DNA of 64,000 nt from Hoeflea sp. (lineage in GTDB: Bacteria > Pseudomonadota > Alphaproteobacteria > Rhizobiales > Rhizobiaceae): positions 1 to 64,000 of the forward strand of contig NZ_NVXQ01000011.1 of the NCBI RefSeq assembly GCF_002733955.1. Reading direction: 5' to 3'. A model generated the notes under the pieces. The model searched no databases and was not told the DNA's origin. It saw only the letters and a list, made by a program, of their open reading frames with translations. A program made the position numbers and the translations under genes. Positions 1 through 64,000 of this stretch are shown one piece after another (within the stretch, counting starts at the first letter, position 1; every line of letters begins with the position of its first letter).

Positions 1-1
1 T

Positions 2-199
2 CTCGAGGGTTTCGCCACGATCTACAATGAAGCCGCCGAAGCCATCATCGCCCAGCGCGACGGCAGCCCGCTGCCTGACGGCGTGATGTTCCCCGGCATC
101 AAAGACGGCCTGGCAGGCGTCGCCTTCGTCACGGCCTGCGTCGAGTCTTCAAAACGCGGCGGCGCCTGGGTCAGGTTCGGCGGCTACAACAAGGGCTGA
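2..199 (+). CDS. Gfo/Idh/MocA family oxidoreductase, C-terminal fragment
   Basis: The window opens inside a reading frame that runs for 65 codons to a TGA. The visible residues, including GVMFPGIKDGLAGVAF and ending in WVRFGGYNKG, resemble the C-terminal end of NAD(P)-dependent sugar or inositol dehydrogenases of the Gfo/Idh/MocA family, where a late 'DGL.G..F..AC..S' segment follows the substrate domain. The N-terminal Rossmann domain is outside the window, so substrate and exact subfamily cannot be judged. It lies upstream of the stress-type promoter at 283 and is probably unrelated to the genes that follow. Confidence 0.7.
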   Translation, partial: LEGFATIYNEAAEAIIAQRDGSPLPDGVMFPGIKDGLAGVAFVTACVESSKRGGAWVRFGGYNKG

Positions 200-282
200 A
201 GCGCTCCCGGGTGGTTTGCCGTCTGAAAATTGCTCCCTCGCATCGCGGTGGCCTCAAACCGGGGCCAGGCAAGACCAGCCGC

Positions 283-307
283 GGAACAAATGTGGCATTT
301 GTGCGTT
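283..307 (+). promoter_or_regulatory. EcfG-type stress promoter for the 427 and 663 genes
   Basis: GGAAC at 283-287 and CGTT at 304-307 are separated by exactly 16 bases, matching the known EcfG/RpoE2 promoter of alphaproteobacteria. It sits about 120 bases upstream of the start of the PLDc_N-like gene and points toward it. The same spacing recurs upstream of seven other genes in the first 12.4 kb. Confidence 0.8.
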
Positions 308-426
308 GATCTTGCGAAGGCGCCTGCGCGACTGCGGCGCCAGAATGGTGTCTGACGCCTTCTTCCGTGGCCTGTTTCGAACAGGTTTCGGGAGGTGGCG
401 TCAGGCCTCAAGTCAAGGAGCATAAA

Positions 427-621
427 ATGGGTATCGAAGTCGGCGGCCTGCTGGGCCTCATTCTTCTCATCGCCGTGGTATGGGCAATCTACAACATCTT
501 CCAGTCTTCCGCTTCTACCGGCGCCAAGGCCCTCTGGACCGTGCTGATCATCGTGCTGCCGGTTGTCGGCCTGATCATCTGGTTCCTGGCCGGTCCCAAG
601 GGCAACACCCGGACCGCCTGA
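427..621 (+). CDS. PLDc_N-like small membrane protein
   Basis: The 64-residue product has two hydrophobic stretches: residues about 5-25 (GLLGLILLIAVVWAIYNIF) and about 36-56 (WTVLIIVLPVVGLIIWFLAG), the second followed by a short charged tail (GPKGNTRTA). This is the pattern of phospholipase D-nuclease N-terminal-like domains, which occur as stand-alone inner-membrane proteins of unknown role. The ATG at 427 is preferred over an upstream in-frame ATG because AAGGAG lies at 415-420 with good spacing. The EcfG-type promoter at 283-307 lies upstream, so stress induction is inferred. No catalytic HKD motif is present and no enzymatic activity should be assumed. Confidence 0.8.
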   Translation: MGIEVGGLLGLILLIAVVWAIYNIFQSSASTGAKALWTVLIIVLPVVGLIIWFLAGPKGNTRTA

Positions 622-662
622 TACCGATCGTCTGTTTACCCGGGAGCTGAAGGAGTTCCACA

Positions 663-851
663 ATGTCGAGCATACACCCCACCATTGCAGGCCAGGTTCT
701 CGGCGTGAGCACGAATGCAAGCTACGAGATCAAGCCAGCCAACGACCAGCCCAGCCGCGAGAAGATGCTGGAAAAGCTGAAATCAGACGCCGCGGCACTG
801 CTGCGGAGGCTGGAAACAGCCTCGGCAGACATCGACCTCAGCAGCAAGTAG
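663..851 (+). CDS. Small hypothetical protein, 62 aa
   Basis: A 62-residue hydrophilic protein follows the PLDc_N-like gene by 41 bases, with AAGGAG at 650-655 before its ATG, so the two probably form one transcript ending at the hairpin at 897-928. The C-terminal half (EKMLEKLKSDAAALLRRLE) should form an amphipathic helix or short coiled coil. No family is recognised. By position it would be a member of the EcfG regulon, but this is inference only. Confidence 0.65.
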   Translation: MSSIHPTIAGQVLGVSTNASYEIKPANDQPSREKMLEKLKSDAAALLRRLETASADIDLSSK

Positions 852-896
852 GCGCCCTACGCGTCCATTACTGAACCACCATTGAAAACTGACGCA

Positions 897-928
897 CACG
901 CCGGGACCAAGCCTCCCGGCGTGTTTTT
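897..928 (+). terminator. Rho-independent terminator
   Basis: A 10-bp perfect stem (CACGCCGGGA at 897-906 with TCCCGGCGTG at 914-923) has a 7-base loop and is followed by five T. It closes the 427-851 unit. The stretch 852-1180 holds this terminator and the opposite-strand one at 1074-1102, and no credible gene. Confidence 0.85.
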
Positions 929-1073
929 GTGTTTACCAGCCGGGACAATTCATGTGGCACCTGAGGCCAAGGCACTGATGCCGCCCCTCCTGCCCAAAAC
1001 GAAGACGCGACCTCCGACGCAGGTGTTTCCTCTTCGTCAGAGCAACCCCAAGCTTGCATGCTGAAGTTACACC

Positions 1074-1102
1074 AAAAATGCCCGCCACAGCGTGACGGGC
1101 AT
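1074..1102 (-). terminator. Rho-independent terminator of nepR-ecfG
   Basis: On the minus strand ATGCCCG (1102-1096) pairs with CGGGCAT (1084-1078) and runs into a T tract. It lies about 80 bases past the ecfG stop codon and fits the end of the nepR-ecfG transcript. Confidence 0.75.
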
Positions 1103-1180
1103 GATCTGATTGTCGCTCTGTGCCGCAGGCGGACATCGCATTTCGGCTGTGATGTTTCGCCTGGTTCAGAAGCCCCGGTG

Positions 1181-1780
1181 CTACCGGCCCGGGAAGGCCT
1201 TGTTGACGAGTGGCCGCGAGGTCTCGTCGGGACCATAGTCGCTTTCGCCCTCGACGGTGAGGATTTCCTGCAGCTTCACGCGGGCCCGGTTGACCCGGCT
1301 CTTGATGGTGCCGACCGCCACGCCGGCGATCTCTGCCGCTTCCTCGTAGGAAAAGCCGGATGCGCCGATAAGGACGATAGCCTCACGCTGATCATCGGGA
1401 AGAGTGTCGAGCGCCGTCTTGAAATCGGCGAGATCGAGTTTGCCGTACTGCTCGGGATGGGTTGCGAGATTGCCCGCGAAGATACCGTCCGGATCCGGCA
1501 GCTCCCGGCCCTTGCGACGCATCTGGCTGTAAAATTCGTTGCGCAGGATGGTGAAAAGCCAGGCCCGCATGCTGGTGCCGGGCTGGAAGCTTTCCTGCTT
1601 GCCCCAGGCTTTCATGACGGTTTCCTGTACAAGATCGTCTGCCTTGTCATGGCGACGCGCCAGCGATACCGCAAAGGCTCGCAAGCTCGGCAGCACCGCC
1701 AGCATTTCCCGCTTGAAGGAAAACGCACTGGAACCCTCTGCCGGAATGGTCTGGGGAGCGCCCATGTCAGTTTGCCCCAT
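1181..1780 (-). CDS. ecfG: EcfG-family general stress response sigma factor
   Basis: ECF sigma factor (ECF15/EcfG, called RpoE2 or SigT in other species) that directs RNA polymerase to GGAAC-N16-CGTT promoters under stress. Region 2 is visible from LRAFAVSLARRHDKADDLVQ through WLFTILRNEFYSQMRRKGRE; region 4 from LPDDQREAIVLIGASGFSYE to VGTIKSRVNRARVKLQEIL. The ATG at 1780 gives 199 residues and overlaps the end of nepR by 14 bases, consistent with translational coupling; an upstream ATG at 1807 and another at 1765, just past the nepR stop, are possible alternatives. It is held inactive by NepR until phosphorylated PhyR captures NepR. The promoter upstream of nepR suggests autoregulation. Confidence 0.95.
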   Translation of the reverse strand: MGQTDMGAPQTIPAEGSSAFSFKREMLAVLPSLRAFAVSLARRHDKADDLVQETVMKAWGKQESFQPGTSMRAWLFTILRNEFYSQMRRKGRELPDPDGIFAGNLATHPEQYGKLDLADFKTALDTLPDDQREAIVLIGASGFSYEEAAEIAGVAVGTIKSRVNRARVKLQEILTVEGESDYGPDETSRPLVNKAFPGR

Positions 1781-1964
1781 TGGAGCCACCCGAGCGTTCC
1801 GCTTCATCGAGTTTCTCGAGCAGGCCCAGTAGGTGGTCGGGAATCGGCTCTTCCTCGACCGAGGTGTAAAACTGCTTCAGCTGTGAAGCGATCGCATCGG
1901 TAGAACCGAGATCAGTTTTCCGCCCTCCTCTGGAAGTTTCGCCTTTTGCTTCTCGATCAATCAT
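1767..1964 (-). CDS. nepR: NepR anti-sigma factor
   Basis: A 65-residue protein carrying the NepR core: IASQLKQFYTSVEEEPIPDH followed by LLGLLEKLDEAE, two helices that bind either EcfG or the sigma-like domain of PhyR. The first 20 residues are polar and probably disordered, as is usual. The ATG at 1964 is preceded by an AAGG Shine-Dalgarno-like stretch; a longer in-frame reading from 2078 would pass through the promoter region and is unlikely. The gene immediately precedes and overlaps ecfG and diverges from phyR, the standard order of this locus in rhizobial bacteria. Confidence 0.95.
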   Translation of the reverse strand: MIDREAKGETSRGGRKTDLGSTDAIASQLKQFYTSVEEEPIPDHLLGLLEKLDEAERSGGSNGAN

Positions 1965-2004
1965 GCCCTTGCCAGCCCTTTCAGAATGAACACATATTAC
2001 AGAG

Positions 2005-2029
2005 AATGCGCCACACCAAAAAAAGTTCC
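2005..2029 (-). promoter_or_regulatory. Near-consensus EcfG promoter of nepR-ecfG
   Basis: On the minus strand GGAAC (2029-2025) is followed after 16 bases by CATT (2008-2005), one mismatch from CGTT. It lies about 40 bases upstream of the nepR start and would give autoregulation of nepR-ecfG. The -35 element is arranged back to back with that of phyR. Confidence 0.65.
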
Positions 2030-2037
2030 AAGAGGCC

Positions 2038-2062
2038 GGAACTTTTTTTTCGTCCGTGCGTT
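2038..2062 (+). promoter_or_regulatory. EcfG promoter of phyR
   Basis: GGAAC at 2038-2042 and CGTT at 2059-2062 with a 16-base spacer, 44 bases upstream of the phyR ATG. Together with the minus-strand promoter it makes a symmetric stretch in which A-tract-GTTCC, 8 bases, GGAAC-T-tract form an inverted repeat (about 2018-2050). Confidence 0.85.
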
Positions 2063-2105
2063 TAGAGTTCGTTGCCACGTTGAGTGGACCACAAAGGGGT
2101 ACCTA

Positions 2106-2918
2106 ATGACGACACTGTCCATGCGCATCGCGCCGCACCTTCCTTACCTCCGCCGCTTCTCGCGCGCGGTTACCGGATCACAGACTTCCGGCGACGCTTA
2201 TGTAGCTGCGACGCTTGAGGCCTTGATTGCAGATCTGAGCATTTTTCCCAAGACCGCAGATGACCGCGTGTCTCTGTACCGGCTGTTCTCACAACTCTTT
2301 GACAGCCTTTCGGTTCCAATCCCTGAAAACCCGACACCCTTCAGTTGGGAAAAGCGCGCCGCCAACAATCTCGAGGCTGTCACGCCGCAGGCACGCAAGG
2401 CCTTTCTTCTCATTGCAGTGGAAGGCTTCAAGCCGAGCGAAGCCGCAGAAATTCTCGACGTTGATGAAGCCAGCTTCAACAAGCTGCTCGAAACCGCCTC
2501 GGTGGAAATTTCCAGGCAGGTGGCGACCGATATCATGATCATCGAAGACGAGCCGCTGATCGCCATGGATATCGAGGACATGGTCGAGACGCTGGGCCAC
2601 CGTGTCACCGGTGTGGCGCGCACCCACTCGGAAGCTGTCGAGCTGTACAAGAAGACCAAGCCGAAGATGGTTCTGGCCGACATTCAGCTCGCCGATGGCA
2701 GCTCGGGCATTGACGCCGTCAACGACATCCTGAAAGACGAGATGCTGCCGGTCATCTTCATCACCGCCTTCCCTGAGCGGTTGCTGACCGGTGAAAAGCC
2801 GGAGCCGGCCTTTCTCGTGACCAAGCCCTTCAACCCCGACATGGTGAAGGCGCTGATCAGCCAGGCACTGTTCTTCAACACTGCGGGCGAAAAACTGGAG
2901 ATGACAGGAACCAACTAG
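2106..2918 (+). CDS. phyR: PhyR anti-anti-sigma response regulator
   Basis: A 270-residue regulator with an N-terminal ECF sigma-like domain (residues about 1-135) and a C-terminal receiver domain (about 142-262). The receiver has the acidic pair in IIEDEP, the phospho-acceptor Asp192 in VLADIQLADG, the Thr in VIFITAFPE (the PhyR-type FATGUY signature) and the Lys in VTKPF. When phosphorylated, the sigma-like domain mimics EcfG and sequesters NepR. The start at ATG 2106 is chosen because AAGGGG lies just upstream and residues encoded earlier would overlap the promoter. The last codons overlap another EcfG promoter (2907-2931). Confidence 0.96.
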   Translation: MTTLSMRIAPHLPYLRRFSRAVTGSQTSGDAYVAATLEALIADLSIFPKTADDRVSLYRLFSQLFDSLSVPIPENPTPFSWEKRAANNLEAVTPQARKAFLLIAVEGFKPSEAAEILDVDEASFNKLLETASVEISRQVATDIMIIEDEPLIAMDIEDMVETLGHRVTGVARTHSEAVELYKKTKPKMVLADIQLADGSSGIDAVNDILKDEMLPVIFITAFPERLLTGEKPEPAFLVTKPFNPDMVKALISQALFFNTAGEKLEMTGTN

Positions 2919-2931
2919 GACAAGCGGCGTT
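2907..2931 (+). promoter_or_regulatory. EcfG promoter inside the end of phyR
   Basis: GGAAC at 2907-2911 and CGTT at 2928-2931 with a 16-base spacer. The -35 element lies within the last codons of phyR and the -10 is just past the stop. It is 33 bases before the DUF1328 start codon, giving that gene its own stress promoter in addition to read-through from phyR. Confidence 0.8.
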
Positions 2932-2963
2932 GGCATTGCATCGAATGAAAAAGGAGATTTTCG

Positions 2964-3128
2964 ATGCTGTACTACGCTCTCGTTTTCCTCGTTGTGGCCA
3001 TTATCGCCGGCGTGCTCGGCTTCGGCGGGATCGCCGGTGCTTCTGCCGGCATAGCCCAGGTTCTGTTCTTCCTGTTCCTGGCTTTCCTGGTCATCTCGCT
3101 GGTCATGAACTTTGTCCGAAAAGTATGA
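2964..3128 (+). CDS. DUF1328 small membrane protein
   Basis: A 54-residue, almost wholly hydrophobic protein beginning [20 protein letters not shown] and ending MNFVRKV, the typical sequence of the DUF1328 (YtjA-like) family. It has two transmembrane helices separated by a Gly/Ala-rich turn ([12 protein letters not shown]). AAGGAG lies just upstream of the ATG. Its function is unknown, but the family is often found among general stress genes, and here it has an EcfG-type promoter overlapping the end of phyR. Confidence 0.9.
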
Positions 3129-3157
3129 CGCAAATCAAGACCGGCGTATTGAGACTG

Positions 3158-3190
3158 ATTAAGGTGCCGGATGCCATCCGGCACCTTAAT
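3158..3190 (+). terminator. Long perfect hairpin after the DUF1328 gene
   Basis: ATTAAGGTGCCGGAT (3158-3172) pairs perfectly with its complement at 3176-3190 around a 3-base centre. The stem is 15 bp or more but is not followed by a T tract, so it may be a terminator, an attenuator or a protein-binding palindrome ahead of the histidine kinase gene. Confidence 0.55.
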
Positions 3191-3231
3191 GCGTAATTCG
3201 GATCTGAAAATCAGCGGGTGAATTGAATATC

Positions 3232-4248
3232 ATGACGATGACATCGGTTAACGAATCCGACCGACTGAGATTCGTGCTCGCAGGCTTGCGCAGCGCCGGG
3301 GTATCCATGATGTACCAGGATGCCGATCTGGTCATCCGCTTTGCCGCAAACCTCCCCGATTCCTGGCCGCTCGGGTCTCTGCTCGAAGGCGGTACCGACG
3401 AGGCGGTGTTCACGGCCCACCATGCCACCAAGGTCATTCACGCCAAGCGCCGGGTGATTGAATCCGGTGAACCGACCAAGCTTGAAATTCATCGAGACAC
3501 GGGCCACGAGCGGCACTGGTACATGCTCAACATCGAACCTGATGTGGACATGGAAGGCACCGTTATCGGCGTGTTCACGACCATTATCGACATTGACGAT
3601 CTCAAATATCGCGAAACCGTGCTCAAGACGCTGTTGCGCGAACTCAGCCACCGGTCGAAAAACCTCTTGGCCATCATCCAGTCTGTCGCCTCGCAAACCG
3701 CCCGCCACAGCCAGGGGCTGGAGGATTTCCTGCTTGCTTTCAGGAACCGGGTGCAATCGATGGCCCAGTCGCAGGATCTGGTCACCGCATCGGACTGGCG
3801 GGGCGCGGAGCTTTTTGCGCTGACCGAATCGCAATTGCACCCCTTGATGGGGGATCTGCCATCCGGCTTCAAAATGATCGGTGAAGACGCCTACCTGTTC
3901 CCGAACGCGGCCCTGCACCTGGGCCTCGCGCTTCATGAGCTGACGATTGATTCGCTCGCCAGAGGCGCCTTGGGCCCGGCCGGCGGCAAGATTGAGCTTT
4001 CCGCCGAAGAGCATCTCAACGATGAAGGCGCGTCGGAGCTGATCCTGACCTGGCGCGAAACCTTCGCGCGACGCCAGGAAGAGCCGGAAGCCGCCTCAAA
4101 ATCCAAATCCGGCTTTACCGGCACGGTGCTTGGACGCATCGTGCCGCAGGCGCTTGCAGCCCAGGTCGAGCACGTCATCGAGCCAGACCACATGATCTAC
4201 CAGCTGACCATTCCCGCCAGCCAGTACGAGCTGCACGCACCGGGCTGA
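3232..4248 (+). CDS. HWE/HisKA_2-type sensor histidine kinase (cytoplasmic)
   Basis: A 338-residue protein without membrane segments: an N-terminal PAS-like sensor region (about 10-125) precedes the dimerisation/phosphoacceptor helix LLRELSHRSKNLLAIIQSVA with His140, and an HWE-type ATPase domain (LALHELTIDSLARGAL, a W.E element in ILTWRET, and the GFTGTVLGRIV glycine loop). In the N-box the usual Asn of HELATNA is replaced by Asp240, so ATP/Mg binding may be altered. Its place beside phyR suggests a PhyK-like kinase that phosphorylates PhyR. The ATG at 3232 is used; TTG at 3223 is an alternative. Confidence 0.88.
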   Translation: MTMTSVNESDRLRFVLAGLRSAGVSMMYQDADLVIRFAANLPDSWPLGSLLEGGTDEAVFTAHHATKVIHAKRRVIESGEPTKLEIHRDTGHERHWYMLNIEPDVDMEGTVIGVFTTIIDIDDLKYRETVLKTLLRELSHRSKNLLAIIQSVASQTARHSQGLEDFLLAFRNRVQSMAQSQDLVTASDWRGAELFALTESQLHPLMGDLPSGFKMIGEDAYLFPNAALHLGLALHELTIDSLARGALGPAGGKIELSAEEHLNDEGASELILTWRETFARRQEEPEAASKSKSGFTGTVLGRIVPQALAAQVEHVIEPDHMIYQLTIPASQYELHAPG

Positions 4249-4427
4249 AACTCACGCCAAAGCAAGTTCAGCGCGGCAAGGTTGATGCGACGCCGATCAA
4301 GAAAACATCCGGCGCCCTGCTCTCGTGAAACTTCCGCTATTGCCCCGGCCCGGGGTTGCACCGCACTCCCCCAACCCAGACATCTTTTTGTTTTGGCGAA
4401 AGAATTTCTTAACCAGTTCTCCTGTGT

Positions 4428-4452
4428 GGAACTTCCGCGATGCCCTGACGTT
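4428..4452 (+). promoter_or_regulatory. EcfG promoter of the 4475 gene
   Basis: GGAAC at 4428-4432 and CGTT at 4449-4452 with a 16-base spacer, 23 bases upstream of the ATG at 4475. The preceding 4249-4427 shows no other feature. Confidence 0.85.
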
Positions 4453-4474
4453 GTTCTGCCAAAGGAGACACGTC

Positions 4475-4801
4475 ATGGAACACATTGCTGCATTCATGCT
4501 GTTGATCGCCTGCAGCGACGATTTGCAGGCCTGCAAGGAATACCCCGCCCCCGCCATCGGCTATGAGACGACCGAAGAGTGCCGCGCCGAGCTGATGCCC
4601 GCCATCCGTAGCATGGGCTCAGACCAGCCCAAAACATTTGGCAAGTGCGTGGAGATCGATCCGGCACTGCTTTATGAGGACGCGGAAATCGTCTGGGATG
4701 TCACGCAACAGGGCGGCATCGAGGTCACGCTCGAAGTGATCAATCCGCATATGGCGCTACAGTCTGTCGCCAGTGTCGAGGATCAGAAGAACGTCTACTA
4801 A
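4475..4801 (+). CDS. Conserved-looking hypothetical protein with four Cys
   Basis: A 108-residue protein starting MEHIAAFMLLIACSDDLQAC, with AAAGGAG at 4461-4467 before the ATG. The short hydrophobic N-terminus could be a weak signal or anchor, but no clear cleavage site is seen. Four cysteines occur early (in IACS, QACKE, EECRAE and GKCVE), which suggests a structural role such as disulfides or metal binding. The remainder is acidic. No family can be named. The EcfG promoter 23 bases upstream makes it a likely direct stress-response gene; the convergent DUF2254 gene ends 30 bases away. Confidence 0.75.
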   Translation: MEHIAAFMLLIACSDDLQACKEYPAPAIGYETTEECRAELMPAIRSMGSDQPKTFGKCVEIDPALLYEDAEIVWDVTQQGGIEVTLEVINPHMALQSVASVEDQKNVY

Positions 4802-4831
4802 CTCGGTGATTCAAGCCCGTTCCGGGAAAAC

Positions 4832-6079
4832 TCAATCGATCTCGAAATCGAGGCGTTTCCGCAGGAAATCGAGATCGGACGAGATCGGATCCCCGGCGCC
4901 GGCTGTCTCGAGCAAAGCTCTGGCGTGGTCGATAATGAGCTGCCTGGCATCGCTTCCGGCAATTGAATAGAGCGAATTGAGCACCACGGCGATATGATCG
5001 AGCATGAGAACATTGCCGCGGGCCGCCTGACGCAACGGATGTAGCGTCATATTGAACAGATCTTCCAATGACAGACCGGGAACCGCAAGGCGTGCCACGC
5101 CGTCCTGATCGCACCGGACATCCCCCCGCATCCCTTCAGAAACGGGCTTGACCAGTGCGGCGGCAATCCGGTCGGTGCAGGCCACGGCTGTAAAACTGTC
5201 ATTGACGCCTGGCGAAAGCGCCCGCAATGCAATTTCCAGCAGGATGCTGATTGAAAACCGGATGTCGTTGACCGCGCCCCGATAGGACTGAAGCACGATC
5301 GCTGCATGGACGGCCTCGGCCGCCAGTTCATCGTCTTCGCTGAACCCGGCCACGGCAAGCGTCTGGCCGGCCAGCACGAAATCACTGGGCGCAACCCGGA
5401 CAGCGATCGACGTGTCATGCTCGCGGGCAATCCGCAGCAGCTCCGCTTCATCCAGAACGGTGACATATCCCGACTGCTTCGCCCGCAAGGCCGTCTTGAG
5501 CTCGGATTCCTCAAGTTCGCCACTGCCTGCGCCGGTTTCAACGAGCAGCGCGTTGACCTGCTGCTCAAGCTGCTCGGAAATTTTCGCCACTTCCGCGTCG
5601 ATGGTCACGCTGCGCGAGACCGAATGCACAAAATGGATGACCTGGAGCACCGAGGCTGCAGCAAGCAGGAAAGCCATGAAGATGGAGAATTCGGGACGCA
5701 GCTCCGGGCCAGAGGCCCTCAGCACCGTCAATGCATAGAGAAATGTACCGCCGAGCAATCCGGCGGTGATCTGGTTGACCCGGTCACGGGAAAATCGCTG
5801 CAGCAGACGCGGCGCAATGTTGCCGGCCGCCAGCGTGAACACCACCAGCATGATCGAATAGACCATACTGAGCGTGGTGATTGCCGCCGTCGCGATCGTG
5901 GTCAGCAATGATCGCGCGGTCTCGGCTGAAATGGCGAGCCAGAACGGCAGCGGATCGCCAATGATGGTGAACTGGGTATCGACCCAGATCATCGGCAAGG
6001 CCAGGAGCCACAGACCGATGGCAATGGCGCCGGGCACGCCGAGCAGACCGTTGAGTGTCAGAAGCGGCCATAATTTCAT
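4832..6079 (-). CDS. DUF2254 family membrane protein
   Basis: A 415-residue protein of the DUF2254 type. The N-terminal third holds about four transmembrane segments (for example LNGLLGVPGAIAIGLWLLAL, then TIATAAITTLSMVYSIMLVV and two more near residues 105-150). Phrases typical of the family include APRLLQRFSRDRV and ALSPGVNDSFTAVACTDRI. The C-terminal 250 residues are soluble and presumably cytoplasmic. Function is unknown. The ATG at 6079 follows AAGGATGG. No EcfG motif was found upstream on this strand, so its regulation is unclear even though its neighbours are stress genes. Confidence 0.85.
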   Translation of the reverse strand: MKLWPLLTLNGLLGVPGAIAIGLWLLALPMIWVDTQFTIIGDPLPFWLAISAETARSLLTTIATAAITTLSMVYSIMLVVFTLAAGNIAPRLLQRFSRDRVNQITAGLLGGTFLYALTVLRASGPELRPEFSIFMAFLLAAASVLQVIHFVHSVSRSVTIDAEVAKISEQLEQQVNALLVETGAGSGELEESELKTALRAKQSGYVTVLDEAELLRIAREHDTSIAVRVAPSDFVLAGQTLAVAGFSEDDELAAEAVHAAIVLQSYRGAVNDIRFSISILLEIALRALSPGVNDSFTAVACTDRIAAALVKPVSEGMRGDVRCDQDGVARLAVPGLSLEDLFNMTLHPLRQAARGNVLMLDHIAVVLNSLYSIAGSDARQLIIDHARALLETAGAGDPISSDLDFLRKRLDFEID

Positions 6080-6288
6080 TGAACCATCCTTGGGCGCGAC
6101 CGGTCAGACAACCCGCACGAGAACATCGATCCCGGTACAAGGCGTTGCGAGCCTTCCACCGTAAAGAACTTGGTCAAATAGGCAATGAGCCGGCTGCAGT
6201 CCACGGGTATCTGCGCAGACTTTGCACATTCGTCCTTAAAGAGAAAAAGCCGAACCCGGTTCCTGACCGGTTCAACGGGTAAAAGGCA

Positions 6289-6313
6289 GGAACCAGGGCC
6301 TTTCTCACGCGTT
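6289..6313 (+). promoter_or_regulatory. EcfG promoter of the 6346 gene
   Basis: GGAAC at 6289-6293 and CGTT at 6310-6313 with a 16-base spacer, 33 bases before the ATG at 6346. Confidence 0.85.
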
Positions 6314-6345
6314 AACTCCAGCGAACCAAGAAAGGACCCTCCCCG

Positions 6346-6882
6346 ATGACAGATCTTCACAAGACACGACACGAACCGATCAGCCAGCTGTTCGACATCC
6401 TGGACGACACGCACGCGGTCATGACCGGTCTCGACAAAACCGGTCACTCGATGCAGCCGATGGCGCCTCAGGTGGACGAAGACCGGCGCGGCATCTGGTT
6501 TTATTCCAAGCGCGATTCCGACATGGGCGCAGCCATCGCAAAGCATCCGGCCAGCCGCGCGCGCATCTGCCTGATCAGCCCGGATCATGACTACCACGCC
6601 TGCATTTCAGGCACGATGAGCGAGGAATCCGACAAGTCGCTGATCGACAAGTTCTGGTCCGCGCCGGTGGCTGCCTGGTTCGAAGACGGCAAGGACGACG
6701 CAAATCTCGTCCTGTTGCGTTTCGACGCGTCGGAGGCAGACATCTGGGCTTCGTCGGGCAGCGCTATCCGCTTCGCCTGGGAAATTGCCAAGGCAAATGT
6801 GACCGATGAACAGCCGGATGTCGGCGAAAAGACCCACATCGTGTTCCCGGCAACGGCACCGGCGCAGCAGGCCGCACAATAA
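6346..6882 (+). CDS. PNPOx-fold general stress protein
   Basis: A 178-residue protein resembling the pyridoxamine 5'-phosphate oxidase-like general stress proteins (GSP26 family), flavin-binding split-barrel proteins. Visible landmarks are the N-terminal helix HEPISQLFDILDDTHAVMTG, the strand GIWFYSKRDSDMGAAIAKHP, CLISPDHDYHACISGTMS and the W-rich helix LIDKFWSAPVAAWFEDGKDD. The last 20 residues are an Ala/Pro/Gln tail. No substrate is predictable. It is preceded by an EcfG promoter and a good AAAGGA site, and is followed by the separately promoted CsbD gene. Confidence 0.88.
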   Translation: MTDLHKTRHEPISQLFDILDDTHAVMTGLDKTGHSMQPMAPQVDEDRRGIWFYSKRDSDMGAAIAKHPASRARICLISPDHDYHACISGTMSEESDKSLIDKFWSAPVAAWFEDGKDDANLVLLRFDASEADIWASSGSAIRFAWEIAKANVTDEQPDVGEKTHIVFPATAPAQQAAQ

Positions 6883-6905
6883 CGCCGAAAGATGCGGAAA
6901 GAGCG

Positions 6906-6930
6906 GGAACCAAGTCGGCGCTCTGACGTT
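6906..6930 (+). promoter_or_regulatory. EcfG promoter of the CsbD gene
   Basis: GGAAC at 6906-6910 and CGTT at 6927-6930 with a 16-base spacer, 66 bases before the CsbD start. Confidence 0.85.
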
Positions 6931-6995
6931 GAATAGACAGGCCGGCAGCGAGACCCGCAAAACGGCCAAAAGCTTTGAAACCAAGGAGAATTGAT

Positions 6996-7193
6996 ATGAA
7001 CTGGGATGTTATTGAAGGCAAGTGGAACGAATACAAGGGCAAGGCTCAGCAGCAGTGGGGCGAGCTGACCAATGACGACCTGGACAAGGTCGAAGGTCGC
7101 CGCGACGAACTGGCCGGCAAGATCCAGGCCCGTTACGGCAAGACCCGCGACGAAGCAGAGCGCGAAATCGACGACTGGCTCAACAAGAACTGA
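6996..7193 (+). CDS. CsbD family stress protein
   Basis: A 65-residue, highly charged protein with the hallmark CsbD start ([20 protein letters not shown]) and the second repeat-like helix [20 protein letters not shown]. It is predicted to be a small helical cytosolic protein. CsbD proteins are strongly induced in general stress responses but have no established biochemical role. The ATG at 6996 follows AAGGAG; a slightly earlier ATG at 6975 would overlap the ribosome-binding site. It is transcribed from the EcfG promoter at 6906-6930 and ended by the terminator at 7207-7239. Confidence 0.95.
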
Positions 7194-7206
7194 TTTCCCC
7201 TTATGA

Positions 7207-7239
7207 AAGGCTCGGCAATATTGTTGCCGGGCCTTTTTT
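7207..7239 (+). terminator. Rho-independent terminator of the CsbD gene
   Basis: AAGG(C/T)CGGCAA pairs with TTGCCGGGCCTT around a short loop, with one mismatch, and is followed by six T. It separates the CsbD gene from the regulator that starts at 7255. Confidence 0.85.
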
Positions 7240-7254
7240 GTCGAAAGTGAATGC

Positions 7255-8037
7255 ATGCCCGGCAAGAACCAGAGTGCTATCCCCAAGGATGCAAGTCCGC
7301 TGGTACGCCGGCTTGGAAGATCCGTCCTATTGACCTCGGAAGAGGTCGACTACCTGGAGACCATGCAGGTCAACCAGGCTTCGGTCCTCAAGGGCGACGA
7401 ATTCATCCATGACGGCGAGCCGTTGCGCGTGACCTTTCTGGTGCGGCGCGGCTGGGTGATCAGATACAGAATCACGCCGGCGGGGCGCCGCCTGATCATA
7501 GGCGTCTCGCTGCCGGGCGATTTCATCGGACTACATGTCAATTTCAGCCATTCATCGATTTTTTCGGCAGCAGCTCTTACCAACAGTTCACTGGCCCTTA
7601 TCGAACCGGTGCGGATTCTCGAAATCCACCGGCGTTTTCCGGTTCTGGCTTCTGGCCTCGACTGGATGTCGATGCGGCATGCCAACATCCTGGCGGAACA
7701 CAAGGTCTCTCTCGGCGCGCGGACGGCGGCGCAGCGCATCCTGCATTTTCTCCTCGAGTTGTGGATAAGGCTCGAACAGGTCGGGCTTGCGAGCGAAGAC
7801 GGCTTTGATCTCGAACTTACCCAGGAGCAGATTGGCGATTGCATGGGGCTCTCCACGGTGCACGTCAATCGTTCGCTCAGCCGGTTGAGCAAGGAGAAGA
7901 TGCTAAAAATCGACAGAGGTTTCGTGACCTTCCCCGACATTTCCAGATCAATTGATTTTGCTGATTTCGACGAGCGTTTCCTGATGGAATTTGCCACCAA
8001 GGCAGACTGCCTGGGGGCGAACAAACGGATCTCCTGA
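7255..8037 (+). CDS. Crp/Fnr family transcriptional regulator
   Basis: A 260-residue regulator with a cyclic-nucleotide-binding-like beta barrel (about 25-140; LRVTFLVRRGWVIRYRITPA and SLPGDFIGLHVNF are typical) and a C-terminal winged helix-turn-helix (LTQEQIGDCMGLSTVHVNRS followed by LSRLSKEKML). No N-terminal cysteine cluster is present, so it is not an iron-sulfur Fnr. The effector is unknown. It starts 15 bases past the CsbD terminator with no EcfG motif nearby, so it probably has another promoter or is read through. The position between stress genes suggests a regulatory link but does not prove one. Confidence 0.9.
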   Translation: MPGKNQSAIPKDASPLVRRLGRSVLLTSEEVDYLETMQVNQASVLKGDEFIHDGEPLRVTFLVRRGWVIRYRITPAGRRLIIGVSLPGDFIGLHVNFSHSSIFSAAALTNSSLALIEPVRILEIHRRFPVLASGLDWMSMRHANILAEHKVSLGARTAAQRILHFLLELWIRLEQVGLASEDGFDLELTQEQIGDCMGLSTVHVNRSLSRLSKEKMLKIDRGFVTFPDISRSIDFADFDERFLMEFATKADCLGANKRIS

Positions 8038-8242
8038 TTCCTGGCGGGTGATTAACCTGTGTAATAGACACGCCTCCGCCACCCCCTATTTTCGGCGGAC
8101 CCAAACGGTTTGTGCCATAATCCGAACAGCGCCGGCCGCTAACGGGTACAACCGAGTGCTCCGGCACGGTTCAGGAAATCTTGCATCAGCCGCGCAAACA
8201 GACTAGCGGATATATCTCGCACCGCATTGAAAGAGCCCCGAT

Positions 8243-9904
8243 TTGTTTTACCGATTCCAGCCGGTTCTGGTCTTTATAGTGGTGGCTGTCGTTGGCATGC
8301 TGACGGCAGTTGCGTCCTGGTACACGATCGATCAGGCAAACCGGTTCACCTTCATCGGCATAGCCGATGACGCAGTACAGCGGATCGGTGACCGCATCGA
8401 AAACCACATGCTGCTGATCAAGTCGGTCGAGGCCCATTTCCAGGCGACAGGCGAAGTGCCAAGCGTGGAAGCGTTCAAGACCTATGTGAGCTACCTGCAA
8501 AAGACTGAACAGTTCAACGGGGTTCAGGGGCTGGGATTTGCCCGTTACGTGCAAACCGGACCGCAGTCGGATCAGGCCATCTCGGCTGAACTGGACCGTA
8601 ATTACGGTCTGTCGCGTTCGTCCTGGCCCGAAACGAGCGAGAACTACCGCACTCCCATCGTCATGCTCGAGCCGGAAACCGAGGCCAACCGGCGGGCTCT
8701 GGGCTTTGACATGTACTCCGAACCGGTGCGGCGGGCGGCAATTCTCGCTGCTCTGTCCGAACAGCGCCTGCGTGCGTCGGGCACGGTGGAACTGGTCCAG
8801 GAAGACTTTCAGGATCCGAAGGCCGGGTTCCTGATGTACACGCCTTTTTTCGCTCCCAATTCCGGCCGCCCGCTCGGCTTCGTCTATGCCCCGTTTCGCA
8901 TTCCCGATCTGTTTGAATCCGCGCTCAACCGGTCACCGACCTTGCCGATCCATGTAACGGCCTGGGACGGAGAGCCGGCGGATGCAAGCCTGATTTACCA
9001 ATCGGTGAACAGGCCGAGCCAGCGCATGGATGCGCCGTCCCCGTCGCAAAGGTCCATTGAAGTGGCCGGGCGCACCTGGACGGTGGAGTTCCAGGCCTCG
9101 GAAGTCTACCGGCCGCCTGTGGACCAGACCCGGACCCTGATGCTGGCAATTGCCAGCCTACTTCTGGCCGGCGCGCTCGCTGCATCGTCGCGCGCCCAGC
9201 AACGCACCATCGAGGTTGGCGAAGCGCTGCGGCAACAATCCGAACGGGCCTTGTCCGACCGTGAATTCCTGCTTCAGGAAATGAAGCACCGGATCAAGAA
9301 CATGATCGCCCGGGTGATGGCGATGTCACGGCAAACGGCGCGGTCGGCTGATGACCTGAACGACTTCACGCAATCATTCACTGCAAGACTGCAGGCGATG
9401 GCCGCCTCCCAGGATCTGCTGGCACGCACGGCCTGGCAAAGCGCTGACCTCAAGACACTCCTGGAGCAGGAACTCAAGCAGCTGTTTGGCGGCGATATGG
9501 ATGAAAGCAATCTCAAGGGTCCGGCCATCGAACTCAATGAGGTTGCGGCCCAGGCCTTCGGGCTGGCTTTTCACGAGCTGGCGACCAATGCGCTCAAATA
9601 CGGCTCCGCGCTGTCAGACACGGGAAAGCTCGACATCTGGTGGCGAATTGAGCCCGACGAGAAAAGACGGGATTTTCTGGTCTTCTCCTGGCGGGAGCGC
9701 AGCGAAACCCCGCTTGACGAGCAAAATTCAAACGCACTTGCCCGCAAGGGCGGGTTTGGAACCAAGCTGCTCGACGCGACAATGCGGGTGGAGCTTGGCG
9801 GATCTCTGCACATTGTTCCAGACGAGTACGGGATCGATGTCACCATTACCGTGCCGCATGAGCGGGTGAAGGCAAATCACCGGCATTCCGGTGCGGACAA
9901 ATAG
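8243..9904 (+). CDS. CHASE-domain HWE sensor histidine kinase
   Basis: A 553-residue membrane kinase: TM1 about 7-28 (VLVFIVVAVVGMLTAVASWY), an extracytoplasmic CHASE-type sensor domain about 40-260 (it includes QGLGFARYV and the GFLMYTPFFAPNSGRPLGFV region), TM2 about 296-315, then the phosphoacceptor helix with EMKHRIKNMIARVMAMSRQT (His349) and an HWE/HisKA_2 ATPase domain with the canonical N-box FHELATNALKYGSAL, FSWRERSE and GGFGTKLLDATM. It starts at TTG 8243; no ATG occurs in frame before residue 19. It is a good candidate for a PhyR kinase that senses a periplasmic signal. The preceding 205-base gap shows no EcfG motif. Confidence 0.9.
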   Translation: MFYRFQPVLVFIVVAVVGMLTAVASWYTIDQANRFTFIGIADDAVQRIGDRIENHMLLIKSVEAHFQATGEVPSVEAFKTYVSYLQKTEQFNGVQGLGFARYVQTGPQSDQAISAELDRNYGLSRSSWPETSENYRTPIVMLEPETEANRRALGFDMYSEPVRRAAILAALSEQRLRASGTVELVQEDFQDPKAGFLMYTPFFAPNSGRPLGFVYAPFRIPDLFESALNRSPTLPIHVTAWDGEPADASLIYQSVNRPSQRMDAPSPSQRSIEVAGRTWTVEFQASEVYRPPVDQTRTLMLAIASLLLAGALAASSRAQQRTIEVGEALRQQSERALSDREFLLQEMKHRIKNMIARVMAMSRQTARSADDLNDFTQSFTARLQAMAASQDLLARTAWQSADLKTLLEQELKQLFGGDMDESNLKGPAIELNEVAAQAFGLAFHELATNALKYGSALSDTGKLDIWWRIEPDEKRRDFLVFSWRERSETPLDEQNSNALARKGGFGTKLLDATMRVELGGSLHIVPDEYGIDVTITVPHERVKANHRHSGADK

Positions 9905-10001
9905 GCCGCGTTCCGTTTCTTTCCACCTCTCGCGAGCGCCCTTTCTGATGCGCCGGTCCTTGCGCCGGGCCTTGCGCCGCCCGGTTTAAGCCTCAAGGCT
10001 C

Positions 10002-10026
10002 GGAACGATCGGCCCCGCGCTGCATT
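10002..10026 (+). promoter_or_regulatory. Possible EcfG promoter (CATT variant) of the permease gene
   Basis: GGAAC at 10002-10006 followed after 16 bases by CATT at 10023-10026. It has the same -10 variant as the nepR promoter. The start codon is 26 bases downstream, and a small inverted repeat (CCCCTTTT and AAAGGGG) lies in the leader. Confidence 0.5.
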
Positions 10027-10052
10027 GTCCCCTTTTACAAAGGGGCATTTGC

Positions 10053-11168
10053 ATGAAGCGTCTTTATCGGATGGAGCCGCCGGTGGTGCGCATTGCAGCC
10101 AAATCCGGCATGGATGCCGGGCTGCAATCACTGGCGCGTATCGCCATCATCGTAACCGGCTTGCTGGCAACGCTTGCAGCGCTCGACCAGGCGCAGCCTT
10201 TTCTGGCCCCTGTCAGTCTTGCCGTGATCACCGGTCTGATGGCCTCCCCTGTTTCCTCCGCACTGGAACGGGTGGTTCCGGCGTCGCTGGCCGCGGCTAC
10301 CGTCGTCATCCTGTTTCTTGCGCTCATCGGGTCTGCCGTGGCTCTGTTTTCAATGCCGCTTTCGATCTGGACCGACCGGCTGCCGGAAATCTGGCATGAG
10401 ATGCAGCGCCATCTGATCAACTGGCGCACCGTCTTCGACACGCTCGGCGGAGTACAGGAACAGATCCGCACCATTGCCGGCGGCAAAGCCGAGATGACCG
10501 TCGATATTGCCGAGAATTCCGCAGTCGAAGAGATTGCGACACTGGCGCCCGCGCTGATGGCGCAGATCGTTCTGTTTCTGGCAAGCCTCTACTTCTTTCT
10601 CGCCACGCGCCACTCCATCCGCACCAGCGTGCTGTCCCTTTGTTTCACCCGCCACGCACGATTGAGAACCGCCAGGGTGTTCAGGGACGCGGAATGGTTC
10701 GTCTCGCGCTATCTGCTGTCGATCACCGTGATCAATGCCGGTCTTGGCCTGGCGACGACCACTGTGATGTGGTTGCTTGGCGTCCCGCAGCCCTATCTCT
10801 GGGGCATGCTGGCCTTCTGCCTCAACTATATTGTCTATATCGGACCGGCCGTCATGGCGGTGATCCTGCTTGGCGTGGGCCTGGCGACCTGGGACAGCCC
10901 GCCAGCGATCTTCCTGCCTGTCGGCGCCTATCTGACGCTCAACATGATCGAGGCGCAATTCATCACGCCGCAGGTGATCGGGCGCTCCGTCACGCTCAAT
11001 CCGTTCTTCGTGTTTCTGTCGCTGGCATTCTGGATCTGGCTCTGGGGACCAGTGGGCGGCCTGCTTGCTGTGCCCTTCCTGCTGGTCGGGTACGCGGTGA
11101 TCAGGAACGCCTTCCCGGTCCAGACCGGCGCGACCCATACGGCGTCCCATTCCATCAAAAAAAAATGA
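10053..11168 (+). CDS. AI-2E family transporter (PerM/TqsA-like permease)
   Basis: A 371-residue polytopic membrane protein of the AI-2E/PerM family, with about eight transmembrane segments. Family landmarks: paired N-terminal helices (IAIIVTGLLATLAALDQAQP and FLAPVSLAVITGLM), a soluble insertion about 110-165, AEWFVSRYLLSITVINAGLG, the GVPQPYLWGMLAFCLNYIVY motif, NMIEAQFITPQVIGRSVTLN and LWGPVGGLLAVPFLL. Members export or exchange small molecules or ions; the substrate here is not predictable and autoinducer-2 should not be assumed. It ends only a few bases before the next EcfG promoter. Confidence 0.88.
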   Translation: MKRLYRMEPPVVRIAAKSGMDAGLQSLARIAIIVTGLLATLAALDQAQPFLAPVSLAVITGLMASPVSSALERVVPASLAAATVVILFLALIGSAVALFSMPLSIWTDRLPEIWHEMQRHLINWRTVFDTLGGVQEQIRTIAGGKAEMTVDIAENSAVEEIATLAPALMAQIVLFLASLYFFLATRHSIRTSVLSLCFTRHARLRTARVFRDAEWFVSRYLLSITVINAGLGLATTTVMWLLGVPQPYLWGMLAFCLNYIVYIGPAVMAVILLGVGLATWDSPPAIFLPVGAYLTLNMIEAQFITPQVIGRSVTLNPFFVFLSLAFWIWLWGPVGGLLAVPFLLVGYAVIRNAFPVQTGATHTASHSIKKK

Positions 11169-11176
11169 ACCCGGCT

Positions 11177-11201
11177 GGAACCATGATCGGGTGAGGACGT
11201 T
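11177..11201 (+). promoter_or_regulatory. EcfG promoter of the PRC-barrel gene
   Basis: GGAAC at 11177-11181 and CGTT at 11198-11201 with a 16-base spacer, beginning 9 bases after the permease stop codon and about 90 bases before the ATG at 11293. Confidence 0.85.
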
Positions 11202-11292
11202 AATCCACCGTAACCATCGCCGAGCCGGACCAGCGCTCTCACACACTCGATCCAGCCCGGCGTGCACCTTTCGATGCAAAAAGGAAATTACC

Positions 11293-12210
11293 ATGTTCAA
11301 GACACTTTTGGCCAGCACCGCACTCGCCACACTCGTTACCACGTCGGCGATGGCGGCTAGCACCACCACCACAGCAACGACCGACGCCACCGCAACCGGT
11401 TCTGAAACCGTTGTGACAACCGACGCCAATGCAAGCATGCACCAGGGCGACAACCTCGCCAGCAACCTGATCGGTTCGGCTGTCTACGGTTCGGCCGCTG
11501 AAGATGCTGAAATGATCGGCGACATCAACGACATCGTGATCTCGCCTGAAGGCGACGTTGCCTCGATCATCGTCGGCGTCGGCGGCTTTCTCGGCATCGG
11601 CGAAAAGGACGTCGCCGTTGACTATGAAACCATCGAATGGGCTGACCGCGATGGCGAACGTTGGCTGGTTGCCAACATGACCCGCGAGCAGCTTGAAGCA
11701 GCCCCTGCGTTTGACCGCAACGCGCTGTACAACGAAGCCCGTTCCACTGACGAAGACATGAACACCACCGGTCAGATGGCAGCAGAAGACCGCACTGCCG
11801 AGAACATCGAAGACGGCGACAGCGCTGTCGAGATGGCTGAAGAAAAGACCATGGGCATTGATCGCTCGTCGATGACGCAGGTGACGACGGATGACCTTAC
11901 CGCCGAAAACCTGATCGGCCGCACGGTCTACAGCTCCACTGATGAAAACATCGGTGAAGTCGGCGACGTCCTTCTGACTGCTGACAACAAGGTCGAAGGC
12001 TTCATCCTCGACGTTGGCGGTTTCCTGGGCATGGGCGAAAAAGAAGTCGCCGTTTCGCCTGAAAACCTCGACATCCGCGCTGATGCCGATGGCGAACTGA
12101 CCATCTTCACGCCCTTCACCGAAGAGCAGCTGGAAGCTCAGAAGGAATATTCGGAAGAAAACTGGGAAGCTGAACGCGACAGCATGATCCTGGTTGTTCC
12201 GGCTGGCTAA
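11293..12210 (+). CDS. Secreted protein with two PRC-barrel domains
   Basis: A 305-residue protein with a signal peptide (MFKTLLASTALATLVTTSAM, cleavage near AMA-A), a Thr-rich linker, and two PRC-barrel-like domains that resemble each other: residues about 57-125 (ENLIG-type motif SNLIGSAVYG, then VGVGGFLGIGEKDVAV) and about 205-275 (ENLIGRTVYS, VGGFLGMGEKEVAV). An acidic linker of about 70 residues separates them. The protein should be periplasmic. The ATG at 11293 follows AAGGAAAT; upstream in-frame residues overlap the promoter region. Function unknown; stress control is inferred from the EcfG promoter. Confidence 0.9.
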   Translation: MFKTLLASTALATLVTTSAMAASTTTTATTDATATGSETVVTTDANASMHQGDNLASNLIGSAVYGSAAEDAEMIGDINDIVISPEGDVASIIVGVGGFLGIGEKDVAVDYETIEWADRDGERWLVANMTREQLEAAPAFDRNALYNEARSTDEDMNTTGQMAAEDRTAENIEDGDSAVEMAEEKTMGIDRSSMTQVTTDDLTAENLIGRTVYSSTDENIGEVGDVLLTADNKVEGFILDVGGFLGMGEKEVAVSPENLDIRADADGELTIFTPFTEEQLEAQKEYSEENWEAERDSMILVVPAG

Positions 12211-12237
12211 TCTGCCGGATCCGAACCCCAGCCCTGA

Positions 12238-12269
12238 GGCCGCCGGTTTATTCCGGCGGCCTTTTTTTT
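12238..12269 (+). terminator. Rho-independent terminator of the PRC-barrel gene
   Basis: GGCCGCCGG (12238-12246) pairs with CCGGCGGCC (12253-12261) around a 6-base loop and is followed by eight T. Confidence 0.92.
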
Positions 12270-12290
12270 GTGATTCAGACGGCACAGAAC

Positions 12291-12315
12291 GGAACCATCG
12301 CTGCACAGGGGCGTT
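12291..12315 (+). promoter_or_regulatory. EcfG promoter of the DUF883 operon
   Basis: GGAAC at 12291-12295 and CGTT at 12312-12315 with a 16-base spacer, 33 bases upstream of the ATG at 12348. Confidence 0.85.
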
Positions 12316-12347
12316 GGTGAGGTGAAATCAAACAGGAGACAATCCAA

Positions 12348-12683
12348 ATGGCTGCTACCAGCAAATCCACACGTTCGAACGGCAATGCAAACCCGATCGT
12401 TGACGACATCGCCGAACGCGCCGCGCGTATCCGCGAAGACCTTGCAGCACTGAGCGAGGCAATTGCCGGCGCCGGTTCGGTCAAGACGGGCATTGCGCGC
12501 GAAGCGGCTGAACACAAGATCGACGAACTGCTCAAGAACGGCGAGCAGGTTGTGGCCGACCTGTCCAAGCAATATGCCCGCGCCGAACAGCAGGTCAGCA
12601 CCACGGTTCGGGAAAAACCGCTCCAGTCGCTCGGTGTCGCAGTGGCAGCAGGCTTCCTGGCCGCGATTATCCTGCGCCGGTAA
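12348..12683 (+). CDS. DUF883 (YqjD/ElaB-like) membrane-anchored protein
   Basis: A 111-residue protein built as a long charged helix or coiled coil (about 18-85: IVDDIAERAARIREDLAALS and following) ending in one C-terminal membrane anchor (QSLGVAVAAGFLAAIILRR). This is the architecture of ElaB/YqjD/YgaM proteins, which in Escherichia coli are induced in stationary phase and bind ribosomes at the membrane. The next gene begins 6 bases after its stop and encodes a holin-like membrane protein, the same pairing as yqjD-yqjE. Promoter: EcfG motif at 12291-12315. Confidence 0.88.
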   Translation: MAATSKSTRSNGNANPIVDDIAERAARIREDLAALSEAIAGAGSVKTGIAREAAEHKIDELLKNGEQVVADLSKQYARAEQQVSTTVREKPLQSLGVAVAAGFLAAIILRR

Positions 12684-12689
12684 TTGCTG

Positions 12690-13103
12690 ATGTCCCCGGT
12701 CCTTCCCCTTACCTCGCTTGTCTCGTCCTATGCCGGGTCAAAGGCCCGGCAATGGCGCCGTGACGCGATCCTGTTCGGTTTCATGTGCCTCATGGCGCTG
12801 ATGGCGAGCGGGGCTCTGTTTGCCGCCTTTGCGCTGCTCATGGCCGAGACCTATGGCGCGATCTACGGCTTGCTCGCCGCAGCGGGACTGGCCCTGGTTC
12901 TGGCCCTGCTGGCCATGGGCATCCGTGCGCTGCTGCGCCGCAGAGCCCGTCGCCGGATGAATGTCGCTATGGCAGGCCGGGCCTCGGCACTCGCAGTGAC
13001 CTCGGCCTCCACACTGATCGCGCAGAACAAGTCGACGGCCATCATCGCCGGACTGGTGGTTGGCGCCCTCGCCGGCACCATGATGCGCTCGAACAACGAT
13101 TGA
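12690..13103 (+). CDS. Putative holin-X/YqjE-like membrane protein
   Basis: A 137-residue protein with two adjacent transmembrane helices (about 30-53, FMCLMALMASGALFAAFALL, and about 58-80, GLLAAAGLALVLALLAMGI), an Arg-rich cytoplasmic stretch (RALLRRRARRRMN), and a third hydrophobic segment near the C-terminus (AIIAGLVVGALAGTMM). Size and layout resemble the putative actinobacterial holin-X/YqjE group, often found beside DUF883 genes. The ATG at 12690 is chosen over TTG 12684. It is translationally close-coupled to the DUF883 gene and probably shares its EcfG promoter. Confidence 0.75.
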   Translation: MSPVLPLTSLVSSYAGSKARQWRRDAILFGFMCLMALMASGALFAAFALLMAETYGAIYGLLAAAGLALVLALLAMGIRALLRRRARRRMNVAMAGRASALAVTSASTLIAQNKSTAIIAGLVVGALAGTMMRSNND

Positions 13104-13158
13104 GCCGCAGGCTGCCCGACAGACCGAGGCCACTCAGACCAGACGCAGGAGTTTCAAT

Positions 13159-13365
13159 ATGACCAAGCCAACAGATCCAATCAACGTCCGCCAAGCGCGC
13201 CAGGGAAAACCAGTGCTGGTGATCCTGGCCGTCAGCATGGTTCTTGCCGTGATCGCCGCCTGGGTGCTGTGGGGCGCCATTGCCGAGGATACCGAGGACG
13301 GCATGGCGGAGGGAGCGTCGATCTCGCTTCAGCAATCTCCGTCATACGCACCCGTAACTGCTTGA
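13159..13365 (+). CDS. Small single-pass membrane protein, 68 aa
   Basis: The 68-residue product has a positively charged N-terminus (RQARQGKP), one transmembrane helix (about 19-40, VLVILAVSMVLAVIAAWVLW) and an acidic tail (AEDTEDGMAEG), suggesting an inner-membrane protein with its C-terminus outside. CAGGAG precedes the ATG. It begins 55 bases after the holin-like gene and may be the third gene of that stress operon. No family is recognised. Confidence 0.65.
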   Translation: MTKPTDPINVRQARQGKPVLVILAVSMVLAVIAAWVLWGAIAEDTEDGMAEGASISLQQSPSYAPVTA

Positions 13366-13405
13366 TATTTAACCGTTACCAAACCATCTCGAAAGGACGC
13401 AGATC

Positions 13406-13921
13406 ATGGCAAAATCAGCAATCGCAAGCCTCACGCCAGAGGCCTCCAATGACCGAATCAACACGGGTCTGAAGGCCGACTACCGAAAGTCGATGTCCAA
13501 GGACCTGTCCGAGATCCTGGCTGCCACCTATCGTTTGACGATCAAGAGCCACATCTACCACTGGAACGTTGTCGGCCCGATCTTCAAATCGATCCATGAG
13601 CTTACCGAAGAACATTACAACGAGCTGTTCGGGGCGACCGACGTCATCGCCGAGCGGATTCGCGCGCTGGGCCACCTTGCGCCGGTCAGTCTCGACATGG
13701 CGAAATCCTTCGCACCGACCGCTTCAGATGTCGATCAGGCGTCTGCCCACGACATGGTTGCCGATCTGATCAAGGATCATGAGCAGACCGTTCGCGACAT
13801 GCGCAAGGCCGCGGGCGATGCCGGTGAAAACGGCGACAATGTTACCGAGGACATGCTGACCGAGCGGCTGAACTTCCACGAGAAAGCCCTGTGGATGCTG
13901 CGTTCGGTCGTCGCCAACTGA
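13406..13921 (+). CDS. dps: Dps family DNA-protection ferritin
   Basis: A 171-residue Dps-type ferritin: it stores iron by oxidising Fe(II) with peroxide and compacts DNA. The ferroxidase region is visible as IKSHIYHWNVVGPIFKSIHE followed by LTEEHYNELFGATDVIAERI, with the conserved His of YHWN and the acidic HE..EE residues. The N-terminal extension is Lys/Arg-containing and could contact DNA. It closes the stress cluster and is followed by a strong terminator. No exact EcfG motif precedes it (only a degenerate GTAAC-N15-CGTT), so its promoter is unclear. Confidence 0.95.
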   Translation: MAKSAIASLTPEASNDRINTGLKADYRKSMSKDLSEILAATYRLTIKSHIYHWNVVGPIFKSIHELTEEHYNELFGATDVIAERIRALGHLAPVSLDMAKSFAPTASDVDQASAHDMVADLIKDHEQTVRDMRKAAGDAGENGDNVTEDMLTERLNFHEKALWMLRSVVAN

Positions 13922-13947
13922 CCAGGCCGCATCGCCGGTTCTCTCCA

Positions 13948-13979
13948 AGGGCAGAGGCTTAAACGCTTCTGCCCTTTTT
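13948..13979 (+). terminator. Rho-independent terminator of dps
   Basis: AGGGCAGAGGC (13948-13958) pairs with GCTTCTGCCCT (13964-13974), with one G-T pair, and is followed by a T run. Confidence 0.88.
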
Positions 13980-13998
13980 GCTGCGCAATTTCAGGCAC

Positions 13999-14019
13999 AA
14001 AAAAACCCGCCGGAGCGGG
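13999..14019 (-). terminator. Terminator of tRNA-Leu (minus strand)
   Basis: On the minus strand CCCGCTCCGGCGGG forms a short hairpin followed by seven T. It begins 8 bases past the 3' end of the tRNA gene. Confidence 0.75.
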
Positions 14020-14026
14020 TGTTTTA

Positions 14027-14113
14027 TGGTGCGGTCGAGAAGACTCGAACTTCCACGGGTTTAACCCCACAGCGACCTCAACGCTGCGCGTCTACCAATT
14101 CCGCCACGACCGC
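14027..14113 (-). tRNA. tRNA-Leu (anticodon GAG)
   Basis: An 87-base class II tRNA with CCA encoded at 14029-14027. The acceptor stem pairs GCGGTCG with CGACCGC; the D-arm region reads GGCGGAATTGGTAGACGC, typical of tRNA-Leu; the anticodon stem CAGCG/CGCTG holds the loop TTGAGGT, giving anticodon GAG (codons CUC/CUU). A long variable arm (GTGGGGTTTAACCCCGT) and the GTTCGAGTC T-loop complete the fold. Confidence 0.96.
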
Positions 14114-14539
14114 ACGTGGTAGAGCCGAAACCTGTCCGGCGCGCTGCATGTAGCAAATGGATATGCGCTGCACAAGCGCATTCGTCACAAAAAACACATG
14201 TGTTCGCTGTCAGCGGAAATTCAGCTTTCTCAAGCCGAAATGTAAGCCCTGCAACAGCACTGAGCAGGCCTGTCTGCTGCTACAGCCGGACTGCGTGACG
14301 GCGATCGTGAGGTGGATGTAGTGTTGGCGCCAGATTGCAGCCAATCTCGCTGGGGGAAACCGCCGCCACCTGATTCTCTTCGCCTGTTCGATGAGCGCGC
14401 CGGGACACGAAGCCGACACTGGTCCAAACGTGTCGCCCATGCCCCGCCGCGCCAAGAGCGCCACACGCGCACGCAGAGGTGATTGGCCCCTCGCATCTGG
14501 CCGGTTCCATTTGCCGACAAACGGATCTAGACAGGTTTC
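14114..14539. other. Intergenic stretch without a convincing gene
   Basis: This 426-base gap between tRNA-Leu and lipB holds only short overlapping frames on both strands with no family resemblance, no ribosome-binding site and atypical Cys/Arg-rich composition. It presumably contains the tRNA and lipB promoters, but none stands out by eye. Confidence 0.5.
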
Positions 14540-15265
14540 ATGAAACCACGCGACACACTCGAGACACGCTTCTTTGCTCAAGCGGGCAGCCCGCCGATCC
14601 GGTGGCGGATATCGGATGGCCTTACCCCCTACCCCGATGCCGTCGCACGGATGGAAGCCGAGGCCGAGCGCATCGCAGCCGGCGAGGCGGATGAGTTGAT
14701 CTGGCTGGTCGAGCATCCGCCAATGTACACCGCCGGCACCAGCGCCAGGGCGGAAGATCTGGTTGAGCCCGACCGGTTCGAGGTTCACGCAACCGGCCGC
14801 GGTGGCGAATACACCTATCACGGGCCGGGCCAGCGCGTCGCTTACGTGATGCTTGACCTGAAACGGCGGCGGCAGGATGTGCGGGCCTTTGTCTCGGCCA
14901 TGGAAGCGGTGATCATTGCCACGCTTGAAAGCATGAACGTGACCGGCGAACGCCGCGAGGACCGGGTCGGCGTCTGGGTCCGGCGTCCGGACAAGCCCCC
15001 GCTGGCCGACGGCTCGATGGCCGAGGACAAGATTGCAGCCATCGGCATCCGCTTGCGCAAATGGGTGAGCTTTCACGGGCTGGCGCTGAACGTCGATCCG
15101 CAGCTGGATCATTTCTCCGGCATCGTTCCCTGCGGCGTGCGCGCCCATGGCGTGACCAGCCTTGTCGACCTCGGCCTGCCGATCCAGATGCACGAGGCCG
15201 ACATGCGGCTGCGCGATGCCTTCGAGAACGTCTTTGGCCCGACCCGGGATGACCGAGCCGGCTGA
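14540..15265 (+). CDS. lipB: Octanoyl-[acyl-carrier-protein]:protein transferase LipB
   Basis: Transfers octanoyl groups from ACP to lipoyl domains, the first step of lipoic acid synthesis. The 241-residue length fits. Diagnostic motifs: [14 protein letters not shown], the [20 protein letters not shown] substrate loop, [20 protein letters not shown] with the catalytic Lys, and [14 protein letters not shown] with the catalytic Cys. The ATG at 14540 gives the usual short N-terminal extension. It is monocistronic here, between tRNA-Leu and an XRE regulator. Confidence 0.97.
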
Positions 15266-15681
15266 GCCGGTACTCCGTACACTGCGTCAGGTGCGGTCAT
15301 GACCAGCGCTGCTCCCAGATTTCGCATGCCGGTCGCGTCAACTGGAAACACCCTTTTGGTTGCCGCAGGCATTAATACGGGCACGTCCACTGGACTGCGT
15401 GGCGAGAATTGCCGATAATGGCGACACCGGAACCGAAACTCTCACCCCGATTCGAAGATTCCGACCTTCACCTGAGCGTGAGACACGATCCAGGGGCACC
15501 GCCAATTTCAGGGCCGGTGATGGATCACATCATCTGACACGCCAATGCATGTCGCACGACCGACAGTTCACGGGAACGACATGGTCCATGCATAGGCTCT
15601 ACATTCAGGACGGGTCTGCCGCCGGCGCGTCAAACCGCGCAATCGTAGCCGCCCGGCCAACAAGTCAAAGGAACGACATCA
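15266..15681. other. Intergenic stretch without a convincing gene
   Basis: A 416-base gap between lipB and the XRE regulator. Open frames in it have no recognisable domains. GGAAC occurs several times but never with a CGTT at the right distance. The regulator's promoter is presumably here but was not identified. Confidence 0.5.
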
Positions 15682-16077
15682 ATGGATGACATGACAACGG
15701 AAACCTATGACGAGACTTATGACGATGGCGACACGCTGGGCGGCCGTATCACCCGCGCCCGCGATCTTGCCGGGCTGACACTGGAAGAAGCCGCCTCGCG
15801 GATCGGCGTCACCGACGAGACCCTGTCGGAATGGGAGTCCGACCGCTCCGAGCCGCGCGCCAACAAGATCATGACCCTTGCCGGTGTTCTTGGCGTGTCC
15901 CCGGCCTGGCTGATCAGCGGTGCCGGCGATGCACCGCAATCGCCGGGAATTTCGCTGGCAGTCGATGAGATGACCGGCGAGATCAACCGGCTGCGCGAGT
16001 TGGCGATGCAGATCACGACCTGCATCGAAACGCTCGAGACCAGGCTGGTGACCCTGACACGGGTTGCCAACGACTGA
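15682..16077 (+). CDS. XRE family transcriptional regulator
   Basis: A 131-residue DNA-binding protein. After an acidic 18-residue leader it has a helix-turn-helix of the Cro/CI type (about 19-76: LGGRITRARDLAGLTLEEAA, then IGVTDETLSEWESDRSEPRA), followed by LAGVLGVSPAWLISG, and a C-terminal helix (about 95-128, EINRLRELAMQITTCIETLE) likely to dimerise as a coiled coil. AAAGGA precedes the ATG. Target genes are unknown; it stands alone between lipB and the convergent IclR gene. Confidence 0.88.
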   Translation: MDDMTTETYDETYDDGDTLGGRITRARDLAGLTLEEAASRIGVTDETLSEWESDRSEPRANKIMTLAGVLGVSPAWLISGAGDAPQSPGISLAVDEMTGEINRLRELAMQITTCIETLETRLVTLTRVAND

Positions 16078-16102
16078 GCACAAGGCCTTTGTGAAAATCC
16101 GG

Positions 16103-16131
16103 GCGCTCCGATCTGATCGGGGCGCTTTTTT
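16103..16131 (+). terminator. Rho-independent terminator of the XRE gene
   Basis: GCGCTCCGA pairs with TCGGGGCGC (one mismatch) around a short loop and is followed by a run of T. Confidence 0.8.
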
Positions 16132-16200
16132 CTGCGCCGAACCTCTTGTGGCTTACATCAGCTTCAGGCGTAGGGCCTTTCTCGCTTAGCCTCCCGGCGT

Positions 16201-16959
16201 TCAGACATCGGCAACATTGCAGAGCTGGATTGCGCCACTGATGCGGGTTGCCAGCTCGGCAAGGCTCTTGCCCAGAGCCGCACGATATTCCGCGTCAAAG
16301 CGCGACACCGGACCGAGCGCGCCGACGCTGAAGGTCGCGCCGATATTGCCGATGGATATGGGCGCTGAGACGCTTGCCACCCCGACATCGATTTCCTGTT
16401 CGCATTCGGCGTAGCCGCACTCTGCAATCCGATCGAAATCCGCGCGCAGCTGCTCCGGCGCAGTCCGGCTATGTTCGATGTAGTGCTTCAGTGTCCCGTT
16501 GAGGATCGCATCGCGGATCTGGTCCTCGGCGAAGGCGGCAATGGCCTTGTAGCAGGATGCGGAATGCATCGGACGGACGCCGATGCCTGGGTAGATGTAG
16601 CCACGCTCCGGATCATCGGGGATCTCGACATGGATGATCTCGACCTGGTTGTTCCGGAACCGGGCCAGAAAGACCGTCTCCCGGTACTCGATGGCAGCGG
16701 ACTTGAGCAAGGGCGCCGAGCAGCGCCGGACGTCGACATCGGACTTGCCCAAGAGCGCAATCCGGATCAGCCGTTCGCCGATGACAAAGCGTGACGAGCC
16801 GTCTGGATCATCGACCAGCCTCTGTTCCTGCAGTGTCTGCATCAGCCTATAACAGGTCGGCTTTGGCAGACCGGTTGCCTTTTGCACCTCGGCGACCGAC
16901 AGTGGACGCCCGGCGACTGCGATCATCTCCAGAATTGCTATGAGCCGATCAAGATGCAT
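16201..16959 (-). CDS. IclR family transcriptional regulator
   Basis: A 252-residue regulator with an N-terminal winged helix (RLIAILEMIAVAGRPLSVAE and KATGLPKPTCYRLMQTL) and the C-terminal IclR effector domain (SASCYKAIAAFAE, ECEQEIDVGVASVSAPIS and the AALGKSLAELATRIS end). It is transcribed divergently from the glutathione-dependent formaldehyde dehydrogenase gene with a 94-base shared region containing an imperfect palindrome at 16998-17018, so it likely regulates that operon and itself. The effector is unknown. Confidence 0.93.
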   Translation of the reverse strand: MHLDRLIAILEMIAVAGRPLSVAEVQKATGLPKPTCYRLMQTLQEQRLVDDPDGSSRFVIGERLIRIALLGKSDVDVRRCSAPLLKSAAIEYRETVFLARFRNNQVEIIHVEIPDDPERGYIYPGIGVRPMHSASCYKAIAAFAEDQIRDAILNGTLKHYIEHSRTAPEQLRADFDRIAECGYAECEQEIDVGVASVSAPISIGNIGATFSVGALGPVSRFDAEYRAALGKSLAELATRISGAIQLCNVADV

Positions 16960-16997
16960 ATTGACGAAACCCTATCACGCAATGATACTAAGTCTCA

Positions 16998-17018
16998 AAT
17001 CATGATAGCATGATCATT
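16998..17018. promoter_or_regulatory. Candidate IclR operator
   Basis: AATCATGAT (16998-17006), spacer AGC, ATGATCATT (17010-17018): an inverted repeat matching at 7 of 9 positions in each arm. It lies in the divergent region between the IclR gene and the formaldehyde dehydrogenase gene, 36 bases before the latter's start. Confidence 0.5.
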
Positions 17019-17053
17019 GTGAAGCAAGCGAAATTTGCAGCGGGAGAGACGGG

Positions 17054-18163
<1,110 letters not shown>

Positions 18164-18219
18164 CCGGCCACGGATCCATTGCCTCCTTCTCTCACACACA
18201 AGAACCGGACGACGGACCC

Positions 18220-19053
18220 ATGAAGATTATCTCGGAAGCCAAGGCGCATGGCGGCCGCCAAGGTGTCTACTCGATGGAATCGGAGGCCTGCGGCTGCGAC
18301 ATGAATTTTGCCGTGTTCCAGCCGATCCAGGCCAAGGAGCAGCTTTGTCCCGTGGTCTGGTTTCTTTCCGGGCTCACCTGCACCCATGCCAATGTCTTGG
18401 ACAAGGGCGAATACCGGAAAATGGCGGCGGAACTCGGGCTGATCATCGTCTGCCCGGACACCAGTCCGCGCGGCGACCATGTGCCTGACGAGCCGGACAA
18501 CTGGCAATTCGGAAAGGGTGCGGGGTTCTACCTCGATGCGACGCAACAGCCCTGGTCGAAGCATTTCCGCATGGAAACCCATATCCTCGAAGAGCTGCCC
18601 AAGCTGATCGCCGGCCATTTTGCCGCCGACATGGAGCGGCAGGGCATCATGGGGCATTCGATGGGCGGCCATGGCGCCCTGACTTTTGCGCTCAAGCATC
18701 CCGACAGGTTCAAGAGCTGTTCGGCCTTTGCGCCGATCGTGCAGCCTTCGAGCGCCGGCTGGTCACGCCCGGCGCTTGAGAAGTATCTCGGCGCGGACGA
18801 AGCCGCCTGGCGCGGTTACGACGCCACCCAGCTGATCGAAGACGGCGCACGGTTTCCAGAGTTCCTGGTCGATCAGGGAACAGCGGACGGGTTTCTCGAA
18901 GACGGCCTCAGGCCCTGGCTGCTGGAAGAGGCATGCCGCGGAACTGACATCGGCCTGACATTGAGAATGCAGGAGGGGTACGACCACTCCTACAATTTCA
19001 TCTCGACCTTCATGGACGACCACCTCGCCTGGCATGCCGAACGGCTTGGCTGA
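18220..19053 (+). CDS. fghA: S-formylglutathione hydrolase
   Basis: Hydrolyses S-formylglutathione to formate and glutathione, completing glutathione-dependent formaldehyde detoxification begun by the upstream dehydrogenase. The 277-residue alpha/beta hydrolase has the nucleophile elbow GHSMGGHGAL (catalytic Ser), the oxyanion region FLSGLTCTHANV, the Asp in LVDQGTADGFL and the catalytic His in YDHSYNFI. It starts at ATG 18220, 56 bases after the dehydrogenase stop, and the pair ends at the terminator at 19080-19109. Confidence 0.96.
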   Translation: MKIISEAKAHGGRQGVYSMESEACGCDMNFAVFQPIQAKEQLCPVVWFLSGLTCTHANVLDKGEYRKMAAELGLIIVCPDTSPRGDHVPDEPDNWQFGKGAGFYLDATQQPWSKHFRMETHILEELPKLIAGHFAADMERQGIMGHSMGGHGALTFALKHPDRFKSCSAFAPIVQPSSAGWSRPALEKYLGADEAAWRGYDATQLIEDGARFPEFLVDQGTADGFLEDGLRPWLLEEACRGTDIGLTLRMQEGYDHSYNFISTFMDDHLAWHAERLG

Positions 19054-19079
19054 GAGTACCGGTCACAAGCGAGTAGACA

Positions 19080-19109
19080 AAAGCCGGGTCCATTGGGCCC
19101 GGCTTTCTT
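19080..19109 (+). terminator. Rho-independent terminator of the formaldehyde operon
   Basis: AAAGCCGGG (19080-19088) pairs perfectly with CCCGGCTTT (19098-19106) and continues into CTTG. Confidence 0.8.
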
Positions 19110-19134
19110 GTCTGGATCATTTATCCCGGCCGTA

Positions 19135-19986
19135 TCAGCGGCTGTCGGGATCGCTGCAGTCATTTTCGAGCGTGATGACGCAGGCTTCATCGAGAAACTC
19201 ATCGTCACTGTTTGCCGGAACGGTGCCGGGGTCCTGGGCCGGACGCAATACCATCGGCTCAAGCGCCGCGGGGGCATCCGGCTGCTTCGCGACCGCTGGA
19301 GTGGATGGCTTGGCCTCAAGCAGTGGCTTGGAATAATCAATCACCGGCGGTTCTTCCGGCTCCACATCAAGCACGACGGTGGTCGGGGTTACCGTGCCAT
19401 TGAGCAAGGGATCGACCGCGCGCAGGGTTTCATCATTGGCATCGAAATCATCCGGCTTGAGATTTGGCCGCACAACGTCACGCTTGGCGCCGCTGACCGG
19501 GTATGGCGTGTAGCCTGACAGGCCCAGCCGCCCGCGAATGTCATCAGTCAGCCGGCTTATCAGCACGGTTTCGGCGTGAGATCCGTTGAAATCCGTGAAA
19601 TTCAGGCTCAGGACCTGCGAGCGCTGCACCTCACCAGAGTGCGAATCGACCAGCGCCATATCAAGCGTGACGGACTGCGACATGCCGCCAAACAGCCGGA
19701 TCGGTGACGGGGTCTCGCTGCGATCCAGAACCAGGATTCTAAGGTGTGAGGTCTGGCCGACATCGGCGGTGGCGCGCCCGACACTGGCCTCCAGCCTGTC
19801 CTGCAGCCGCTGGGCAAAATGGCTGTTTTCAACCCTGTCTGCCATCACCCGGACTTCCGTGACGGTGTATGTCCGGGTCGGCTCCATCGGCTTGGGCCGT
19901 CCGGCGCAGGCAGACAGGCCGATGGCGAGGACGACCATGAGCAATGCGGGCAAGAAACGCAGAGATATGGGCTGATCTTGCGGCAT
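19135..19986 (-). CDS. Putative lipoprotein of unknown function
   Basis: A 283-residue protein with a lipoprotein signal (FLPALLMVVLAIGLSACAG; lipobox LSAC, Cys27), so it should be anchored in the membrane facing the periplasm. Residues about 40-150 look folded (alternating strands and helices, for example LDMALVDSHSGEVQRSQVLS), whereas about 160-270 are Pro/Asp/Glu-rich and probably flexible. No family is recognised with confidence. It stands alone, convergent with the formaldehyde operon. Confidence 0.8.
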   Translation of the reverse strand: MPQDQPISLRFLPALLMVVLAIGLSACAGRPKPMEPTRTYTVTEVRVMADRVENSHFAQRLQDRLEASVGRATADVGQTSHLRILVLDRSETPSPIRLFGGMSQSVTLDMALVDSHSGEVQRSQVLSLNFTDFNGSHAETVLISRLTDDIRGRLGLSGYTPYPVSGAKRDVVRPNLKPDDFDANDETLRAVDPLLNGTVTPTTVVLDVEPEEPPVIDYSKPLLEAKPSTPAVAKQPDAPAALEPMVLRPAQDPGTVPANSDDEFLDEACVITLENDCSDPDSR

Positions 19987-20129
19987 GACATTACTCCGGA
20001 ATTTGGCGGGACCAGTTCCGGTAAAAATTACATTTTATAGTTAGCACATGGTTAAGAACGCAAGAAACCGCAGCAACCAGCGGCCGGAAAAGTAAGCCCG
20101 CTACCAGTCAGGCTCCCCTTCGAAAACGC

Positions 20130-20582
20130 TCAATCCCTCTTGGCGCCGCTCATTTCCCCGAAATGCGAACCCGGCACACCCGGCTCCATCCGGATCAGGC
20201 GTGAATCCGCAACAGCCGCCTGGCGGTGGCGCACGGCCTTGCGGTACTCCGGGTCGCGGATCATCGCAACAAACGCGTCCTTGTCGGGATACTCGGCAAT
20301 GAATGCCAGATCCCAGGCCTCGCTTTCTGGACCGATCAGCATCAGTTCGGGCTTTCCAACCCAGACCTGACGCCCTCCCAGCCGCTCGAACACCGGACCG
20401 CTTTCCCGTGCATAGCTGGCATAGGCCTCGGCGCCGGTGGCGACAGTGCCGTCCTCGTAGGCCGCGTGTTCGCGGAACCGCACCAGATTGAGCATGTGGA
20501 CGGGCCCCGGGCGCTCGAGTGCGCGGAACTGTGCGAAGGTCTCCTTCGTCGGATCAACGAAACTGCCGGGCGTGTCATCCAT
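20130..20582 (-). CDS. DUF1330 domain protein
   Basis: A 150-residue protein of the DUF1330 / dimeric alpha-beta barrel type: GPVHMLNLVRFREHAAYEDG, GAEAYASYARESGPVFERLG, ESEAWDLAFIAEYPDKDAFV and RDPEYRKAVRHRQAAVADSR match the layout of this family. Members are small dimeric proteins mostly without known function. The gene is followed upstream on the same strand by a palindromic mosaic element and then the YCII gene. Confidence 0.85.
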   Translation of the reverse strand: MDDTPGSFVDPTKETFAQFRALERPGPVHMLNLVRFREHAAYEDGTVATGAEAYASYARESGPVFERLGGRQVWVGKPELMLIGPESEAWDLAFIAEYPDKDAFVAMIRDPEYRKAVRHRQAAVADSRLIRMEPGVPGSHFGEMSGAKRD

Positions 20583-20624
20583 TTGAAACCATCCTCCTGT
20601 GCGTCTGCCTCAATCGCAGAAACA

Positions 20625-20731
20625 CTAGAGCAATTTTTGCAAAAGTGGGTACCGATTTTACGTCCGGAATTGCGTCAAAACAAAGAGATAGAGCATTGAA
20701 GGCGACTCCGTTTTCGCCGGAAATGCTCTGG
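20625..20731. repeat. RIME1-like palindromic intergenic element
   Basis: A roughly 107-base stretch beginning CTAGAGCA and ending TGCTCTGG, with the internal phrases TCCGGAATTGCGT and CAAAGAGATAGAGCATT. These are, from memory, characteristic of the short mosaic repeats scattered in Rhizobiaceae genomes (RIME type). It lies between two minus-strand genes. The 20583-20824 gap otherwise holds nothing recognisable. Confidence 0.65.
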
Positions 20732-20824
20732 AGATGGCCCATTCCACCTCCTGTGAAGATAGCCAGGGCAACAACGACGAACGCCAGGATCTGGTTCGTG
20801 CTCGCAGTTGCTCCGCTTCAGGGA

Positions 20825-21142
20825 TCACATTTCCATATCCATGGCTTCGGCCGCTTCAATGGTGCCGCCGGCAGTGATGTGCGGACAGGCCCTGGCCATG
20901 GTGACAGCCGCTTCCATCGTGTCGGCCTGAACAATCGTAACCCCGGCCAGCGGATTGGATCCCCCGCCCTCTTCAACACCTGTGGAACTGACCGTCATGG
21001 ACTTGCCGACAGGGACTCCGGGGTCTACGACCGCATCGCCCAGGCCCGTCATCCAGTCACGCCAGGCGACCATGTGATCGGCGCCGTCCTGTTTGGACTT
21101 GAATTGCGGGGCACCGTGATAGGCGAAAACAAATTTGGGCAT
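20825..21142 (-). CDS. YCII-related domain protein
   Basis: A 105-residue protein of the YCII-like fold: it starts MPKFVFAYHGAPQF, has a His/Trp-rich helix (DHMVAWRDWMTGLGDAVVDP) and ends with VTIVQADTMEAAVTMARACP. Small dimeric proteins of this kind are often found with TetR or sigma regulators; the enzymatic role is unknown. It diverges from the TetR gene, with a palindrome at 21192-21209 between the two, so it is a probable target of that regulator. Confidence 0.88.
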   Translation of the reverse strand: MPKFVFAYHGAPQFKSKQDGADHMVAWRDWMTGLGDAVVDPGVPVGKSMTVSSTGVEEGGGSNPLAGVTIVQADTMEAAVTMARACPHITAGGTIEAAEAMDMEM

Positions 21143-21191
21143 CAGCAGGTCTCCTCTTGTGGTTCTTGAGTGAGTAAAGACCGGCCTTTTG

Positions 21192-21209
21192 ATATGTTAA
21201 AGAACATAT
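21192..21209. promoter_or_regulatory. Candidate TetR operator
   Basis: A perfect inverted repeat ATATGTT - AAAG - AACATAT in the 109-base region between the divergent YCII and TetR genes. Position and size fit a TetR-family dimer site that would control both directions. Confidence 0.6.
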
Positions 21210-21251
21210 TTAGAAAACTTGCTACCGATGCCATGAACCGGAGTGACGCCA

Positions 21252-21866
21252 TTGCCCTACAGCGCCGAACACAAGACGAAACAGCAGGCCCGTATCGTGG
21301 AATCGGCCCGGATCCTGTTCAACCGCCATGGCTACCAGAACGTCACCATCAATATGGTGATGGCGGAAGCCGGCCTGACCAGGGGCGGTTTCTACAATCA
21401 TTTCAAGAACAAGGAAGCCTTGTTCAACGCCGCGATATCGAGCTTTCTGATGGGCCGGGGCGCACAATGGCGATCCGAAGCTGGCGTCGACCCGTCAAAC
21501 CTCAGCCGGGAATCGGCACGTCAGATGATCGATGCCTACCTGTCGACCAAGCATCTGGGCGATCTGGACGGGCAGTGCCCGATGATCGCGCTCCCCTCCG
21601 ACGTGGCCCGCGCCAGTCCCGAAGTGCAAAGATCCTTCCAGGAACTGCTGACGGCCATGGTCTTCCTGTTTGAAACCAGCCTTGATGCGGACGACAAGCA
21701 GGGGCGACAGCAGGCCTTGTCGCTTGCAGCGCTTTGCGTCGGCGGCATGGTTCTGGCCCGAACAATGCCGGACTCGGCGCTGACCGAGGAAATTCGCGCC
21801 GCCGCGCACGCCACCGCGACGCAACTGACCCAGACTGGTCCGTCTAGAGCGTCGTTCGATAAATAA
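21252..21866 (+). CDS. TetR/AcrR family transcriptional regulator
   Basis: About 204 residues with an N-terminal TetR helix-turn-helix (ARIVESARILFNRHGYQNVT, then VMAEAGLTRGGFYNHFKNKE) and a helical ligand domain typical of the LmrA/YxaF-like group (DGQCPMIALPSDVAR, LAALCVGGMVLARTM). The start is uncertain: TTG at 21252 gives the family-typical PYSAEHKTK opening with GGAG 9 bases before it; GTG at 21243 is the alternative. The last seven codons and the stop lie inside a palindromic element (21844-21982), which may have replaced the original C-terminus. Confidence 0.88.
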   Translation: MPYSAEHKTKQQARIVESARILFNRHGYQNVTINMVMAEAGLTRGGFYNHFKNKEALFNAAISSFLMGRGAQWRSEAGVDPSNLSRESARQMIDAYLSTKHLGDLDGQCPMIALPSDVARASPEVQRSFQELLTAMVFLFETSLDADDKQGRQQALSLAALCVGGMVLARTMPDSALTEEIRAAAHATATQLTQTGPSRASFDK

Positions 21867-21982
21867 GACGCATTCTGTTGGCTTGAACGTACCAGCAGGG
21901 TATGCCCTTCACCGAAAAATCGTCTCAGCCCATAAAATCAAGGCGGCACAATGCGTCATATATATACCGAACGACGCTCTAG
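21844..21982. repeat. Palindromic element overlapping two convergent stop codons
   Basis: Terminal inverted repeats of 15 bases, CTAGAGCGTCGTTCG at 21844-21858 and its complement at 21968-21982, enclose inner repeats GACGCATT (21867-21874) and AATGCGTC (21950-21957). The 139-base unit looks like a short non-coding mosaic or MITE-like repeat. It contains the stop codon of the TetR gene and, in its last bases, that of the ATP12 gene. It shares the CTAGAGC terminus with the element at 20625. Confidence 0.75.
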
Positions 21983-22773
21983 CGCTTGAACGACGACATG
22001 ATCAGGACTGCCGCATCGAATTCGATCCGCCGCTTGGCGCGGCGTTCAGCGGCTTCATGGTCTTCGCCCCATTGCGCGACATTGAAATCCTCGTCGACAT
22101 GGGCGGCATCCCAGATCTCGGACGGCTCCCCCTGCCCTTCAGCCAGCGCCAAAGCGAGGATCAGAGACCCGGTGAGCGTCGTGATCGCGTGCAGCGCGGT
22201 CAGCTGCAAAGGCGTGGCATAGCGGCGAAGGAGGGCCGCAACGGCGCGGATCGCCTCTGGCGGCTGTTCGACATGGACAATGCCTTCAGACAGGACCAGC
22301 CGCGCACCCATGTTCGCCACCCAATCGAGATAGGGATCCCAGACCTCGCTTTCGCGCGAAACCAGGCTTTCAGGCGCGTCAGCGCGATAGCAAAGCAGAT
22401 CGGAGCCGGCGTAGCGCAGAATGTCCTCGAAGACTTCTTCCTGAGCGGTGGCCACGCCATCGAGTGCGGTGTTGACCATCCGCGTCAGCGGCATGGTGGC
22501 CGGATCGATTTTTTCTTTCTGCGCCTGCCATTCGGCGGCGACCGCCTCGGCCAAATGGCGGTCGTGAACACCAAGCGGTTTGCGCGACGGCGTACGCAGC
22601 GGCTTGCCGTCAAGGGCAACGACAAACTCACCCTCATCACCGTCAACGACCGCGGCTTCCTTGTAGAAGCGCTTGGGCAATTGCTTCTGCAGACCGATCT
22701 GGGTTTCGCGGACCGGGTCGGAGAGCTTGTCGCCCTTCTCACCGAGATCAAGATCGCTGAGTATGTCACGCAT
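21979..22773 (-). CDS. ATP12 family F1-ATPase assembly chaperone
   Basis: A 264-residue protein of the ATP12 family, which in mitochondria chaperones the alpha subunit of F1-ATPase; the bacterial role is inferred to be similar. Typical segments: RFYKEAAVVDGDEGEFVVAL, LDGKPLRTPSRKPLGV, DPATMPLTRMVNTALDGV, SDLLCYRADAPESLVSRE, WDPYLDWVANMGARL and the late AWH-like DEDFNVAQWGEDHEAAERR. It is the last gene of the minus-strand row rluC - HAD - ATP12; its stop codon lies within a palindromic repeat. Confidence 0.93.
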   Translation of the reverse strand: MRDILSDLDLGEKGDKLSDPVRETQIGLQKQLPKRFYKEAAVVDGDEGEFVVALDGKPLRTPSRKPLGVHDRHLAEAVAAEWQAQKEKIDPATMPLTRMVNTALDGVATAQEEVFEDILRYAGSDLLCYRADAPESLVSRESEVWDPYLDWVANMGARLVLSEGIVHVEQPPEAIRAVAALLRRYATPLQLTALHAITTLTGSLILALALAEGQGEPSEIWDAAHVDEDFNVAQWGEDHEAAERRAKRRIEFDAAVLIMSSFKR

Positions 22774-22790
22774 GGTTGCGTCTCCTGTCG

Positions 22791-23438
22791 TCAGATAAGG
22801 GCGGCCAGCTCACCGGCATGATGGACCACATGCGCGGCGCCGGCGGCCTTGAGAGCCTCGGCGGGGCCATAGCCCCAGGACACGCCAACCGGGCGCGCGC
22901 CCGCGCTGACGGCCATCTGCATGTCATAGACCGCATCGCCGATCACGGTGGTCTGCCCGGCATCGATGCCCGCTTCCGCGCAACATTCCAGCACCATGGC
23001 CGGATGCGGCTTGGACGGGCAATCATCGGCGGTGCGGGTGGTAAAGAAGGCTTTCGTCAGGCTGTGATGGTCCAGAATGGCATTCAGACCACGGCGCGAC
23101 TTGCCGGTAACAACTCCAAGCACCACATCGTCGCGCGAGGCCAGCGCCTCGATCAACGGCACCAACCCGTCATAGGCGGGCTCCAGCGTGCCCCCGTTCT
23201 GACGGTGCAGCATGAAATGCTCCTTGTAGCGGGCAGTCATGGCGGCAATTTCGGCATCCACCGGACGCTTAAGCATCTGCGCGATGGCAATGTCCAGCGT
23301 CAGACCGATGATCGACTTGGTCAGTTCAAGCTCGGGTCGCCGCTGACCGAAATCCTCGAATGTGCGTTCCATGCAGGCATGGATCACCGCCGCGCTGTCG
23401 ACAATGGTGCCGTCGCAATCAAACAGGACCAGCTTCAT
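22791..23438 (-). CDS. HAD-superfamily hydrolase (Gph-like)
   Basis: A 215-residue haloacid dehalogenase-like phosphatase. Motif I is LFDCDGTIVDS (nucleophile Asp), motif II VVTGKSRRGL, motif III the Lys in KPHPAMVLE, and motif IV VIGDAVYDMQMA. The cap region lies between motifs I and II. Similarity is to phosphoglycolate phosphatases, but the substrate is not provable from sequence. Its ATG overlaps the rluC stop by 4 bases (ATGA), indicating translational coupling. Confidence 0.92.
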   Translation of the reverse strand: MKLVLFDCDGTIVDSAAVIHACMERTFEDFGQRRPELELTKSIIGLTLDIAIAQMLKRPVDAEIAAMTARYKEHFMLHRQNGGTLEPAYDGLVPLIEALASRDDVVLGVVTGKSRRGLNAILDHHSLTKAFFTTRTADDCPSKPHPAMVLECCAEAGIDAGQTTVIGDAVYDMQMAVSAGARPVGVSWGYGPAEALKAAGAAHVVHHAGELAALI

Positions 23439-24424
23439 TCGTCGTGCTCCCCGCCACTTGCCTCGTCAAAACCGAGCAGGTTCCAGCTTTGCTGCATGTG
23501 CGGCGGCAAGGGTGCGGTGACCGAAAGCCGGCCGCCATCGGGATGGGGAATCGAAATGTGCCGCGCCAGCAGATGCAGCCGGTTCTGCATGCCGGTGGGG
23601 AACTCCCAGTTCTTGTCGAACGGGAAGTATTTCGGGTCACCGATGATCGGATGACCGAGGTGCAAAGCGTGCACCCGCAGCTGGTGGGTGCGGCCGGTAT
23701 AGGGCTCGAACTCGAGCCAGGCGAGGTTCTGTGCCGCCTTGTCGAGGATGCGGTAATAGGAGACCGCATGATCGGCGCCCTGCTCGCCATGCTTGGCAAC
23801 GCGCATCCGGTCGCCGTCTTCGGTGGCTTCCTTGATCAGCCAGGTGGAGATCTTGCCTTCCTTCTCGCGCGGCACGCCCTTGACCAGCGCCCAATAGGTT
23901 TTCTTGGTCGTGCGCTCGCGGAAGGCGGCTGTCAGCGCCTGGGCCGCGCCGCGGGTGCGCGCGACCACCAGAACGCCCGCCGTATCGCGGTCCAGCCGGT
24001 GAACCAGGCGCGGCTTCTCACCCTTCTTGTTGCGCCAGGCCTCGAGCATCTCGTCAACATTGCGAGTGACGCCGGAGCCGCCCTGCACGGCAAGTCCGGC
24101 AGGCTTGTTGAAAACCAGCACCTTTGAATCTTCATGCAGCAGCATCTGGTTGAGCACTTCGTGATCGTTTTGACTGCGCATGGTCTTGGCAGTCAGCGGT
24201 CCGGATGCCTTCTCGTCGACATCGAGCGGCGGGATACGGATTGTCTGACCCGCCTGTACCCTGGCGTCGGACTTGACCCGGCCGCCATCGACACGAACCT
24301 GGCCGGATCTGAGCAGCTTTTGCAGCGGCCCGAAGCCGAGGCCTGGAAAATGCACCTTGAACCAGCGATCGAGCCGCATGCCCGCTTCGTCCGGATCCAC
24401 TTTTTTGAGCTGTACGCCCGCCAT
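23435..24424 (-). CDS. rluC: RluC/RluA family 23S rRNA pseudouridine synthase
   Basis: A 329-residue enzyme with an N-terminal S4 RNA-binding domain (LDRWFKVHFPGLGFGPLQKL) and an RluA-type catalytic domain. The catalytic Asp is in LVHRLDRDTAGVLVVART; other family motifs are VFNKPAGLAVQGG, YTGRTHQLRVHALHLGHPII and GDPKYF. It isomerises uridines in 23S rRNA, probably the RluC sites. The ATG at 24424 is chosen because the S4 domain follows directly; a longer frame overlaps crcB. It is in one operon with the HAD and ATP12 genes and possibly crcB. Confidence 0.94.
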   Translation of the reverse strand: MAGVQLKKVDPDEAGMRLDRWFKVHFPGLGFGPLQKLLRSGQVRVDGGRVKSDARVQAGQTIRIPPLDVDEKASGPLTAKTMRSQNDHEVLNQMLLHEDSKVLVFNKPAGLAVQGGSGVTRNVDEMLEAWRNKKGEKPRLVHRLDRDTAGVLVVARTRGAAQALTAAFRERTTKKTYWALVKGVPREKEGKISTWLIKEATEDGDRMRVAKHGEQGADHAVSYYRILDKAAQNLAWLEFEPYTGRTHQLRVHALHLGHPIIGDPKYFPFDKNWEFPTGMQNRLHLLARHISIPHPDGGRLSVTAPLPPHMQQSWNLLGFDEASGGEHDE

Positions 24425-24449
24425 ATCGATTATCTCTTTGATCTGCGCA

Positions 24450-24824
24450 TCAGAGCTGGCGCGCCAGCCAGAGCCCGCCAAACAACGCCAGAATGGAAAC
24501 TGTGACGCTGGCAATCACATAGGCAGCCGCCGCCGTCAACGCGCCGCGCTCGTAAAGCGTCACCGCATCAAGGGAAAAGGCCGAAAATGTGGTAAAACCG
24601 CCGAGAAACCCGGTTGCCAGCAGCAAGCGCAGATCGGCATCGCCCGACGAGCGCCGTGCCAGCCAGGCGATCAGCAAGCCCATGGCCAGTGATCCGGCGA
24701 TGTTGACCAGCATCGTTCCCCAGGGAAATCCGGGACCCGAGGCGCGCATCACCGCCATGCCGGAGAGATGACGCGAGACAGCGCCCAGACCACCGCCGAT
24801 GAAAACAAGAACCAGAGCATTCAT
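24450..24824 (-). CDS. crcB: Fluoride channel CrcB/Fluc
   Basis: A 124-residue inner-membrane protein with four transmembrane helices. Conserved features: GGGLGAVSRH near the N-terminus, PWGTMLVNIAGSLAMG (with the pore-lining Asn) and TGFLGGFTTFSAFSLD (the Phe-box and the Na+-binding TT region). It forms dual-topology dimers that export fluoride. It lies 25 bases upstream of rluC on the same strand. No fluoride riboswitch was noticed upstream. Confidence 0.96.
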   Translation of the reverse strand: MNALVLVFIGGGLGAVSRHLSGMAVMRASGPGFPWGTMLVNIAGSLAMGLLIAWLARRSSGDADLRLLLATGFLGGFTTFSAFSLDAVTLYERGALTAAAAYVIASVTVSILALFGGLWLARQL

Positions 24825-24911
24825 CAGGGCTGCTTAGCCCAAAACCGCGACGCGTTAAAGCGATTGCGTGTGCAGGGACGTCTGGAACGCCACCACCGAC
24901 CGGATGAACGC

Positions 24912-25460
24912 TCAGGCGCGCTCGGCCAGGGCGACATCATCGGCGAATTCCTGCACGAAGGCATCCAGCGCTTCCCAGTCGGTGAACTCGTGATCCACGC
25001 TGGTGTCGACCGGCCCACCCTCTTTCGCCGCAATCTGCCGCATCAGCGCGCGTTTGAAGAAATCATACTCGAGATATTTCAAAGCGCCGGCTGCATGATG
25101 GACTTTGGGGATGTGAAAGCCCGTCTTTTTCTCGAGCTTGGCTGGATAGGTTTCAGCTTCAGCTCGCTCCTCGGCGCTTTCGCTGTGGATGGCAAGCGAC
25201 ACCGAAACCAGCGCTGTGGGCACCTGGGCAAGCGCGTCTTTCCAATCAGATAGGAATTGCGCCACCGGGGACGGATAACGCCCGATATGGATCGGCGCAC
25301 AGATCAGCACACCGTCAAACCGGCCCGGGACGGCGAAGCCAGGCTCGCGGATGTCGCCCAGCACCACGCCCTGACCAGCGGTTTCAAGCTTGGCGGCGGC
25401 GCGTTCGGCAATCTTGCGGGTGTGCCCCTCGATGGTGGCATAAAGAACCAGAACCGTCAT
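24912..25460 (-). CDS. Flavodoxin-domain protein, HemG-like
   Basis: A 182-residue single-domain flavoprotein resembling menaquinone-dependent protoporphyrinogen IX dehydrogenase (HemG). The FMN phosphate loop is LYATIEGHTRKIAERAAAKL; the second FMN contact is LICAPIHIGRYPSPVAQFLS; FFKRALMRQIAAKEGGP matches the HemG-type C-terminal part. Haem-pathway function is plausible but not certain. It stands between crcB and the ketopantoate reductase with gaps of about 90 bases on each side. Confidence 0.8.
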   Translation of the reverse strand: MTVLVLYATIEGHTRKIAERAAAKLETAGQGVVLGDIREPGFAVPGRFDGVLICAPIHIGRYPSPVAQFLSDWKDALAQVPTALVSVSLAIHSESAEERAEAETYPAKLEKKTGFHIPKVHHAAGALKYLEYDFFKRALMRQIAAKEGGPVDTSVDHEFTDWEALDAFVQEFADDVALAERA

Positions 25461-25553
25461 GGGTTTATCCTCCGTGGATGATACGGAGAAGCATGCAGCG
25501 GTTCACCGTGACGAGCATTGATGCAAGTCAATGGCAGCGGAACCGTGAATGGT

Positions 25554-26594
25554 TTACCGCCCGGCTGCAGCAGTTTGTGCCAGCGCCAGAAGTTCGTCGC
25601 CCGGCATTTCCGGTGAGGTCCGGGCGGCGAAGGCCTCATCCACCAGGCGGCAGATCAATGCGTTGACCGGTGCGGTGCGGCCGTGGGCTTCGGCCAGCGA
25701 GCAGACAGCGCCATTGAGGAAGCGTGTTTCAGGCTCCCTGCCCGCCCTGAGGTCATCCCAGGATGAGGACCGGGCCGTCTCATCCATCTTCAACTGCTGA
25801 CGGGCGACGATCCGGAACAGCCAGGTCGGAAGCCTCAGAACTTTCGGGATCAGGCGCGGATTGGTGCGGGTGGCGCCGATGAGCGGGATCCGGGCGGCAT
25901 CAAGTGCTGCGAGCAGCTCTTCCATGGCCATGGCCAGAACCAGCCGGTAGCCGCGATCCTGGAACTGGCGGCGCAGCGGCTTGCCGCTGATCACATTAAG
26001 GCCATTGTTGAGGTTGAGCAGCAGCTTGCCCCATTGCAATGCTTCGAAATCGTGATGGATTTCAAGCTTGAGACCGGAGGATCTGGCTAGGTCGGCCAGG
26101 CTCGCTGAAGCCCTTGACGGGCCGATCAGCACCGCACCTTCCATCGCGCAGTGGACAGCATTGGGCGACAGGCGGACGACGTTGAACGGGACCGTACCGG
26201 CCACCACTTCGTGGTTTGGCAGCAGCCGCTTGAGCATGTCGACATTGCCGACACCGTTTTGTAGGCTGATGATTGTGGCGCCGGGTTTGAGTGATTGGCC
26301 AAGCTCGATGCCGGCAGTCTCGGTGTCGCCTGACTTTGTGCAAAACAGCACCACATCACACCCGGACAGCCCCTCGACGCCGCCGATCTCGTAGCGCTCC
26401 GGCTTCAGGGTGGCATTGAAGCCGTCATGGCGCGACAGGGACAGACCGCGCTGAACCGATGCAAGCGTTCGCCCGCGGGCTGCAAACACGACCTGTGCTC
26501 CGCCATGAGCCAGCATGCCGCCAACATATAGACCAATGGCTCCGGCTCCCATGATGCCGACCTTCGGTTCTGTTTCCGCGTTCACGCTCGTCAT
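25554..26594 (-). CDS. panE: Ketopantoate reductase (PanE/ApbA family)
   Basis: A 346-residue NADPH-dependent reductase that would convert 2-dehydropantoate to pantoate in coenzyme A synthesis. The Rossmann motif is VGIMGAGAIGLYVGGMLAHG; the catalytic Lys is in ALQWGKLLLNLNNGLNVISG; the C-terminal substrate-binding part holds SWDDLRAGREPETRFLNG with the conserved acidic residue. It starts 6 bases after the rarA stop, so it is probably cotranscribed with rarA. Paralogs of this family exist, so pantoate synthesis is likely but not assured. Confidence 0.85.
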   Translation of the reverse strand: MTSVNAETEPKVGIMGAGAIGLYVGGMLAHGGAQVVFAARGRTLASVQRGLSLSRHDGFNATLKPERYEIGGVEGLSGCDVVLFCTKSGDTETAGIELGQSLKPGATIISLQNGVGNVDMLKRLLPNHEVVAGTVPFNVVRLSPNAVHCAMEGAVLIGPSRASASLADLARSSGLKLEIHHDFEALQWGKLLLNLNNGLNVISGKPLRRQFQDRGYRLVLAMAMEELLAALDAARIPLIGATRTNPRLIPKVLRLPTWLFRIVARQQLKMDETARSSSWDDLRAGREPETRFLNGAVCSLAEAHGRTAPVNALICRLVDEAFAARTSPEMPGDELLALAQTAAAGR

Positions 26595-26600
26595 GGCCGC

Positions 26601-27914
26601 CTAACCTTTGCCTGAGCGCTCTTTCCGGAGCCGGTTCCAGAATTCCAGACGTTTGCGGATGTCGCGCTCGAAACCGCGTTCGGGCGGATCATAAAAGGTC
26701 TTGCGGCCCATCGCCTCGGGAAAATAGTCCTGTCCGGAAAAGGCGTCGGGCTCATCGTGATCGTAGCGGTAGCCCTCATTGTAGCCCTCCGCCTTCATCA
26801 GCTTGGTCGGTGCGTTGAGGATGTGCTTTGGCGGCAGCAGCGAGCCGCCCTGCTTGGCGGCGCGCATGGCAGCCTTGTAGGCGACATAGACCGAATTGGA
26901 TTTGGGCGCGGTGGCGAGATAAACACAGGCTTGGGCCAGAGCGAGCTCGCCTTCGGGCGAGCCGAGAAAATCATAGGCGTCCTTGGCCGCATTGGCGATC
27001 ACCAGCGCCTGGGGGTCGGCCATGGCGATTTCTTCTGACGCCATGCGCACCAGCCGCCGGGCAAGGAACAGCGGGTCCTCGCCGGCGTCGAGCATGCGGC
27101 AGAGATAATAGAGCGCTGCATCGGGATCGGAGCCGCGGACCGACTTGTGCAGCGCTGAGATGAGATTGTAGTGCCCGTCCTGGCTCTTGTCGTAGACAGG
27201 CGCGCGGCGCTGAACCACCTTGACCAGCGCTTCGGTGTCAAAAACCTCGTCCTGCCGGGCGGCGCGCCAGACCTCTTCGGCCAGCGTCAGTACCGCACGG
27301 CCATCGCCGTCGGCCATGCCGAGCAGGCTGAGCCGCGCATCGGCATCAAGCGGCAGTGGCTTGCCGGTCTCTTCCTCGGCGCGGATCAGCAGGCTTTCAA
27401 GGCTGTCCTGATCATGCGACTTGAAGGTCAACACCCGGGCGCGGGACAAAAGCGCGGCGTTGAGTTCGAAGGACGGGTTTTCCGTGGTCGCGCCCACCAA
27501 CACGATGGTGCCGTCTTCCATTACGGGCAGGAAACTGTCCTGCTGGGCCCGGTTGAAGCGATGGATCTCGTCGACGAACAGCAAGGTCTGGCGGCCACTC
27601 ATGCGCCGGGCGCGGGCCGCTTCGAACACCTTCTTGAGATCGGCGACGCCCGAGAAGATTGCCGAGATCTGGTCAAAAGCCAGGTCCGTCTCGCCTGCCA
27701 GCAGCCGTGCCACGGTGGTTTTTCCGGTGCCTGGCGGCCCCCAGAAGATCATCGAGCCCAGGCTTCCCGAGGCGATCATCCGGGTGATCACGCCATCCTC
27801 GCCGGTCAGGTGCGGCTGTCCGGTAACCTCGGCCAGGGTCGCCGGCCGCAACCGGTCGGCAAGCGGACGGTGTCCGCTCGGCGCGGCGCCGGGTGTGGCA
27901 AACAGGTCGCTCAT
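26601..27914 (-). CDS. rarA: Replication-associated recombination protein RarA (MgsA)
   Basis: A 437-residue AAA+ ATPase of the clamp-loader/RuvB-like group that acts at stalled replication forks. It has a short N-terminal leader, then Walker A GPPGTGKTTVARLLAG, Walker B LLFVDEIHRFNRAQQDSFLP, sensor 1 LVGATTENPSFELNAALLSR, and the MgsA-type C-terminal tetramerisation domain (DPDAALYYLCRMLDAGEDPL, MGRKTFYDPPERGFE). The ATG at 27914 lies 4 bases after the Deg protease stop codon, so the two are coupled. Confidence 0.96.
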   Translation of the reverse strand: MSDLFATPGAAPSGHRPLADRLRPATLAEVTGQPHLTGEDGVITRMIASGSLGSMIFWGPPGTGKTTVARLLAGETDLAFDQISAIFSGVADLKKVFEAARARRMSGRQTLLFVDEIHRFNRAQQDSFLPVMEDGTIVLVGATTENPSFELNAALLSRARVLTFKSHDQDSLESLLIRAEEETGKPLPLDADARLSLLGMADGDGRAVLTLAEEVWRAARQDEVFDTEALVKVVQRRAPVYDKSQDGHYNLISALHKSVRGSDPDAALYYLCRMLDAGEDPLFLARRLVRMASEEIAMADPQALVIANAAKDAYDFLGSPEGELALAQACVYLATAPKSNSVYVAYKAAMRAAKQGGSLLPPKHILNAPTKLMKAEGYNEGYRYDHDEPDAFSGQDYFPEAMGRKTFYDPPERGFERDIRKRLEFWNRLRKERSGKG

Positions 27915-27918
27915 TGTC

Positions 27919-29466
27919 TCACCGGATGATCTGACGGATACGCTGGCCGCCACGCACGATCTCGAAGCGCCAGAAGCTGGCGCCTTCCGACAGCACCTGT
28001 TCGAGGATATCGACATTGGCAATTTCGACGCCATTGATCACGGCAATCAGGTCTCCTGGGCGAAAGCCGTAGCGGCCGGCAAGTGACCGCGCCGGAACCT
28101 CGGTCACAATGACCCCGCGCAGCGATTGCGGAAGCCGCAAGTTGTTGGCCAGCCGCGGTGTGATGTTGGAAACCGAAGCGCCGGAGAACGGGTTCTCGCC
28201 CTTCAAATTTCGGCGATCGCGCGGGTCATCTTCCGGCGGCGCCTGTAGGGTGACTTCCACCATCTTGCGGCCACCGCGTCCCAACACATCCAGCTGCGCC
28301 TTCGTGCCGACCGCGGTGGTCGCCAGGCGGTAGCCCAGCGCATCAGGATGTTCGATCGGCCGGCCGTTAAATCCGAGCACGATGTCGCCGGTGCGCAAAC
28401 CTGCTTCGGCGGCTGGCCCGTCCTCGGTGACATTGGCCACAAGTGCCCCGGCTGCCCGGCTCAATCCGAGGGCTTCGGCGATGTCAGCCGTCACCGAATC
28501 GAAGGCGGCGCCGATATAGGGCGGCTCAAATACGTCCCCACCCGATTCGGCGGTTTCGGCGACCGCGCGCACCAGATTGGCGGGAATGGCAAAACCAATG
28601 CCGTTGGAGCCGCCGGAACGCGAGAAGATCGAGGAGTTGATGCCGATCAGACGGCCGCTCATGTCAATCAGCGCGCCACCGGAATTGCCAGGGTTGATGG
28701 CGGCGTCGGTCTGGATGAAGGAGCCGAAATCGGAGACGCCGACACTGTTGCGGGCAAGCGCTGAAACGATGCCGCTGGTCACGGTCTGGCCGACGCCGAA
28801 CGGATTGCCGATCGCCAGCACGATGTCGCCGACTTCGGTGTTATCCGTGTCGCCGAATTCGATGATCGGAAATGGCCCCTCGCCTTCGATCTGCAGGATC
28901 GCCAGATCGAAGCGCTCATCCTTGAGCAGGATACGGCTCTGGAACTCACGACCGTCAGCGAGCGCCACGCGCACGTCGTCCGCGCCCTCGATAACGTGGT
29001 TGTTGGTCACAACGATGCCGTTGCTCTGAATGATGACGCCGGAGCCAAGCGCGGATTGTTTTTCGGTGCGGTTGGGCATGCGCTGACCGAAGAACTGCTC
29101 GAAAAACGGATCTCCGGCAAAGGGCGACAGGCTGCGCTGAACCAGCCGGTCGGCGTAGACATTGACCACGGCGGGCGCTGTCGCCTTCACCAGCGGCGAA
29201 AACGATTGCATCATGTCCGCGCGCGAGCGTGGCACCTCGCGCCGCGGCTCAACGGACTGTGTGGGTCTTAGCTCGGGCGTGGGGACAGCGGGCGATGTCT
29301 CCTCGGCCCCACCACCAAGAACATCACGGAATATCTTTCCGATCGTATCGCTGACGCTGTCATCTGTGGTCTGGGCTTCCGCCGGAACAAGGAATGGCGC
29401 TGTCAGCACACACACTGCCAACAGAGCCAACAGCACAGCGCGCAACCGCGAACGATCTGGAATCAT
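27919..29466 (-). CDS. degP: Deg/HtrA family periplasmic serine protease
   Basis: A 515-residue Do-like protease for quality control of exported proteins. The signal peptide is SRLRAVLLALLAVCVLTAPF. The trypsin-like domain shows the triad: His in VVTNNHVIEGADDV, Asp in DERFDLAILQIE, Ser in INPGNSGGALIDMSG. Two PDZ domains follow (about 295-390 and 420-515). The ATG at 29466 is taken because it begins the signal sequence. It follows rplQ after 221 bases, the usual rhizobial order. Which Deg paralog it is cannot be decided. Confidence 0.94.
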   Translation of the reverse strand: MIPDRSRLRAVLLALLAVCVLTAPFLVPAEAQTTDDSVSDTIGKIFRDVLGGGAEETSPAVPTPELRPTQSVEPRREVPRSRADMMQSFSPLVKATAPAVVNVYADRLVQRSLSPFAGDPFFEQFFGQRMPNRTEKQSALGSGVIIQSNGIVVTNNHVIEGADDVRVALADGREFQSRILLKDERFDLAILQIEGEGPFPIIEFGDTDNTEVGDIVLAIGNPFGVGQTVTSGIVSALARNSVGVSDFGSFIQTDAAINPGNSGGALIDMSGRLIGINSSIFSRSGGSNGIGFAIPANLVRAVAETAESGGDVFEPPYIGAAFDSVTADIAEALGLSRAAGALVANVTEDGPAAEAGLRTGDIVLGFNGRPIEHPDALGYRLATTAVGTKAQLDVLGRGGRKMVEVTLQAPPEDDPRDRRNLKGENPFSGASVSNITPRLANNLRLPQSLRGVIVTEVPARSLAGRYGFRPGDLIAVINGVEIANVDILEQVLSEGASFWRFEIVRGGQRIRQIIR

Positions 29467-29626
29467 GTCGGTAATCCTCGGTGATTTGGGCCAGTATGGC
29501 CTGACTGCCACCGTAAAGTCATCATCACTTTGACCGCTTCATGGCAAGTTGTGCCGCGGAGAGCAACAATCGCAGCCGTCCCCGGCGAAGCGGGCCGCAC
29601 AAGAGCGCTCTCCCCTTTAAGCACAG

Positions 29627-29655
29627 AAAAGGCCGGGCGCACGAAGCACCCGGCC
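29627..29655 (-). terminator. Rho-independent terminator after rplQ
   Basis: On the minus strand GGCCGGGTGC pairs with GCGCCCGGCC around a TTCGT loop and is followed by TTTT. It lies 33 bases past the rplQ stop and ends the ribosomal/alpha operon. Confidence 0.85.
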
Positions 29656-29687
29656 AATCATGTCTTTGCGATGCCAGATAGAAGCGC

Positions 29688-30119
29688 TTACGCTGCTTCT
29701 TCTTCCTCGGCTGCAGCTTCCACGGCCACGCGAGCGCGGTCCTTGGCGCCCTTGGCGTCAACGTCGCGATCGACGAACTCGACAACGGCCATCGGAGCAT
29801 TGTCGCCGGTGCGGTAACCAGCCTTCATGATCCGGATGTAGCCGCCGTTGCGCGTTGCGTAACGGGTGGCGATGGTGTCGAACAGCTTGCGAACAGCTTC
29901 GTTGTCGCGGATCTGCGAGATCGCCTGACGGCGGGCATGCAGATCGCCGCGCTTTCCGAGCGTGACGAGCTTTTCAACGATCGGACGGATTTCCTTGGCT
30001 TTCGGCAAGGTGGTCACGATCTGCTCATGTTCGATGAGCGAAGCCGCCATGTTGGCGAACATCGCCTTGCGGTGGCTAGAGGTACGGTTAAGCTTGCGAC
30101 CTGAATTTCCGTGGCGCAT
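29688..30119 (-). CDS. rplQ: 50S ribosomal protein L17
   Basis: A 143-residue protein beginning [20 protein letters not shown], the invariant L17 start, with [20 protein letters not shown] in the middle and an acidic Glu/Ala C-terminal tail longer than in enteric bacteria. It is the last gene of the rpsM-rpsK-rpoA-rplQ group, 45 bases after rpoA, and is followed by a strong terminator. Confidence 0.98.
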
Positions 30120-30164
30120 GGCTAGTCTCCTTCACATGCAGGCGCACGCCTGCCGTTTGACGGT

Positions 30165-31175
30165 TTAATACTGGTCTTCGTAACGCTTGGCGAGATCTTC
30201 GATGTTTTCCGGCGGCCAGGATGGAACTTCCATACCCAGATGCAGGCCCATGGAAGCCAGAACTTCCTTGATCTCGTTGAGCGACTTGCGGCCAAAGTTC
30301 GGAGTCCGGAGCATTTCCGCTTCGGTCTTCTGAATAAGGTCGCCGATATAGACGATGTTGTCGTTCTTCAGGCAGTTGGCCGAACGGACCGAAAGTTCCA
30401 GCTCGTCGACCTTCTTGAGAAGCGACGGGTTGAAAGCCAGTTCCGCAACGGTTTCCTCGTGAACTTCCTTCTGCGGCTCGTCGAAGTTGACGAACACACC
30501 GAGCTGGTCCTGAAGAATACGGGCTGCATAGGCCACGGCATCTTCACCGCTGACCGAACCATCAGTTTCGATGTTCAGTGTCAGCCGGTCGTAATCAAGA
30601 ACCTGTCCTTCACGGGTGTTTTCCACCTTGTAGGAGCACTTCTTGACCGGCGAGTAGAGGCTGTCGACCGGGATAAGGCCGATCGGTGCATCTTCTGCGC
30701 GGTTACGGTCAGCCGGCACGTAGCCCTTGCCGTTGTTGACGGTGAATTCCATGCGGATTTCAGCGCCTTCATCGAGCGTGCAGAGGACGTGATCGGGATT
30801 GAGGATCTCGATGTCGCCAACGGTCTGGATGTCGCCGGCCTTGACCACACCCGGGCCCTGCTTGCGAACGACCATGCGCTTGGCTTCATCGCCTTCCATA
30901 CGGATGGCGATTTCCTTGATGTTCAGGATGATGTCGGTGACATCTTCGCGAACGCCAGGGATCGAGGAGAATTCATGCAGTACGCCGTCGATCTGCACAG
31001 CGGTTACAGCAGCGCCACGCAGTGAAGACAGAAGAACCCGACGCAGGGCATTGCCCAGTGTCAGGCCGAAGCCACGCTCGAGCGGTTCTGCAACCACGGA
31101 TGCCTTTGTGCGACCCGAAGTGTTGAACTCGACCTTGCTTGGCTTGATCAGTTCCTGCCAGTTTTTCTGAATCAT
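30165..31175 (-). CDS. rpoA: DNA-directed RNA polymerase subunit alpha
   Basis: A 336-residue alpha subunit. The N-terminal assembly domain is recognised by [20 protein letters not shown] and [20 protein letters not shown]; the C-terminal domain that contacts UP elements and activators by [20 protein letters not shown] and [20 protein letters not shown]. It has the usual place between rpsK and rplQ. Length and motifs are normal. Confidence 0.98.
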
Positions 31176-31278
31176 GTCTGTTGCCTTCCTGTTGCCGCAC
31201 TATCCAATCGTGCGGCCAAGTGAGAAGAGGATCAAACAAGCACCGGCAGAGCCGGGCCCGTTGAAATTCGGCAGTCGG

Positions 31279-31668
31279 TTAGACCCGGCGCTTCTTGCGC
31301 GGACGGCAACCATTGTGCGGAATCGGCGTTACATCACGGATCGAGGTGATGACCAGACCTGCAGCCTGAAGCGCGCGAAGCGCGGATTCACGACCCGAAC
31401 CGGGACCGCAAACTTCAACTTCAAGCGTCTTCATGCCGTGATCCTGCGCCTTCTTGGCAGCATCTTCAGCAGCCATCTGGGCTGCGAACGGGGTCGACTT
31501 GCGCGAACCCTTGAAGCCCTTCGAACCGGCAGACGACCAGGAAATTGCATTTCCCTGCGCATCGGTGATGGTGATCATCGTGTTGTTGAAGGTCGAGTTG
31601 ACGTGCGCAACGCCCGTCGAGATATTTTTACGTTCGCGCTTTTTGACGCGTGTGGCTTCTTTCGCCAT
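31279..31668 (-). CDS. rpsK: 30S ribosomal protein S11
   Basis: A 129-residue protein with typical S11 segments: [40 protein letters not shown] and the C-terminal [18 protein letters not shown]. It assembles into the platform of the 30S subunit near the mRNA exit. It is followed by rpoA and preceded by rpsM. Confidence 0.98.
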
Positions 31669-31808
31669 GATTTTTCCTTTCGAGATATCAGCACCGCCGT
31701 AGCACCAGCGGCTCCACCGGGTTCACCCGAGCTCAGGTCCAAACTTCAAAGCGGTGGTTGCACCAACCACCGCCCATGATCCGGATCAGCCTCTCAGGCG
31801 ATGCCCAA

Positions 31809-32177
31809 TTACTTTTTCTTACCAGCGATCGCCTTGGCAGGACCCTTGCGGGTACGGGCGTTGGTGTGGGTCCGCTGACCACGCACCGGCAGGCCGCGAC
31901 GATGGCGAAGACCGCGATAGCAGCCCAGATCCATCAGACGCTTGATGTTCATCGAATTCTCACGGCGCAGGTCGCCTTCAACCTGGTAGTCGCGGTCGAT
32001 GGTTTCGCGGATCTGCAGAACTTCTGCGTCCGAAAGCTGATTGACGCGGCGATCAAGCGGAATACCGACCTTTTCGACGATCTCGGAAGCGAACTTGGCT
32101 CCGATGCCGTGGATGTAGGTCAACGCGATCACAACGCGCTTGTTTGTAGGAATGTTTACGCCAGCTATGCGGGCCAT
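31809..32177 (-). CDS. rpsM: 30S ribosomal protein S13
   Basis: A 122-residue protein starting [20 protein letters not shown] with the helix-two-turns-helix part [16 protein letters not shown] and the basic tail [20 protein letters not shown]. It contacts the 30S head and bridges to the 50S. The ATG at 32177 is chosen because it begins the conserved MARIAG; an in-frame ATG four codons earlier is unlikely. First gene of the alpha operon. Confidence 0.98.
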
Positions 32178-32528
32178 TTGCTTCTCCATGTGGGCCGGGA
32201 CAGATCTGATCTGGCCGGCGGGTTATTGTTGACCCGCGTCCGGTGGAGGCCGGCCCTTGCGGGGTAGTCTCTTGACCAGGATCGACGTTCAGCCAAAGGG
32301 ATGGCGAGGATCCTAGGGAGTATTCAACCCGACACACTAAAAGCGACCAGAACCGCTGCCTCAAGTCTTCGAGGAAACGTGCCGGTCGCTTGGATGTCGC
32401 GAGTTAGGCTGCTCTTAACGGAACATAGAGGCTTTCGTCAAGCTCTTCGCGTTCGCTAATTCATCAGTTCGCTTGTCAGACGGGCGGTCAAGGCCGTAGC
32501 CAACCGCCCGCCCAACTGTTCAATCAGG
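32178..32528 (-). promoter_or_regulatory. adk-rpsM intergenic region with hairpins and promoter candidate
   Basis: A 351-base gap without a gene. On the minus strand it holds a hairpin just past adk (GGGCGGT/ACCGCCC, 32482-32509), a possible -35 hexamer TTGACG at 32441-32436, and a further hairpin (AGCGACC/GGTCGCT with an inner stem, 32339-32390) ending in TTTTAG. A transcription restart for the alpha operon in this gap is plausible; the exact -10 was not clear. Confidence 0.4.
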
Positions 32529-33113
32529 TCACAAAGACCCCAATACGGTTTCGATCTCTTCGGTTACCGCATCGATGGTGGCCATACCGTCGACGGTCCG
32601 CAGCGAACCCTTGGCATAATAATAGCCGGTCAACGGGGCGGTCTTCTTGTAGTACTCGCGCAGGCGCTCTTCGAACACTTCCGGGTTGTCATCCTTGCGC
32701 ACCGGCTGGCCTGCCGCGGCGGCCTCTTCGGCGCGCTTGACGATTCGGCCCACAAGCGCCTTGTCGTCGACCAGAAGCTCGATCACCGAATCGAGCTTCA
32801 TGCCCTTGGCGGCAAGCATGGTTTCAACGGCATCGGCCTGAACCAGAGTGCGCGGATAACCGTCCAGAATGAAACCGCGGGCACAATCGGGCTGATCGAT
32901 CCGCTCGGACACAATCGCGTTGACGATGTCGTCGGAAACGAGTTCACCGGCATCCATCACCGCCTTGGCGCGCTTGCCGACATCGGTGCCGGCGGCAACT
33001 GCGGCGCGCAGCATGTCGCCTGTCGACAGCTGCGGAATGCCGTGTTTTTCAACCAGTCGCTGGGCCTGGGTCCCCTTGCCCGCTCCTGGCGGTCCCAAAA
33101 GAATAAGTCTCAT
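32529..33113 (-). CDS. adk: Adenylate kinase
   Basis: Catalyses ATP + AMP to 2 ADP. The 194-residue short form lacks the large zinc-type lid insertion. Motifs: P-loop [20 protein letters not shown], the AMP-binding [20 protein letters not shown], and [16 protein letters not shown]. Its ATG overlaps the secY stop by 4 bases (ATGA), so translation is coupled and adk ends the spc operon, as usual in alphaproteobacteria. Confidence 0.98.
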
Positions 33114-34450
33114 CGTCCCTTCTTGCCTCCCCGAAGTTTGGACTTCTTGATCAACCCTTCATATTGCTGGGCAATCAGATGTCCCTGAATCTGCGCAACC
33201 GTGTCGAGCGTCACCGAAACGACGATCAGAAGCGACGTACCACCCAAATAGAACGGAACGCCAGTCTGCGCGATTAGGAATTCGGGTAAGAGACAAACAA
33301 AAATCAGGTACATGGCGCCAATGACGGTGATTCGCGTCAACACGAAATCGATGTACTCGGCGGTGCGCTCACCGGGACGGATGCCTGGAATGAAGCCGCC
33401 ATGGCGCTTGAGATTGTCAGCCGTATCCTTAGGATTGAACACGATCGCGGTGTAGAAGAACGCGAAGAAGCCGATCATCAGGGCGTAGAGTGCCATGTAG
33501 GCCGGCTGTCCGTGACCGAGAGACGCAAGCAGTGTCGACGCCCAGCCCGGCAGGTTACCGGTGTTGGCAAAGCCTGCAATGGTGGCCGGCAGCAACAGCA
33601 GCGACGAGGCAAAGATCGGCGGAATGACACCTGCGGTGTTGAGCTTGAGCGGCAGGTGCGAGGTATCGCCCTGGAACATGCGCGAGCCGACCTGGCGCTT
33701 GGGATACTGGATCAGCAATTGCCGCTGGGCGCGTTCGATGAACACGATGAAGGCGATCACGCCGATAGCCACGACGATCACCGCGATGATCAGGCCGGTT
33801 GACAGAGCACCGGTACGGCCGAGTTCGAGCGTGCCTGCAACAGCTGACGGAAGGGCTGCAACGATACCGGCGAAAATGATCAGCGAGATACCATTGCCGA
33901 TGCCACGCGCGGTGATCTGCTCACCAAGCCACATCAGGAACATGGTGCCGCCAACAAGGCTGATGACGGTCGCAATACGGAAGAACCAGCCCGGATCGGT
34001 GACGATGCCATTGCCCGATTCGAGGCCGACGGCGATGCCATAGGCCTGCACGGTGCCAAGCAGCACGGTGCCGTAACGGGTGTACTGGTTGATGATCTTG
34101 CGGCCCTGCTCGCCCTCTTTCTTGAGCTGCTCAAGCGTGGGCACGACCGAGGTCATCAGCTGGATGATGATCGATGCAGAGATATACGGCATGATTCCGA
34201 GCGCGAAAATCGCCATGCGCTCGACTGCGCCACCGGAAAACATGTTGAAAAGGCCGAGGATACCACCGGCCTGGCCCTGGAATGCCTGGGCGAATGCATC
34301 GGGATTGATACCTGGGAGCGGAATATAGGTTCCGAGGCGATACACCAGAAGTGCGCCAAGCGTGAACCAGATCCGCTTCTTGAGATCTTCCGCCTTGGCG
34401 AAAGCTCCGAAATTCAAGTTGGAAGCGAGTTGTTCGGCTGCAGATGCCAT
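33110..34450 (-). CDS. secY: Sec translocon subunit SecY
   Basis: A 446-residue channel protein with ten transmembrane segments. It is recognised by [29 protein letters not shown] (plug/TM2 area), [40 protein letters not shown] and the final cytosolic loops. It forms the SecYEG pore with SecE, encoded at 62176. The ATG at 34450 starts the family-typical [14 protein letters not shown]; a longer frame is less likely. It lies between rplO and adk. Confidence 0.97.
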
Positions 34451-34648
34451 TGCGTTCTCCGCGCGGACCATCCGGCGCCTGATGAACCCGATCATCTCCG
34501 GAGGGTCTGAGTTGGTTTCACCGGACTTTGCGGCCCGACCGGTTATGACCGTATCTGACCCCTGCCCCAGACGCCGCGCGCTAACGCGACAGCTGCTCCC
34601 ATATGGGATGAAAACCGCCCGATGTGAAGCACCGGGCGGTCAAAAATA

Positions 34649-35131
34649 TTATTCTTCAGCAGCAGCCGGAGCTGGTGCGAGCAGCTTGATCGAGCCGCCG
34701 GCCTTTTCGACCTTTTCGATTGCAGTGCGCGATGCGCCCGCAACTTCCAGGGTCAGCTTGGCCTTGAGGTCGCCGTCAGCAAGAATGCGGACGCCGTCCT
34801 TGGTCCGACGGATGATGCCGGCAGCCTTGAGAGCTGCAGCGTCAACAGTGGCCTTGCCGTCGAGCTTGCCCGCGTCGATCGCGGTCTGGATACGGCCAAC
34901 CGAAACGACGTTGAAGTCGGTCGAGAAGATGTTCTTGAAGCCGCGCTTTGGAAGACGACGGTAGATTGGCATCTGGCCGCCTTCAAAACCGTTGATGGCG
35001 ACGCCGGAACGGGACTTCTGTCCCTTGACGCCACGGCCGCCGGTCTTGCCGGAACCAGAACCGATACCGCGACCTACGCGCTTGCGGTTCTTGGTTGCAC
35101 CTTCGTTGTCGGTGATCTCATTGAGTTTCAT
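34649..35131 (-). CDS. rplO: 50S ribosomal protein L15
   Basis: A 160-residue protein with the L15 start [20 protein letters not shown], the glycine-rich [20 protein letters not shown] segment and [13 protein letters not shown]-terminal Ala/Pro/Glu tail is present. It follows rpmD by 16 bases and is separated from secY by about 198 bases, a longer gap than others in the operon. Confidence 0.98.
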
Positions 35132-35147
35132 GACAGTTCACTCCCAC

Positions 35148-35348
35148 TCACTTCTCGTCGACGACACGAACGAGGTGGCTGACCGAGCGGATCATGCCAC
35201 GAACAGACGGTGTGTCCTCGAGGGTCCGGACGCGGTGCATCTTGTTAAGGCCCAGGCCGATCAGCGTCTGACGCTGAACGTTGGGACGGCGAATCGGGCT
35301 TCCGATCTGTTCGACGGTGACCGTCTTGCCCTTTTTATTGTCAGCCAT
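35148..35348 (-). CDS. rpmD: 50S ribosomal protein L30
   Basis: A 66-residue protein matching L30: [20 protein letters not shown] and [20 protein letters not shown], ending in [12 protein letters not shown]. It sits in the normal rpsE-rpmD-rplO order. Confidence 0.97.
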
Positions 35349-35385
35349 GGTCTTGGCTCCCTAATACGATAAGGCGGAGGCCCGA

Positions 35386-35946
35386 TTACTCTTCGGCGCC
35401 GGTGGTGATACCGCGGCGTTCCTGGAGCGTGGAGTACTTCATGCCGCGCTGCGAAGCGATGTCCTTGGGGTGCATCTGGTTCTTGAGCGCGTCAAAAGTT
35501 GCACGGATCATGTTGTAAGGGTTCGACGTACCAGTCGACTTTGCAACAACGTCCTGCATACCAAGCGTTTCGAAAACCGCACGCATAGGACCACCGGCGA
35601 TGATACCGGTACCGGGCTTGGCTGCGCGCAGAAGCACCTTGCCGGCGCCGTGACGGCCATGCACATCGTGGTGCAGTGTGCGGCCGGACCGCAGCGGAAC
35701 GAAAATCAGATCGCGCTTGGCGGATTCAGTCGCCTTGCGGATCGCTTCCGGCACTTCGCGTGCCTTGCCGTGACCGAAGCCGACGCGGCCCTTCTGATCT
35801 CCAACAACCACCAGGGCTGCGAAACCGAAGCGACGGCCGCCCTTGACGACCTTGGCAACGCGGTTGATGTGTACGAGCTTGTCGACGAATTCGCTATCGC
35901 GCTCGTCGTCTCTACCGCGGTTGTCGCGGCGACCTTCCTTGGCCAT
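35386..35946 (-). CDS. rpsE: 30S ribosomal protein S5
   Basis: A 186-residue protein with the double-stranded RNA-binding part [20 protein letters not shown] and the C-terminal domain [21 protein letters not shown]5 is needed for translational accuracy (ram region). The charged N-terminal leader ([16 protein letters not shown]) is longer than in enteric bacteria. Confidence 0.98.
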
Positions 35947-35991
35947 TGTCCTGTTCCTTATTCTTTTCCGGAATCAATCGGCTGGGTTGAC

Positions 35992-36354
35992 TTAGAAGCT
36001 CAGACCGCCTTCGCGGGCTGCTTCTGCGAGTGCCTTGATGCGGCCATGATAGATGAACGCGCCACGGTCAAAGACCACTTCCTTGATGCCTGCCTTGACA
36101 GCACGTTCGGCAACCAACTTGCCAACTGCTGCTGCTGCGGCAACATCTGCACCGGTCTTGAGGTCGGCGCGGAGGCCGGCGTCAAGCGTGGATGCTGCTG
36201 CAAGCGTGCGGCCTGCAGCATCGTCGATAACCTGAACATAAATGTTCTTCGACGAGCGATGTACCGACAGGCGTGGGCGGCCGTTGGCCACCGCTTTGAT
36301 CTGGCGGCGGACCCGGTTGGACCGACGCGTAAGGGATTGTTTCCTGCTAGCCAT
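35992..36354 (-). CDS. rplR: 50S ribosomal protein L18
   Basis: A 120-residue protein: the basic N-terminus [40 protein letters not shown], and the end [20 protein letters not shown] with EGGLSF. It binds 5S rRNA with L5. Located 12 bases after rplF. Confidence 0.98.
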
Positions 36355-36366
36355 TTCGCGTCTTCC

Positions 36367-36900
36367 TTACTTCTTCTTGCCTTCTTTGCGGACAATCCGC
36401 TCTTCAGCATACTTCACGCCCTTGCCCTTGTAGGGCTCGGGGCTCCGATAGGAGCGGATCTCAGCAGCAACCTGGCCAAGCACCTGCTTGTCGATGCCGG
36501 TGATGACGATTTCCGTCGGCTTCGGGCAAGCAATGTTGACGCCCTTGGGCGGCTGATAGACGACGTCATGGCTAAAGCCAAGAGCCAGCTGCAGGTTCTG
36601 GCCCTGCATGGCGGCGCGATAACCAACGCCGTTGATCTCGAGCTTGCGCTCGTAGCCGTCCTTCACCCCGGTCAGGATGTTGGCGACCATGGTGCGCGAC
36701 ATGCCCCACTTGGAGCGCGCGTCCTTGGAGTTATCAACGGGGGTGACCGAAATCGCGTTGTCTTCAAGCTTGAGCGACACTTCGTCGTTCGCAACAAAAG
36801 TCAACTCGCCCTTTGGACCCTTGGCGACCACTGTCTGGCCGTCGATCGTCGCGGTGACGCCGGCGGGGACTGGGACGGGTTTTTTACCGATACGAGACAT
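36367..36900 (-). CDS. rplF: 50S ribosomal protein L6
   Basis: A 177-residue protein beginning [20 protein letters not shown], with [20 protein letters not shown] and the C-terminal [20 protein letters not shown]. It has two similar domains and lies near the GTPase-associated centre. Confidence 0.98.
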
Positions 36901-36938
36901 TGTTCAACCTGTCTGTTCGAGTTGGAGGCTCTGCACGA

Positions 36939-37337
36939 TCAGAAGATCGAGCAGAGTACCTCACCACCAACATTGTGCTCGCGCGCAACATGATCAGCCA
37001 AAACGCCTTTCGGAGTCGAAAGGATCGTGATGCCGAGACCGTTGGCGACCTGCGGAATGGACTTGACGGAGACGTATACGCGACGGCCCGGCTTGGAAAC
37101 GCGGGCGATCTCGCGGATCACCGGTGCGCCTTCATGGTACTTGAGCTCGATGCTCAGTTCCGACTTGCCGTTATCGTATGCGACTTCGGTGTATCCGCGG
37201 ATGTAGCCTTCGGACTGCAACACATCGAGTACGCGGGCGCGCAGCTTCGAGGCAGGAGTCGACACGGAAGACTTACGGCGAGCGACGCCGTTGCGGATGC
37301 GGGTGAGCATATCACCCAGAGGATCAGTCATTGCCAT
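36939..37337 (-). CDS. rpsH: 30S ribosomal protein S8
   Basis: A 132-residue protein: [20 protein letters not shown] at the start and [20 protein letters not shown] near the end. S8 binds the central domain of 16S rRNA and, in enteric bacteria, represses the spc operon through its mRNA near rplE. Confidence 0.98.
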
Positions 37338-37349
37338 ATTGCGTGCTCC

Positions 37350-37655
37350 TTACCAGCTCGACTTGACCAGGCCCGGCACCTTGGCCAGCGACCCGAGTTC
37401 ACGCAATGCGATACGCGACATGCCAAGCTTGCGGTAATAAGCGCGCGGGCGGCCGGTAACTTCGCAACGATTGCGAACGCGAATCTTTGACCCGTTGCGC
37501 GGCATTTCGGCCAGCTTCAGGGTTGCACGGAAGCGTTCCTCGATCGGAAGCTCCTGATTCTTGGTGATCGCCTTGAGTTCTGCGCGCTTTGACGCATCAC
37601 GAGCGACCAGCTTGCGGCGGCGCTGGTTCTTTTGAATTGCGCTGACTTTCGCCAT
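37350..37655 (-). CDS. rpsN: 30S ribosomal protein S14
   Basis: A 101-residue long-form S14 without the four-cysteine zinc motif: [20 protein letters not shown], then [20 protein letters not shown] and the end [12 protein letters not shown]. Located between rplE and rpsH. Confidence 0.98.
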
Positions 37656-37687
37656 ATCAGATATCCTTTTTACGAATGCCGTTACGA

Positions 37688-38242
37688 TTACTGGCGGAAT
37701 GGGAAGTTGAACTCTTTCAAGAGAGCCCGTGCTTCGTCATCCGTTGGTGCCGTCGTACAAACGATGATGTCCATGCCCCAGATCTGATCAACCTTGTCGT
37801 AGTTGACCTCCGGAAACACGATGTGCTCCTTGATGCCCATGGCGAAGTTGCCACGGCCGTCAAAGCTCTTCGGGTTCAGTCCGCGAAAGTCACGAACGCG
37901 CGGAAGCGCGATGGTGATCAGACGGTCCATGAATTCAAACATGCGAGCGCCGCGCAACGTGACCTTGGCGCCAATCGGCATCTGTTCACGAAGCTTGAAT
38001 CCTGCAATCGAATTGCGGGCGCGGGTGATGACCGGCTTCTGACCGGCAATCGCAGCGAGATCCTCAGCCGCAATTGCGGGCTTCTTGGAGTCTGCTGTCG
38101 CTTCACCAACACCCATGTTGATGACAATCTTGTCGAGGCGCGGGATCTGCATTTCGTTTGCATAGGCAAACTGGTCCTGCATGGCCTTGCGAATACGCTC
38201 GACATATTCCTTCTTGAGCCGTGGCTCGTACTTATCAGCCAT
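37688..38242 (-). CDS. rplE: 50S ribosomal protein L5
   Basis: A 184-residue 5S rRNA-binding protein: [57 protein letters not shown] and the end [20 protein letters not shown]. The ATG at 38242 gives the normal start and overlaps the end of rplX by 8 bases. Confidence 0.98.
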
Positions 38243-38546
38243 CGATGACCACTCCCGAACGCTTAGCGACGCGTACCTTCTTCTCACCCTCGACGCGGAA
38301 ACCGACGCGGGTCGGCTTGCCGTCCTTCGGATCGGCAACTGCGAGGTTGGAAAGGTGAAGCGAAGCTTCCTTGTTGATAATGCCGGCTTCCTGGGTCTGG
38401 GTCTGGCGCTGGTGGCGCTTGACCATGTTGAGACCACGGACAACCGCACGGTCTTCCTTGGGCATCACAGCAAGAACTTCGCCAGTACGGCCCTTGTCCT
38501 TGCCGGTAAGAACGACGACCTTGTCGCCTTTGCGGATCTTTTGCAT
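38235..38546 (-). CDS. rplX: 50S ribosomal protein L24
   Basis: A 103-residue protein with the KOW motif at the start ([20 protein letters not shown]), [20 protein letters not shown] and a C-terminal [15 protein letters not shown]. It overlaps rplE by 8 bases and follows rplN by 12. Confidence 0.98.
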
Positions 38547-38558
38547 CGGTTTCGTTCC

Positions 38559-38927
38559 TTACAGCACTTCGGGAGCCAGGGAGATGATCTTCATGTGGCT
38601 CTTGGCGCGCAATTCGCGCGGAACCGGTCCGAAGATACGGGTGCCGATCGGCTCTTTCTTGTTGTCGATCAGGACAGCTGCGTTGCCGTCGAAACGGATC
38701 ACGCTGCCGTCGGCGCGGCGAATGTCTTTGGCTGTACGAACGACAACCGCCTTCATCACATCACCCTTCTTGACGCGGCCGCGCGGAATAGCCTCCTTGA
38801 TCGAGACGACGATGACGTCGCCGATAGAAGCATATTTCCGCTTGGAACCGCCCAAAACCTTGATGCACATGACACGACGAGCGCCGGAATTATCCGCGAC
38901 GTCGAGGTTTGTCTGCATCTGAATCAT
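38559..38927 (-). CDS. rplN: 50S ribosomal protein L14
   Basis: A 122-residue protein: [20 protein letters not shown], then [20 protein letters not shown] and [20 protein letters not shown]. The ATG at 38927 is preferred to one ten codons upstream because it begins the conserved sequence. The 236-base gap to rpsQ is unusually long for this operon. Confidence 0.98.
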
Positions 38928-39070
38928 ATCAGGCCGCCTTCTTGTTGTTACCGGCACGGTTGGGCACGAAGGCCCCCTACACCAGCTTGGGAATCAATTC
39001 TTTTTTTGCGCGGAAAGGTAATTGCCAGGGTGGTTTCCCCTAAGGGACCTTCCGTGCGCTGAAAGCAGAA

Positions 39071-39093
39071 GAACGCCCTTTAGCGGGGCGTTC
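39071..39093 (-). promoter_or_regulatory. Hairpin in the rpsQ-rplN gap
   Basis: On the minus strand GAACGCCCC pairs with GGGCGTTC around a short loop (GCTAAA), about 70 bases after rpsQ. No T tract follows. It may be an attenuator or mRNA-processing site within the S10-spc operon. Confidence 0.45.
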
Positions 39094-39163
39094 TGCGCCA
39101 ATGGCCTGCTTCATACAGGATTCTCGGCGGGGCGCAAGGGCCCTCGCCTCAAAACCTGTTCAT

Positions 39164-39403
39164 TCAAGCCTGGACAGCCTCGACGACGGTCCAGCGTTTG
39201 TCCTTGGAAATGGGCGCGCATTCCTGAATGGAAACCTCATCGCCCACCTTGTACTGATTGTTTTCGTCATGCGCCTTGTAGTTCTTGGTGCGACGAACAA
39301 TCTTCCGCATGACCGGATGCGCGAAACGGCGTTCCACCCGGACAACCACGGTCTTCTCGTTCTTGTCACTGACAACAGTGCCCTGCAGAATGCGTTTTGG
39401 CAT
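39164..39403 (-). CDS. rpsQ: 30S ribosomal protein S17
   Basis: A 79-residue OB-fold protein: [40 protein letters not shown] and [20 protein letters not shown]. It follows rpmC by 11 bases. Confidence 0.98.
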
Positions 39404-39414
39404 TATCTTGGTCC

Positions 39415-39615
39415 TTAGGCCTTAGCTTCAGCCGCCTTCTGGCGGGCAATAGTCTTGATGCGTGCGATATCGCGGCGAACTTCCTGTACGCGCGATGTCT
39501 TTTCGAGCTGGCCGGTGGCGCCCTGGAAACGCAGATTGAACTGCTCTTTCTTCAGCTTGGCAAGCTCATCATTGAGTTGGTCGACGCTCAAGGCGCGAAC
39601 ATCAGCGGCTTTCAT
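39415..39615 (-). CDS. rpmC: 50S ribosomal protein L29
   Basis: A 66-residue two-helix protein: [20 protein letters not shown], then [20 protein letters not shown] and [16 protein letters not shown]. Located at the tunnel exit next to L23; binds the signal recognition particle and trigger factor site. Confidence 0.98.
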
Positions 39616-39626
39616 GATCCGTCTCC

Positions 39627-40040
39627 TTACTCTGCGATGCGCTGAACGAAGCGGGTCTTGACCGAAAGCTTGGCTGCGCCGAGACGCAGGGCTTCACGGG
39701 CGAGCTCTTCGCTGACGCCATCAATTTCGAACATGATCCGTCCGGGCTTAACCTTTGCAGCCCAGTAATCAACCGAACCCTTACCCTTACCCATACGGAC
39801 TTCGGTAGGCTTCGATGTGACCGGAACGTCCGGGAAGATGCGGATCCACACGCGGCCGGCACGCTTCATGTGACGCGTGATGGCCCGGCGGGCTGCTTCG
39901 ATCTGACGTGCGTTCACACGATCAGGCTCTTGTGCCTTCAAGCCGTAGGAACCGAAATTCAAGTCCGAGCCGCCCTTGGCGACGCCCTTGATGCGGCCCT
40001 TAAACTGCTTGCGGTACTTGGTACGCTTTGGCTGCAACAT
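39627..40040 (-). CDS. rplP: 50S ribosomal protein L16
   Basis: A 137-residue protein: [20 protein letters not shown], then RKITRHMKR-like [20 protein letters not shown] and [20 protein letters not shown]. It contacts the peptidyl transferase centre and A-site tRNA. Confidence 0.98.
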
Positions 40041-40075
40041 TGTTTAATTCTCCGAATTATCTGCCTGGCGCAAAA

Positions 40076-40780
40076 TCAGGCGTTTTCGCGCCGGCGATTG
40101 CCGCCAGAAGCGTCGCCTTCAGTGGCACGACGTTCAGACGCCATTGGATCATGCTCAAGAATTTCGCCCTTGAAGATCCAGACCTTTACGCCGCAAATAC
40201 CGTAAGCGGTCTTTGCCTCGGCTGTGCCGTAATCGATGTCTGCGCGCAGCGTGTGAAGCGGAACGCGACCTTCACGATACCATTCGGTACGTGCGATTTC
40301 TGCACCGCCGAGACGGCCACCGCAGGTGATCTTGATGCCTTCGGCGCCAAGACGCATGGCGGACTGAACCGAACGCTTCATGGCGCGGCGGAATGCGATA
40401 CGGCGTTCCAGCTGCTGGGCGATCGACTGGGCAACCAGGGTTGCGTCAACTTCGGGCTTGCGGACTTCAACGATGTTGAGGTGCGTTTCCGAATTGGTCA
40501 TCTCGCTGAGCTTGCGGCGCAGCTTTTCGATGTCCGCACCCTTCTTGCCGATGATCAGGCCAGGACGGGCTGCGTGGATCGTGACGCGGCACTTCTTGTG
40601 CGGACGCTCGATGACAACCTTGGAAATGCCTGCCTGCTTGAGTTCGGCCAGAAGATACTTGCGGATCTTCAGGTCTTCATGAAGCAGCTTGCCGTATTCG
40701 GCGTTGTCGGCGAACCAACGGCTGTCCCAGGTACGGTTAATGCCGAGGCGGAAACCGATAGGATTGATTTTCTGACCCAT
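40076..40780 (-). CDS. rpsC: 30S ribosomal protein S3
   Basis: A 234-residue protein: [20 protein letters not shown], the KH domain [20 protein letters not shown], and the C-terminal domain [20 protein letters not shown]. Part of the mRNA entry site with helicase activity. Its start overlaps the rplV stop by one base. Confidence 0.98.
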
Positions 40781-41169
40781 TATGCGGCCTCCTCTGTGGC
40801 TTCCACTTCACGCACCACGATCGTCAGGTGAGCGAATGGCTTTTCGATCCGCGAAGAACGACCGCGGCCGCGAGCATGGAAGCGCTTCATGACGATGGAC
40901 TTGCCAACGTAGGCCTCGGCCACGACCAGCGAATCAACGTCGAGATCATGGTTGTTCTCAGCGTTTGCGATCGCGGATTCAAGCGTCTTCTTGACGGTCG
41001 AAGCGATACGCTTGCGCGAAAATTCAAGCTCGGCCAACGCCTTATCAACCTTCTTGCCGCGGATGAGAGCTGCAACCAGGTTGAGCTTCTGCGGGCTGAT
41101 ACGAATAGTGCGGGCGACTGCCTGCGCTTCGTTGGTCTTGAGCCGGCGTTCGGTTTTTGCCTTGCCCAT
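40780..41169 (-). CDS. rplV: 50S ribosomal protein L22
   Basis: A 129-residue protein: [20 protein letters not shown], then [20 protein letters not shown] and the beta hairpin [20 protein letters not shown] that lines the exit tunnel and is a macrolide-related site. Located 2 bases after rpsS. Confidence 0.98.
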
Positions 41170-41171
41170 GG

Positions 41172-41450
41172 TTACTTCCTCTTCGCTTTCTTGTCGGCGC
41201 CGTGGCCATAATAGGTCCGCGTCGGGGAATATTCGCCAAACTTCTGACCGACCATCTCTTCAGAGACGTTGACCGGAATGTGTTTGTTTCCGTTGTAGAC
41301 GCCGAATGTCAGGCCGACGAACTGCGGCATGATGGTGGAGCGGCGGCTCCAGGTCTTGATAACTTCATTGCGGCCGCCTTCGCGCACCTTCTCAGCCTTC
41401 TTGAGAAGATAGCCGTCAACAAACGGACCTTTCCAAACTGAACGAGCCAT
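41172..41450 (-). CDS. rpsS: 30S ribosomal protein S19
   Basis: A 92-residue protein: [40 protein letters not shown] and [19 protein letters not shown]. It binds the 30S head together with S13. Confidence 0.98.
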
Positions 41451-41465
41451 TGGAGACTTCCTCTC

Positions 41466-42302
41466 TTATTTCTTACGCTGATGGCGCGAGCGCATGATGA
41501 ACTTGTCGGTCGACTTGTTCGAACGTGTGCGCTTGCCCTTGGTCGGCTTGCCCCATGGGCTCACCGGGTGACGACCACCGGAGGTACGGCCTTCACCGCC
41601 GCCGTGCGGGTGATCGACCGGGTTCATCGCAACGCCGCGGACATGCGGACGCTTGCCCTTCCAGCGCGAACGACCAGCCTTGCCGTCGTTGATGTTGCCG
41701 TGATCGGGGTTTGATACGGCACCTACTGTTGCAAGGCAGGAGCCCTGAACCAGACGCTGCTCGCCCGAGTTGAGGCGCAGAATGGCCATGCCCTGGTCAC
41801 GACCGACCAACTGGGCGTAGCCGCCGGCCGAACGAGCGATCTGGCCGCCCTTGGCTGGCTTCATCTCGATGTTGTGGACGATCGTGCCGACCGGCATGAA
41901 CTGAAGCGGCATGCAATTGCCAGGTTTCACGTCAACAGCCTTGTCGGACGAGATCACCTTGTCGCCGGCAGTCAGACGCTGCGGCGCGAGAATGTAGGAC
42001 TTCTCACCGTCGGCATAGGTGATGAGCGCGATGAATGCGGTCCGGTTCGGATCGTATTCCATGCGTTCCACGGTGGCTTCAACGTCGAACTTGCGACGCT
42101 TGAAATCAACCATGCGGTAGGTGCGCTTGTGACCACCACCAATCGACTGGGCTGTAACCCGGCCTGCATTGTTGCGGCCACCCTTGCTGTGGAGGCCCTG
42201 GGTCAAGGACTTGACCGGCTTCCCGCGATGAAGACCCGAACGATCAACGATGACCAGCTGACGCTGGCTCGGGGTCGTCGGATTGTAACTTTTCAGTGCC
42301 AT
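41466..42302 (-). CDS. rplB: 50S ribosomal protein L2
   Basis: A 278-residue protein: [54 protein letters not shown] and the catalytic-centre region [20 protein letters not shown] with the conserved His. Needed for subunit association and peptide bond formation. Confidence 0.98.
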
Positions 42303-42340
42303 TTTCCTGTTCCCTTTTGGGGCTTGTTTCCGCGCGGACC

Positions 42341-42634
42341 TTACAGACCGGTGGAGACGTCGATCGACTGACCTTCGGCAAGCGTCACATACGCCTTTTT
42401 CACGTCGGTCTGGCGACCTGCGATGCCGCGGAAGCGCTTGGTCTTACCCTTGCGCAGAAGCGTGTTGACAGCCGTTACCTTGACACCGAACAGCGCTTCA
42501 ACTGCAGCCTTGATTTCAGGCTTGGAAGCACGCCGGGCAACATTGAAGACCACCTGGTTCTGTTCGGAGACCATGGTCGACTTTTCGGTGATCGCCGGAG
42601 AGACGATCACATCATAGTGGCGAATATCCGTCAT
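42341..42634 (-). CDS. rplW: 50S ribosomal protein L23
   Basis: A 97-residue protein: [40 protein letters not shown] and [20 protein letters not shown]. Docking site at the tunnel exit for trigger factor. Its start overlaps the rplD stop by 4 bases. Confidence 0.98.
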
Positions 42635-43251
42635 TTGAAGCGCTCCTCCAGAGCAGCAACCGCGTCCTTGGACAAGACGAGCTTGCCGCGACGCAGGATG
42701 TCGTAGACGTTGATACCCTGGACCGGCAGCACATCCACGTTCGGAATGTTCTTGGCCGCAAGGCGGAAGTTCTGGTCGAGCTCGGCGCCGCCGATGAACA
42801 GAGCGTTGGTCAGACCAAGCTTGGACAGCGAACCGGTCAGGGCCTTGGTCTTGGCCTCAGAAGCCGACAGGTTGTCGACGACGATGATGTCCGAAGCCAT
42901 GGCCTTGGCCGAAAGCGCATGACGCAGAGCCAGTGCACGAACCTTCTTGGGAAGGTCATGGGCGTGGCTTCGGATAACCGGACCGTGAGCCCGGCCGCCG
43001 CCACGGAACTGCGGCGCGCTTGCAGCATGGTGACGGGCGCGGCCCGTACCCTTCTGCTTGAACATCTTGGCGCCGGTGCGAGCGACTTCAGAACGGCCGA
43101 GGGTCTTGTGACCGCCCTGCTGCTTCTTGGCCAGCTGCCAGCGCACGGTGCGCTGGATCAGATCCTGGCGCGGGTCGAGACCGAAGATCGCGTCGGAAAG
43201 CGAAATCTTTCCTGCGTCCTTGCCCTCAAGTGTGGTGACGGTGAGATCCAT
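42631..43251 (-). CDS. rplD: 50S ribosomal protein L4
   Basis: A 206-residue protein: the tunnel loop is [20 protein letters not shown] and [20 protein letters not shown], followed by [20 protein letters not shown]. In enteric bacteria L4 represses the S10 operon; whether this holds here is unknown. Confidence 0.98.
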
Positions 43252-43955
43252 TATTCGGCTCCCTCATTCGATACGTTGGCTGCCGCGCGGAGCGCTGCAG
43301 GAAGAGGCGCATCAGCCGGGATGCCGGACTTGACGGCGTCGCGAACGACGATCCAGGTTCCCTTGGAGCCTGGTACCGCGCCCTTGATCAGGATCAGGCC
43401 GCGATCGACATCGGTCGAAACAATTTCGAGGTTCTGCGTGGTCACGCGGGTCTGACCCATGTGACCAGCCATCTTCTTGCCCTTCCAGACCTTGCCCGGA
43501 TCCTGGTTGGAACCGGTCGAGCCGTGCGAACGGTGCGAGACCGAAACACCGTGGGTGGCGCGAAGACCGCCGAAGCCGTGACGCTTCATGGCGCCAGCAA
43601 AGCCCTTACCCTGGGTGATACCGGAGACGTCGACCAGCTGACCGGCAACAAAGTGCTCGGCCGTGATCTCGGCACCGACATCGATCAAGTTGTCGGCGCT
43701 TACGCGGAACTCGACGAGCTTGGCTTTCGGTTCGACGTTGGCGATGGCGAAGTTGCCGCGCATTGCCTTCGACGTATTCTTGACCTTGGCAACCCCGGCA
43801 CCGAGCTGAACAGCGGTGTAGCCGTTCTTCTCTTCCGTACGCTGAGCCACCACCTGGCAGTTTTCCAACCGCAGGACGGTTACGGGCACATGATCACCAG
43901 CGTCATTGTAGACCCGTGTCATTCCCAGTTTTTGTGCAATCACACCTGAACGCAT
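43251..43955 (-). CDS. rplC: 50S ribosomal protein L3
   Basis: A 234-residue protein: [20 protein letters not shown], the central [40 protein letters not shown] and [20 protein letters not shown]. It organises the peptidyl transferase centre. Its stop shares one base with the rplD start. Confidence 0.98.
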
Positions 43956-44032
43956 CGGTTCATTCCTTTTGAGATGAGCCTGTCGGGGCTAACCCCTTCA
44001 TGCCTCGTTCCCTGTCTCTAAGACCCGGAGCC

Positions 44033-44341
44033 TTAAAGCTTGATTTCCACATCGACGCCCGCGGCGAGATCCAGCTTCATGAGCGCATCTACGGTCTGCG
44101 GTGTCGGGTCAACGATATCGAGAAGGCGCTTATGAGTGCGCATTTCGAACTGTTCGCGGCTCTTCTTGTCGATGTGCGGCGATCTGTTGACAGTGAATTT
44201 TTCGATCCGTGTCGGCAGCGGCACCGGGCCACGTACGCTTGCGCCGGTCCGCTTTGCCGTCGACACGATTTCACGCGTGGAGGCGTCAAGGATCCGGTGA
44301 TCAAACGCCTTGAGGCGGATGCGGATGTTCTGGCCGTTCAT
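44033..44341 (-). CDS. rpsJ: 30S ribosomal protein S10
   Basis: A 102-residue protein: [40 protein letters not shown] and [20 protein letters not shown]. Also the transcription factor NusE. The ATG at 44341 is the conserved start. First gene of the S10 set; tuf lies 72 bases upstream on the same strand. Confidence 0.98.
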
Positions 44342-44413
44342 TCGACTTGTCCTTGCTTGTGTGAGAACCGCATGGTCCGGACCAATCCGAACCATGCGTT
44401 CTGACCCAGTTTG

Positions 44414-45589
<1,176 letters not shown>

Positions 45590-45689
45590 CTTCGGCTCTC
45601 CATTCTCATTCAGCCCACGAGGGGCAAATCTAGGTTTCGGTCTCCGGTCCGGCCCGCGCCCTCAGGCGCGGAACCGGCGATCCGGCAAA

Positions 45690-47780
45690 TTATGCGTATT
45701 TCGCCTGAATCTCCTGGGAGACATTCGACGGTACCGCCGCGTAGTGATCAAAAGTCATCGAGTACTGAGCCCGGCCCTGGGACATGGAGCGCAGCGTATC
45801 GACGTATTTGAACATGTTGGCCAGAGGCACATGGGCGGAGATGACAACGGCGATGCCGCGCATTTCCTGGCCCTGGATCTGGCCACGACGGGAATTGAGG
45901 TCACCAATCACGTCACCGACGTAATCTTCAGGCGTGATCACTTCGACAGCCATGATCGGCTCGAGCAGCTGCGGACCCATGAACTTCGAGTTTTCACGGA
46001 AGCAGGCGCGACCGGCGATCTCGAAGGCGAGGACGCTGGAGTCCACATCGTGGTAAGCGCCATCGACCAGGGTTGCCTTGATGCCGAGCATCGGGAAGCC
46101 GGCCAGCGGTCCGGAATTCATCACGCTGTTGATGCCCTTCTGGACGCCAGGGATGTATTCCTTCGGCACCGAACCACCGACGATCTTGGATTCGAAGATG
46201 AACTCTTCGCTCTCGTCGTTTGGCGCGAACTGGATCTTGACGCGAGCGAACTGACCCGAACCACCCGACTGCTTCTTGTGGGTGTAATCGGCTTCGTAGG
46301 CCTTGGTGATCGATTCACGGTAAGCAACCTGCGGTGCACCGACGTTTGCTTCGACCTTGAACTCGCGACGCATGCGGTCGACGAGAATGTCGAGGTGCAA
46401 CTCGCCCATGCCGGCGATGATGGTCTGACCGGATTCTTCGTCGGTCTTGACCCGGAACGAAGGATCTTCAGCTGCCAGGCGGTTGAGCGCGAGGCCCATC
46501 TTTTCCTGGTCGCCCTTGGTCTTCGGTTCGATCGCGATCTGGATCACCGGCTCCGGGAATTCCATGCGCTCGAGGATAACCGGCTTGAGCGGATCGCAAA
46601 GCGTGTCGCCCGTCGTGGTTTCCTTGAGGCCTGCCAGTGCAACGATGTCACCTGCGAATGCTTCCTCGATATCCTCACGGGAGTTCGAGTGCATCTGAAG
46701 CATGCGGCCAACGCGCTCGCGCTTTTCCTTGACCGTGTTCATTACCGACTGGCCCTTCTCGAGCTTGCCGGAGTAGATGCGGGCAAAGGTCAGCGAACCG
46801 ACGAAGGGGTCGTTCATGACCTTGAAGGCCAGCATCGACAGCGGAGCTTCATCGGAAGCCGGACGTGTGGTTTCTTCTTCGGTCTTGACGTCGATGCCTT
46901 CGATGGCGGGCACTTCCGACGGGCTCGGCAGGAACTCGACAACAGCGTCGAGAAGCGGCTGGACGCCCTTGTTCTTGAAGGCAGAGCCGCAGAACATCGG
47001 GAAGAACTGAACGGCGATGGTGCCCTTGCGAACCAGCGCACGGATCTCGTCATTGTCAGGCATCTGGCCTTCGAGATAACGCTCCATTGCAGCTTCGTCG
47101 GCTTCCACGGCGGTCTCGATGAGCAGCTCGCGGTATTCCTCGGCCTTCTCCTTGAGATCGTCCGGGATTTCCACGATGTCCCACTGAGCGCCGAGCGATT
47201 CATCGCGCCAGACCAGTGCGTTCATCTCGACCAGGTCGACAACGCCCTTGAATTCGGTCTCAGCGCCGATCGGCAGCTGCATGACAACAGGCGTTGCACC
47301 AAGACGGGACTTGATCATCGAAACCGAGCGGTAGAAGTCCGCGCCGGTCTTGTCCATCTTGTTGCAGAAGATCATCCGCGGGACGTTGTACTTGTCGGCC
47401 TGACGCCAGACAGTCTCGGTCTGCGGCTCAACGCCGGCATTGGCATCAAGAAGCGCGATCGCGCCATCGAGCACACGCAGCGAACGCTCAACTTCAATGG
47501 TGAAGTCAACGTGGCCTGGAGTGTCGATGATGTTGAAGCGGCACATCTTGCCGTTGCGGCCCTTCCAGAACGTGGTGGTCGCAGCAGATGTGATGGTGAT
47601 GCCACGCTCCTGCTCCTGCTCCATCCAGTCCATGGTGGCAGCGCCGTCATGCACTTCGCCGATCTTGTGCGACTTGCCGGTGTAGTAAAGAACACGCTCT
47701 GTGGTCGTGGTCTTGCCAGCGTCAATGTGCGCCATAATGCCGAAGTTGCGGTAGTCTTCGATTGCGTATTCGCGGGCCAT
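45690..47780 (-). CDS. fusA: Elongation factor G
   Basis: A 696-residue translocase: G1 [21 protein letters not shown]3 [21 protein letters not shown]4 [14 protein letters not shown]. Domains II-V follow ([40 protein letters not shown], and the C-terminal [20 protein letters not shown]). Cotranscribed with rpsG and tuf as the str operon. Confidence 0.98.
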
Positions 47781-47810
47781 GTTGAATGCCTTTCGAGAAC
47801 GGTTCGCTGA

Positions 47811-48281
47811 TTACCAGCGGTAATGCGAAAATGCGCGGTTAGCGTCGGCCATCTTGTGGGTATCTTCCCGCTTCTTGACCGCACTGCCGCGATTGTTCGC
47901 TGCATCCATGAGTTCGCCCGAGAGGCGCTCGACCATGGTGGTTTCGTTGCGCTTGCGCGCAGCAGCAATCAGCCAGCGAATGGCGAGAGCCTGACGGCGC
48001 TCCGGACGAACATCGACCGGGACCTGGTAGGTCGCACCACCAACACGGCGGGAACGAACTTCCACGTGCGGGGCGACATTTTCGAGCGCTGTGTGGAACT
48101 GAGCAACCGGCTCAGACTTGGAACGCGCTTCAACCTGGTCAAGCGCACCATATACGATCTGCTCGGCAACTGATTTCTTGCCGTGCATCATGATGGCGTT
48201 CATGAACTTGGAGAGAACCAGGTCACCGAATTTCGGATCCGGGTTGATCTCACGCTTTTCTGCACTGTGACGTCGTGACAT
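47811..48281 (-). CDS. rpsG: 30S ribosomal protein S7
   Basis: A 156-residue protein: [40 protein letters not shown] and [20 protein letters not shown], ending [15 protein letters not shown]. It initiates 30S head assembly. Located 30 bases upstream of fusA. Confidence 0.98.
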
Positions 48282-48347
48282 GCTTTTCGTCTTTCAACTG
48301 ATGGGTCGAAACGGCCAGCTGCATTCTCATGCAGCCAACCGACACAA

Positions 48348-48719
48348 TTACTTCGGACGCTTGGCGCCGTATTTCGAACGGCGCTGCTTGCGGTTCTTGA
48401 CACCCTGGGTATCGAGAACGCCACGAATGACGTGGTAACGCACACCGGGAAGGTCCTTCACGCGGCCGCCGCGGATCATGACCACGGAGTGTTCCTGAAG
48501 GTTATGACCTTCACCCGGGATGTACCCGATCACTTCATAGCCGTTGGTCAGACGGATCTTTGCAACCTTACGAAGCGCCGAGTTCGGCTTCTTCGGGGTC
48601 GTGGTGTACACACGGGTGCAAACGCCGCGCTTCTGCGGATTCTGCTCCAGCGCGGGAACCTTGTTGCGCTTTACCGGCGCCTGGCGCGGCTTGCGGATCA
48701 GCTGGTTTACAGTTGGCAT
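48348..48719 (-). CDS. rpsL: 30S ribosomal protein S12
   Basis: A 123-residue protein: [40 protein letters not shown] and [20 protein letters not shown]. The lysines of TTPKKPNS and GRVKDLPG, where substitutions give streptomycin resistance, are the wild-type residues. First gene of the str operon rpsL-rpsG-fusA-tuf. Confidence 0.98.
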
Positions 48720-48790
48720 GTAACCATCCCTTTAGAATTCATGTTTCGTCCTCTCGGACACGTTGCCAGTAAACCGGATGCGCAAAATAA

Positions 48791-48818
48791 GGGCCGAACC
48801 GGTTTTGCCGGAAGGCCC
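48791..48818 (-). promoter_or_regulatory. Hairpin in the rpsL leader
   Basis: On the minus strand GGGCC-TT-CCGG-loop-CCGG-TTC-GGCCC forms a stem about 70 bases before the rpsL start, followed by TTATTTT. It resembles an attenuator or terminator within the str leader. The rest of 48720-49206 (487 bases) shows no gene; the str promoter must be there but was not clear by eye. Confidence 0.45.
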
Positions 48819-49206
48819 AAAAAAACAGAGGACACGGTCGTCAGTGTCATGCGTGCAGCATTGTCAGTTCACAGTGCAGTCAGAAACCGTGTTTGAGACA
48901 AGTTCCAGGACGTGTCGTCCCGAAGAAAAGCGCCTCACATCGGCTTCGGTGGCAGCTAACTACTGATTTCCCGGCATTCCGTCAAGGCCATGATCGAAAT
49001 AATCATGCCTGGCCGGCAGGCTTGGCGATGCCGCCCCTGATGGCGACATATTCTTGCTCTGTGGCGGGGCAAAGAAGCATTTCCTTGCCCTGCCCCCGGC
49101 ATCAGCTCCCGAACCGAGGGAATCGGGACCACCTGCTTCCCGGCAACACCGACTAAAATGGCTGTTCCGGCGAGTCGCCCCGTTTGCCCGGGATGTCTTC
49201 GTCGAC

Positions 49207-49461
49207 TCAGCGCTTGCGAACAAGTCCGATCAGAAACAACAGGATCACGGCTCCGATGGTCGCGTGAATTATGGATCCGAGAATCCCGCCGCCGATCGAA
49301 ATTCCGACCATCGGCAGCACGAGCCCGGCAATGAAGGCGCCGACGATGCCGACAATGATGTTGCCGATCAGGCCAAAGCCGAAGCCTTTCATGATCAATC
49401 CGGCGAGCCAGCCGGCAATTGCGCCGACAAGAAGAAAAACGATCAGTCCTCCGATACCCAT
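49207..49461 (-). CDS. GlsB/YeaQ/YmgE family membrane protein
   Basis: An 84-residue, three-helix membrane protein of the transglycosylase-associated (GlsB/YeaQ/YmgE) family: MGIGGLIVFLLVGAIAGWLA, GLIMKGFGFGLIGNIIVGIV and GSIIHATIGAVILLFLIGLV, with the short basic end RKR. Members are associated with stress responses but have no defined activity. The ATG at 49461 follows GGGGAG; longer upstream frames are not convincing. No EcfG motif was found in the preceding 100 bases. Confidence 0.9.
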   Translation of the reverse strand: MGIGGLIVFLLVGAIAGWLAGLIMKGFGFGLIGNIIVGIVGAFIAGLVLPMVGISIGGGILGSIIHATIGAVILLFLIGLVRKR

Positions 49462-49763
49462 GGCACTCCCCTTCCGTTTGAGAACCCGCGCCGGCGCCAA
49501 AGGCGATCCCGGCGGCCGGACGAGACAGAGAACCACGATTGGGCCCCGACAGCAAGTTTCAGCACAAGGGGACTGAACACAGGCATCCATCGGCAGGAGC
49601 TGCGTTGCCTTCGCGGCTGTGACATGGGAATAAGCCCCTGAACCCTCAGCGTCTGCCACCAGTTGGTGGCCAGCGGCGCTGTGACACTGAGAAGTGATGC
49701 ATGTAAGCTCACATGGCAGGGACAAGAGGCGCGCGCCATGCAACGGACGGAAAGGAAGACCCA

Positions 49764-50078
49764 GTGAATTCAGACAATGACAATGACGGCAATGGTGAAG
49801 ACGAACAGACCGTCTTCATCATCATCGGCCGGGTCAACCACGAGATGGGCGGTGACATGGCAGAGATCCATGTCCTGCTCACTGCGCCTGACGAGGATAC
49901 CGCCGTGCGGCTATGCCTTGATGCCTTGTCGGCAAAAGGCTTTGCGGAAGCCGATCTCGATCAGATCGGGGTGATGGGCGGCATGCCTGATGAAGAACCG
50001 CACGCGTCAGCCTATCAGGGGGCACTCGAGGGCGAAGTCGCCATCGTCAATTTCGACACCGGCATGGGCGGCCGCTGA
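49764..50078 (+). CDS. Hypothetical acidic protein, 104 aa
   Basis: An acidic protein read from GTG 49764 (AAGGAAG just upstream; an in-frame ATG at 49713 would add 17 residues). After an Asp/Asn-rich leader it has a compact alternating part: QTVFIIIGRVNHEMGGDMAE, IHVLLTAPDEDTAVRLCLDA and GEVAIVNFDTGMGGR, suggesting a small alpha/beta (ferredoxin-like) fold. No family is recognised. It lies alone between the GlsB-like gene and rpoC on the opposite strand to all its neighbours. Confidence 0.65.
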   Translation: MNSDNDNDGNGEDEQTVFIIIGRVNHEMGGDMAEIHVLLTAPDEDTAVRLCLDALSAKGFAEADLDQIGVMGGMPDEEPHASAYQGALEGEVAIVNFDTGMGGR

Positions 50079-50129
50079 TCTCGCCACCGCGGTGCCGGCA
50101 ACGCTGCAAAACTGAAGCACCAAACGAAC

Positions 50130-50156
50130 AAGGCCGCCCCGAGAGGCGGCCTTTTT
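50130..50156. terminator. Bidirectional terminator between rpoC and the 49764 gene
   Basis: AAGGCCGCC pairs with GGCGGCCTT; a T run follows on the plus strand, and a weaker one (TTGTTC) on the minus strand, where it lies about 22 bases beyond the rpoC stop. Confidence 0.8.
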
Positions 50157-50177
50157 CATGTCGTAAGCTGAGCTTGC

Positions 50178-54386
<4,209 letters not shown>

Positions 54387-54522
54387 GCCTGTCTCCTTTT
54401 AGGGCTGTTCGCCCTTGGCTTGCGACGGCGCCGGTTTTCACCGGCAACAGGCCATCGCCTGAAATTTATTTCACCGCGTCAAACGCGGGTGTCTCCTTGC
54501 CGCCACTGGCGGAAAGGAAGAT

Positions 54523-54549
54523 GGCGCGAGGAAACTCGGTCCTCGCGCC
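54523..54549 (-). promoter_or_regulatory. Hairpin in the rpoB-rpoC gap
   Basis: A perfect 10-bp stem, GGCGCGAGGA with TCCTCGCGCC, around a 7-base loop, beginning 10 bases past the rpoB stop. There is no T tract, which suggests mRNA processing or stability control more than termination. Confidence 0.55.
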
Positions 54550-54558
54550 TTCCAGGCT

Positions 54559-58734
<4,176 letters not shown>

Positions 58735-58895
58735 CGTCGCTCCTTGTCAATTTGCATCCGGGCCTGCAACAGACGATCGCCGCTGGCCAAGCGACTCCGT
58801 CATATAAATGAATTCAATCAATCTCGTCTCAAATCCCAAACGGCGCGGCCGGAGTGCCTTGCGGTCTGGGTCGAGACCATCCTTTTGAAGAACCC

Positions 58896-58931
58896 ATTAC
58901 CCAAAAGCCGTTTTCCAGGCTTTTGGGTAAT
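58896..58931 (-). promoter_or_regulatory. Second hairpin in the rplL-rpoB gap
   Basis: ATTACCCAAAAGCC pairs perfectly with GGCTTTTGGGTAAT (14 bp) around an 8-base loop. It is the promoter-distal of two hairpins in the gap and has no clear T tract. Confidence 0.65.
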
Positions 58932-58948
58932 CTGTTCGTCAGCAAATA

Positions 58949-58983
58949 CATCCGGGGGGCGAGACGTGCCCACCCCCCGGATG
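58949..58983 (-). promoter_or_regulatory. First hairpin in the rplL-rpoB gap
   Basis: CATCCGGGGGG pairs perfectly with CCCCCCGGATG (11 bp) starting 11 bases past the rplL stop. In other bacteria a partial terminator and RNase III site here lowers rpoBC expression relative to rplJL; a similar role is inferred. Confidence 0.65.
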
Positions 58984-58994
58984 CGGGTAGCGTC

Positions 58995-59372
58995 TTACTT
59001 GACGTTGACCTTGGCGCCAGCGTCTTCAAGCTTCTTCTTGATGTCGTCAGCTTCGCCCTTGGAGATGCCTTCCTTGACAGCCTTAGGAGCAGCTTCGACC
59101 AGGTCCTTGGCTTCCTTGAGGCCGAGACCGGTGATGCCGCGGACTTCCTTGATGACGTTGATCTTGTTGGCGCCGGCTTCGGCGAGGACCACGTCGAATT
59201 CAGTCTGCTCTTCAGCGGCTTCAGCAGGAGCACCGGCAGCGCCAGCGGCAGCAACGGCCACAGGAGCGGCAGCGGAAACGCCCCACTTTTCTTCAAGCAT
59301 CTTGGACAGCTCAGCAGCTTCCAGGACGGTCAGGTTGGAAAGGTCTTCCACGATTTTGGCGAGATCAGCCAT
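58995..59372 (-). CDS. rplL: 50S ribosomal protein L7/L12
   Basis: A 125-residue stalk protein: N-terminal dimerisation part [20 protein letters not shown], an Ala/Gly-rich hinge, and the factor-binding C-terminal domain [20 protein letters not shown] with [10 protein letters not shown] at the end. Present in several copies on the ribosome, bound through L10. Confidence 0.98.
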
Positions 59373-59435
59373 TTTCTTACTTCCTTGTATTCGGTTCGAA
59401 CCGGTTTTGAACTATTTTCACAGCGAAGTTCCGCC

Positions 59436-59954
59436 TTATGCGGCTTCGTCCTTCCGGGCGTGCGCGCCGATGACGCGTGCCACCGCACCAGCTGGTGCGT
59501 TGACGATCTGGGCGATGCGCGTTGCTGGCGTCTGAATCATGCCAACAATCTTTGCGCGGAGCTCGTCGATGGACGGCATCGTGGCAAGCGCCTTGACCCC
59601 ATCTGCGTCGAGTGTAGTCGCCCCCATCGCGCCACCAAGGATGACCAGCTTGTCGCTGACCTTGGTAAACTCGACGGCGATCTTCGGAGCGGTCACCGGA
59701 TCATCGCAATAAGCGATGAGCGTCTGACCCGTGAAGAGATCTGCGACCCCTTCCGACTCCGTGCCCTGAAGAGCGATCTTGGCAAGGCGGTTCTTCGCGA
59801 CCTTGACGGTGCCTCCGGCTGTGCGCATGCGCGACCGAAGGTCGTTCATTTGCGCAACCGTAAGACCGGCGTAGTGGGCCACGACAACCGAGCCGGCGTT
59901 TGTGAAAACACCGTTCAGTTCAGTGACGAATTCGCGTTTTTCCGCTCTATCCAC
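59436..59954 (-). CDS. rplJ: 50S ribosomal protein L10
   Basis: A 172-residue stalk base protein that anchors L7/L12: [40 protein letters not shown] and [20 protein letters not shown]. It starts at GTG 59954, preceded by GGAG with good spacing; the conserved sequence begins right there, so the much longer in-frame reading to 60122 is rejected. The long leader upstream probably mediates autoregulation. Confidence 0.97.
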
Positions 59955-60125
59955 TGCGTTTCTCCAGTTGACAGATGATGCGTGCACCATCTGCCGGGTT
60001 TGCCTTTGCCGCCAGGGATTCTTGTCGAACCCACAAGCGACGCTTGAGGATCCTGTCCCCTTACGCCGGAACCGACGAGCGGTAGCGGCACAAGGCAAGC
60101 GAGGTTCGAACCGTTGGAGCATTCA
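59955..60125 (-). promoter_or_regulatory. L10 leader (rplJ 5' UTR), approximate limits
   Basis: The roughly 170 bases upstream of rplJ on the minus strand include GTAAGGGGACAGGATCC and several short stems, resembling the alphaproteobacterial ribosomal protein L10 leader that binds the L10-L7/L12 complex. The assignment rests on position and remembered sequence character; no covariance model was run. Confidence 0.55.
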
Positions 60126-60260
60126 CTCCTGAAAACGGATCTTACCCGTCTCATGCAGGCCGGTAAATTAAGGTGAACCGGTTACGGCGCACCACCTGCA
60201 ATCTCGGACAGGGAGCCCGGGAAGTTTCCCGGACCTTTCCGGCCCGAAGGCCGAAAACTG

Positions 60261-60290
60261 AGGAAAACCGGTCTTTTAACCGGTTTTCCT
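60261..60290 (-). terminator. Hairpin after rplA
   Basis: AGGAAAACCGGT pairs perfectly with ACCGGTTTTCCT (12 bp, 6-base loop), 12 bases past the rplA stop. It is followed on the minus strand by a loose T-rich stretch. Additional small stems (CCGGGAA/TTCCCGG at 60217-60232) follow. It probably ends or attenuates the nusG-rplK-rplA transcript before rplJ. Confidence 0.65.
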
Positions 60291-60302
60291 AATATTTACA
60301 AA

Positions 60303-61001
60303 TCAGGCGACGCTGAGCGTCGACGGATCGATCTTGAGGCCAGGGCCCATGGTCGAGGAAATCGCCACGCGCTTGACATAGTTGCCCTTGGCGCCGGCCG
60401 GCTTGGCCTTGACCACGGCATCAGCGAAAGCGCGGATGTTTTCTTCGATCTGTTCAGGACCGAAAGACGCCTTGCCGATACCGGCATGCACGATACCGGC
60501 CTTTTCGACGCGGAACTCGACTGCGCCGCCCTTGGAAGCGTTGACCGCACCGGTCACATCCATGGTCACGGTGCCGACCTTCGGGTTCGGCATCATGCCG
60601 CGCGGGCCGAGAACCTTGCCGAGACGGCCGACGAGCGGCATCATGTCCGGGGTCGCAATGCAACGATCGAAATCGATGTTGCCGGCCTGGACGGTTTCGA
60701 CGAGCTCTTCCGCACCGACGACGTCTGCGCCTGCTGCACGAGCCTCGTCAGCCTTGTCGCCACGGGCGAACACGGCGACGCGGACGGTACGGCCAGTGCC
60801 GTTCGGGAGGTTGACCACGCCGCGGACCATCTGGTCGGCATGACGGGGATCGACGCCCAGGTTCATCGAGACTTCAATGGTCTCGTCGAACTTGGCAACA
60901 GCGCGTTCCTTGATCATCGAAACGGCTTCGCCGAGCGGGTAGTACTTGTCGCGATCAACACCTTCGTTGATCTTCTGCATACGCTTTGCAATCTTGGCCA
61001 T
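60303..61001 (-). CDS. rplA: 50S ribosomal protein L1
   Basis: A 232-residue protein: [60 protein letters not shown] and [10 protein letters not shown]. It forms the mobile L1 stalk that guides E-site tRNA. It follows rplK by 4 bases. Confidence 0.98.
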
Positions 61002-61005
61002 GGTC

Positions 61006-61434
61006 TTATCCCGTCACTTCCAGGCCCATGGAGCGGGCGGAGCCCTCGACCATAGCCATCGCGCCTTCGATGTCGGCGGCGTTGAGATCCTTCATCTTTG
61101 CTTCGGCGATCGTGCGGACCTGGTCACGCGTGATCGAGCCTGCAACTTCCTTGCCCGGGGTCTTGGAGCCGGACTTGAGCTTGGCTTCCTTCTTGAGGAA
61201 GTAGCTCACAGGAGGTTTCTTCATCGTGAAATTGAAGGACTTGTCCTGGTAGTAGGTGATGACGACCGGAATCGGCATACCCTTTTCCATTTCCTGGGTG
61301 GCGGCATTGAATCCCTTACAGAATTCCATGATGTTGATGCCGCGCTGACCAAGTGCCGGACCAATCGGGGGCGACGGAGTCGCCGAACCGGCCGGAACCT
61401 GCAGCTTGAGTTGACCTGCAACTTTCTTAGCCAT
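61006..61434 (-). CDS. rplK: 50S ribosomal protein L11
   Basis: A 142-residue protein: [40 protein letters not shown] and [20 protein letters not shown]. It forms the GTPase-associated centre and is needed for RelA-type stringent signalling. Located 197 bases after nusG. Confidence 0.98.
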
Positions 61435-61631
61435 TGTTTCTCTGCCTCTTGTTGCGGGACGCCTGAAGCATCCCCTTGTGCCGGAAGACCGGCGGCTGCG
61501 GTTGCGTGGTTCGGTTCACGAGGCCGGCTACAGCCCCCTCTCCTCCCACGCGGATGCATTTGCGGCGATGCCGGAAATGCGAAATCCCGCCTGCACCTTC
61601 TTCACGAAAACGCAGGCCGGGAAATTTCTGA

Positions 61632-62162
61632 TCAGACCTTCTCGACCTGACCGTATTCGAGTTCGACCGGGGTCGCCCGGCCGAAAATGGAAACTTCGAC
61701 CTTGAGCCGCGAGCGCTCTTCGTCGACTTCCTGCACGGTTCCGTTGAACGATGCGAAGGGACCGTCGGATACGCGGACCTGCTCGCCGATCTCGAAAGCG
61801 ATCGAGGGCTTGGGCCGCTCAACGCCTTCCTGGACCTGGGTCAGGATGCGCTCGGCTTCGGAATCCGGGATCGGAACGGGCTTGGAATCGCTGCCCAGAA
61901 AGCCGGTCACCTTCGGCGTGTTCTTGATCAGGTGGAATGCCTCGTCGGTCAAATCGGCGCGAACCATGACGTAACCGGGGAAGAACTTGCGTTCGGCATC
62001 CACCTTGCGGCCACGGCGCAGCTCAACGACCTTTTCCACGGGCACGAGAATCTTTTCGAACAGATGGCTCAAGCCTTTCTGGCGAGCCTGTTCCTCGATC
62101 GATTCCGCGACCTTCTTTTCGAAATTCGAATAGGCGTGGACGATATACCAGCGTGCAGTCAT
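61632..62162 (-). CDS. nusG: Transcription termination/antitermination factor NusG
   Basis: A 176-residue factor: the NGN domain has RWYIVHAYSNFEKKVAESIE and KFFPGYVMVRADLTDEAFHL, and the KOW domain VRVSDGPFASFNGTVQEVDE with FGRATPVELEYGQVEKV. It binds RNA polymerase and links it to Rho or the ribosome. The ATG at 62162 is the conserved start. Confidence 0.98.
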   Translation of the reverse strand: MTARWYIVHAYSNFEKKVAESIEEQARQKGLSHLFEKILVPVEKVVELRRGRKVDAERKFFPGYVMVRADLTDEAFHLIKNTPKVTGFLGSDSKPVPIPDSEAERILTQVQEGVERPKPSIAFEIGEQVRVSDGPFASFNGTVQEVDEERSRLKVEVSIFGRATPVELEYGQVEKV

Positions 62163-62175
62163 GTTTTCCCCTGCC

Positions 62176-62376
62176 TCAAGCGCCAACGTTCAGGATGAGC
62201 CCGATCGCCCAACCCAAAGCCTGATCGGCCGTAAAAAAGAAAATGGACGCAAGCAGCACCATAACGAGAACCATGATCGTCGAGATCGAGGTTTCACGGC
62301 GTGAAGGCCATTTCACTTTTGCAGTTTCGGACCGAACCTGCTGGAGGAATGTAAACGGATTTGTTTTGGATGCCAT
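62176..62376 (-). CDS. secE: Sec translocon subunit SecE
   Basis: A 66-residue single-helix SecE: NPFTFLQQVRSETAKVKWPS, the conserved amphipathic helix, then RRETSISTIMVLVMVLLASI and a second hydrophobic part to the end. Partner of SecY. It lies 13 bases upstream of nusG and follows tRNA-Trp. Confidence 0.97.
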   Translation of the reverse strand: MASKTNPFTFLQQVRSETAKVKWPSRRETSISTIMVLVMVLLASIFFFTADQALGWAIGLILNVGA

Positions 62377-62452
62377 TGTCTGTCCACGCTTATACGGCGC
62401 GTAAAGCCGGTCTCCCAGCTCCACGCACCGCGTGTCTGTTAACGTCTACATA

Positions 62453-62494
62453 AAGCCCGATTCTTGAAATCACAAGAGGGCATCGGGCTTTTTT
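62453..62494. terminator. Hairpin between tRNA-Trp and secE
   Basis: AAGCCCGAT pairs with ATCGGGCTT across a 20-base loop; six T follow on the plus strand and TTTATG on the minus strand. On the minus strand it separates tRNA-Trp from secE and could act as a partial terminator. Confidence 0.5.
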
Positions 62495-62595
62495 CGAATA
62501 TGGCAACAAGACTGGCCCGGAGTTTGCTAGCAGAATCGGATATTCCACCACTATCTCCGCACAGGTCTGAAAGCGCCAAAACCGGAACTCCGGAC

Positions 62596-62671
62596 TGGCA
62601 GGGGCAGCAGGACTCGAACCTGCGACCTACGGTTTTGGAGACCGTCGCTCTACCAACTGAGCTATACCCCT
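62596..62671 (-). tRNA. tRNA-Trp (anticodon CCA)
   Basis: A 76-base tRNA with encoded CCA (62598-62596). Acceptor AGGGGTA/TGCCCCT, D-arm GCTCAGTTGGTAGAGC, anticodon stem-loop ACGGTCTCCAAAACCGT with CCA, and T-arm GCAGGTTCGAGTCCTGC. The tRNA-Trp - secE - nusG order is normal for the group. The 245 bases upstream (62672-62916) hold no gene; the tRNA promoter must lie there (TTGACG occurs at 62711-62706). Confidence 0.97.
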
Positions 62672-62916
62672 AGTCCGGTGGCGGATCTGATAGCGTCAAA
62701 AGCACCGTCAATGCAAGGGCGAAGTGACAGCAATCTTGGCTGGGTGGTGTTTTTCTCCACAGTGCCGGAGCAAAGCGCACAGCAGTGCGGTTGAACGACA
62801 CACTCTCGCCCCCGAATCCGGCCAATCCAGCCTTTCCGCTGCCAATCAATTTTGCGGTCACACTGCCAGTTCACACCAGCCGGAGAGCGCCCGGCCCGCG
62901 CGTCCGGAACCAGGCC

Positions 62917-63540
62917 TCAGGCTACGCGTTCAAGCGCCTCGATATCAGCGCCCGTGATGGCTTCGACATGCCGCCCGATGCGGTCGATGTCCCAGTCCCA
63001 CCAGCTCAGCGCCAGCAGCCGCCGAACGACATCACGGTCAAAGCGATGACGGATCACCCGGCCCGGATTGCCGCCGACGACCGCATAATCCGGTACGTCC
63101 TGTGTCACCACGCTGCGCGCAGCGATGATCGCGCCATTGCCGATCCGCACGCCGGGCATCACCACCGATTCGAAACCGAGCCAGACATCATTGCCGATCA
63201 CGGTATCACGCCGGTTATCGATGGATGACGCATAGCCGCCGATCAGCTCCGGATTGAAGACCGCGAACGGGTAGGTCGAAAAGCCATCCATGGCGTGATT
63301 GGCCGAGCTGGTGATGATGCGGACGCCATGGGCGATCTGACAGAACTTGCCGACGGTGAGCTGCTCGGGAGCGCCGGGATAGAGATAAGGCGCCAGTGCG
63401 CCAGCGTAATCCGCCGGCGTTTCAAAGCCGGAATAATAGCTGTAATCGCCGATCGTGATGTTGGGATGGTCGATCACCTGATTGAGATGGACGGTGCCAT
63501 GATGGGGATTGCCGTCGGGCAGGATGATGGGATGACGCAA
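62917..63540 (-). CDS. Hexapeptide-repeat O-acetyltransferase (CatB/Vat-like)
   Basis: A 207-residue left-handed beta-helix acetyltransferase resembling the xenobiotic acetyltransferase group (CatB/VatD). Landmarks: ITIGDYSYYSGFETP, the active-site His in IITSSANHAMDGFSTYPF, hexapeptide turns DTVIGNDVWLGFESVVMPGV and RIGNGAIIAARSVVTQDVPD, and the C-terminal LLALSWWDWDIDRIGRH. Such enzymes acetylate antibiotics or sugars; the true substrate is unknown and a resistance role should not be assumed. Confidence 0.9.
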   Translation of the reverse strand: MRHPIILPDGNPHHGTVHLNQVIDHPNITIGDYSYYSGFETPADYAGALAPYLYPGAPEQLTVGKFCQIAHGVRIITSSANHAMDGFSTYPFAVFNPELIGGYASSIDNRRDTVIGNDVWLGFESVVMPGVRIGNGAIIAARSVVTQDVPDYAVVGGNPGRVIRHRFDRDVVRRLLALSWWDWDIDRIGRHVEAITGADIEALERVA

Positions 63541-63714
63541 GCTGGCGTCGAGGAAAGGACGAGGCCATGGATCTGCTCTTTCGATCTGAATTTCTACGGT
63601 GCGGTCTTTCAGTCGAGCTTCTTGTTCACCGTCGCCTCCATGCCAATTCGATCCGGACCGGCAGCGCGCTTCGCACCCATCCTTCCCTGACCCTAGCCAG
63701 CGCTTGCAGAATGA

Positions 63715-63987
63715 TCAATCAGCTTGATCCGAAGGCTTGCCCAGGACGCATTCCCTGTTAAGCCCGGTGCCCGGCGCATTCTCGAAACGACATCTCAGGG
63801 TTGGCGGGTTGCCGCACTTTGCCTCAAGCGTCCTGTAGCCGACGCATTGTCCCGTCGCTTTGCTCCGGTATCCCGGACCGCCCCTGCAACCGCAGCCCTT
63901 GCACGGCGGAAGTTCCACGCATTGCGCGACTGCGGGCTGCATGGTCCAGTGCCCCGACACACAGACCGCTGCCAACAGGATCATCAC
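63715..63987 (-). CDS. Cysteine-rich secreted protein, start probably outside window
   Basis: At least 90 residues with a hydrophobic signal-like start (MILLAAVCVSGHWTMQPAVA, cleavage near AVA-Q) and a mature part of about 68 residues holding eight cysteines (QCVELPPCKGCGCRGG, GQCVGY, AKCGNPP, LRCRF, RECV), suggesting four disulfides. The frame stays open to the window edge (Arg-Phe-Ala-Gly upstream of the first start codon), so the real start may lie beyond 64,000. No family is recognised; the periplasm is the likely location. Confidence 0.6.
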   Translation of the reverse strand: MMILLAAVCVSGHWTMQPAVAQCVELPPCKGCGCRGGPGYRSKATGQCVGYRTLEAKCGNPPTLRCRFENAPGTGLNRECVLGKPSDQAD

Positions 63988-64000
63988 GCCTGCAAACCGC

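Follow-up and report, generated by a model that had tools for sequence, protein, structure and literature searches.

A general stress response locus in Hoeflea with a cluster of EcfG-type promoters and probable EcfG targets

Known EcfG loci

Among described general stress response systems, the EcfG1-NepR-PhyR-TcrY system of Rhizobium etli comes close to the locus considered here. As in Hoeflea, its nepR-ecfG operon is divergent from phyR, which is followed by a kinase gene (PMC3892343), and the motif published for EcfG1 is GGAAC-N16-CGTT (PMC3892343). That report also places an EcfG target, the non-coding RNA ReC64, next to the locus, a likeness to the probable targets beside the Hoeflea regulators (PMC3892343); an Rfam search of the Hoeflea block found no ReC64-like RNA. 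EcfG promoters of Sphingopyxis granuli TFA carry the same motif along with CATT and TGTT variants of the -10 element, CATT being weaker in vitro (PMC7083833). Unlike in Hoeflea, nepR2-ecfG1 of this strain is divergent from ecfG2 and not from phyR2 (PMC7083833). The genus Hoeflea was not mentioned in the ten literature matches listed of 164.

The Hoeflea locus and its promoters

The stretch analyzed, referred to as the window, comprises the first 64,000 nt of a Hoeflea sp. contig (NZ_NVXQ01000011.1). The block of interest begins at the contig edge, and its left border may lie beyond the contig. Several features expected of an alphaproteobacterial EcfG locus are present: an EcfG-type sigma factor adjoins NepR, phyR is divergent from nepR-ecfG, and HWE/HisKA_2 kinase genes are included; the three regulators and two kinases named in the preliminary description were all recognized (Table 1). 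An EcfG-type promoter lies ahead of both regulatory units, exact for phyR and with one mismatch (CATT) for nepR-ecfG. The window PhyR is 96% identical to that of H. halophila, and the three other ECF-like matches in the genome are each at most 31% identical to EcfG.

Exact matches to GGAAC-N16-CGTT number nine in the window, eight of them in the block, all on the + strand and exactly where they had first been noted. Gene starts and in-gene status were taken from a simple gene caller made for this analysis; from site end to called start, the distances are, in order, 119, 43, 32, 22, 32, 65, 91, and 32 bp, in agreement with the 23-120 bases given earlier. The ninth match, at 62906, was rejected as a promoter, since it falls within a called gene on the opposite strand. 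Two further sites with one mismatch (CATT), before nepR-ecfG and the AI-2E permease, had been overlooked in the earlier inventory and bring the block total to ten.

Permuted motifs matched the first 14.5 kb 0.135 times on average (maximum 2, versus 8 observed), and whole-window shuffles gave a mean of 0.57 and a maximum of 3 matches. The genome-wide rate predicts 0.22 sites per 13 kb, and an earlier estimate of about 0.1 per 13 kb was thus of the right order. The constancy of the 16-base spacer was likewise borne out: a scan of spacers from 10 to 23 over the first 14.5 kb returned eight matches at 16 bp and 0 or 1 at each other length, with none for 15 or 17 anywhere in the window. Across 80 loci, a spacer of 17 gave 64 matches, a spacer of 15 gave 11, and the reversed pattern gave 28; because the count for 17 exceeds that of the reversed pattern, relatives probably have the 17-bp spacer as a genuine variant.

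The whole genome (4,861,307 bp) contains 82 exact sites and 77 matches to a reversed control motif; over the genome as a whole, the motif by itself shows no enrichment. Promoter positions are held by 43 of the 82 sites (eight of these in the block), against 1 of 30 classified control matches, and 30 of the 82 lie inside called genes. Since the bare motif and its reversed control occur about equally often, and many matches fall within genes, the case draws on position, clustering, and conservation, not on the motif alone. The densest 13 kb of the genome is the block, with 8 of the 82 sites, and no other 13 kb exceeds three, a distribution at odds with a motif equally dense throughout the genome. 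About 35 more promoter-positioned sites are found elsewhere, with predicted targets that include stress genes such as catalase, superoxide dismutase, and trehalose phosphatase. Contig C16 carries three sites close to one end. A continuation of the block there was not supported: the C16 stretch (L129) showed no DNA match to the related loci L031 or L032 at E 1e-10.

Table 1. Features of the block, in window coordinates; fractions give the relatives in which a site is kept
Feature	Position	Strand	Remarks
Exact EcfG-type site before PLDc_N gene	283..307	+	3/3 relatives
PLDc_N small membrane protein	427..621	+	Pfam PF13396
62-aa ORF	663..851	+	Weak coding score; no Pfam match; relative only in L031
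ecfG, ECF15-type sigma factor	1181..1807	-	Start could be 1765; sole EcfG in genome
nepR, anti-sigma factor	1767..1964	-	Pfam NepR 3.6e-13; overlaps ecfG
EcfG-type site before nepR-ecfG	2005..2029	-	-10 CATT; one mismatch
Exact EcfG-type site before phyR	2038..2062	+	Exact match
phyR, sigma-like domains plus receiver	2106..2918	+	Pfam; sole PhyR in genome
Exact EcfG-type site before DUF1328	2907..2931	+	Overlaps phyR stop; 28/29 relatives
DUF1328 small membrane protein	2964..3128	+	Pfam
PAS-HWE kinase-like protein	3232..4248	+	Pfam PAS_4 and HWE; N-box Asn is Asp
Exact EcfG-type site before p108	4428..4452	+	16/19 relatives; absent in L031
p108, unnamed 108-aa protein	4475..4801	+	Four invariant Cys (alignment)
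DUF2254 membrane protein	4832..6079	-	No site
Exact EcfG-type site before PNPOx-like gene	6289..6313	+	2/2 relatives
Pyridoxamine 5'-phosphate oxidase-like protein	6346..6882	+	Pfam
Exact EcfG-type site before csbD	6906..6930	+	25/27 relatives
CsbD-like protein	6996..7193	+	Pfam
Crp-type regulator	7255..8037	+	No site
CHASE-HWE histidine kinase	8243..9904	+	No site
EcfG-type site before AI-2E permease	10002..10026	+	-10 CATT; one mismatch
AI-2E family permease	10053..11168	+	Pfam
Exact EcfG-type site before PRC-barrel gene	11177..11201	+	5/9 relatives
Protein with two PRC-barrel domains	11293..12210	+	Pfam
Intrinsic-terminator-like hairpin after PRC gene	12236..12263	+	
Exact EcfG-type site before DUF883-like gene	12291..12315	+	38/47 relatives
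DUF883-like protein	12348..12683	+	26 bits, under Pfam cut-off 27
139-aa protein	12684..13103	+	No Pfam match
68-aa protein	13159..13365	+	No Pfam match
Dps-type ferritin-like protein	13406..13921	+	Last gene of DUF883 run; no own site

Putative output genes and genes without a site

At the right end of the block, a pair of DUF883 genes had been proposed. One DUF883-like protein stands, with a score just below the cut-off; its partner has no Pfam match, and the run ends in a Dps-type ferritin. By analogy with studied relatives, the DUF883-to-Dps run may form one transcript. A candidate small RNA at 12192-12276 (Rfam suhB/mmgR, 31.5 bits, cut-off 41) was rejected: it overlaps the terminator-like hairpin, and a search of L031, L032, and L034 at E 0.05 gave no counterpart. 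The site of the AI-2E permease varies among seven Hoeflea relatives: three have CGTT, three CATT with a spacer of 16, and one CATT with a spacer of 17.

The 108-aa protein, here called p108, has no match in Pfam or NCBIfam, and a profile search of PDB sequences returned nothing meaningful (best E 0.19). Its dS is well above dN. Of the 19 locus copies, 16 have an EcfG-type site upstream, as do 7 of 9 copies elsewhere. p108 represents an unnamed, conserved protein family, and it raises a testable question, namely, which function keeps an EcfG-type promoter ahead of the gene across more than one family.

Some block genes do not appear to be targets. An exact site directly upstream is absent for the DUF2254 protein, the Crp-type regulator, and both kinases in the window, and also before their counted orthologues; two Rhizobium loci outside the orthologue count (L046 and L062) have a site 147-150 bp upstream of the first kinase, counted from its mapped start. 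In alignment, this kinase shows the HRxxN motif in its DHp domain, as HRSKN. Asp replaces the N-box Asn in the window and in L031, L032, L035, L036, and L037; L034, L038, and the remaining aligned relatives keep Asn.

Interpretation of the block

Very probably, the block represents the core locus of the general stress response in one Hoeflea species, grown into an island that also contains probable targets of the response. The genes, sites, positions, enrichment, and conservation were established directly. The sites are rare by chance, clustered, and more often in promoter position than the controls, and both boxes and neighborhood are conserved; moreover, the genome has a single EcfG and a single PhyR, stress genes are among the predicted targets elsewhere, and the R. 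etli motif is the same. The circuit itself was already known, as the preliminary description had stated, and its grouping of regulators, candidate kinases, and predicted outputs into one block is supported.

Partner switching, EcfG dependence, and kinase wiring are transferred from studied relatives. Under stress, HWE-type kinases would phosphorylate PhyR, and PhyR~P would bind NepR and free EcfG. Free EcfG would guide RNA polymerase to GGAAC-N16-C(G/A)TT promoters, of which the block holds eight with CGTT and two with CATT. EcfG promoters acting on phyR and nepR-ecfG would provide feedback, and the predicted nearby outputs are PLDc_N, DUF1328, p108, the PNPOx-like protein, CsbD, the AI-2E permease, the PRC-barrel protein, and the DUF883-to-Dps run.

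The synteny comparison proposed at the outset showed block genes together with their sites in relatives as well, in part rearranged. Sites are not kept everywhere, as the nearest relative (L031), without an exact p108 site, and the PRC-barrel gene illustrate. There is an even chance that the genes are merely neighbors, their clustering being passive inheritance of an old neighborhood with no regulatory meaning beyond their own promoters. The compared loci are indeed related, and the phyR neighborhood is highly variable, most Rhizobium loci examined having about three exact sites around phyR versus eight in the Hoeflea window. However, p108, DUF1328, CsbD, and DUF883 remain near phyR with their sites even in L038 and the Ciceribacter-like loci, where gene order and strand are altered.

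The mirrored nepR/phyR promoter pair

In the window, the -35 boxes of nepR and phyR lie 8 bp apart and mirrored, with a T run after each. Back-to-back boxes (GTTCC-N5-9-GGAAC, 5-9 bp apart) occur in 60 of 61 divergent loci; thinning at 75% identity reduces the 60 to 24 groups. Among these 60, the nepR-side -10 is CATT in 57, the phyR-side -10 is CGTT (spacer 16 or 17) in 57, and T runs of five or more flank both sides in 49. In Sphingopyxis in vitro assays, changing CGTT to CATT lowers transcription, and the reverse change raises it (PMC7083833).

These regularities are in line with a mechanism, less likely than not, in which a single mirrored promoter unit serves both nepR-ecfG and phyR: with boxes 8 bp apart, two EcfG polymerases could not bind together, the two units would compete, and their unequal -10 elements would bias firing to phyR and set the NepR:PhyR ratio. 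Mutual exclusion is deduced here from spacing, however, and a short intergenic region by itself restricts where boxes can lie. The pattern also weakens outside close kin: it appears in only 5 of 13 divergent loci of a class-wide sample, both -10s are CGTT in L207-L210 and L214, and CATT stands on the phyR side in L212 and L213. More doubtful still is a combined proposal for Hoeflea and Rhizobium, in which the region would be one bidirectional EcfG unit, its T-run mirrored -35 boxes barring double occupancy and a one-base -10 difference fixing the anti-sigma to anti-anti-sigma ratio per activation, while gene-plus-promoter cassettes, including p108, would stay close to the switch despite rearrangements because proximity to the sigma factor gene matters. 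In that proposal, the ratio would determine the point at which the stress response is triggered. The pair makes it testable why the anti-sigma/sigma unit keeps a conserved, probably weaker -10 while the phyR unit does not.

A chance origin of the sites, or their use by a different ECF sigma factor, is highly improbable: the genome-wide parity with the reversed control and the three other ECF-like matches would favor it, but the permuted motifs fall far short of the observed count, spacer and position are fixed and conserved across relatives, and those other factors are distant from EcfG.

Comparison with known systems

The first kinase of the Hoeflea locus resembles PhyT (PhyP) of Sphingomonas melonis Fr1 in both place and HRxxN motif; PhyT is kinase-like, is encoded at the phyR locus, and combines HRxxN with an altered ATPase domain (PMC5898713). 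A membrane anchor and a periplasmic domain characterize PhyT (PMC5898713), and the window protein, a candidate member only, shows a Pfam PAS domain. In the RpoE2-RsiA1-RsiB1 system of Sinorhizobium meliloti, rsiA1 and rsiB1 both have mapped RpoE2-dependent starts, and the genes listed as activated by RpoE2 include SMc01508 and SMc01509, which are nearby judging by their locus numbers (PMC3616915, PMC6180224). The accessible portions of these two reports do not describe, at the RpoE2 locus, a block of the Hoeflea size or its promoter-pair spacing (PMC3616915, PMC6180224). For Hoeflea, the block provides a predicted set of EcfG outputs that is both compact and conserved.

Density of EcfG sites in the block

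The preliminary description placed eight exact GGAAC-N16-CGTT sites around the ecfG-nepR-phyR locus, each pointing into a gene start. A pattern scan recovered all eight at the positions claimed, with 22-119 bp between site end and called gene. The whole window holds nine exact sites, against a mean of 0.57 (maximum 3) in whole-window shuffles; within the first 14.5 kb, permuted half-sites averaged 0.135 (maximum 2), and spacers of 10-23 except 16 returned zero or one match each.

Across the genome (4,861,307 bases in 40 contigs, the window being the first 64,000 bases of the 64,489-base contig C1), the exact pattern has 82 matches and its reversed form 77; the bare pattern alone thus says little. 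Gene starts came from a simple caller that had been trained with long reading frames, and a site was considered promoter-positioned when it lay outside genes with a same-strand start at most 300 bp away. By this definition, 43 of the 82 matches are promoter-positioned, with 30 within genes, four within a gene yet near a start, and five intergenic without a start; for the reversed control, the figure is one of the 30 sites classified out of 77. The 13-kb block carries eight of the 82 sites, whereas the runner-up 13 kb carries three. Assuming even density, the Poisson probability of at least eight sites is 1e-10 per 13-kb window and about 4e-8 across 374 windows. The motif is therefore not equally dense throughout the genome; the earlier observation is right, and its interpretation is right in kind. 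Because the block starts at the contig edge, its left border is unseen. The best named match of PhyR is from Hoeflea halophila (96%; next H. alexandrii, 93%), so the source is taken to be a Hoeflea species. In the H. halophila locus, the 8 kb to the left of the PLDc_N site contain no exact site.

Allowing one mismatch yields 24 window matches (nine exact) against 17 expected, indicating that such matches are mostly due to chance. Two of them have conservation support (see table). At the AI-2E site, the -10 element in seven Hoeflea relatives is CGTT in three, CATT with spacer 16 in three, and CATT with spacer 17 in one. With these two overlooked CATT sites added to the eight exact ones, ten is the better count.

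Features of the block and of other loci in the same genome
Feature	Location	Strand	Remarks
nepR-ecfG upstream site	window 2005-2029	minus	-10 CATT; CATT in 8/8 Hoeflea relatives
DUF1328/first-kinase gap	window 3160-3190		near-perfect inverted repeat AAGGTGCCGGATG / CATCCGGCACCTT, without T run
First kinase	window 3232-4248		PAS_4 and HWE domains (Pfam); HRSKN at H-box
p108	window 4475-4801	+	108-aa protein
Hairpin 3' of csbD	window 7195-7255		terminator-like, with T run, by eye
Second kinase	window 8243-9904		CHASE and HWE domains; N-box Asn kept
AI-2E permease upstream site	window 10002-10026	+	-10 CATT
Tandem paralogues	L136:2796-3411 (C24, sites 9557 and 9947)		78 and 76 residues; signal-like N-termini; own exact EcfG site each, 28 and 36 bp upstream
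dCache HisKA_2 kinase	L156:1409-2947		promoter-positioned EcfG site 113 bp upstream
Identical 25-bp match, twice	C40:69-93 and C40:37787-37811		inside called genes

Conservation among relatives

In 80 PhyR loci (1,580,358 bases), 311 exact sites were found; controls in the same loci gave 28 (reversed), 11 (spacer 15), 10 (swapped order), and 64 (spacer 17). The last is read as a real variant, and an N16,17 spacer is used in the available text of PMC4814048. Counted only in relatives with the gene start covered, and with all compared loci sharing kinship so that counts are not independent, an exact site lies upstream of phyR in 69/80, DUF1328 in 28/29, CsbD in 25/27, p108 in 16/19, DUF883 in 38/47, PRC in 5/9, AI-2E in 3/8, PLDc_N in 3/3, PNPOx in 2/2, and nepR in 1/35. 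No exact site precedes ecfG (0/9), HWE1 (0/17), Crp (0/13), CHASE-HWE (0/9), DUF2254 (0/3), Dps (0/4), or the 62-aa (0/1), 139-aa (0/6), and 68-aa (0/5) proteins. Permuted motifs averaged at most 0.04 loci per gene in the same relatives. Individual losses occur: p108 lacks an exact site in the nearest relative (L031), PRC lacks one in 3/7 Hoeflea, and CATT stands upstream of phyR in L036. Two Rhizobium loci excluded from the HWE1 count (L046, L062) have a site located 147-150 bp upstream of where the kinase gene's start was mapped. Many Rhizobium loci (e.g., L046, L062, L081) also carry an exact site just past the phyR end, at roughly +804 to +819 relative to the start of phyR; no DUF1328 relative matched there in the loci shown.

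In loci L031-L037 (L033 being cut short), the genes present follow the window's order. PLDc_N was detected in just L031-L033, PNPOx in just L031 and L032, and DUF2254 in just L031, L032, and L037. Despite rearrangement in L038 and the Ciceribacter-like loci, p108, DUF1328, CsbD, and DUF883 with their sites are still close to phyR in many of these loci. The majority of Rhizobium loci carry roughly three sites.

An inverted repeat similar to that at 3160-3190 occurs in L031, and hairpins similar to that beyond csbD occur in Hoeflea relatives. The csbD hairpin of the window, absent from the results of a terminator scan, would, if a terminator, part csbD from the Crp-type gene.

The nepR/phyR promoter pair

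The nepR-phyR intergenic region of the window includes AAAAAAAGTTCC-AAGAGGCC-GGAACTTTTTTTT. Divergent nepR and phyR within 800 bp were found in 61 of the 80 loci, and GTTCC-N5-9-GGAAC in 60 of these (L075 being the exception), which thin to 24 groups at 75% identity. Among the 60, the -10 element is CATT on the nepR side in 57 and CGTT (spacer 16 or 17) on the phyR side in 57; in 49, GGAAC is followed by a T run of at least five on each side. The pattern weakens beyond the 80-locus set: class-wide, the pair is found in 5/13 divergent loci (from 17 PhyR loci), and in loci from genomes picked for p108 relatives in 8/8. Five of these eight loci (L207-L210, L214) have CGTT at both -10 elements, and two (L212, L213) have CATT on the phyR side. 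The strict palindrome form occurs in 11 of 385 class genomes; seven of the 12 such loci retrieved carry phyR, the window's own among them.

We infer that two polymerases would be mutually exclusive at this pair. In Sphingopyxis, according to the available text of PMC7083833, changing CGTT to CATT lowered transcription in vitro and the converse raised it. The accessible portions of the open-licence literature searched mention neither the back-to-back spacing nor the CATT/CGTT difference. This mirrored, unequal promoter pair, together with p108, merits bench work.

Probable outputs of the regulon

No Pfam or NCBIfam match was obtained for p108. Its dS is 1.2-1.6 and dN 0.09-0.37 against three Hoeflea relatives, synonymous sites being saturated against a fourth; judged from its sequence, p108 is a real protein. 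Invariant in 23 sequences are M1, A5, A6, C13, C20, P24, Y30, C36, G56, C58, and I72. The protein is present in 10 of 297 genomes of the order, this one included. Among the nine others, GGAAC-N16/17-CGTT starts 47-65 bp upstream in seven, a TGTT form lies at -93 in one, and one has no site; p108 lies at most 6 kb from a PhyR match in six. By contig coordinates, G040 and G145 have p108 more than 1.4 Mb from PhyR with the site still kept, and G043, which has p108, gave no PhyR match. In a small 1.5-Mb genome of the same family (L122), phyR and a p108 relative are 1.6 kb apart, the site of the latter existing only as the TGTT form at -93. We regard p108 as the best new lead on outputs.

Elsewhere in the genome there are 35 other promoter-positioned targets; of 30 searched against Pfam, 24 matched and six did not. 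They include a long catalase, an Fe/Mn superoxide dismutase, a trehalose phosphatase, an MscS channel, DUF892, a ferritin-like DUF2383 protein, two DJ-1/PfpI proteins, DUF421, a PRC-barrel protein, PQQ-type and aldehyde dehydrogenases, and a dCache HisKA_2 kinase. Targets of these kinds are what a general stress regulon usually contains. In the L136 tandem pair, the promoter was duplicated along with the gene. The identical C40 matches suggest a repeated element.

Candidate input kinases and relation to known systems

The genome encodes one EcfG and one PhyR, with three further ECF-like matches at most 31% identical. In the first kinase, the N-box Asn is replaced by Asp in the window, L031, L032, and L035-L037, and is kept in L034, L038, and nine other relatives aligned; the protein may act as a kinase or, in the manner of PhyT (PMC5898713), as a phosphotransferase. 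The dCache HisKA_2 kinase is a possible self-amplifying input kinase.

As far as the available text of each source goes, the first kinase occupies the place of TcrY in Rhizobium etli (PMC3892343), EcfG usually drives both units of the nepR/phyR pair (PMC4814048), and rsiA1 and rsiB1 of S. meliloti are the same EcfG-driven case (PMC3616915). The system is already known; this dense block adds a strong new member to it.
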